Shown piece after piece: positions 1 to 30,993 of a stretch of DNA of 30,993 bases. The notes beneath the pieces were generated by a model that was given only the letters and a program-made list of their open reading frames with translations, ran no database searches and was not told the origin of the DNA. Each line of letters begins with the position of its first letter. The first letter of the stretch is position 1. Source of the stretch: a virus; IMG/VR virus record IMGVR_UViG_3300024259_000110, positions 1 through 30,993 of that record. One strand, written 5' to 3'. Both the position numbers and the translations under genes were made by a program.

Positions 1-127
1 AACCCAAGACTGTGACTGTGGTGCTTGCATCAATGACCATTTCACCATAATAGGATTGTGCCCCTGTGACATTCAGTGTTCCACCAACTGTCAGGTCACC
101 ATCAAAGCGAACATCACCTGCATCAAC
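1..127. repeat. Terminal direct repeat R1, left copy (127 bp)
   Basis: Bases 1-127 are identical to 28790-28916. The first mismatch is at base 128 (g here, a at 28917), and the two copies diverge fully after base 139. The repeat lies inside the C-terminal coding part of the two fibre genes and keeps the same reading frame in both. An exact 127-base match at a contig end is what a de Bruijn assembler leaves when k = 127 and the graph branches at a repeat. I read it as an assembly junction, not a biological terminal repeat. Confidence 0.9.
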
Positions 128-2473
128 GAAGATTGAGTATGGTCCATTTGCGGCAACTTCAGTTCCTGTTGGTGCGCCATTTATAAACAGTGTTGCAAGA
201 TTGGTTACATCGGCACCACCATCATTTACAACTGGCGGGAATAAAACAAGTCCACCAACTGAAGCATGGGTTCCACTGGTGAAGGTTGTAATGGTTTGAG
301 AATCTATTTGGAGTCCTGCCATCCTTTGATTTAGCGCACCAGTAAATGTTCTTGCTCCAATATATTGGGTTTTGTCAGTTGTTGGAGCAAGACCAATCCC
401 AACTGTATTATCTAACCTTACTCCACTTGTTCCACCACTTAGGGTGATTAGGCCGTTTGCGGTTGGTGCAAGTTCTAACTTTGTAGCACCATTGGCAACA
501 AAGGTCATTGTCTCCGTTGACCTGTTCACATAGATATTATTATTTGAACCAATTAAATCATGTGAAAATGTTAGTTGTGGATTAGCGGATGTTGAAGCTA
601 AATCAATATCTATATTCCCACCAAATGTTGAGCTTGCATCATTGGCTATTGTTAGGGCAGAAGTGGTGTTGATTGGGTTCCCTGCTGTGGGTGTCCCTGT
701 GTCAACTTGGAAGATATGTGAACCATCAACCTGAACATATTTGCTTGCTTCATCTGTTCTGATATATTCCCACCTATTATCTGTGTCATCATAATAAGTA
801 TTTTGGGAAAGGTTGATTGACTGACTGACTGCATCAACTGAACCACTTGCAACTGCACCATATTTGCCAACACGAAAAACATTAAAGATTCCATCCCACG
901 CTTCAGGAGTTACACCAAGACCGAAGTTGCCACTCTCATCTAAAAGCAGGGAAGTTGCACCATCTGCCCTTGAGGACATATCAATTGTTGAACCTGCTAC
1001 CGAACCACCTCTTAGATATAACCTGCCTGCATTACCATCTTCATTTCCTGCAAGGGTTATAAATGCACCCCTTGTAATTGATGCCCCTCCACCACCAGCG
1101 ATTGATATTGAATGGTTATCAGAAGCGTCTGCTGTCCCTGCATTAATTGAAGCGTTATCAGTCACAACTTCAATATTCCCATCAACAAACAAATCAGTCC
1201 CATCACTATGACTACCTGCATAGTTCAGGACAGTTGCAGAAGTGACAGTTCCATCATTGGCATTGCCACTGACATCCATCCAGAACCCACTGCTGATTGC
1301 ATAGTTGGGGAAGTCTGCCACAACACCTGACTTGTAGATATACAGATCATCAATGACACAAGCATCACTTGTGGCTAAGTCTGTTCTAAATTCGATATAT
1401 AAGTCTGTTGATGTTGCCACAAATTCAAGATCAGTCAGGGCATTTGCTGTGTTGAAAGTCCCATAATCAGAACCACCACTTGTAGTCCCAATCATCACCC
1501 TTGAATCAGTCCCTGTGAATGACAAGCCTGTGGTTGACACCTTGTATTCTTTGCCAAGAGTGACAACCCAATTTTGTCTAAGTCTTGCATATGCTGCACC
1601 TGCACCATCAGTATTAGTGATGGTCAGGATAGTTGAAGCAACTGTGAAGTCAGGTGTTGCAGTTGACAAGTTTGACCACCCTGTTGGTGGTGTGGTGCCT
1701 GTTGCACCTGTCCAATCAGTGTCTGAATCAACTGCTGTCTGTGATGCACCCACCCACTTGAAGGGTGTTGGGGCTGACAAATCTTTCACTTCCGAAGCTG
1801 TCAGTGCTGTGTTGAATAGTTGAACTTGTGAGAAGGAACCTAAGAAAGGTGATGCACCACCTGAAACATTATTTCCAATGACAAGGTTTGTTCCAACGTC
1901 TGAACGCCTTGTCCCAACTGGTGTCTGTGTTTCCACAACTGTCTGAAGGACTCCATTGAAATACACAGCAGGGTCATTTGCCACACTGCCTGCATTATAG
2001 ACAACTGTGATCCCTGTGTGTGTGTCTGTTGGGAACACCCCAACCACATCCCACACTGCATCTGTGGTTGTAAATTCATAAACAAGTCGAAAGTCTGCAA
2101 ATCCTGCTGATTCATTTCTGAACGATATAGAATAACTCCCTGCTGATGCACCACGCTTGTCTGCAAGTCTTGGTTCTGAAGCTATTTGTGAACTATTAAG
2201 ATATAATTCAGTATAGAAGGAACCACCACCATCAAAGATATTTTGATATTCACTTGCATCTGTGACAATGACTTCATCATTCACACCATCAAAGAAATAT
2301 GCTTGACCATCAGACATCATGTTCACAGTGGTCTGATCATTCAGCAGATGGGATCCAAGTGGGTTGATGTCACCCAAGATCTTTGCTTGCATGGGTGTCT
2401 GTGCATAGTCATAGTTCCATTGTCCAAAGACAAGGGAAGCAATTGTCAACAATAAAAGAATTCTTTTAGTCAT
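1..2473 (-). CDS. Fibre/adhesin with LamG-like domain, copy A (3' end beyond the window)
   Basis: An open frame runs without a stop from ATG at 2473 to base 1 (824 codons plus one base). It lacks only its C-terminus. Joined through repeat R1 to 28428-28789 it would make 944 residues in frame. Residues 1-17 are a Sec-type signal peptide ending FGQ. Residues ~55-230 look like a LamG/concanavalin-A lectin fold (FFDGVNDEVIVTD ... FNTALTASEVKDLS). A second beta-rich domain follows, then a long variable region with GLITLSGG and LDNTVGIG motifs common in phage fibres. The start follows the 142-aa gene by 2 bases, with GGTGGGATGATT before ATG. It is a diverged relative of the gene at 28428-30713. Roughly 100-1300 has many CpGs, unlike the rest of the genome. 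A role in host binding is inferred; the signal peptide leaves open a secreted adhesin instead of a virion fibre. Confidence 0.85.
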   Translation of the reverse strand, partial: MTKRILLLLTIASLVFGQWNYDYAQTPMQAKILGDINPLGSHLLNDQTTVNMMSDGQAYFFDGVNDEVIVTDASEYQNIFDGGGSFYTELYLNSSQIASEPRLADKRGASAGSYSISFRNESAGFADFRLVYEFTTTDAVWDVVGVFPTDTHTGITVVYNAGSVANDPAVYFNGVLQTVVETQTPVGTRRSDVGTNLVIGNNVSGGASPFLGSFSQVQLFNTALTASEVKDLSAPTPFKWVGASQTAVDSDTDWTGATGTTPPTGWSNLSTATPDFTVASTILTITNTDGAGAAYARLRQNWVVTLGKEYKVSTTGLSFTGTDSRVMIGTTSGGSDYGTFNTANALTDLEFVATSTDLYIEFRTDLATSDACVIDDLYIYKSGVVADFPNYAISSGFWMDVSGNANDGTVTSATVLNYAGSHSDGTDLFVDGNIEVVTDNASINAGTADASDNHSISIAGGGGASITRGAFITLAGNEDGNAGRLYLRGGSVAGSTIDMSSRADGATSLLLDESGNFGLGVTPEAWDGIFNVFRVGKYGAVASGSVDAVSQSINLSQNTYYDDTDNRWEYIRTDEASKYVQVDGSHIFQVDTGTPTAGNPINTTSALTIANDASSTFGGNIDIDLASTSANPQLTFSHDLIGSNNNIYVNRSTETMTFVANGATKLELAPTANGLITLSGGTSGVRLDNTVGIGLAPTTDKTQYIGARTFTGALNQRMAGLQIDSQTITTFTSGTHASVGGLVLFPPVVNDGGADVTNLATLFINGAPTGTEVAANGPYSIFVDAGDVRFDGDLTVGGTLNVTGAQSYYGEMVIDASTTVTVLG

Positions 2474-2475
2474 AA

Positions 2476-2904
2476 TCATCCCACCTTCCAGTTGGTTGCA
2501 TCATATGCATCAAAGCGAATCTTTGCCCCTGGTGGAACTGTGATTGCTGTGTCAACACCTGCACCACAATCATCCCCTGATGCAGGGAAGATCTGCAAGT
2601 TTGCTGCACCATTATTGATCACCACCTGAACTGCACCTGCAGCAGCAGACATCAGTGTCACCACATCACCTGCATTTGCACATGTTGATATTTCATTGAT
2701 GATCTTGGTCAATGCTTGTTGACCTTGTGATTGTGTGATTGAAGCAGTCAGTCCTGCTGCAACCGATTGATAAAACATTCCTGAAAGTGTCAGGTCAACC
2801 AGACTTGATGTTCCTGAAAGCAGAACCCTGATTGCAACATCACCTGCAGCATCTTCCACAAATTTTTGATATTCTCTGTCCTGGATTGAATATGGAAGTG
2901 TCAT
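2476..2904 (-). CDS. Small virion-type protein preceding fibre A (142 aa)
   Basis: The 142-residue protein has a helical N-terminal half (residues 1-85) and a beta-rich C-terminal half with VVINNGAANLQIFPASGDD and IRFDAYDATNWKVG. That second pattern recurs in small phage structural proteins, where it forms a compact beta domain; this is family-level recognition, not a named match. It overlaps the upstream 66-aa gene by ATGA and ends 2 bases before the fibre start, so the two are probably translated together. A near-identical second copy starts beyond the right edge and ends at 30717, again directly before a fibre. The constant pairing suggests a fibre partner, base or chaperone. Function is inferred from context. 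Confidence 0.75.
   Translation of the reverse strand: MTLPYSIQDREYQKFVEDAAGDVAIRVLLSGTSSLVDLTLSGMFYQSVAAGLTASITQSQGQQALTKIINEISTCANAGDVVTLMSAAAGAVQVVINNGAANLQIFPASGDDCGAGVDTAITVPPGAKIRFDAYDATNWKVG
2626..2752. repeat. Direct repeat R2, internal copy (127 bp)
   Basis: These 127 bases are identical to 30867-30993, the right end of the window. The base before the match differs (c at 2625, t at 30866). The repeat sits inside the 142-aa gene in both copies with no indel (constant offset 28241). Like R1, its exact length points to an assembly graph with k = 127. Confidence 0.9.
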
Positions 2905-3101
2905 GATGTCACCACACCTTTCACTGGTTTGTTCACTGTTCCACTGTCCTTGGATGATTCCATCTGCATCCTGGACAATCTTTTCCCTGTCACTGAATCA
3001 ACAGGAGTTGTCCCACCACCTGCAATCTTGATTTCCATCAACAAACCAAAGGCTGCAGTTGTGGGATCCACACCAAAGTTTTCACTGACCATGTTTGACA
3101 T
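2901..3101 (-). CDS. Hypothetical protein, 66 aa
   Basis: A 66-residue protein of no family I recognise. The middle is Gly/Thr-rich (AGGGTTPVDSVTG) and the C-terminus is polar. AAGGAAAG lies upstream of ATG at 3101; a second in-frame ATG at 3092 is possible. Its stop overlaps the start of the 142-aa gene (ATGA), so it is coupled to the 142-aa/fibre pair. It lies just downstream of a hairpin at 3126-3147 that separates it from the capsid block. Codon use matches the rest of the genome (no CpG), which supports it being a real gene. Confidence 0.65.
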   Translation of the reverse strand: MSNMVSENFGVDPTTAAFGLLMEIKIAGGGTTPVDSVTGKRLSRMQMESSKDSGTVNKPVKGVVTS

Positions 3102-3125
3102 GTTTGCTTTCCTTCAGTTTGTGAA

Positions 3126-3147
3126 GCAGGGGAATTGGATCCCCTGC
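3126..3147 (-). promoter_or_regulatory. Hairpin between head block and fibre block
   Basis: GCAGGGGA (3126-3133) and TCCCCTGC (3140-3147) form a perfect 8-bp stem with a 6-base loop. It lies in the only sizeable gap between the 68-aa gene and the fibre-linked genes. On the minus strand it is followed by TTCACAAAC, not a T-tract, so it is not a classical intrinsic terminator. It could act as a partial terminator or as an RNA-processing or stability element that sets the ratio of capsid to fibre messages. Confidence 0.4.
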
Positions 3148-3164
3148 ATCAATTCAATTCACTG

Positions 3165-3371
3165 CTATTTTGCAGCAGCTTTCTTCTTTGGATAACCAAT
3201 TTTGAATTCACGTTCTATGATAAGATCTTTCAATCTCCATGCAGGAACCAGTGCAGGTTCACCATCTGCCCTGGTGCATTCAATCTTGTCATCTGCATCA
3301 AAGGTGTGTGTCTTCCCACCTGTCTTGATGACCACTGGTGCAGCAATTTGTTCAGCTTTATTTTGTGCCAT
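3165..3371 (-). CDS. Hypothetical protein downstream of capsid, 68 aa
   Basis: A 68-residue protein with a beta-type N-terminal half (PVVIKTGGKTHTFDADDKIE) and a basic tail (PKKKAAAK). I do not recognise the family. It is the first gene after the major capsid gene, a position that in tailed phages often holds a decoration or head-completion protein, but the sequence does not prove this. The start at 3371 has GAAAGAAG upstream. The 80-base gap to the capsid stop holds no gene that I can support. Confidence 0.65.
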   Translation of the reverse strand: MAQNKAEQIAAPVVIKTGGKTHTFDADDKIECTRADGEPALVPAWRLKDLIIEREFKIGYPKKKAAAK

Positions 3372-3451
3372 GTTTCACCACTTCTTTCTTTCAATGTAGT
3401 CAGGACACCAGGCATGTGGGAAACACAACCTGATGCCCCAACCAAGTTCAA

Positions 3452-4315
3452 TCAGTCAGTGTTGCAAGCAAAGTAGACACCCCATGTGTCCACCAGTTCA
3501 ATCTGTTTCCATCTGCCTGTTGCAACAATTTCTTTTCCACGCAAGGAAGCATTGGGTTCTTCTTCAACATCCATCAGATCCTTGGTGTGCAATCCAATTG
3601 CATTCCTTGACCAGATCATATTGGCTGCCACATCTGATGCACCCACTGCTTCTGAAATCTCATTTGAAATCAGTGCAGGCATTCCAAACTGTGTGTCAAC
3701 CATCCCCATTTCAATCCATTTCTGTGCAACAGATCCACTGTTGACTGAAGTGGTGTTTGCAAGCAAGGATCTTAGACCCTTTGCACCATAATAGGACTTT
3801 GGTGACAATGCTGCAGCAAGATCATTCAAGTTGCCAGAAGCAGCTTTGATCTGTCTGATTGCATCATACCAGTGGTCAATTGTCATTGTGACTGCAGCAC
3901 CACACACTGTCTGTGTGAAACCAGAAGCAAGACCAACAATGTCATCTTCCAGTTTTGCCAACATTGCAGAAGCAAACAATGTGCTGATTTCACCAATCAC
4001 ATCATCCCTTGAAGACTGCACTGCAAGCTTGGTTGCAACTGCCATGATCACATGTTCTTCAACAGTTGCTGCTGTTGCAGCATTTGTGATCTGTTTGTTT
4101 GTTGAATGGTCAGTTCCTTCTGCAACCTGTGCAACATCTGCACTGGTGACTGCACCATATATGGGAAAGTCGTAGGTCTTTCCAGGTAACCCAAGTGTGT
4201 CAACATGTCTGACCACTTCCAAAAGTCCTGCATTGTCCTGCAGAAGCATCAGGGACTCACCCTGAATGTCATCCACTAACCCTGCTAAACTGGTTGATGT
4301 TGATTCATTAGCCAT
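3452..4315 (-). CDS. Major capsid protein (HK97-type fold expected)
   Basis: A 287-residue protein directly after the scaffold gene, where tailed phages place the major capsid protein. The sequence fits a compact HK97-fold shell protein with no long N-terminal delta domain: a helical N-terminus (VDDIQGESLMLLQDN), a glycine-rich turn before FPIYGAV, a long spine-helix region (residues ~85-140, with DDVIGEISTLFASAMLAKLED), and a C-terminal part with WKQIELVDTWGVYF typical of the last strands. The start at 4315 has a strong GAAAGGAT Shine-Dalgarno 7 bases upstream, fitting a highly expressed gene. No protease gene is visible, and the separate scaffold suggests assembly without a fused delta domain. 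Identity rests on position and fold-like pattern. Confidence 0.85.
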   Translation of the reverse strand: MANESTSTSLAGLVDDIQGESLMLLQDNAGLLEVVRHVDTLGLPGKTYDFPIYGAVTSADVAQVAEGTDHSTNKQITNAATAATVEEHVIMAVATKLAVQSSRDDVIGEISTLFASAMLAKLEDDIVGLASGFTQTVCGAAVTMTIDHWYDAIRQIKAASGNLNDLAAALSPKSYYGAKGLRSLLANTTSVNSGSVAQKWIEMGMVDTQFGMPALISNEISEAVGASDVAANMIWSRNAIGLHTKDLMDVEEEPNASLRGKEIVATGRWKQIELVDTWGVYFACNTD

Positions 4316-4355
4316 GATTTATCCTTTCAAAGATGTTCATGTGCAGTCCTGTGGA

Positions 4356-4964
4356 TCATCCCAATCTTCTTCTTGTGTTGGGATAAAGCTTTCTGTATAG
4401 ATCCCTGTTCAACCTTGCAAGATTGTTTTTGGATCCATATTTCTTCAGTGCAGCTTGTTCATTCACATCCACATTCCTTCCACCAGGATGACTGTCATCA
4501 GGTGCAGGATCTGCTGTTTGTTTTCCAATTGTCTGTGCAACAGTCTGAAGTTGTTCAGTTGGGAATTCTGCATATGGTGCAGCAGCATCATCACCCAACT
4601 TGTCTGCCAGGGTTGCAAGTGCAGCATCCCTGATCCCTTGTTCCAGTTTTGCATATTTCTTTGCAACTGGTTCAAGTGCAGCAAGTTTCTGTGTCAATGC
4701 TTCATTCACCTTTGACAGTTCACCATCTTCTTCAAGTTTCTTCAGTCTGTCTTTTTCATCCTGTTCAGTCTTTGCAAGAAGCAGATCTTCTGCTTTCTTC
4801 TTTGCATCATTGACTTCTTTGAATCTGGAATATGGAACAGTGTCCTGTGACTGATCTTTTGGATCCTTCACTTCTTCAGTTGTGGTTGTGGTTTCATCAC
4901 CACCACCACCACCTTGTTCTTCATCCTTGTTGAAGTGCATGAACAGTCTTTTGTCTTTCATCAT
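4356..4964 (-). CDS. Capsid scaffolding protein
   Basis: A 202-residue, highly charged protein with the usual scaffold layout: a low-complexity acidic start (runs of Gly and Thr at residues ~18-28), then VPYSRFKEVNDAKKKAE followed by a long predicted coiled coil (to about residue 120), and a polar C-terminus with a basic end (YPNTRRRLG) that may contact the capsid. It lies directly before the major capsid gene. It starts at 4964 by overlap with the stop of the preceding gene (AAATGATG), with AAAAGGGG upstream; the next codon is also ATG. The order scaffold then capsid, the Pro-rich hinge and the charge pattern make this call fairly safe. Confidence 0.8.
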   Translation of the reverse strand: MMKDKRLFMHFNKDEEQGGGGGDETTTTTEEVKDPKDQSQDTVPYSRFKEVNDAKKKAEDLLLAKTEQDEKDRLKKLEEDGELSKVNEALTQKLAALEPVAKKYAKLEQGIRDAALATLADKLGDDAAAPYAEFPTEQLQTVAQTIGKQTADPAPDDSHPGGRNVDVNEQAALKKYGSKNNLARLNRDLYRKLYPNTRRRLG

Positions 4965-5674
4965 TTGACCCCTTTTGTGGGTGGTTCAGCAATGTCACAG
5001 GGAAGCAGACTTGCATCTGAAACCTTGAAGACTTGCTGATCAGGAAAGTTGTTGATTGTTTCCAATGCTGCTGCAAGACACCTTGACTTTCCTGGTTGCA
5101 AGGATAGTGATGCAGCACCATTCACAGGTCTTTTCTTTTTTACATGTGCAGTCATGAATTCCTGTGCAATGGTCTTGTCATAGTTCATTCCTTTTGGGAA
5201 CTGAATTGTCTGAATATCAAGTCCAACAGTGAACACCTTTTCATATCCCATGTGAAGTGCAAACCACAATGTGAACATTCCTGATTGTCCGTTTGTTGGA
5301 TAGTTGTTGAATTCTGGTGCAGGGTTGGGAAGCAGTTTGTCATATTCACCATTGAACATGAACACCCCTGCTGCTTGTTCTTCTGGTGTAAAGTGATAGT
5401 GCCTGTGATAGTGTGAAGTTGCAATGACAACCTTCCCAGGATGTTTGACAATTTCCTGTTGTGTCCTTGGACTTCTTTCCAATGCACATGCTGCAATTGC
5501 ACCATATTTCAAAGTGTGAACTGTGATGATGTCACCATCAAAGTTTTCATAGTCATTCCAGATGAATGTGCTTGGTGCAGGTGGATGTGTTGGATGATTC
5601 AGATCAATGCATTGCTGCAGATCCAGATCTGTTCTTCCAATGATCAGACACTGCTTTGAAGTTCTTTGGATCAA
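4961..5674 (-). CDS. Glycosyltransferase-like (DUF115/sialyltransferase-type Rossmann) protein
   Basis: A 237-residue protein with a Rossmann-type core. Residues 128-153 read NGQSGMFTLWFALHMGYEKV then FTVGLDI. This resembles the SG..A...A..LG...I.L.GxD motif of DUF115/MAF-flagellin and family-42-type sialyltransferase-like enzymes. The N-terminus (CLIIGRTDLDLQQ) could be the first strand of the fold. The start is TTG at 5674, overlapping the TGA of the 52-aa gene (TTGA). It sits inside the head-assembly operon between the virion morphogenesis genes and the scaffold, an unusual place for such an enzyme. It might modify a virion or host-surface glycan. Family assignment is moderate and substrate unknown; a structural protein with a convergent motif remains possible. 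Confidence 0.5.
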   Translation of the reverse strand: MIQRTSKQCLIIGRTDLDLQQCIDLNHPTHPPAPSTFIWNDYENFDGDIITVHTLKYGAIAACALERSPRTQQEIVKHPGKVVIATSHYHRHYHFTPEEQAAGVFMFNGEYDKLLPNPAPEFNNYPTNGQSGMFTLWFALHMGYEKVFTVGLDIQTIQFPKGMNYDKTIAQEFMTAHVKKKRPVNGAASLSLQPGKSRCLAAALETINNFPDQQVFKVSDASLLPCDIAEPPTKGVK

Positions 5675-5829
5675 GTTGCCTGTCCTGAAACAAATGCAAT
5701 CATTTCACCATGATCAGTGAAGACTTGTTCTTCAGTCTTGGTGTGAATCACTTGGTCAGTCTTGGGTCTTGACCACACAGTGACCAACCAACCACCACCA
5801 ACCTTCTTGATTGTGATTTCTTTGTCCAT
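5671..5829 (-). CDS. Hypothetical protein, 52 aa
   Basis: A short open frame begins MDKEITIKKVGGGWLVTVW and ends FVSGQAT (52 aa). The start ATG (5829) overlaps the preceding stop as TGATG, with GGGAAAGAAG upstream. The stop overlaps the TTG start of the next gene. Coupling at both ends, and the same CpG-free codon choice, support a real gene. The pattern of short beta strands around GGGW suggests a small all-beta fold. No function can be assigned. Confidence 0.7.
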   Translation of the reverse strand: MDKEITIKKVGGGWLVTVWSRPKTDQVIHTKTEEQVFTDHGEMIAFVSGQAT

Positions 5830-6308
5830 CACTTCTTTCCCATTTCCCAGGTCATCTTGTTTCCATCAGCATACTTGTTGATGTTCAACTTGACCTGTCT
5901 GTTCATTCTGCCCATTGCCATTGCAAGGACAGTCTTTGAAACTGGTTTTCCTGGAAGGGTCACAGGTCTTCCCATGTCAATGTTCCCCTGGATCTTTGCT
6001 GATTCAACTGCATTCCATCCAATCCTGACCATCTTCCTGGTTGCCCTTACAACCTGAAGGTCTTGCATCATATCAAATGTCAAGACAAGGTTTGCCCTTG
6101 CACTTGCTTCAGATTGTCTTTTGAATTTCCCTGCTGCTTTCCTTTGTGCATAGGTTTCAGACAAGGGTGGAAACTTGTGACCATGAACTGATTGACCCTT
6201 GACAGTTGTTTCATCCCTGATCATGTCAGACATCAGGTTCCCCAACTTGTTGAAGAAAGGTTTCCCAAGGTTCACAACCTTCTGACTGTCAACAATTTGC
6301 ATTGCCAT
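5829..6308 (-). CDS. Virion morphogenesis / tail completion protein (Mu gpG-like)
   Basis: The protein (159 aa from ATG 6308) contains KFPPLSETYAQRKAAGK near residue 45 and LVLTFDMMQDLQV followed by VRIGWN. This is the arrangement of the phage virion morphogenesis (Mu gpG) family, in which a 'pLs..T...K' segment precedes 'L..tG.L..si' and a beta strand. I prefer ATG 6308 because GCAGGTG lies 7 bases upstream; a TTG at 6314 overlapping the MuF stop (TTGA) would add two residues. The gene follows the MuF-like gene directly, the usual partner order in Mu-like head modules. Likely role: head or tail completion. Assignment is moderate. Confidence 0.6.
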   Translation of the reverse strand: MAMQIVDSQKVVNLGKPFFNKLGNLMSDMIRDETTVKGQSVHGHKFPPLSETYAQRKAAGKFKRQSEASARANLVLTFDMMQDLQVVRATRKMVRIGWNAVESAKIQGNIDMGRPVTLPGKPVSKTVLAMAMGRMNRQVKLNINKYADGNKMTWEMGKK

Positions 6309-6310
6309 GA

Positions 6311-7096
6311 TCAAGCACCTGCAGTCTGTTGGAAGGTTGGGACTTCAGCAGGGTTGATCCCCTGTGCTGCAAGTCTTGCTGTTGCATCTGACTGATCACT
6401 GAACTTGTCAGACAGTTCTGTCTTGACTGCAAACCTGTGTCTGCAGTTGAACCCACCACCATCCAGGAATGCACCTGGAAATCTTTCATCAATTTCTTCC
6501 CTGGTCATTGCACCTGCTGCCAACATTGCAAGACAGATGGGTCTGGTCTTCCCATCACTGACACCAATATATTGGAACAGTGTGTCTTCTGGCATGTCTT
6601 CTGTCATCACTGCATTCACTGACCTGCTGAAGGTCTTCATTGCTGTTTCAACAAGGGTCTTGATCTGTCCCCTGGACAGTGACTTCCCTGCAGCTTCTTT
6701 CAGGTGGTTCACCAGTTTGTTTCTTGGGACACCTGCAAGGGTTGCTTTCACCATTTCTGACTTCAGTGTTGATGCCATGTGTGGAACATACTGCATGAAG
6801 GTTGCTTGATTCACATTGATCAATGCCTGAACTGTTCCAGGTGTAATGGGTGCAACTGCTTCAAAGTTCTGCAGGATCTGGATCTGTGATGCTTCCAGTG
6901 CAGCAAGATCATTGTTGAATCCAAAGGTGTCTGTGATCATTGCTTCAAGTGGAAGTTGGTTGATGAATTCAACTGTCTGTGCTGCTGTTGCTGCATCCAG
7001 GTTGTAGTTCTGCACCATCCACACACCAAATGCTTCAGTGATTCTGTCCACTGCTTTGACCATGTTTGCTGCTGCTGTGGTTGGGATGTCAGGCAT
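6311..7096 (-). CDS. MuF-like / SPP1 gp7-like minor head protein
   Basis: A 261-residue protein carrying the hallmark C-terminal motif of the phage Mu F / SPP1 gp7 family: YIGVSDGKTRPICLAM (residues 176-191, Cys188) followed by GGGFNCRHRF (213-222, Cys218 and His220). The N-terminal 150 residues are mostly helical. Proteins of this family sit with the portal inside the capsid and assist assembly or DNA delivery. Here the gene follows portal and a zinc-ribbon protein, and overlaps the latter by 8 bases. No toxin or ADP-ribosyltransferase extension is seen; the protein has little beyond the core. The family call is strong on motif and neighbourhood. Confidence 0.8.
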   Translation of the reverse strand: MPDIPTTAAANMVKAVDRITEAFGVWMVQNYNLDAATAAQTVEFINQLPLEAMITDTFGFNNDLAALEASQIQILQNFEAVAPITPGTVQALINVNQATFMQYVPHMASTLKSEMVKATLAGVPRNKLVNHLKEAAGKSLSRGQIKTLVETAMKTFSRSVNAVMTEDMPEDTLFQYIGVSDGKTRPICLAMLAAGAMTREEIDERFPGAFLDGGGFNCRHRFAVKTELSDKFSDQSDATARLAAQGINPAEVPTFQQTAGA

Positions 7097-7478
7097 GTGA
7101 CTTGATGAATCCTTTCAGGACAACTGCAGTGTGTTCACCACACTTGCACTTCTTCCTGTTTATTAGTCTTCCAGATCCTGACACCTTGGGTGTCTTGTAA
7201 AGTGTTCCAGATCCACAATTAATGCAGAAGACTTTCAGACCTGTCTTGTTCTGCACAAATGTTCCTGGTGCCCTTCTTCCTGGAAGTGCTGCAAATGCTT
7301 TGATTGCAGAATCCTGTTTCTGATAATTATGAGAATGAATGGATCCCTGCTTTTCATTGAATTCCTTTTCAGCAGATTGCATTGCAGCAACCTTCCTGGT
7401 TCTGAACTTTTCATTCCTTTCATGGAGTGAAACAAGGTGGTCATCAATGTTGACCCTTTCAATGATTACATTTGCCAT
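7089..7478 (-). CDS. Zinc-ribbon protein between portal and MuF, 129 aa
   Basis: The N-terminal 70 residues are charged and helical. The C-terminal part holds a probable zinc ribbon, VFCINCGSG then KKCKCGEHT (CxxC ... CxC). The ATG at 7478 follows the portal stop by one base, and the gene overlaps the MuF-like gene, so all three are coupled. A zinc-ribbon protein at this place is not a standard head gene. It may bind DNA or the portal during packaging, or be a small capsid component. No family is recognised; the reading is from motif and position. Confidence 0.65.
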   Translation of the reverse strand: MANVIIERVNIDDHLVSLHERNEKFRTRKVAAMQSAEKEFNEKQGSIHSHNYQKQDSAIKAFAALPGRRAPGTFVQNKTGLKVFCINCGSGTLYKTPKVSGSGRLINRKKCKCGEHTAVVLKGFIKSHA

Positions 7479-7479
7479 A

Positions 7480-8883
7480 TTAAGACAGATCCCCTTCAGG
7501 TGTTTGATTCAGTGCAAGATCCAGTGCAGTGGGTGGAACCCCTGCACCTTGAAGTTCTTGGGTCTTTGCAAGATTGTCTTTGATCTTCTGTTCAGCTTGT
7601 TCAATGGGTGTCACTGGTGGATCAACTTCATCATCACCAGGGAATGCATCAGGGTTGCTGTCAAGCAGCACCTGTGCAGAAGTTGTCTGACCTGATTGGA
7701 TCTTCCAATCTGTCTGGTCACGTTTTTCTTGTTCTGTCAGGATCTGCATTGATTCTTGAAAGTCCACTTCCATTCCATCAGGCAGGGTCTTCTTGAAATG
7801 ATATTGCATTTGTGCTTGTCTGACCTTGAACATTGCAGCATGGATCATGCGCCAATTTTCCACATCACCACTTCTGTTGTCCATCAGTTCCTGATTCCTG
7901 ACCTTCAGTGCAATCCCTGATTCAGTTGCAACACCCTGGACAAACTTGCTGTCCAACCCATAGTTCTGTGCAATTGATTGATAGATGAATTGAACACCAG
8001 TGATTGTGTCAGGGACATGACTGCTGAATCCAACTGTCCCCATCTTCACCCCTGGTGGAAGTTCAGTGAACCTGTCCTGGTTGATGATGACTTCACCTGC
8101 ATTCTTGACACCTTCAAGGAAGGGATAGTCAAAGTTCTGGAAGCGAATATTTGCATTCATTTCAGTCAAAGCAAGATTGATTCCAAGGTTGGATTCAATG
8201 ATGTCCTTCACTGGTTCATAGTCCATATATGATGATTCAGGTGGTGCCCCTTCTGAAAAGCAGAACACACCAGGGATCAGACCATATGGATTCACCCCTT
8301 CAAGCTTTTCATCTTCAAGGATTTCACCACCTTTGATATATTTGAATTGTTCTGTGGGTGTCCACATGACCCAAGTTTCTGCATCAGTGTTGGTCACTTC
8401 AGAAGATGCTTGGATTGGATAAGTCACACCAATTGGGTTCATTGGATCTGCACCAAAGATGGGAACAAAGTCCCTGATGATTTCAAGTTGAAGTTGATCA
8501 TCCCTGAATGTTGACTTCAAGAAGATCCCATTCAGCAGGTTCAACATTCTTTCTGCCCTTGCAAACTTCACCACATCCATCTTGGTTGCAGCATTGTATG
8601 CAGTGACCACATCCTGCTTGGTGTCTTCAGGGAACAACACAATGGGTCTGACCTTGTGAACCTGACTGATCCTTTTGATGATCCTTTTGGTGATGTTGTT
8701 GTTTGCATAGGAAATCTTCTTCATCATTTCTGGATCAAAGTAATCAAGGGTTTCACCTTCAGTCTGCCCTTCATAGTATTCAACTGCCCTGTTGATCACA
8801 TCAAGTCTTGCAAGGGATGTTGCCTGTTGTGCTTCCATCTGTGCATTGTTCATCATTTCAAGTGCTTGTTCAGACAATGCCAT
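7480..8883 (-). CDS. Portal protein
   Basis: A 467-residue protein placed between the large terminase and the MuF-like gene, with the length typical of portal proteins. The N-terminus (LARLDVINRAVEYYEGQ ... YANNNITKRIIKRIS) matches the start of SPP1/gp6-like portals, where helices precede the 'stem' region. The middle contains GLIPGVFCFSEGAPPESS, and the C-terminal part is helical, charged and proline-rich (a crown/barrel-like end, VDPPVTPIEQAEQKIKD). The start ATG 8883 is preceded by GGGGTG. Portals form the dodecameric ring through which terminase pumps DNA. It has its own upstream gap with a candidate promoter (8949-8977). Confidence 0.8.
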   Translation of the reverse strand: MALSEQALEMMNNAQMEAQQATSLARLDVINRAVEYYEGQTEGETLDYFDPEMMKKISYANNNITKRIIKRISQVHKVRPIVLFPEDTKQDVVTAYNAATKMDVVKFARAERMLNLLNGIFLKSTFRDDQLQLEIIRDFVPIFGADPMNPIGVTYPIQASSEVTNTDAETWVMWTPTEQFKYIKGGEILEDEKLEGVNPYGLIPGVFCFSEGAPPESSYMDYEPVKDIIESNLGINLALTEMNANIRFQNFDYPFLEGVKNAGEVIINQDRFTELPPGVKMGTVGFSSHVPDTITGVQFIYQSIAQNYGLDSKFVQGVATESGIALKVRNQELMDNRSGDVENWRMIHAAMFKVRQAQMQYHFKKTLPDGMEVDFQESMQILTEQEKRDQTDWKIQSGQTTSAQVLLDSNPDAFPGDDEVDPPVTPIEQAEQKIKDNLAKTQELQGAGVPPTALDLALNQTPEGDLS

Positions 8884-8948
8884 TGTTCACACCCCAATTG
8901 TGTTGATTGTATATAGTTGCTTTTTGTGGTTTCTTTTGGTCATCAGAT

Positions 8949-8977
8949 AAACTAAAAGAATGAATAATCCTTGACAA
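8949..8977 (-). promoter_or_regulatory. Candidate promoter for the portal-head operon, with palindrome at -35
   Basis: In the 154-base gap between large terminase and portal, the minus strand shows TTGTCA (8972-8977), a 17-base spacer and TAGTTT (8949-8954). The -35 lies inside a perfect 13-base palindrome, TCCTTGACAAGGA (8968-8980), a possible operator. The -10 is a poor match to TATAAT. On the plus strand the same palindrome offers TTGACA, but no plus-strand gene follows. This is the longest non-coding gap in the packaging-head block, which favours a control site. Confidence 0.4.
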
Positions 8978-9019
8978 GGACTAATTGATCATTATGGGAA
9001 GACCCTGATTTCTGGTGCT

Positions 9020-9037
9020 TTTAGAATCTATTCTGAA
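9020..9037. promoter_or_regulatory. 18-bp palindrome, copy 1 (end of large terminase)
   Basis: TTTAGAAT-CT-ATTCTGAA, 7 of 8 arm positions complementary. It sits immediately after the terminase stop codon. It matches three other sites at 13924, 17697 and 18538 that share the form TTYAGAAT-NN-ATTCTRAA and also lie at gene boundaries. Probably a protein-binding site. Confidence 0.55.
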
Positions 9038-10585
9038 TCACTTCACACCATATCTTGACACACCACCATATTCCTGTTCAAGGATTTCATCACCATGTCT
9101 GGTCACTTGTCCATATCTGAAGTAATCACTTGAATGTTCCACCCCATCCTTCAGGATCCCATCACCTTTCCTTCTGGTCTGTTCCAGTGACATGACCAGT
9201 GTTGGAACCTTGGGTTGATAGAAGTGAACCCTGTGGATCCCATCACTTGTCCAATCTGACAATCTCATTGCACAGATTTCCAGGGACAGTCTGTGACTTG
9301 GGTTGGATTGGTTTGTCATGTCCACCACTTCCCAATTCAGATCCTGTGCCATTCTTTTTATGATGTCATAGTCTGATTCATATCCCCTTGTGTCACCAAA
9401 CTTTCCACTGAAATCCCCATATAGATAGATGACTTTGTTCTTGTGTGCCCTGTATGTGTCCAGGAATTCTGCCATGTGTGCAGCAGTGGTTGTTCTTTCT
9501 TCATCAACCACTTCATCAAAATAGTAGTCATCACCCTTCACTTCATGTGACAAACCCCAACACATTGGGATGATGTTGAAGTCACATTCAATCTGAATGG
9601 GAAGTCCTTGTTCATATGGGTCTTCATCCAGACCCTGCACCTTGATGTCAAAGTCAGGGAATGCTTTCCCCTTGACTGCTGCTGCATAGTTGATGTCAAG
9701 GTTGCTTGCAACATCAGAAGCAGATCTTGTCCTGACCTGTTCATCATACCATGCAGAATCCTTCAGTGGGTGAAGTTCCCAATGCAGGGTGATCATTCTG
9801 ATCTGACCCTGTTCTTGGTTTCTCAATTTGTAGAAGTGATTATTCTTTCCCCATGCAGAACCAACTGCAATCTTGCAGTCAGTGGTGTCACTTGCTGATT
9901 CCCATGCAGCTTCATCAGTGTGTTCCCACTTTGGAAATTCATCAAACAGTGCAGCTTTTGCCCTTCCTGATGTTCCAAAGTTCACATTGTTTGCTTCACC
10001 ACTGATGGTGCATTCAGTGACAGGGTTGATCAATCTGTTGTAATTGTCAAAGGGTGACTGATGTCCCAATTCAAATCCCTTGGGAAGCATCCAGGAAGGA
10101 AGTCTTTTCAACACATATCTTGCTTTCTGCATCAGGGTGGACATGTCACCAAGTGCATCCACATATTGCTGCTTCCTTGACCCAAGCAGGAAGTCATTCC
10201 CTGCACCCTGGAACAACCAGAACCACAAGAAGACTGCAATGACCAACCATGATGCACCCATGTCCCTGGACTTTTCAACAAGCAGGTTGTTCCCCTGTTC
10301 AATTGCATCCTTCACTTCATTGATGAATTCATCCTGAAAGTCAAAGGTGATGAAGGGCATGTGTGGACTGTCCCACCCAAGTTCCTTGAACTTGTCACCC
10401 TTTGCATCATATGTCCAACAGAAGCAGTTGATCCAGAAGATTGGATCTGCAGCACATGCAGCAAGGATCAATGCCCTGACTTGCAGATCCACACCACCCT
10501 GTGTGTGAAGGTTGTATCTTAGCAGACCATTGGTGTCATTGTCCTTTGGTAAATTTTGCAAGAAGGACTGCAATGGGATCTTCAC
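9038..10585 (-). CDS. terL: Terminase large subunit
   Basis: A 515-residue ATPase-nuclease that packages DNA into the prohead. The ATPase shows a Walker-A-like motif EKSRDMGASW (residues 104-113), Walker B AALFDEF (211-217, with catalytic Glu after Asp) and a coupling segment VGSAWGKNNHF (~241-251). The nuclease half has acidic residues at ECDFNII (Asp335) and YLYGDFSGK (Asp391), as in RNase-H-fold terminase nucleases. The listed start is GTG at 10585, which overlaps the small terminase gene by 50 bases and has GAAAGG very close; a TTG slightly downstream is possible. There is no in-frame ATG before the Walker A motif. It lies between the small terminase and portal genes. Confidence 0.9.
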   Translation of the reverse strand: MKIPLQSFLQNLPKDNDTNGLLRYNLHTQGGVDLQVRALILAACAADPIFWINCFCWTYDAKGDKFKELGWDSPHMPFITFDFQDEFINEVKDAIEQGNNLLVEKSRDMGASWLVIAVFLWFWLFQGAGNDFLLGSRKQQYVDALGDMSTLMQKARYVLKRLPSWMLPKGFELGHQSPFDNYNRLINPVTECTISGEANNVNFGTSGRAKAALFDEFPKWEHTDEAAWESASDTTDCKIAVGSAWGKNNHFYKLRNQEQGQIRMITLHWELHPLKDSAWYDEQVRTRSASDVASNLDINYAAAVKGKAFPDFDIKVQGLDEDPYEQGLPIQIECDFNIIPMCWGLSHEVKGDDYYFDEVVDEERTTTAAHMAEFLDTYRAHKNKVIYLYGDFSGKFGDTRGYESDYDIIKRMAQDLNWEVVDMTNQSNPSHRLSLEICAMRLSDWTSDGIHRVHFYQPKVPTLVMSLEQTRRKGDGILKDGVEHSSDYFRYGQVTRHGDEILEQEYGGVSRYGVK

Positions 10586-11045
10586 CTTTCTTCAGTGTTG
10601 GAAGTTCTTCAGGTGTCAGGTTTGCATTGACATTCATCTGCATTGCCCTTCCAACTTCATGTTCAATCAAAGTCTTCTGTGCAGTGTTGTCACCTTCCAA
10701 TGCTTGCTTCACCATCTGGACTGCAATCAATTGCCTGATGTTTCTTTGTGACCCAACTGCATTGATCTTGGTTTCCTTCCTGGACAGTGTTCCACTTTCA
10801 TCAGTGATGTTCATGACAACATTGATTGTCTTTGCTTCCATGATTTCATTGATGATGTCAGTCCAGGTGTTCCCCTTCTTTGCCCTTCCTTTTGGATTGC
10901 CTGATTGACCCTTCACCCATGATGCAGGTGTTGGTTTTCTTTTCCTGGTTGGTTTCTTCTTGGGTTTGCTGATCAATTGCTGTTTTGCAGCAACCTGTTT
11001 GGACTGTGCTTTTGGGGTGGTCTTTTGTGTCTTCCTTGTTGTCAT
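10536..11045 (-). CDS. Terminase small subunit-like protein (DUF5681-type motif)
   Basis: A 169-residue protein with a very basic N-terminus (many Lys, Arg and Thr to residue 40) followed by WVKGQSGNPKGRAKKG (residues 43-58). SGNPKGR is the hallmark of DUF5681-type proteins that often precede large terminases. The C-terminal half is helical (NIRQLIAVQMVKQALEGDN) and suits oligomerisation. It overlaps the large terminase by about 50 bases, supporting a terminase partner. The basic tail should bind DNA at the packaging site. The start at 11045 has CAGGAAAAATGAT upstream. The 146-base gap on its 5' side holds only a 12-base palindrome (11136-11147, CATTCATGAATG) and a 21-codon frame I do not trust. 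Confidence 0.65.
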   Translation of the reverse strand: MTTRKTQKTTPKAQSKQVAAKQQLISKPKKKPTRKRKPTPASWVKGQSGNPKGRAKKGNTWTDIINEIMEAKTINVVMNITDESGTLSRKETKINAVGSQRNIRQLIAVQMVKQALEGDNTAQKTLIEHEVGRAMQMNVNANLTPEELPTLKKGEDPIAVLLAKFTKGQ

Positions 11046-11191
11046 ATCATTTTTCCTGTTTTGTCAGTGCAACAAGTTAGAACATGAACACATGGGGATG
11101 CAAGAAAGAAGAACCCCATCCAACTGGACAGGGTTCATTCATGAATGCACTGGATAATTTATGCAGGACAACAGTGCATGTCAGAACATAA

Positions 11192-11455
11192 TCACCACCC
11201 CTTTCTGATTGTCAAGGCAACCCCTGACTGTGGTTGTTCAAATCCAGGGAACAATGCTGTCAGATCTGCATCCATCTTCCTGGACATTTCATTCATCATT
11301 AATTTTGCAAGAATCTGTTCAGGTGTCCCTTCAATGATTGGTGGTGTCTTCCCATAGTTCACTGCAACCAGTTCCCCAACAGGTTCCTTCTTCAGTGCAG
11401 CAAGTGGTGCAAGCAGTGGTGACAGCAGCAGTCCAATGAATTCAGATCTTTGCAT
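11192..11455 (-). CDS. Hypothetical protein, 87 aa
   Basis: The 87-residue product has a hydrophobic N-terminal stretch (FIGLLLSPLLAPLAALKK, residues 6-23) that could be a signal anchor or an amphipathic helix, then a soluble part with TPEQILAKLMMNEMSRKMDADL. I do not recognise it. A good Shine-Dalgarno (GGAAGGAAG) precedes ATG 11455, and its 5' end overlaps the 70-aa gene by 14 bases. It is the last gene before the small terminase. Confidence 0.6.
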   Translation of the reverse strand: MQRSEFIGLLLSPLLAPLAALKKEPVGELVAVNYGKTPPIIEGTPEQILAKLMMNEMSRKMDADLTALFPGFEQPQSGVALTIRKGW

Positions 11456-11654
11456 TGGTTGCTTCCTTCCTGGATTGGGTCAACTTCCAAAGCTTTCTGC
11501 AGGTGTGTGTGCAGAAGTGATGTTGATCTTCACCCTTCCCATTCACCTTCCATCCTGCTTGTCTTGCTTGTCTTTCAACCCTTCTGCTGTGGACAGGAAA
11601 CTGTTCAGTGAATCCACACCTGTCACAGGTGACCACATGGATCCTGGTCTTCAT
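11442..11654 (-). CDS. Small zinc-finger protein, 70 aa
   Basis: A short basic protein with two cysteine pairs, CDRCGF (residues 10-15) and FCTHTCRK (47-54), spaced like a treble-clef or C4 zinc finger. The segment between is Arg-rich (VHSRRVERQARQAGWK), fitting DNA or RNA binding. ATG 11654 follows the stop of the 37-aa gene by one base (TGACATG). Function unknown; perhaps a transcription or packaging accessory factor. Confidence 0.65.
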   Translation of the reverse strand: MKTRIHVVTCDRCGFTEQFPVHSRRVERQARQAGWKVNGKGEDQHHFCTHTCRKLWKLTQSRKEATNAKI

Positions 11655-11655
11655 G

Positions 11656-11769
11656 TCAATCCCTTCCCTTGATTAGCTTCAGCAAGATCTGCAACCCTGC
11701 ACCTTGTCCAAGCTTGGTGGACAACAGTGCAATTGCTTCCCTGATCTTCCTGACTTCAGCTTTGGTCAT
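11656..11769 (-). CDS. Very small protein, 37 aa
   Basis: ATG 11769 overlaps the preceding stop as ATGA, and its TGA (11656-11658) lies one base before the next ATG. The product starts MTKAEVRKIREAIALL and ends KLIKGRD, a predicted amphipathic helix with a Gly-Gly-rich turn. It fills exactly the gap between two credible genes with coupling on both sides, which is the main evidence. Codon choice is the same CpG-free set as its neighbours. No function is known. Confidence 0.6.
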   Translation of the reverse strand: MTKAEVRKIREAIALLSTKLGQGAGLQILLKLIKGRD

Positions 11770-12029
11770 TTGTCTTCCCTGCAGGATCTGCACAGTTCTT
11801 GCTTGTTCCCATGTGCATCAATGAAGGTCTTGATTCCCCTGTTCTTCTTGCATCCTGGACACTTGATGATTGACTTGGATCCAGGCATTGTTCCATTTCT
11901 TAAAAGTGGCATGTCTTCCTTCTTTCCAAATATTCTTTCATAGTTCTTGTCATATTGCTTCTTGTTGACAGGTCTTGGTCTGTCACCCTTCCCTGCTTCA
12001 CCAACTGTCACAAAAGGGATCCATGACAT
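11766..12029 (-). CDS. GKGDRPRP-motif phage protein with C-terminal zinc ribbon, 87 aa
   Basis: The N-terminal half carries GKGDRPRPVNKKQYDKNYERIFG. This follows a conserved small-phage-protein pattern (GKGDkpRPv...yd.n...IF) known from many phages, without a known role. The C-terminal half adds CPGCKKNRG and CRSCREDK, a CxxC...CxxC zinc ribbon. I chose ATG 12029 (product begins MSWIPFVTV) because GCAGGATGTC precedes it; an ATG at 12038 adds three residues. It overlaps the end of the CxxCH protein gene by 22 bases. The combination with a zinc ribbon is worth noting. Confidence 0.65.
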   Translation of the reverse strand: MSWIPFVTVGEAGKGDRPRPVNKKQYDKNYERIFGKKEDMPLLRNGTMPGSKSIIKCPGCKKNRGIKTFIDAHGNKQELCRSCREDK

Positions 12030-12205
12030 CCTGCACATGGACTGTCTTCACCATGACAGTTCAGACAAGGTGTGGGGAAGTCTGTTGATGTCTTGACAAG
12101 TGTTGTGTCCCTGGTGCATTGGATTGTGTCAACTGAACATCCAACTGGTTTGTCATCTGTGCAGCAGACCAGGAAGATTGCTGCAATCATAATCATTCTT
12201 TTCAT
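12008..12205 (-). CDS. Tiny exported protein with two CxxCH (haem c-like) motifs, 65 aa
   Basis: From ATG 12205 (GAAAGGAACTGAA upstream) the product has a signal peptide of about 14 residues, MKRMIMIAAIFLVC. It may end in a lipobox-like LVCC, though this is not canonical. The mature part has CLNCH (47-51) and CAGCHG (57-62) only six residues apart. CxxCH is the covalent haem-binding motif of c-type cytochromes, and export is what such proteins need. With about 50 mature residues it would be one of the smallest dihaem proteins, so a zinc site or disulfide-rich protein is an alternative. Two further Cys (23, 30) lie upstream. A longer start at 12229 lacks a good ribosome site. The neighbours are an HNH nuclease and a zinc-ribbon protein. 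Confidence 0.6.
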   Translation of the reverse strand: MKRMIMIAAIFLVCCTDDKPVGCSVDTIQCTRDTTLVKTSTDFPTPCLNCHGEDSPCAGCHGSLL

Positions 12206-12216
12206 TTCAGTTCCTT

Positions 12217-12519
12217 TCATAGTGGACAACCATATCCAAATGCATCTGTGATTGATTCATATAATCCAGTGACATCCCCTGCAATGATGAAGGGATCAAT
12301 GTTGTGGTCAATGAAGAACATGATCATCCCTTGCTTGTTGTCATGACATTCAGTGTGATGCTTCCAACAGATTGGGATCACATTCATTGGATCCTTCCCA
12401 CCTTGTGACTTCAGCTTCACATGATGTGGGTGGATCCCAGGTGTCTTGCACCCTGGAATGCAGCAGTCAAGTGATGACACCCATCTTCTGAAAGCAGGGT
12501 CATCCTGTTCAATTCTCAT
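12217..12519 (-). CDS. HNH endonuclease
   Basis: A 100-residue HNH nuclease. The motif is HPHHVK (residues 30-35), then GGKDPMNVIPIC (40-51, Asn46) and HHTECH (54-59), with Cys20, Cys24, Cys51 and nearby His as probable structural zinc ligands. It is the compact single-domain type found next to terminase genes in many siphophages, where it helps cut concatemers during packaging. Here it lies about 1.2 kb before the small terminase in the same operon. ATG 12519 overlaps the preceding stop (ATGA). The 12205-12219 spacing to the next gene is only a few bases. Confidence 0.85.
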   Translation of the reverse strand: MRIEQDDPAFRRWVSSLDCCIPGCKTPGIHPHHVKLKSQGGKDPMNVIPICWKHHTECHDNKQGMIMFFIDHNIDPFIIAGDVTGLYESITDAFGYGCPL

Positions 12520-12989
12520 TGCAACCCATCCTGCTTCCTGTCCACTTCAGATCCAAACAAAGAACCCTGACCAGGATTGGGTGCAAGTCTCCATGCATGA
12601 ACCTTGTCACCTTCATCACTGTTCCACATTGCTGTGTCTGACTTCTGCAGCTTGGGTTGGTTCCATAATTTCTGACCCTGTCTGGTCACTGTCATTGAAG
12701 TATAGAGACAATCACAATCCTGCTTGGTCACATACTTCTTGCACTTTGTGCAGAACCATGCAGACAGGTTTGACAATGCCCTTGAAATGGACTGATCCTT
12801 CAGTCTTTTTCCATGTCTTCTGGTGAATTCCCTGTTCAGTGCATCCCTTGTCCACCATTCAACTGCATTCTGCAGGTGGATCATGATGTCAACAATCTTG
12901 TCCTGTTGGGATCCTGCAGATGCATCCTTCTTCTTCAGTGCATCACCTGACAGGTTGGTCGTGTTGTGGAAGTTCAATGCTTGGGTCAT
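12516..12989 (-). CDS. Putative DNA-binding protein with zinc cluster, 157 aa
   Basis: Residues ~28-80 look like a winged-helix unit (IVDIMIHLQNAVEWWTRDAL ... SISRALSNLSAW), followed directly by CTKCKKYVTKQDCDC, a Cys-rich zinc site. The C-terminus is polar. I use ATG 12989 with AAGGGAAGGA at good spacing; a TTG at 12995 overlapping the preceding TGA would add two residues. The HTH-plus-zinc layout suggests a regulator or replication accessory, but no family is certain. It is followed by the HNH gene with ATGA overlap. Confidence 0.6.
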   Translation of the reverse strand: MTQALNFHNTTNLSGDALKKKDASAGSQQDKIVDIMIHLQNAVEWWTRDALNREFTRRHGKRLKDQSISRALSNLSAWFCTKCKKYVTKQDCDCLYTSMTVTRQGQKLWNQPKLQKSDTAMWNSDEGDKVHAWRLAPNPGQGSLFGSEVDRKQDGLQ

Positions 12990-12991
12990 GG

Positions 12992-13354
12992 TCAATCCTT
13001 CCCTTGTTCAGTGAACAACTTCAGGGTGTGTTCAGGTGCCCACATTGCCCTGTCTTGCAGTCTGACCTGATACATGGTTTCCCTGTTCTTCTTGATGCTG
13101 ATTTCAATCACCCTGTGTGACAGTGGGTTCAAGTGCTGAATCAGGACAACCCTGTCTTCAATGTCAAAGACATGTTTCCCACATCTGTTCCCCTTCATCA
13201 ATTCAATGACAGAATGCTGTTTGATGATGTTTTCTGTGGACTTGGAAAGCTGCCCTTGCAGATCCTTCACCCTGTTGTTGGACTTCTGTAAGAAGACAAA
13301 CAAGACCACAATCACAATGAACATGATTGGGACTGCAATGAATTCAACTGTCAT
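12992..13354 (-). CDS. Membrane-anchored coiled-coil protein, 120 aa
   Basis: A single N-terminal transmembrane helix (residues ~4-22, FIAVPIMFIVIVVLFVFLQ) is followed by a short coiled coil (NNRVKDLQGQLSKSTENIIK) and a soluble C-terminal domain with FDIEDRVVLIQHLNPLSHR and MYQVRLQDRAMWAPEH. The C-terminal part looks like a small beta domain. The ATG at 13354 overlaps the stop of the 56-aa gene. A Cys at ~58 is alone. Function unknown; a membrane protein in the early block might modify the cell envelope or exclude other phages. Confidence 0.6.
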   Translation of the reverse strand: MTVEFIAVPIMFIVIVVLFVFLQKSNNRVKDLQGQLSKSTENIIKQHSVIELMKGNRCGKHVFDIEDRVVLIQHLNPLSHRVIEISIKKNRETMYQVRLQDRAMWAPEHTLKLFTEQGKD

Positions 13355-13521
13355 GACTTGTCACCCCTTCCTGAAGGATCCAGAAACATCCTTGTCCTTT
13401 CTGCACAGTCTTCACATCTTGAAGCATGACCTGAAGCTGCAAGTGCTGCAGCACAGAAGAAACCAAACAATGAACCAACACCACCAATTGCAAACAATAC
13501 TGACCAATGCAGTTCAATCAT
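13351..13521 (-). CDS. Small membrane protein, 56 aa
   Basis: The product begins MIELHWSVLFAIGGVGSL and has one hydrophobic helix (residues 7-30), then CEDCAERTRMF with a CxxC pair. Start 13521 and stop 13351-13353 overlap both neighbours as ATGA, and the 13355-13517 gap is otherwise empty. Upstream GGGTGAAGAA serves as a weak ribosome site. The tight coupling and normal codon choice argue for a real gene. Function unknown. Confidence 0.65.
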   Translation of the reverse strand: MIELHWSVLFAIGGVGSLFGFFCAAALAASGHASRCEDCAERTRMFLDPSGRGDKS

Positions 13522-13727
13522 TTCTTCACCCTTTCATATTTCACTTTGTGGGTCTTCAGGATCTGGATGAAAGCATCCTTGAACTTGTTGGGAAGATCCT
13601 GGATGTGGGTGTTGCCATATTTCAATGAAGCATGATATGACACACCATTCCTGTTCAGGTGCTTCTGTGTGATTCCATAGACAATCAGGAATTCATTGAT
13701 GGTCTTGATTGGTTTGTCTTCATTCAT
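13518..13727 (-). CDS. Hypothetical protein, 69 aa
   Basis: A 69-residue basic protein predicted to be helical, with a possible helix-turn-helix-like core (INEFLIVYGITQKHLNRNGV). It overlaps its neighbours by ATGA on both sides. I cannot name the family. If it is an HTH protein it could be the regulator acting on the repeated palindromes, but that is speculation. Confidence 0.55.
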   Translation of the reverse strand: MNEDKPIKTINEFLIVYGITQKHLNRNGVSYHASLKYGNTHIQDLPNKFKDAFIQILKTHKVKYERVKK

Positions 13728-13900
13728 GCTTCTGCACCTTTCGATATTTCAGACAGTCTTTTTTCAAATCCTTTTTGATAGTCTGCACCCTTGACTTTGA
13801 AAAGCTTGTCCAGGTGAAGTCTTCCAGGGGATCTGTTCAGCAGTTTGATTGCAGCATCTGCATCAATCCACCCAAGTCTGAAGTGATAGTTTGTGTTCAT
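13724..13900 (-). CDS. Hypothetical protein, 58 aa
   Basis: The product starts MNTNYHFRLGWIDADAA and ends SEISKGAEA; it is mixed helical and basic. ATG 13900 has GAAAGGAAGATCACT upstream, the same site seen before other early genes, and the TGA overlaps the next ATG. It is the first gene after the candidate promoter and palindrome at 13924-13957, so it would head its own transcription unit. Function unknown. Confidence 0.65.
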   Translation of the reverse strand: MNTNYHFRLGWIDADAAIKLLNRSPGRLHLDKLFKVKGADYQKGFEKRLSEISKGAEA

Positions 13901-13923
13901 AGTGATCTTCCTTTCTTCCTTTG

Positions 13924-13957
13924 CTTAGAATATATTCTGAAACAGTGGTCAGATCAA
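13924..13957 (-). promoter_or_regulatory. Candidate promoter with 18-bp palindrome, copy 2
   Basis: The palindrome CTTAGAAT-AT-ATTCTGAA occupies 13924-13941. On the minus strand a -10 TATATT (13929-13934) lies inside it, 17 bases from TTGATC (13952-13957). The ribosome site and ATG of the 58-aa gene follow. A protein bound to the palindrome would block the -10. The -35 overlaps the last codons of the preceding gene. Confidence 0.5.
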
Positions 13958-14679
13958 GATCTTCTGAACCAGTTCTGAAACATGTGCAGCTTCTTGTGTG
14001 CTGCTGTCTTGAAGATCATTTCACCCTGTTCATTCATCCTTTGGATCTTGATCAAGGTGACACCCTTCTTGACTAATCTTTCAAGCTTGTCATCATCATC
14101 ATCAGGGTGGACAACATATTCAATTGCCTTGGGAAGGAAGACCTTGAAGATTGCAGGTGTGTGAAGAACTTCAACATCAGGATAGATGTCACCAATGCCT
14201 GATTCAATCCCCTTCCTGTGTGCAAGGAACACCCAAGTCTTCCCAAGCTTGAAGTCATGTGGGATGCTGTTGATCCTTCTTGACACACCCTGGACTGCTG
14301 CTTCCTGAAGGAAGTCTTCTGGTGTTTGATAGAACTTTTCACCAATCCAGATCATCCCTGCATTGTGCATCTTGTTGACACCATGTGTGGACAGACTGCA
14401 GGATCTGCAGCTTGATGCACCAAGAACTTCTTGAATTTCATTGGTTGAATATTGGTCAACACCCTTGCACTTCAGATCCCCAAACAACTTCACAGGATCA
14501 ATCCAGGTGAATCCCCTGGACACTTTAATCCCACCACCACAACAGGGACAGATCCCAATTGGAAGGGGAAGTTTCCCACATGCTTTCCCTTCTTCAGGTG
14601 CTATCAAATAAAGTCCCCCTTCCTTTCTCCAACCACATCCCCTGACACTGTCATATCTTGTTTCAATGTTCAGATCCAT
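13954..14679 (-). CDS. Cysteine-rich conserved phage protein, 241 aa
   Basis: From ATG 14679 (AAGGAAAGGAAGG upstream) the product has RGCGWRKEGGLYLIAP, then CGKLPLPIGICPCCGGG with a CPCC zinc knuckle, and later ASSCRSCSLS, so probably one or two zinc sites. I have seen this 'GCGWRK.GGLYL ... PIPIGICPCCG' layout in hypothetical proteins of other phages but know no function. A hydrophobic-aromatic middle (FTWIDPVKLFGD) and a basic C-terminus follow. An alternative ATG at 14700 overlaps the previous stop and adds seven residues. Confidence 0.7.
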   Translation of the reverse strand: MDLNIETRYDSVRGCGWRKEGGLYLIAPEEGKACGKLPLPIGICPCCGGGIKVSRGFTWIDPVKLFGDLKCKGVDQYSTNEIQEVLGASSCRSCSLSTHGVNKMHNAGMIWIGEKFYQTPEDFLQEAAVQGVSRRINSIPHDFKLGKTWVFLAHRKGIESGIGDIYPDVEVLHTPAIFKVFLPKAIEYVVHPDDDDDKLERLVKKGVTLIKIQRMNEQGEMIFKTAAHKKLHMFQNWFRRS

Positions 14680-14696
14680 CTTGACCTTCCTTTCCT

Positions 14697-14954
14697 TCAT
14701 TTCACAAAGACATGAAACACAAGACCATTCATGGTGAATGTGTTCACATATCTTCCAAGCTTCACATCTGTTGCATCATTCCCTGTCCACTTCATGATGA
14801 CATCCACATCAATCAAGACTGCATCCTTGTCCACCAGACACCACATGACAGGAACACCATCCTGGATCTGGACTGTCAGGAAGTCTGCTGTTTCAGGGAT
14901 CTTGATGACCTGTTCATGTTGAACCTTCAGTTGATATTTCCAGATTGTCAACAT
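14697..14954 (-). CDS. DUF7352-like protein, 85 aa
   Basis: The start MLTIWKYQLKVQHEQVIKIP and the following LTVQIQDGVPVMWCLVD match the DUF7352-like pattern of small phage proteins (TIWKY.L......i.mP.ga..L.vq.q.G.p.lWalvD), which are of unknown role and often found in early or middle operons. ATG 14954 follows the methyltransferase stop by one base (TGACATG) with AAGGGTGGT upstream. A longer frame to 15017 lies inside the methyltransferase gene and is rejected. Confidence 0.7.
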   Translation of the reverse strand: MLTIWKYQLKVQHEQVIKIPETADFLTVQIQDGVPVMWCLVDKDAVLIDVDVIMKWTGNDATDVKLGRYVNTFTMNGLVFHVFVK

Positions 14955-14955
14955 G

Positions 14956-15663
14956 TCACACCACCCTTCTTCCACCAAACCACATATAATCCTTTTGACT
15001 TGGTTGTCTTTCTTCATAGATCACTTCAAACCCATCTTCCTTCAACCATGTCCTGAAGTCATCAGGATGCATTGCAGATGCCCTGATGTAGTCTGCAGCA
15101 TATGGAAGTGGACTGAACCTTGTTGTCTTCCCTTCACTGTGTCTGAACTGGATCAGGAACAATCCACCCACCTTCACCATGTTGTTCATCAGGTTGATCA
15201 CTTCTTTGGTGTAGTCTTCAGAAGGGAAGTGTTGGAAGACATATGTGCTGATGAAGACATCTGCTTCCTGGAATGGAAGATCTTCAAGCAGCACTTCAGG
15301 TGCATTGGGATCATAGTGGACAAGGTGGACATCAGGTGACAATTGCTTCCTTGCTTCTGCAAGGTTGTTCACTGATATGTCAATTCCACACAGTTCACTT
15401 GATACATCACCAATCAATGAACAATACATTGCATTCAGATTGGATCCACCACCACAACCAAAGTCAATGACCTTCTGTGGGTCACATAAATCAACATCAA
15501 AGATGTCCATCAAGTGAAGCAACCTTTTCACCATGAATGCACCAAGTCTTGAAGACCATGTCTGTGGATCTTCCCATCTTCCAAACCCCTTGCAGTGTGA
15601 CATGTCCCTGATCTTTTTGTCTGGACTGTTCCATAGATTAAACACTTCTTGCATCTTGTTCAT
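14956..15663 (-). CDS. SAM-dependent methyltransferase (class I)
   Basis: From ATG 15663 (GGAAAGGAAACACA upstream) the product has 235 residues. Motif I is VIDFGCGGGSNL (65-76), the acidic end of strand 2 is CGIDIS (Asp95), and motif IV is ADVFISTYVFQHFP (134-147). It has the Methyltransf_25/11 type layout with no DPPY or other nucleic-acid base motif, so it is unlikely to be a DNA adenine or cytosine methylase. WSSRLGAFMVKRLLHLMDIF precedes motif I. The substrate is unknown; a protein, small molecule or surface sugar is possible. A longer frame from 15828 is Ser/Lys-rich because of a DNA hexamer repeat and lacks a ribosome site. Confidence 0.75.
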   Translation of the reverse strand: MNKMQEVFNLWNSPDKKIRDMSHCKGFGRWEDPQTWSSRLGAFMVKRLLHLMDIFDVDLCDPQKVIDFGCGGGSNLNAMYCSLIGDVSSELCGIDISVNNLAEARKQLSPDVHLVHYDPNAPEVLLEDLPFQEADVFISTYVFQHFPSEDYTKEVINLMNNMVKVGGLFLIQFRHSEGKTTRFSPLPYAADYIRASAMHPDDFRTWLKEDGFEVIYEERQPSQKDYMWFGGRRVV

Positions 15664-15837
15664 TGTGTTTCCTTTCCAATTGACTGACTGACTGAACCCC
15701 TTTGGGTGAAGTTCAGACAGGCAGACAATTGCAGCATATCTTGATTTTGATTTTGAAGCTGATTGTGTCTGTGGTTTTGACTTTGACTTTGACTTTGATT
15801 GGGATGCTTTATGCATACACCAATGCACATGCAGACA
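15664..15837. repeat. Non-coding gap with TCAAAG hexamer repeat and hairpin
   Basis: This 174-base gap holds no gene I trust. On the minus strand it has about four tandem AAAGTC hexamers, then two TCAAAA units, and nearer the methyltransferase a hairpin CTGAAC...GTTCAG (with CCC-AAA-GGG inside) and a CAGT tetranucleotide run. It may be a leader for the methyltransferase message, or just slipped-strand sequence. A frame through it encodes Ser/Lys repeats only because of the DNA repeat. Confidence 0.5.
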
Positions 15838-16221
15838 CTATCCATCTGCATCACCACCTGCTTGTTCATCTGGATAGTTTGCAAGATCTGCAGGGAAGGG
15901 TTCCCCTGAATGCCACTTGATAAAAGCTGCCCTTCTGTTTGATCTGGTCTTTCCCTGGACTTCTTGTTTGATTTCATTGCACTTGGTGTTGATCAGTCTG
16001 TTGTCATGTTCAGGATCTGGTTCAAAGTATTCACTGATCTGATCCCAACAGATGACTGCTGAAGGTGCAATGATTGACAACCTTGCAGGATCTGCAGGGA
16101 TGTTTCCTTTCTTCCATTGGTGACATATCAGTCTGATATAGCAACCAAATTCTGTGTCTGTCAGTTCTTGTGTGTCAATGACAAGGTCACCCACCCACAA
16201 GGGCATGATTGGAAATTTCAC
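15838..16221 (-). CDS. DUF1376-family protein (replication-linked)
   Basis: The 127-residue product begins with FPIMPLWVGDLVIDTQELT then GCYIRLICHQWKKGNIPADPAR, matching the DUF1376 (YdaU-like) family: a short helical domain starting 'yplh.GDy...T..L...e.GaY..LL...w'. Family members lie beside phage replication genes and may recruit host replication proteins. The start is GTG 16221 with GAAAGGAAGATCATT upstream; an ATG lies five codons on. The 40 bases before it (16222-16261) are AT-rich and might hold a promoter. No DnaC- or helicase-like partner follows, and the C-terminus is short. Confidence 0.7.
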   Translation of the reverse strand: MKFPIMPLWVGDLVIDTQELTDTEFGCYIRLICHQWKKGNIPADPARLSIIAPSAVICWDQISEYFEPDPEHDNRLINTKCNEIKQEVQGKTRSNRRAAFIKWHSGEPFPADLANYPDEQAGGDADG

Positions 16222-16261
16222 AATGATCTTCCTTTCAGTTGTGAATTATTATTTAAATATA

Positions 16262-16477
16262 TTACAAATCAGCAAGTCTTTTTGCAAGGGTTACTTGGAC
16301 AGGTTTGCTGTGCAGCTTCATGACCATTGAAATCCCCATTTCAACAGATGCTTCTGCAACTGAATCATAGTTCATTCCCTTGGGTCTGTTTGCTTCAGCA
16401 CTGATGAATCCCATCATTGCAAGTCCTGCATAGTGGTTGACCTGTTTCTTCATTTCTTCTTTCTGCTTTTCATTCAT
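16262..16477 (-). CDS. Hypothetical protein, 71 aa
   Basis: A 71-residue helical protein (MNEKQKEEMKKQVNHYAGL ... SMVMKLHSKPVQVTLAKRL). ATG 16477 is preceded by GGGGTGTGAATT and overlaps the end of the next upstream gene by 8 bases. I cannot name it. It lies between the zinc-motif protein and the DUF1376 gene in a probable recombination/replication block. Confidence 0.6.
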   Translation of the reverse strand: MNEKQKEEMKKQVNHYAGLAMMGFISAEANRPKGMNYDSVAEASVEMGISMVMKLHSKPVQVTLAKRLADL

Positions 16478-16667
16478 AATTCACACCCCAATAGTCATCA
16501 ATTGATCTGTCACTTGCAAGTGCATCCCTTTCAACAAAGGATGTCAGGACTGCAGCACAGTCATCACACTTCCATCTGTGCCACCTTTCCACCCTGAATC
16601 TTCCATCCTTCAACTGTGTGGATCTTTCCCCATGTTCAATGGGGTGCTGCTTCTTGTGATCACACAT
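16470..16667 (-). CDS. Small zinc-motif protein, 65 aa
   Basis: The product has MCDHKKQHP at the start and WKCDDCAAVLTSF at residues ~32-44, so Cys2, His4, Cys34 and Cys37 could form one zinc site. ATG 16667 overlaps the end of the Rad52-like gene by 8 bases, so it is translated after it. Function unknown; perhaps a small DNA-binding partner of the annealing protein. Confidence 0.55.
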   Translation of the reverse strand: MCDHKKQHPIEHGERSTQLKDGRFRVERWHRWKCDDCAAVLTSFVERDALASDRSIDDYWGVNYE

Positions 16668-17580
16668 GGTCTGGTTTCACTTCTGGTTTGACTTCTTCCT
16701 TGTATAGGTTGATCAGATCTGTGTGGATTTCATTTGCACTTCCAACAAATTCAATTGCAATCTTTGCAAGGTCTGTGGTCTTGAAGAAGTTCATCAGGAA
16801 ACTGCTGAATGTTGCAAGCTTTGATGCAGATCTGAACTTTGCTTCTGCTTCAGTCAGGATCTTTTCAAAGTCTGCAATCTGTTTGTCAATGGGTGTCCCC
16901 TGTGGTGTGGGTTCAGACTGTTTCTTTTCTTGTTTGGTTCTGACCACAAGTTCCTTCAACACAAATTCCTTGACATCATCCCTGGTCTTGTCTGCAGTGG
17001 ATAACCATTCAAGATAGCCCTTGGGAACTTCAGACCATTTCTTTGGATCTTCACCACCCTGTTTGTGTTTCCCAAATGTGGGGAAGTCTTCCCTGTCAAT
17101 GGTGCCAGTGTTTGCACCACCATTCCCATTCTGACCCTGTGCAGGTCTTCCTGATCCACTTGACCCTTTCTTCTTTCCATTGCTTGTGATCTTCCCCTTG
17201 AACACATCAATCCCAATTTCCAGGAAGGATGACAACTTGCTTGTCAGATCTGTGACTGCAGACTTGTGTGCATCTGCAGGATCTGCAGACTTGTCTTGAA
17301 TTAAGTGTCCACCATAGGTGATGGGGAACACAAGATCTGGATAGTCAAGAAGCAGCAGGTGTCCCTTGACAAGGACAAAGTTGGGAACAGGACTGTCAAT
17401 GACTTCATGTTCCACGTTCCATCTTCCAAAGTTGAAAGCTTCATTCAGTCTTTCAACAATATAGACTGCTTTCAGGGTGGTCAGATAAGGTTTGTTTTCA
17501 ATTGCACTGAATGCTTCTTCAGGAAATGGTTTCCTTAAAATTTCAATGACTGTGTCAGGCAACAATTTTTGTGTTGTCAT
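16660..17580 (-). CDS. Rad52-type single-strand annealing protein fused to ExoX-like C-terminal domain
   Basis: Residues ~10-130 fit the Rad52/Sak family: LRKPFPEEAFSAIENK, LTTLKAVYIVERLNEAFNFG, then KSADPADAHKSAVTDLTSKL with the family's typical 'DA.ksA.TD...kl...lgig' helix. After a Gly/Asn/Ser-rich linker (131-160), residues 165-200 read FPTFGKHKQGG ... VPKGYLEWLS. This matches the short exonuclease-X C-terminal-like (DUF3820-like) domain that often follows such proteins. The C-terminal 100 residues are helical and charged. The protein would anneal single strands in phage DNA recombination. No exonuclease partner is visible. ATG 17580 has GAAAGGAAGACC upstream, and a 12-codon leader and a strong hairpin lie before it. 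Confidence 0.75.
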   Translation of the reverse strand: MTTQKLLPDTVIEILRKPFPEEAFSAIENKPYLTTLKAVYIVERLNEAFNFGRWNVEHEVIDSPVPNFVLVKGHLLLLDYPDLVFPITYGGHLIQDKSADPADAHKSAVTDLTSKLSSFLEIGIDVFKGKITSNGKKKGSSGSGRPAQGQNGNGGANTGTIDREDFPTFGKHKQGGEDPKKWSEVPKGYLEWLSTADKTRDDVKEFVLKELVVRTKQEKKQSEPTPQGTPIDKQIADFEKILTEAEAKFRSASKLATFSSFLMNFFKTTDLAKIAIEFVGSANEIHTDLINLYKEEVKPEVKPDHV

Positions 17581-17615
17581 GGTCTTCCTTTCATCATAGA
17601 TTGTTCACTGATCAA
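17577..17615 (-). CDS. Possible 12-codon leader peptide
   Basis: A TTG-started frame, MISEQSMMKGRP, has AAAGGAAGATCATT upstream and ends in TGA overlapping the ATG of the Rad52-like gene. It lies just after a 12-bp hairpin (17630-17661). The layout is that of a translated leader, but so short a frame can arise by chance and its own start is TTG. Confidence 0.25.
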   Translation of the reverse strand: MISEQSMMKGRP

Positions 17616-17629
17616 AATGATCTTCCTTT

Positions 17630-17661
17630 GAAAGCACCCTGCATCATGTCAGGGTGCTTTC
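17630..17661. promoter_or_regulatory. Strong hairpin (12-bp stem) before the Rad52-like gene
   Basis: GAAAGCACCCTG (17630-17641) and CAGGGTGCTTTC (17650-17661) pair perfectly around an 8-base loop. On the plus strand TATTTTAA follows, as in an intrinsic terminator for plus-strand transcripts, but no plus-strand gene is present. On the minus strand, the direction of all genes, AAAGGAAGATC follows, so it would be a stem in the leader of the annealing-protein message, or a partial terminator after the 109-aa gene. Confidence 0.55.
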
Positions 17662-17696
17662 TATTTTAACCCACAACAGTTCAACATCAACTGCTT

Positions 17697-17714
17697 TTTA
17701 GAATAGTTTCTAAA
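17697..17714. promoter_or_regulatory. 18-bp palindrome, copy 3
   Basis: TTTAGAAT-AG-TTTCTAAA, 7 of 8 arm positions paired. It overlaps the stop codon of the 109-aa gene (17710-17712) and lies 117 bases before the Rad52-like start. It is flanked by further complementary bases (TGCTT/AAGCA), so an RNA hairpin is also possible. It belongs with the sites at 9020, 13924 and 18538. Confidence 0.5.
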
Positions 17715-18039
17715 GCAGGAAACTTTCTGAATGCTGCAGTTCATTCAATGCAGACATATATGCTGCAGCTTTCTTCTGGATATATGGTTCTGCCAGATCC
17801 AGACCTTCAGTGATGACCTGAAGTTGTTCCAGGATCATGTTCCCTTCTGCAATGACACCACCTGAAAGGTGGATCTTCTTGGTTGTCATATGGAATTCAA
17901 TGTTGACATTCAAGAACCCACCATCCACATCAATGGGTGAATCAGTGGGGATGTCAATGACCATTGGGATGACTGCTTGTGATGTTGATATGTCACCTGC
18001 AAAGATGATCCCAAATTCATGTTCTTTCATTAGTTTCAT
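17710..18039 (-). CDS. Hypothetical protein, 109 aa
   Basis: The 109-residue product is beta-rich at the start (HEFGIIFAGDISTSQAVIPM, then FLNVNIEFHMTTKKIHLSG) and helical at the end. I know no match. ATG 18039 has AAAGGAAGATCA upstream. It is the second gene of the early block after the promoter region at 18502. No Cys pair, membrane helix or signal peptide is seen. Confidence 0.6.
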   Translation of the reverse strand: MKLMKEHEFGIIFAGDISTSQAVIPMVIDIPTDSPIDVDGGFLNVNIEFHMTTKKIHLSGGVIAEGNMILEQLQVITEGLDLAEPYIQKKAAAYMSALNELQHSESFLL

Positions 18040-18053
18040 TTGATCTTCCTTTG

Positions 18054-18473
18054 TTATGATTTAAAGATTGGATCTGCAATGAATTCATCAATGTCTGCAT
18101 CAGACCAGGATCCATCAAAGCAGATGTCCCTTGGGTGGTCAACCTGTTTGTCAAGGATCAATGCAAGACCTTCAGGATCCCTTGCAGTGAACTTCTGGTC
18201 AACACCATTGACTTCAACAGTGACAATCACAGGATCCCTGGACATGATCTTCAGGATGTCCTGTGGTGTCTTCTGTGATTCATACTGTTCAAACAACCAA
18301 TCCAGTGAATATCCAAACTTTTGTTCAGTGTCATCTTCATCCCATGTGGGAATTCCAAGATGGTTTGTGTTCAGATATTCCTTGCACAGATCTGTGCATT
18401 CCTGATGCCACTTGTCCCAAGGTGTTGGTGCAAGTCCATCACTTTCCAATTTTGCAAATTCAAGATGATTCAT
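18054..18473 (-). CDS. Hypothetical acidic protein, first early gene (139 aa)
   Basis: The product starts MNHLEFAKLESDGLAPTPW and is acidic, with many Asp, Glu and Trp (FDGSWSDADIDEFIADP at the C-terminus). The last two thirds resemble a small alpha-beta fold (DPVIVTVEVNGVDQKFTARD). ATG 18473 has AAAGGGAAGATCA upstream; a longer frame to 18536 would run into the promoter and is rejected. As the first gene behind the candidate early promoter it may be a host-takeover or DNA-mimic type protein, but only acidity supports that. Confidence 0.65.
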   Translation of the reverse strand: MNHLEFAKLESDGLAPTPWDKWHQECTDLCKEYLNTNHLGIPTWDEDDTEQKFGYSLDWLFEQYESQKTPQDILKIMSRDPVIVTVEVNGVDQKFTARDPEGLALILDKQVDHPRDICFDGSWSDADIDEFIADPIFKS

Positions 18474-18501
18474 TGATCTTCCCTTTCTTGTTGTTGCAGG
18501 G

Positions 18502-18530
18502 AATATATAGAAATGCACCTGCATGTGCAA
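18502..18530 (-). promoter_or_regulatory. Candidate early promoter with inverted-repeat operator
   Basis: On the minus strand TTGCAC (18525-18530) and TATATT (18502-18507) are separated by exactly 17 bases, the best sigma70-type match I found. The -35 and spacer overlap an inverted repeat, TGCACCTGCA (18514-18523) and TGCAAGTGCA (18526-18535), with 9 of 10 arm positions paired, likely an operator. The first early gene starts 29 bases after the -10. Confidence 0.55.
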
Positions 18531-18537
18531 GTGCATC

Positions 18538-18555
18538 TTTGGAATATATTCTAAA
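18538..18555. promoter_or_regulatory. 18-bp palindrome, copy 4
   Basis: TTTGGAAT-AT-ATTCTAAA, 7 of 8 arm positions paired, just upstream of the inverted repeat at the candidate early promoter and 9 bases from the stop of the tail gene. Same family as the sites at 9020, 13924 and 17697. Confidence 0.55.
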
Positions 18556-18563
18556 AGATCAGA

Positions 18564-19814
18564 TCAGAATTGTTGTGTGATCTTCAGTGGAAATCCAACC
18601 CACTGCCATGCTTTCTGTGAAGTGCTGAAGTCCTTCTGTCCAAACTTTGCCCAAAGGAAGTCCCCTTCATCTGTGCTTGCATTATTGATGCAGAAGATGA
18701 ATGGAAGGAAGTTGATCCCCACCTTCCCAATGACATCAGTCAGGAAGACCCCTGGTGATGCATCCTGCAGGTCTGAAGGATAGATGTCTGTGTCAGGCAT
18801 TCCCTGCCAGTTCAAGTCCCATGATTCCCTTCCTGGAAGTCTTCTGAAATATGTCTGTCTTCTGAATGGTGAATATGCAGAATTTGCAGCATCATCACCT
18901 GCAGTCAGGTGGTGTGCAAATGTCAATGACTTCCCTGAAGGTGTCAGTCTTTCCTTGACACCATCACTGGTGAAGGAATGTTTCACTGACAGATTGGGTG
19001 CAACTGTCATGTCATAATAGTTCCCAACAAGATATGCACCAACCTGAAGATCTGTTCCAGACATGACACCATCTGAAGGGATTGTTTCAACTGCCCAATA
19101 TCTTTTGTCATCAATTTCAGGGAAGGTGATGATTGTGTCACCATCTGCATCAGGAACAATCACATTGTATCTTGCAAGTGTGTTCTGTGATGTGCTGAAG
19201 ATGATTGCAGTTGTCCCCTGTTGTGCCCTGGTCACTGTCAAAACATTTGCAGCAACATTGGTGACCTTCACAACTTCAACAAGATCCAGATCTGTGTTGA
19301 CTGCCCTGATCAGTTCACCCACTGTGAACTTGGAACCATCTGTCACTGTCCAATCAGTTTCACCAGTTGTGATGTCTTCATTGATTGTTGCACCTGCATC
19401 AGGGTTGATTGTCCCATTCAAGACCACAATGGGTGCTGTTGCTGCAACCCCAACTGTTGTCCCATTCCCAACAGAACTGATGGTTCCTGTGCTATATGCC
19501 AACCTGAAACCAACCTGTGCAGAAGCAGCATTGTGGTTCATGATTGCAAGGAAGTTCATTGGGATGGATGCTGTGACCTGGAAGTCCATCTGATGCATGA
19601 CATGTGCTGTTGTTGCAATTGAAGTGTTGAAGCTGCAAGGGTTCAGTGGATCCATGTCAATCAGACTGTACTTGTCATAGTTGGTGTTGTAACCCCATGC
19701 ACCTGTGTTCCTGTCAGTCCATTCACCAGATCTTGACAATCCCCTGCTGAACATCCAATTCATTGCATCAACAAAGAACCTGATGCTGTCCCCATGAATC
19801 CTTGCATATGACAT
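18564..19814 (-). CDS. Tail-tip or minor structural protein, 416 aa
   Basis: A 416-residue protein, last gene of the tail block. The N-terminal part (MSYARIHGDSIRFFVDAMNW) is followed by beta-rich segments (residues ~130-230, with ITTGETDWTVTDGSKFTVGE and VTRAQQGTTA). That pattern resembles the short inserted beta domain (...F.vGe.i.v..E.m.VT.v..n.LtV.RG..GT) frequent in phage tail and baseplate proteins. The C-terminal third is aromatic-rich. ATG 19814 has a strong GAAAGGATCAATC site. It probably belongs to the tail tip. Which protein it is cannot be said. Confidence 0.6.
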   Translation of the reverse strand: MSYARIHGDSIRFFVDAMNWMFSRGLSRSGEWTDRNTGAWGYNTNYDKYSLIDMDPLNPCSFNTSIATTAHVMHQMDFQVTASIPMNFLAIMNHNAASAQVGFRLAYSTGTISSVGNGTTVGVAATAPIVVLNGTINPDAGATINEDITTGETDWTVTDGSKFTVGELIRAVNTDLDLVEVVKVTNVAANVLTVTRAQQGTTAIIFSTSQNTLARYNVIVPDADGDTIITFPEIDDKRYWAVETIPSDGVMSGTDLQVGAYLVGNYYDMTVAPNLSVKHSFTSDGVKERLTPSGKSLTFAHHLTAGDDAANSAYSPFRRQTYFRRLPGRESWDLNWQGMPDTDIYPSDLQDASPGVFLTDVIGKVGINFLPFIFCINNASTDEGDFLWAKFGQKDFSTSQKAWQWVGFPLKITQQF

Positions 19815-19826
19815 GATTGATCCTTT

Positions 19827-21941
19827 CTATATTTCCGTATTCACATGTGTTGCAGTGATCTTGAACTTTGTTGGACTGATTTCTGTCTTGGTGATCATGA
19901 AGATGAATGCAGTGTATGCAGACCAACCAAATGGATTCACTTCCAGGTTGGTGAATTTGATCTTGTCACCCACCTGCAGTCCCCAATGCTTTGGATGATC
20001 AACCACTGCACTGATGATCAACTTTGGTTGACCAACTATGTTGTCATAATAAGCAAGGAATTCATCAACATCTGAAGAAGTCTGCAACCAATCAAGATTA
20101 TTTTCAACAATGTTTTCTTCTGTTGCAAAGTTCCATGATGATCTGCTGCTGTTGACCTTTGTGTTCTGGAACCTGTATTCACCTGACAATGTTTGTCTTG
20201 AATAGTTTGCAATCCTGGTTGACACAATTGCTGAAACAGGTGTGTGTGAAAACTTCACACTGGACAGGTTGGATCCATCAAGGGTGTCATCAACCACAAC
20301 TGATCCTGTTGTATAGACAACCCTTGCTTCAATGCCTGAACTGGTTTGATCAAACAACCAGATGAAGCAACCTTCAAACTGCAACTGATCAAGCAGATCC
20401 TTCAGGGGTGTCTTCTCGTTTCCGTACCACTTCAAACCCCAATTCCTGTCAGTGTCAACAGAAGATCCAGACCAATCAGTTCCATTCACTTCAACATAGT
20501 CAATCCCTGTTGCATCCCATCCTCCCCAAACTTTCAGAAGATCCCTGAAGATCCTGTGTGGATAGTCTGCAGCAATTGCAGTCCCACCTGTCCACCTGCA
20601 GAATTCCTGACCCTTCCCTGCAAAGTTCATCTGAATGAAGTCTGTTGTTTTATACCAACCCCTTTTCCAGATTTCATAGACCCTTGCTTCTGCATCAGTT
20701 CCACCACCCACATCATCCTTGTAGTGTGTCATTGTGATGGATGCTTGCATGTCAGTTTCATCACCACTTGGGACAATGGCAATCAGTCCTGCCCACACTG
20801 CATCTTCTGCAATGTAGTTCATATTATTCAATCCAATCAGGAAGTATTCATCACCCTGTGCAAGTGATGCACCCCTTGCATGATATAACTTTCCGTACCA
20901 TTCCACACCATTGATTGTCCTTTCAGGTGCATAGTTGGGATCAAAGTCAATGTCAATGATTGACTTGTCACCAAGTGATTCAGCAGAATCAAAGCTGCTT
21001 GATGCATAGTCATCTGCATCTGCATTGTTTGCATCTGTGTCATTTGCCCAATCACCTGACCCTGTGTTTGCTTCACCTGAAACAGTCCCATCACCAAACA
21101 GGATGTCCTGGAATGTGACATCAGTTGGGTCAAAGCTGATGATGCAACCTGTGCTGCTATTCTGAACAATTGTTATCCCACCACCACCAATCAAAAGACC
21201 CACATATCTTCCAAGCACTTCATCAAATCCCCACAAATCCAGATAGTCAGGATCATCTTCAAGTTCATGGTCACTGATCAACCACTTCTGTTCATTAGCT
21301 GAAGTCAATCCCAAGTAAACCATTGGAACAACAAGACTGTCCCTTCTTGCTGTCATTGCAGTTGTTGCCCTTCCAAAGTCATATGTCAGGTCACCATATA
21401 CAACAGGCTTGACCTGACCAATTGCCACTTCAGGAAGGTTCAGTCCATCACCTGCAAGTGCATCATCAACCACATCACTGATTGCTGTCACCCTGTCCCA
21501 AGGACTTCTTGCTTCAATCACCAGTGTCACTGTTTCTGTGTCATGCTTGATGTCCACAATCCTTCCAGTGTATCTGATCAGACAGTCACCAGTTGTGTTG
21601 CACCCAACCAACCAGGATCTGATTGTCACATCTTGGTTGATGAAGATCTTGGATGTCCCAAGAAGTTCATCAGACAATCTGCCTGTTGCATTGGGGAAGA
21701 CATTCCCCAACTTGATCTTCATGTCTGCAATTGCTGCCCTTGATTTTGACAGATCAATTGTTTCCTGGATGGTTCCCCAATCAAGAACACTTCCATGATA
21801 TTGGTTGGTGACCTTCCTGTTCTGTGTGCTGAAGTAAAGTGTTCCAGGTGTGGTGTCATCATAGTTGACTTCAAGAAGGAAGTCAGACACAATCTGCTTG
21901 GATGATGCTGCTGCATTGAAGTCTGTTGTCAGTGTGATCAT
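19827..21941 (-). CDS. Tail-tip hub / tail-associated structural protein, 704 aa
   Basis: The 704-residue protein follows the tape measure (ATGA overlap). The N-terminal 200 residues include LIRYTGRIVDIKHDTETVTL and IEARSPWDRV, and the C-terminus has LQVGDKIKFTNLEVNPFGW then FMITKTEISPTKFKITATHV. This start/end pattern (short RxxGRV segment; final 'v..eieisp..f.i.lt.v') is seen in siphophage distal-tail/hub and baseplate proteins. The middle (residues ~230-450) is beta-rich with Asp/Asn/Thr repeats and a Gly-rich loop. Likely binds the tail tip and may hold the fibre. No enzymatic motif was found. Confidence 0.6.
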   Translation of the reverse strand: MITLTTDFNAAASSKQIVSDFLLEVNYDDTTPGTLYFSTQNRKVTNQYHGSVLDWGTIQETIDLSKSRAAIADMKIKLGNVFPNATGRLSDELLGTSKIFINQDVTIRSWLVGCNTTGDCLIRYTGRIVDIKHDTETVTLVIEARSPWDRVTAISDVVDDALAGDGLNLPEVAIGQVKPVVYGDLTYDFGRATTAMTARRDSLVVPMVYLGLTSANEQKWLISDHELEDDPDYLDLWGFDEVLGRYVGLLIGGGGITIVQNSSTGCIISFDPTDVTFQDILFGDGTVSGEANTGSGDWANDTDANNADADDYASSSFDSAESLGDKSIIDIDFDPNYAPERTINGVEWYGKLYHARGASLAQGDEYFLIGLNNMNYIAEDAVWAGLIAIVPSGDETDMQASITMTHYKDDVGGGTDAEARVYEIWKRGWYKTTDFIQMNFAGKGQEFCRWTGGTAIAADYPHRIFRDLLKVWGGWDATGIDYVEVNGTDWSGSSVDTDRNWGLKWYGNEKTPLKDLLDQLQFEGCFIWLFDQTSSGIEARVVYTTGSVVVDDTLDGSNLSSVKFSHTPVSAIVSTRIANYSRQTLSGEYRFQNTKVNSSRSSWNFATEENIVENNLDWLQTSSDVDEFLAYYDNIVGQPKLIISAVVDHPKHWGLQVGDKIKFTNLEVNPFGWSAYTAFIFMITKTEISPTKFKITATHVNTEI

Positions 21942-23557
21942 AATCCCAACCGCATTGCTTCCCTGATTTCAGGGATCAATTCATTCCTGATGAATTCAGA
22001 AGATGTCACAGGACTGTTGAACTGCAGGACAATGGTTGGGACAATTGAATCATCACCACCTTCAGGGGTGACACTGACCCTTTCACCTTCCCTGGTATCA
22101 CCAACAATCAATGCTGTTGGTTGACTGAAGACTTCATCCAATCCTGTTGCTGCAGATCTTGCTTGTCCAATTGCTGTCTCAATTCCTGCAATCTGCAATG
22201 CACCTGCTGCACCTGTTGCTGCTGCTGCAATGAAGTTGAAGGGTGGTGGTGAAGCTGCAAGTGCTTTGGTCACACCCTGTGCTGTGTTTGCAATTGCTGC
22301 AATCTGTGATATTCTCATTGCAAGAATTTGTCTTCTTTTGTCATCACCTGCTGTTGCAGCAATGATGTCTGCTGCTGCATTTGCTGCATTTGCTGCACCT
22401 TCAAAAGCATTGGTTGAAGCTTTTTCAAATCTTTGGTAGTCTGTTGTCAGATCATTGGTGACATCACCTGTCCCCATCAGTGACTTGTCAAACTTCTTTG
22501 CAGCTTTCAATTGGAAGGGGATGACTTCAGATGAATGCTTTCTGACTTCACTGTTCAGGTCAACCCATTTCTGTGTTGTCTGTGCAAGGATTTCTTGTTC
22601 TTCAATCAGGACTTCTTTTTCTTCTGCTTTGACTTCAATCAGTTCCCTGACCCTTTTTGCTTGGGTCAGTTCCAGGAAGTTGATGTTTTCAACCCTGGAT
22701 GACATTGCATCATATTCAACACCAAGTGCTGCAAATGCTTCTTTCAGTTCTGAATCAGACAGTTCTTGGAAGGATCCAATCAGTCTGTCAATTCCACCAA
22801 TCTGCATGGACAGTGCTTGTGATTGTCTGACTGCACCTTCCATCCCAATTTCCACACCTTCCCACCATTCACTTCCTGGTGCCCCTGAAAGGATGTTTGA
22901 AAAAGCAAGACCAACTGTGTTCAGGATGGGTGCAAGTTTAGATCCTGCAATTTCTGCAAGGTCACCCATTGTCATCTTCATCTGATCAATTCCTGCAGTT
23001 GCCTGTGCTGCAACTTCTGCTTGTCCACCAAACAGGTCATTGATCAAACCCACTGCACCACCTGCTTTCAGTTCTTCCTGTGTCAGGTCTTTCATCTGTG
23101 GGATTAGTTCACCAAGTTCCCCTTGCATTCCACTGAAAGTCTTTGCCATGTTTTTGACAGCACTTCCAAGATCCATCCCTGTTGCTTCTGCCAGATCCAA
23201 AGCTGCAGGGATCATCTGCTTGATTTCTTTTTCAGTGAAGTTCAGTGAAGCAAGGAATGCTTGCTGTTGGATGATTGCTTCATCACCAAACCTGGAAGAC
23301 TTCTGCAATGCAGATGCTTGGTTCAGCAATGCTTTGGATGTTTTTCCAAGTGCTTTTTCAAGTTGGTCTTCTGCCCTTTGTTGGACACCATGAATCTCAA
23401 CAAGCTTTGTTGCACCTGCAACCAGGATCCCAATCCCTGCAGTGTACTTTGCAGCAGCAGCACCTGCAGACTTCATGGACTTGGTGACACCACCCAACTT
23501 CTTCTGAACCTGTTCAGATCCCTTCATGTTCATTAGAATCTCAATGATGTTTGCCAT
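21938..23557 (-). CDS. Tape measure protein
   Basis: A 539-residue protein rich in Ala, Gly and coiled-coil helices (GVQQRAEDQLEKALGKTS), with a hydrophobic stretch at ~35-52 (AKYTAGIGILVAGATKLV) and a C-terminal Ala-rich hydrophobic region (~410-470). The order chaperone, tape measure, hub is standard. By the usual 0.15 nm per residue rule the tail would be about 80 nm. ATG 23557 has GAAAGGATAAGAC upstream. Short for a siphophage tape measure; no lysozyme or peptidase domain was seen. Confidence 0.8.
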   Translation of the reverse strand: MANIIEILMNMKGSEQVQKKLGGVTKSMKSAGAAAAKYTAGIGILVAGATKLVEIHGVQQRAEDQLEKALGKTSKALLNQASALQKSSRFGDEAIIQQQAFLASLNFTEKEIKQMIPAALDLAEATGMDLGSAVKNMAKTFSGMQGELGELIPQMKDLTQEELKAGGAVGLINDLFGGQAEVAAQATAGIDQMKMTMGDLAEIAGSKLAPILNTVGLAFSNILSGAPGSEWWEGVEIGMEGAVRQSQALSMQIGGIDRLIGSFQELSDSELKEAFAALGVEYDAMSSRVENINFLELTQAKRVRELIEVKAEEKEVLIEEQEILAQTTQKWVDLNSEVRKHSSEVIPFQLKAAKKFDKSLMGTGDVTNDLTTDYQRFEKASTNAFEGAANAANAAADIIAATAGDDKRRQILAMRISQIAAIANTAQGVTKALAASPPPFNFIAAAATGAAGALQIAGIETAIGQARSAATGLDEVFSQPTALIVGDTREGERVSVTPEGGDDSIVPTIVLQFNSPVTSSEFIRNELIPEIREAMRLGL

Positions 23558-23560
23558 GTC

Positions 23561-24264
23561 TTATCCTTTCAACTTTGATGCTTTGAATGCTGCTGCATCT
23601 TTGAATGCTTTGTCCATGATCACCACTGCTTTCTTCCACCAATCAGGATGACTGCTGAAGTCCCCTGGAAAGGGTGACACATGGAACCTTTCACAATATT
23701 GAAGTCTGCTGATGACATCTGTGATCCCACTGTCAATGAATGTGATTGGATGTGCAAGTGTGACACAGAATTCAAACTGGTTTGTCTTCCATCTGTTGAA
23801 TGCCCTATGAAGATGAATGTGCTCACTGATGGTTTCCACTTTCCCTGTGTCTGGATCTTCCCACTTGAAGGGTGGTTTTCTCCATGCATCTGGATTGGGT
23901 GGAAGACCTAAGACTGAAACCCATGAACAAAGTGTCAGTCTGTGGAAGGGTTTCCTGAAAGCTCAATGACCCTTCCACCAATTGCAATGATCTGGTCATC
24001 ACTGTATTTTCTAAAGACTGCAAGATCTGCTTCATTGCTTTCCTTCTTTGCAAGTTCATCAATGAACATTCCAACCAAACCCTGACAAGCTGCTTCTGCA
24101 CAGACTTGTGTTGAAAGCATTCCCTGTTGGATCCAAGTCTGAACCTGCACCCTTTCAGGAAATTCCATGATCTTCAGTGGAACATCTGGAAGGACTTCCT
24201 TTTCCCATTTGTCAAGTGCAGCAGTCTTCTTCTTCTGTGCTGCAGCAAAGTCAACTTTCTTCAT
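23561..24264 (-). CDS. Tail assembly chaperone, -1 frameshift product (gpGT-like)
   Basis: Ribosomes that slip back one base at AAACCCT (23947-23953) leave the 109-aa frame after residue 106 and continue for 128 residues to the stop at 23561, giving 234 aa. The extension begins FHRLTLCSWVSVLGLPPNPD and continues WRKPPFKWEDPDTGKVE, good coding sequence with no start of its own before a GTG at 23839. The position between major tail protein and tape measure is exactly where siphophages encode the G and GT chaperones. The fused form should bind the tape measure while the short form coats it. The slippery site is a perfect XXXYYYZ heptamer in the correct frame. Confidence 0.75.
23935..24264 (-). 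CDS. Tail assembly chaperone, short product (gpG-like)
   Basis: The 109-residue unshifted product is helical (AAAQKKKTAALDKWEKEV, later FIDELAKKESNEADLAVF). It ends with RVIELSGNPSTD, just past the slippery heptamer. ATG 24264 has AAAGGGAAACAC upstream. In phage lambda the analogous short chaperone is made in large excess over the frameshifted form. Assignment is by position, size and the frameshift signal. Confidence 0.75.
   Translation of the reverse strand: MKKVDFAAAQKKKTAALDKWEKEVLPDVPLKIMEFPERVQVQTWIQQGMLSTQVCAEAACQGLVGMFIDELAKKESNEADLAVFRKYSDDQIIAIGGRVIELSGNPSTD
23947..23953 (-). other. -1 ribosomal frameshift heptamer AAACCCT
   Basis: On the minus strand the zero-frame codons read GGA AAC CCT TCC. 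Sliding back one base gives AAA CCC, so both P- and A-site tRNAs re-pair at two of three positions. The zero-frame stop is 10 bases beyond the heptamer (23935-23937). Downstream pairing was not established. Confidence 0.7.
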
Positions 24265-24285
24265 GTGTTTCCCTTTCTAAAGTTT

Positions 24286-24314
24286 GCACCCCTGACCATG
24301 CAGACCAGGGATGC
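24286..24314 (-). promoter_or_regulatory. Hairpin after the major tail protein gene
   Basis: GCACCCCTG (24286-24294) and CAGGGATGC (24306-24314) form a 9-bp stem with one G-T pair. CTTCCC/GGGAAG forms a second, smaller one at about 24322-24340. They lie between the major tail gene and the chaperone gene. No T-tract follows, so they probably lower or protect transcripts, not end them. Such sites are common after highly expressed tail genes. Confidence 0.4.
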
Positions 24315-24341
24315 TTTATGTCTTCCCAGGAGTGGGGAAGT

Positions 24342-25352
24342 TTATGGAACAATCTGGATCACATCACCTATTGTGGATGCAAGACACATGAAGGGAAGGT
24401 CTTGGAAAGCACCACCTTCTGTGTCCCCTGGTGTGACTTCACCATTCAGTTTGCAGAAAGCTGCTTTGATCCCAAATGTTGAAGATGCCCAAGTTGCATT
24501 GTCACTGATTTCAACTGCAAATCCATCACCATCCCTGTGATTCTCCCAGTGTTCTGTTGTGTTGCTGTCAAGCTTCACACCAATCATCAGGGACACTTCA
24601 ATCCTTCCACCATTCACTGCCCTTTGAACAAGTTCAGGGTCACCATTTGCACCCTGGAACCCAACAAAGGACACAGGGTTGCTGATTGTATATTCAATCT
24701 TGTTGGTCACTATGTCATCACCACCCACTGACTTCTTGGTTGTGTAGTCGTACAAATAGCGATATGATGCACCAAAGACTGACATCCCTGTTGGTGCTGC
24801 TGCTGCATCTGCTTCATAGTATGCTGTGACAATTGTCAGGGTTGCTGCCCTTCTTCCACCATCTGCACCTGCTTCCATTGAAACAGTCATTGCTTCCACA
24901 ACACATCCAACAAAGAACCTTGATGCTGCTGTGATGGGACTGATCAATGCACATGTGAAGAAGTCATTGGTGTTGTCTGGTGCTGTTCCATGTCCCTGTG
25001 CTGTTGGTGCATAGTTGTATGCAACATCATATGATGCAGGGGAAGTGGACACTGGTGACCACATCACTGCTTCATGCAGCATCTTGTCAACAGTTGTGTC
25101 CATAATGATGGGGACTGTCAGTGTTGTTCTGACACCACCCTTGTCAGTGGTGTGAACATCTGCAACTTTTGAAGTTCTTCCAACCCCACCCCTTTGGGTT
25201 GTGTCTTGAATCACTTCCTTTGCAATAGTGACATCACCTGTCAACTGAAGCAGTTGCATTGAAGTGGACAATTTTGTTCCAATTGCAGCTTCAGGTTTCA
25301 ATGCAAATTGAAATTCCTTCATGCTGTATGTGTTGACATCAAGTGCTGCCAT
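24342..25352 (-). CDS. Major tail (tube) protein
   Basis: A 336-residue beta-rich protein placed just before the chaperone pair. The N-terminus MKEFQFALKPEAAIGTKLS with VTIAKEVIQDTTQRGG is typical of siphophage tube proteins, where the first strands are followed by a loop, and DDIVTNKIEYTISNPVSF lies near the middle. The C-terminal part (~220-336) may form the surface domain (GFAVEISDNATWASSTFG). ATG 25352 is preceded by AAAGGGATGAATC. Repeated units of this protein would form the tail tube. The call rests mainly on size, order and strand pattern. Confidence 0.7.
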   Translation of the reverse strand: MAALDVNTYSMKEFQFALKPEAAIGTKLSTSMQLLQLTGDVTIAKEVIQDTTQRGGVGRTSKVADVHTTDKGGVRTTLTVPIIMDTTVDKMLHEAVMWSPVSTSPASYDVAYNYAPTAQGHGTAPDNTNDFFTCALISPITAASRFFVGCVVEAMTVSMEAGADGGRRAATLTIVTAYYEADAAAAPTGMSVFGASYRYLYDYTTKKSVGGDDIVTNKIEYTISNPVSFVGFQGANGDPELVQRAVNGGRIEVSLMIGVKLDSNTTEHWENHRDGDGFAVEISDNATWASSTFGIKAAFCKLNGEVTPGDTEGGAFQDLPFMCLASTIGDVIQIVP

Positions 25353-25367
25353 GATTCATCCCTTTCT

Positions 25368-25784
25368 TTAAGAATAAACTTTTGTGTGTGTGCAATCAAA
25401 CTGGATCATGAAGATCCACTTGTCTTCTTCTGTTGGTTCAGGATCCACATTGGACACTGCACCATCAAACCATTGATGAAGTCCTGCAGCAGATCTGTGG
25501 ATTGGGTTTGAATTCAGAAGATCTTCAATGACATCCCTGACATGAAGTGCTGAATCAGATCCCTTCTTCAGACTGTTGCTGAAATATTTGCATTGAATGG
25601 TGACCCTTTTGGAGTGGGCACCATTGACCTGTGCTGCTGTCACTGAATCTTCAACATCCAGATCAATATATTCAGATCCCCTTTGATCATCAGGATCATG
25701 TGCAACATTGAACTTGTTGCTGTTTGAAAGGACTGTCTTCATCCCTGGAATTATTCTTGATCTGATTGGGTCATATGTTGCCAT
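25368..25784 (-). CDS. Tail completion/terminator-type protein, 138 aa
   Basis: A 138-residue protein between the connector and the major tail gene, where the tail terminator or minor tail protein usually lies. The start MATYDPIRSRIIPGMKTVLS and the middle HVRDVIEDLLNSNPIHRSA fit the alpha-beta fold of such small proteins, ending in beta strands (WIFMIQFDCTHTKV). The assignment is by order and size. It is preceded by AAGGACTTGAC and starts one base after the previous stop. Confidence 0.55.
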   Translation of the reverse strand: MATYDPIRSRIIPGMKTVLSNSNKFNVAHDPDDQRGSEYIDLDVEDSVTAAQVNGAHSKRVTIQCKYFSNSLKKGSDSALHVRDVIEDLLNSNPIHRSAAGLHQWFDGAVSNVDPEPTEEDKWIFMIQFDCTHTKVYS

Positions 25785-25785
25785 G

Positions 25786-26790
25786 TCAAGTCCTTACAAT
25801 CTGAGCAGATCCAATCTGTGAAGTGTTGAATCCAACCTGTTGGATGGTCAATGCAAACTTGTCATCTGCATTATATAATCCAGGTGCAAACCTGCAACTG
25901 ATCCCACCACCAATTGATTGCCGTAGTCCAGTGATCAATGTGGTTCCCATCACTGCATTCCCCTGTGAATCTGCAACTGAATATGACAAAGCAGAATTCA
26001 ATGATCCCACAACAAGACTGTCTGTTCCTGCAATGGTCACAATGAAGACTTCATATTCAAGGGAAGGATCCCCATCAGGATCTGTCAAGAACCCTGTGGT
26101 GTCAGATCCAACACTGATTTCATCTGTCCAATGTTTGTCAGATCTGGTCAGTTCAAATGAAAGCTTGATGGAACCATCATTCAACTTGTCAATGATTCCC
26201 CTTTCCTGGAACCCACCTTCTGCACCACCAATCACTGTCCCAATCTGCTTCTGCAGCAGTTCAACATCTTCTGATTCAGGTGATGAAGATCTGACCAAAT
26301 GCCAACAAGCAAGAAGGGCACATGACATCACAATCCAATAATCATATTGAACCCCTGCTGTCTTTCCCTGCTTGGTCTTTGGGATTGGTTTTGGGATCCT
26401 GCTGTCAAGAATGCTTTCCAACATTTCTGAAGCATGTGCAATTGCTGCAGTCTTTGCATCTGCAGAATCCAATGGGGATCCCTGGATCTTCCAGGTTGTG
26501 TCTGTTGGATCATCCCCTGTTGCAAATAAGATATATAAACAATCTTCAGCTTCAACCCACACCCAATCATAATCACTGGAAAGGGCACCAACATTTGCAA
26601 CTGCTGCACCCTGGTCTTCACCTTGCAAATATAAGTTCAGGACAGATCCACTGTTCTGCAACTTGAAGGTGTTCCCTGCATGTTGAACAAACCTGAAGTC
26701 ATCCAGGTTGATCTTCAGGTCATAGTCATCAATCCTTGCAAAGTGTTCAACAAGGTTGGTTGCTGTGCAATAAACTTGGGAAGACATCAT
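25786..26790 (-). CDS. Head-tail connector-like protein with C-terminal beta domain, 334 aa
   Basis: The N-terminal half fits a head-tail connector of the gp6/DUF1320 type: MMSSQVYCTATNLVEHFARI at the start, a helix AKTAAIAHASEMLESILDSR, and YDYWIVMSCALLACWHLVR before a final helix. A connector usually has about 130-150 residues; here a beta-rich C-terminal domain of ~150 residues is added (GTTLITGLRQSIGGGISCRF). The start overlaps the preceding stop (ATGA) with AGGGGTGA upstream. The fusion may be a structural addition at the neck. Confidence 0.55.
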   Translation of the reverse strand: MMSSQVYCTATNLVEHFARIDDYDLKINLDDFRFVQHAGNTFKLQNSGSVLNLYLQGEDQGAAVANVGALSSDYDWVWVEAEDCLYILFATGDDPTDTTWKIQGSPLDSADAKTAAIAHASEMLESILDSRIPKPIPKTKQGKTAGVQYDYWIVMSCALLACWHLVRSSSPESEDVELLQKQIGTVIGGAEGGFQERGIIDKLNDGSIKLSFELTRSDKHWTDEISVGSDTTGFLTDPDGDPSLEYEVFIVTIAGTDSLVVGSLNSALSYSVADSQGNAVMGTTLITGLRQSIGGGISCRFAPGLYNADDKFALTIQQVGFNTSQIGSAQIVRT

Positions 26791-27182
26791 TCACCCCTGT
26801 TCACAATTAAAAGTTCAAAGGTCTGCTTGTTTTCCAGGATCTTCATGAATTCATCAAACCCTTCTTTGCTGCTTTGGATCCCTGGTTCATCCTTGTAAGG
26901 ATCAAACTTTTCCCCAATGATGATGCACCCTGCACTGTGATCCATGTGGTTCCCTGTGTGCAGCAGGATCCCTGTCCTTCCAGGGACATCCTTCAACCTG
27001 AAGGTGTCCTTGTATCTGTCAGAACTGTGTCTGATTCCTGTGTATAATCCTGCAGGAACACATGACACTTCTGGTGCATTGTTCAACCAAGGTCTTTCAA
27101 CTGTCAAAGTGAAAGGGATCCCATTGTGCAACAGGACACCAAAGACACCATATTCAGTGAAAGCAATCCTTTTCAGAATCAT
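26787..27182 (-). CDS. DUF5675 family protein (probable lysis/cell-wall protein)
   Basis: The 131-residue product (ATG 27182, overlapping the previous stop as TGATG) matches DUF5675: FTLTVERPWLNNAPEVSCVP (25-43), then DVPGRTGILLHTGNHMDHSA and GCIIIG (85-90). The conserved set E-R, S-C-x-P-x-G-x-Y, H-x-G-N and G-C-I recalls L,D-transpeptidase-like folds, and the family is common beside holins in phages, so a role in wall modification or lysis is likely, not proven. A GTG at 27185 would add one residue. There is no signal peptide, so export would depend on a holin-like pore. Confidence 0.8.
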   Translation of the reverse strand: MILKRIAFTEYGVFGVLLHNGIPFTLTVERPWLNNAPEVSCVPAGLYTGIRHSSDRYKDTFRLKDVPGRTGILLHTGNHMDHSAGCIIIGEKFDPYKDEPGIQSSKEGFDEFMKILENKQTFELLIVNRGE

Positions 27183-27589
27183 CACTTGTCCCCTGCAAGA
27201 CTTTCACCTTCAGAATTGAAACCTGCAGCAATGGCAATGGGGATGACTGCAAGGATCCTGAAGACACCAAAGATCCACTTGATCACAAATGCTTCAATGA
27301 ACTTTTCCCACACCACACCTGCAACGGGGAACCCAATGATGAACAGGTTCAACTTCTTTGCACCATTGAAGATGATCACATATATTTGTTTCTCCCATTG
27401 ATCCCAGGTGGACTTGGACATCAACCAACCCATTCCAGGGATGATGATGATTGACCCAACCCACTTCCACACTTGTTCAGTCAGACCTGTCTGATCTGAC
27501 AACCACCCAATGATTCCTTCACCAGGAAAAGCAAGGGCAGTGGACACCATCATCAGTGTCAATGCTATGATCAAATAAATTCTCTTCAT
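27182..27589 (-). CDS. Multi-spanning membrane protein, 135 aa (holin candidate)
   Basis: From ATG 27589 (AAGGGAAACAAAAC upstream) the product begins with a signal-like helix, MKRIYLIIALTLMMVSTALA, followed by three more hydrophobic stretches (about residues 42-58, 83-97 and 107-125). Two to four membrane helices, a basic end and the place beside a DUF5675 gene suggest a holin or antiholin. The N-terminal sequence could also be a cleaved signal peptide. A longer frame from 27703 lies inside the next gene and is rejected. Confidence 0.6.
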   Translation of the reverse strand: MKRIYLIIALTLMMVSTALAFPGEGIIGWLSDQTGLTEQVWKWVGSIIIIPGMGWLMSKSTWDQWEKQIYVIIFNGAKKLNLFIIGFPVAGVVWEKFIEAFVIKWIFGVFRILAVIPIAIAAGFNSEGESLAGDK

Positions 27590-27605
27590 GTTTTGTTTCC
27601 CTTCA

Positions 27606-27944
27606 TCATTTGTCCAACTTCTTTTCCATTCTTTCAAGCTGAATGAATAGCTGCTTTTGAAACTGTTCATCAAGTTGTTTTTCGCTTTCCTTGTATGCTG
27701 CAAAAATTGGTTCAGTCACAAAGGTTTCAACAAGTCTTTCCCCTGTGTGATGAATGTCAGTTCTTTCACTGTGCTTGGTGTTCAAGACAACTGCTTTCTT
27801 GATTGTCACCACTTCAACCTGTGTTTCTCCAATGTCATCTGCAAACACATACAACCCACCAACCACTGCAAACAGTGTGCAGAATGCTGTGATCAGTGTG
27901 ATGATCCCACCAACTGTGAAGTGTTTCTGAATAAATGCTTTCAT
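27606..27944 (-). CDS. Membrane-anchored coiled-coil protein, 112 aa
   Basis: One N-terminal transmembrane helix (residues ~10-33, TVGGIITLITAFCTLFAVVG) is followed by a charged region that ends in a coiled coil (KQLDEQFQKQLFIQLERMEK). The layout resembles i-spanin-type or small holin-like proteins and it sits in the probable lysis cluster. ATG 27944 has TTGAAAGGGGTTTGAC upstream. No lipobox, so it is not an o-spanin. Exact role open. Confidence 0.6.
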   Translation of the reverse strand: MKAFIQKHFTVGGIITLITAFCTLFAVVGGLYVFADDIGETQVEVVTIKKAVVLNTKHSERTDIHHTGERLVETFVTEPIFAAYKESEKQLDEQFQKQLFIQLERMEKKLDK

Positions 27945-27972
27945 GTCAAACCCCTTTCAACTTTCAACTTGG

Positions 27973-28278
27973 TCACCAAACCATTGACACCACAAGGACT
28001 GCACATGCAACTGCACCAATGACATCCCCTGCTGCATCCCACCAGAATCTTTCAACTGATCCATAGACTTCTTCCTGGTCTTCTGCATACCATTCAAACA
28101 CTTCCCAAAGAAGTGCAATGATCAACACCCACAACAATGTTCTTCCTGGATCCAACCAGATGATCAGGATCCTTGCAAGGACACCACCACCAAGGATGTG
28201 GAACCATGACCACACATTCCCATTGAATCCCCACTTGATGAACTTGCTTGCAATGATCTTGTTGATCAGATCCATCAT
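27973..28278 (-). CDS. Small membrane protein, three helices, 101 aa
   Basis: Three hydrophobic helices (about residues 25-42, 46-60 and 82-101) are separated by acidic loops. FHILGGGVLARILIIWLD and LLWEVFEWYAEDQEEVYGS and DAAGDVIGAV resemble VanZ/DUF2238-like membrane proteins, in which His and Glu in the membrane are conserved. The start is MM at 28278, overlapping the previous stop (TGATG). Role unknown; lysis cluster member by position. Confidence 0.6.
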   Translation of the reverse strand: MMDLINKIIASKFIKWGFNGNVWSWFHILGGGVLARILIIWLDPGRTLLWVLIIALLWEVFEWYAEDQEEVYGSVERFWWDAAGDVIGAVACAVLVVSMVW

Positions 28279-28418
28279 TTCTGCAACCTGAACTGTCTGG
28301 TCATATTGCCAGATCCAAACCCTGCAAAGACTTTTTTCTTGTCAATGACCACCAGGATCCTTCCATCTTTTTCCCTGGATCCCTTTCTGACTTTCCCATC
28401 TGGACACTTGACTTTCAT
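28275..28418 (-). CDS. Very small protein, 47 aa
   Basis: The product begins MKVKCPDGKVRKGSREK and ends MTRQFRLQK: strongly basic, with a beta-type core (GRILVVIDKKKVFAGFG). ATG 28418 follows the fibre stop by 9 bases and has AGGGGACAATC upstream. Its TGA overlaps the next start. The CpG-free codon choice and coupling support it. Possibly a small nucleic-acid or fibre-associated protein; function unknown. Confidence 0.65.
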   Translation of the reverse strand: MKVKCPDGKVRKGSREKDGRILVVIDKKKVFAGFGSGNMTRQFRLQK

Positions 28419-28427
28419 GATTGTCCC

Positions 28428-30713
28428 CTATAGTTGTGTTACATTAAAGTTCAGATATGTGACTTCAATGTCATTACCACCTGAAGTGTAATGTCTCAAT
28501 TCAAGGGTCTGTCCTGCTGTCAGTGTGATGATGTTTGACCCTGCAACTGCACCAACATCAGATGTGTTGGAATATTTTCTTGCAGACTTGTGACCTGCTG
28601 CAGGTGTTGCACCATCAATTGAAATCCCACTGATGACAGTGGGTGTCCCTGAATCTGCAATCCCTGAATATGCCCAACTGACAAGATAAGTCCCTGCATT
28701 TGTGGCAGTCAGTTTGGATCCTGCATATGTGAACCCATTCAACTCACCTGCAACAATGTCTGTCACATTGGTTGAATCCCAGGATGCTGAACCCAAGACT
28801 GTGACTGTGGTGCTTGCATCAATGACCATTTCACCATAATAGGATTGTGCCCCTGTGACATTCAGTGTTCCACCAACTGTCAGGTCACCATCAAAGCGAA
28901 CATCACCTGCATCAACAAAGATTGAGTAGTTGTTTGTTCCTTCAGTTGGTGCCGCCCCTACTCGAAAAGTTGAAGCAATAGTAACAGTTGCACCATTTGT
29001 AGTTATGTTAGGTTCATCAAGATTTAAAGATGCGACTTGTGAATGTGTATCACCGCTGGTTAAAATAATCGATGGATTTACATCAATTGCATAGGCAGAA
29101 GCTGAACCAGTTGTTGCAGTTATAGCAGGATTTAACTGCACACCTCTTGGGTTAGTTGCGGAAAGTGATGCGCCATGATAAAAAGAAGATGTTGCTATTG
29201 GCGCAACCCCAATCCCAACTGTGTTGTCTAACCTTACTCCACCTGTGCCACCACTTAGGGTGATAAGACCGTTGGCTGTTGAAGCAACTAAGATTTTATC
29301 TGCTGAACCTGTAATATCCCTTAACTTCCATTCATTAGAGGTTAGGACACCTTCACGCCATACATAATCACCACCATCTGTATTGGTCAATCCGATTGCA
29401 GAAGTATTGGCATTAGCCCCTGTAATTGATAAACCATATGTAGATGCAGTTGCACCAATGCCTACAAGCCCACCAAAGGTTGCATCACCATCAGAGAATA
29501 AATCTGTCCCATCTGAATGTGAACCTTCATAGTTCAGTACAGTTGCACCTGTGACAGTTCCATCATTGGCATTGCCTGACACATCCATCCAGAACCCACT
29601 GCTGATTGCATAGTTGGGGAAGTCTGCTGTGACACCTGAAGAAACAATGTTCAGGTTGGAAATTGCAAATGACACAGTTGTCCCATCATTCTTGAACCCC
29701 ACTGTGCCTGTTTCAGAATAGCCTGAAACAAAAGAATAGGTGACAGATTCTGACCCTGTCATTTCACCTGATGTCTTGATTGTTTCCCTGACTATGTCAC
29801 CAAGACCATCCCTGACTTCCACAATTGGTGAAGTCCCTGATGTGTGGGTGTAGTCAAAACTGACTGTGTATTCCTTACCAATGACAAAGACCAATTCATC
29901 TGCTGTCCCTGCAATCCCAAGTCCACCTGTGTTTGCTGCAGTGAACCCTGTTGCACTTGCACCTGTGAATGTGTCATAAGGGAACCCACTTTGTTCACAA
30001 CTGGAAACATTCTTTGCTGTCTGTGATGCACCCACCCACTTGAAGGGTGTTGGTGCAGAAAGGTCTTTCACTTCTGCTGCTGTCAGTGCGGTGTTGAATA
30101 GGGTGAAGCTTTTCCATTCTGCATCACCAATATATGTGGTACCACTAAAGGGATATGAATTGAAGTCAAGTGTCCCTGTTCCTGCAAGGGTCAGGTTGTA
30201 TGTGGATATGTCTGCAGCAACTTCAAAAACACCATTTTCATATATGCTGACATTCCCATCCCTGTCAAAGACAACTGCAACATCAATTTCAACACCTGTT
30301 GCAACTGTCCCCATATATCCACTGTCATATTCACTGACACCATCATCCAACCTGATCCTATAACCTGAAGAATGAATTCTAAGGAACCAACCATTGCTGA
30401 CCCATGATGTCAGTTTACTGACTGTTGCTTGACCACCTGCAGGGATAGACACCCTTGCATGAAGGGTGAAGTCACCTGTTGTGATTTCATAGCTTGCATC
30501 ATCTGCAACATAGATTTCATCATTCACACCATCAAAGTGATATGAAGCACCCATTGACTGCATGTTCACAGTGGTCTGATCATTCAGCAGATGATTTCCC
30601 AGGGGGTTTATATCTCCCAGGAGTTTCGCTTCCATTGGCTGGACTGAATAATCATAAGCCCACTGACCGAATCCTGCTGTGACCAGCATTGAGAGAATTA
30701 ATAGACGTTTCAT
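28428..30713 (-). CDS. Fibre/adhesin with LamG-like and C1q/TNF-like domains, copy B (761 aa)
   Basis: Residues 1-17 are a Sec-type signal peptide (MKRLLILSMLVTAGFGQ). Residues 55-218 form a LamG-like domain (YHFDGVNDEIYVADDAS to FNTALTAAEVKDLSAPTP), ~230-365 a second beta domain (carbohydrate-binding type), and ~370-620 a mosaic fibre region with GLITLSGGTGGVRLDNTVGI and the repeated VGIG. The end, ~625-761, resembles a C1q/TNF jelly roll (ELRHYTSGGNDIEVTYLNF). ATG 30713 follows the 142-aa gene by 3 bases. The stop is TAG at 28428. It is the full-length relative of copy A. Inner bases ~28930-29570 and the first ~120 bases have a different composition (more CpG, CTC, TTA). Host binding is inferred. 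Confidence 0.85.
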   Translation of the reverse strand: MKRLLILSMLVTAGFGQWAYDYSVQPMEAKLLGDINPLGNHLLNDQTTVNMQSMGASYHFDGVNDEIYVADDASYEITTGDFTLHARVSIPAGGQATVSKLTSWVSNGWFLRIHSSGYRIRLDDGVSEYDSGYMGTVATGVEIDVAVVFDRDGNVSIYENGVFEVAADISTYNLTLAGTGTLDFNSYPFSGTTYIGDAEWKSFTLFNTALTAAEVKDLSAPTPFKWVGASQTAKNVSSCEQSGFPYDTFTGASATGFTAANTGGLGIAGTADELVFVIGKEYTVSFDYTHTSGTSPIVEVRDGLGDIVRETIKTSGEMTGSESVTYSFVSGYSETGTVGFKNDGTTVSFAISNLNIVSSGVTADFPNYAISSGFWMDVSGNANDGTVTGATVLNYEGSHSDGTDLFSDGDATFGGLVGIGATASTYGLSITGANANTSAIGLTNTDGGDYVWREGVLTSNEWKLRDITGSADKILVASTANGLITLSGGTGGVRLDNTVGIGVAPIATSSFYHGASLSATNPRGVQLNPAITATTGSASAYAIDVNPSIILTSGDTHSQVASLNLDEPNITTNGATVTIASTFRVGAAPTEGTNNYSIFVDAGDVRFDGDLTVGGTLNVTGAQSYYGEMVIDASTTVTVLGSASWDSTNVTDIVAGELNGFTYAGSKLTATNAGTYLVSWAYSGIADSGTPTVISGISIDGATPAAGHKSARKYSNTSDVGAVAGSNIITLTAGQTLELRHYTSGGNDIEVTYLNFNVTQL
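28790..28916. repeat. Direct repeat R1, internal copy (127 bp)
   Basis: Identical to bases 1-127. It encodes the stretch before the jelly-roll domain (FDGDLTVGGTLNVTGAQ) plus the start of that domain. The 3' part of fibre copy A, which is not in the window, most simply continues from here into 28428-28789. Confidence 0.9.
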
Positions 30714-30716
30714 AAT

Positions 30717-30993
30717 TTACCCCACCTTCCAGTTGGTTGCATCATATGCATCAAAGCGAATCTTTGCCCCTGGTGGAACTGTGATTGCTGTGTCAACACC
30801 TGCACCACAATCATCCCCTGATGCAGGGAAGATCTGCAGATTGTTTGCACCATTGTTCACAATGATCTGAACTGCACCTGCAGCAGCAGACATCAGTGTC
30901 ACCACATCACCTGCATTTGCACATGTTGATATTTCATTGATGATCTTGGTCAATGCTTGTTGACCTTGTGATTGTGTGATTGAAGCAGTCAGT
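30717..30993 (-). CDS. Small virion-type protein preceding fibre B, partial (92 of 142 residues visible)
   Basis: The frame covers residues 51-142 of the 142-aa family and is cut by the window end. Apart from a short divergent stretch (30840-30866) it equals the gene at 2476-2904, ending in the same DATNWKVG. The stop (TAA, 30717-30719) lies 3 bases before fibre B. The N-terminal third is supplied by repeat R2 if the map is closed. Same inferred role as the other copy. Confidence 0.75.
   Translation of the reverse strand, partial: LTASITQSQGQQALTKIINEISTCANAGDVVTLMSAAAGAVQIIVNNGANNLQIFPASGDDCGAGVDTAITVPPGAKIRFDAYDATNWKVG
30867..30993. repeat. Terminal direct repeat R2, right copy (127 bp)
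   Basis: Identical to 2626-2752 over exactly 127 bases. It ends at the window end, and the base before it differs. With R1 it closes the map. See the finding on allele structure. Confidence 0.9.

Follow-up and report, generated by a model that had tools for sequence, protein, structure and literature searches.

Variation at host-recognition genes of otherwise conserved phages, in the form of metaviromic islands or flexible phage modules, is an already known phenomenon. Near-identical phages with co-present fibre variants have been published (PMC7468147; PMC3909814), the variants of cryoconite phages have been attributed to recombination (PMC7468147), and assembly trouble at metaviromic islands has also been described (PMC6487183). 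Here, we analyse IMG/VR record IMGVR_UViG_3300024259_000110 over its whole length (30,993 bp; hereafter, the window), in which two versions of a tail fibre gene, A and B, are found. We conclude, with a probability of about 92%, that they are two alleles of one host-recognition locus in a phage population. The initial annotation had favoured alleles at about 60%, and the increase comes from an exact tiling of assembly unitigs, from parts outside the variable region that occur as single copies, and from the presence of one fibre in each of two relatives (G001 and G002). On this reading, the seemingly linear genome with two fibre genes would be closed and would have one fibre gene, of which the population carries two alleles; it would then be wrong to count two fibres or to class the genome as incomplete.

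Nearly all genes of the window lie on the minus strand. In reading direction, a 5'-truncated copy of a 142-aa gene (30993..30717; last 91 aa) precedes fibre B (30713..28428), which is complete at 761 aa and comprises a hydrophobic N-terminus, a Laminin_G_3-like segment, and a C1q-like C-terminal tip. A 26-kb backbone follows, then the complete gene of the 142-aa protein (2904..2476) and, directly downstream of and overlapping it (ATGA), fibre A (2479..1), an open frame of which 826 aa are seen, its C-terminal end being cut by the contig end. The fibre pair had been placed at 1-2473, which corresponds to fibre A only; both versions are indeed present, and the feature spans 1-2904 plus 28428-30993. 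The shared backbone unitig (2626..28916) is one path for both alleles and carries the capsid gene, a portal-size gene, the terminase, and tail genes. Backbone genes with recognisable matches are the major head protein (3452-4315), the terminase large subunit (9038-10585), the tape measure (21938-23557), a tail tube-like protein (24342-25352), and a primosomal-like protein (15838-16221). A methyltransferase gene (14956-15828; Pfam domain Methyltransf_23, E 5.7e-12) has no match found in G001 or G002.

With respect to the contig ends, we observe that both repeat an internal stretch exactly. The merge 127-mer (v2) lies at the left end (1..127) and again inside fibre B, just before the tip (28790..28916), where A and B merge, while the split 127-mer (v1) lies inside the complete 142-aa gene (2626..2752) and again at the right end, in the other 142-aa copy (30867..30993). 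Both terminal repeats measure exactly 127 bp, no longer and no shorter, and no other exact repeat in the record is as long. We read this length as the k-mer length of a SPAdes-type assembly, 127 being what we take to be the usual largest k of SPAdes. A k = 127 graph was built from two circles sharing 26 kb, one that closes the record via A (28,789 bp) and one that closes it via B (28,241 bp). The graph contains 2 branching k-mers and 3 unitigs (1-2752, 2626-28916, and 28790-30993), and these three unitigs (A, backbone, and B), overlapping by k bases, tile the record exactly, with no remainder. The proposal that the graph is a bubble, with R1 leading to A or B and both leading to R2, turns out to be right and exact. 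Furthermore, the N-terminus of the 142-aa protein and the fibre tip, both outside the bubble, occur once each in the record; parts outside the bubble are thus single and parts inside it double, as two alleles of one locus require. Literature searches found no published mention of the 127-bp end-repeat signature. Checking whether both contig ends repeat over exactly k bases is a simple test, by which alleles fused in this way could be recognised in other viral contigs.

The relatives point in the same direction. G001 (IMGVR 3300028883_000113; 29,314 bp) has an exact 127-bp end repeat, giving a closed circle of 29,187 bp, and is collinear with the record, with identical gene order. Between p66 and p101, the interval at which the record's two ends would join, it has only one fibre ORF, 573 aa long, and the first ~40 residues of this ORF match the 142-aa protein. 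The partial genome G002 (3300025669_000722) likewise has a single ORF between p66 and p101, of 998 aa, that consists of the whole 142-aa protein fused to the fibre.

The next explanation to be weighed is a tandem duplication, in which one genome carries two pairs of 142-aa gene and fibre and the assembly dropped a junction of ~0.6 kb that comprised the tip of A and the beginning of the second 142-aa gene. It would account for one contig path containing both versions, and two more distant phages (G003 and G004) do have the 142-type domain twice within one ORF. It would also yield two 127-bp repeats if the junction repeats were ~127 bp long or trimmed by the assembler. We nevertheless consider it improbable, and alleles much likelier, because of the exact k = 127 tiling, the single-copy parts outside the bubble, and the one fibre gene in the relatives, where both the closed G001 and G002 have one pair at the locus. 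When tandem genomes with near-identical junctions (0 to 1% divergence) are modelled, they produce four branch points, not two, and repeat unitigs of 192 to 327 bases, although strong divergence of the junction reduces the repeats to ~129, at which point the graph test loses power. Under a duplication, the contig ends would also be expected to reach past 127 bp into the shared junction parts, an expectation that depends on assembler behaviour, and the genome size would be no less than 31.6 kb, whereas that of the closed relative is 29.2 kb. The record contains no second 142-aa N-terminus and no second tip, and so does not contain two complete copies of the pair. Programmed switching in one lineage, by an invertible or shuffling fibre cassette or a diversity-generating retroelement, can produce two fibre versions inside identical flanks but is very improbable here, given that the genes scanned include no match to a recombinase or a reverse transcriptase family, that inverted repeats are not strong (the best near the fibres being 15 to 35 nt at 71 to 93%, chance level by eye), and that the differences between A and B show a balanced rather than adenine-specific spectrum (59/103 involve A; all 12 types occur) and include large indels.

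A terminase scan of IMG/VR recovered a contig from another sample (L013; 3300022916) that is 99.93% identical to positions 4571-11695 (7.1 kb) and ends before the fibre; this identity indicates that the phage recurs. The backbone assembles as a single path, in which carriers of A and of B are not distinguishable. Four of the five differences between L013 and the record fall within 34 bp of a 467-aa gene (L013 3058-3091, corresponding to 8605-8638). This clustering resembles that of a 28-bp stretch in the 142-aa gene, and short-tract recombination is possible. When IMG/VR was scanned with fibre B, fibre A, the capsid, tail proteins, and an exact R2 DNA string, no near-identical contig spanning the fibre locus was recovered, in a search from which near-identical records may have been excluded. 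Prokaryote genomes searched with the terminase and capsid gave no relative, and the phage collection gave distant terminases only and no fibre relative. One open frame each in G003 (record of L005; 6623-7687) and G004 (record of L006; 709-1533) contains two copies of the 142-aa protein's C-terminal domain, and this domain may be a repeating fibre or baseplate building block.

Fibres A and B had been described as sharing their N-terminal, spacer, and C-terminal parts and differing in the middle. The N-terminal part, internal islands, and the end of A are indeed shared, but the description is too simple, since the middle consists of four variable segments separated by islands. The N-terminal parts are 67% identical at the amino acid level, the three internal islands 84 to 96%, and the last 46 aa of A (the pre-tip stretch) 100%, with 99% nucleotide identity, whereas the four variable segments between these conserved parts show 20 to 35% amino acid and 41 to 46% nucleotide identity, with large length differences. 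In the mosaic alignment, on the minus strand, conserved island 1 occupies 1733..1819 in A (LFNTALTASEVKDLSAPTPFKWVGASQTA) and 30015-30101 in B, island 2 occupies 1187..1330 and 29496-29639, and island 3 occupies 380..463 and 29199-29279. All 12 differences between the two copies of the 142-aa gene fall in one 28-bp cluster (2598..2625, minus strand; counterpart, 30839-30866), flanked by exact stretches of 118 and 127 bp. The shared C-terminal tip (28431..28793, minus strand) is present in a single copy in the record and is probably common to both alleles, allele A being visible only to its first 127 shared bases.

The reading of this gene as a receptor-binding (host-recognition) fibre is supported by a predicted C1q-like tip, a weak Laminin_G_3 match, and its location between capsid and tail genes. 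The model of the fibre B tip adopts a C1q/TNF-like fold with modest confidence (pLDDT 67.7), its best PDB match in Foldseek is a short tail fibre domain of cyanophage A-1(L) (8ke9; E 1.2e-4, 15% identity), and many of the viral matches are C1q or collagen-type proteins. The Laminin_G_3 match lies in the first variable segment of B (E 9.6e-5) and, at 23.0 bits, stays under the curated cut-off of 27.6. The whole fibres have no match in Pfam and PHROGs, and a full-length fibre structure prediction reached a pLDDT of 36.7, too low to use. Both fibre ORFs open with a hydrophobic, signal-peptide-like N-terminus (2425-2479, MTKRILLLLTIASLVFGQ; 30660-30713, MKRLLILSMLVTAGFGQ), which is unusual for a tail fibre; the relatives have, in its place, a fusion of the fibre to the N-terminus or the whole of the 142-aa protein.

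A more unusual observation than the fibre variants is the extreme word avoidance of this genome. In the backbone (2905-28427), CG occurs at 0.02 of expectation (0.8 per kb), TA at 0.18, CTC/GAG at 0.04 (28 versus 788 expected, both strands counted), and GCC/GGC at 0.23. The avoidance is present in all three codon phases as well as between genes, and it is visible in codon use, with 391 GAA versus 8 GAG and, for arginine, 260 AGA/AGG versus 8 CGN. G001 and G002 show the same avoidance in weaker form, whereas seven other loci are without it (CG ratios of 0.5 to 1.1). Candidate causes are restriction at very short words, DNA modification, and mutational bias. The fibre breaks the avoidance in all three genomes (the record, G001, and G002). 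In the window, this concerns the C-proximal stretches, made up of variable segments 3 and 4 plus island 3 on the minus strand, of A (128..1178; CG 15.2/kb versus 0.8/kb in the backbone, P = 1e-13) and of B (28917..29487; 19.3/kb versus 0.8/kb, P = 3e-11). Marker words reach 99 and 119 per kb in these two stretches but no more than 43 per kb in any 600-bp backbone block. CG is absent from both middle variable segments of B (29640-30014 and 30102-30515). Since the variable segments of the fibre are the main exception to the avoidance, they look imported, and we infer that the C-proximal stretches arrived recently and that different modules did so at different times. This contrast in word composition provides independent evidence of import at the receptor-binding locus for which a donor is not needed. 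A broader interpretation, to which we give even odds, is that a strong DNA-level pressure removed CG, CTC/GAG, and partly TA and GCC/GGC genome-wide, that the fibre locus alone is replenished, time and again, with foreign DNA not yet purged in this way, and that the density of forbidden words is a clock of how recently each receptor-binding module was imported.

Taken together, a probable origin of the alleles can be outlined. The phage would have a circularly closing genome of ~28 to 29 kb (circular or circularly permuted) with a single host-recognition locus, in which the 142-aa protein is followed by the tail fibre. The sample would have held at least two variants with nearly the same backbone and different fibre alleles, their co-occurrence being suggested by the presence of both versions in one assembly. 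A de Bruijn assembler would then have made a circle with a bubble, in which the alleles split at one 127-mer in the 142-aa gene and rejoin at one 127-mer before the tip, and would have written out the path B-backbone-A as a single linear contig, as the exact tiling indicates. The patchwork of A and B fits repeated recombination in conserved stretches, judging from the sequences, and the alleles may have arisen by homologous recombination at crossover sites in the 3' part of the 142-aa gene, the three internal islands, and the pre-tip stretch. The mosaic suggests that recombination swaps the modules of sugar-binding type between these sites and leaves the attachment part and the C1q-like tip in place. 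In both alleles, the C-proximal segments are the main carriers of the CG, TA, CTC/GAG, and GCC/GGC words that the backbone lacks, and their donor was therefore probably not a member of the word-avoiding lineage. The likely effect would be a population able to bind several receptor variants of the host.

The locus resembles described metaviromic islands in that it lies at the same place between conserved flanks, with exact 127-bp split and merge points and the neighbours p66 and p101 shared with relatives, and in that it appears to encode a host-recognition protein, as the predicted C1q-like tip, the weak Laminin_G_3 match, and its location suggest. The predicted tip fold matches known C1q/TNF-like receptor-binding tips, such as the short tail fibre domain of cyanophage A-1(L) (PDB 8ke9), despite low sequence identity. 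As in the metaviromic islands of marine phages (Mizuno et al. 2014, PMC3909814), a C1q-type host-recognition gene would diverge within a nearly identical backbone; there, however, the C1q domain or C-terminal tip is most variable, whereas in this record the variation affects the modules that precede the C1q-like tip, the tip itself being outside the bubble. The cryoconite phage pan-genomes (Bellas et al. 2020, PMC7468147) combine a near-identical core with homologous tail fibre/C1q receptor-binding variants in one metagenome, an arrangement that would also apply to this phage. In contrast to those flexible modules (PMC7468147), two variants are caught here by one assembled contig, and the imported segments are marked by a contrast in word composition.
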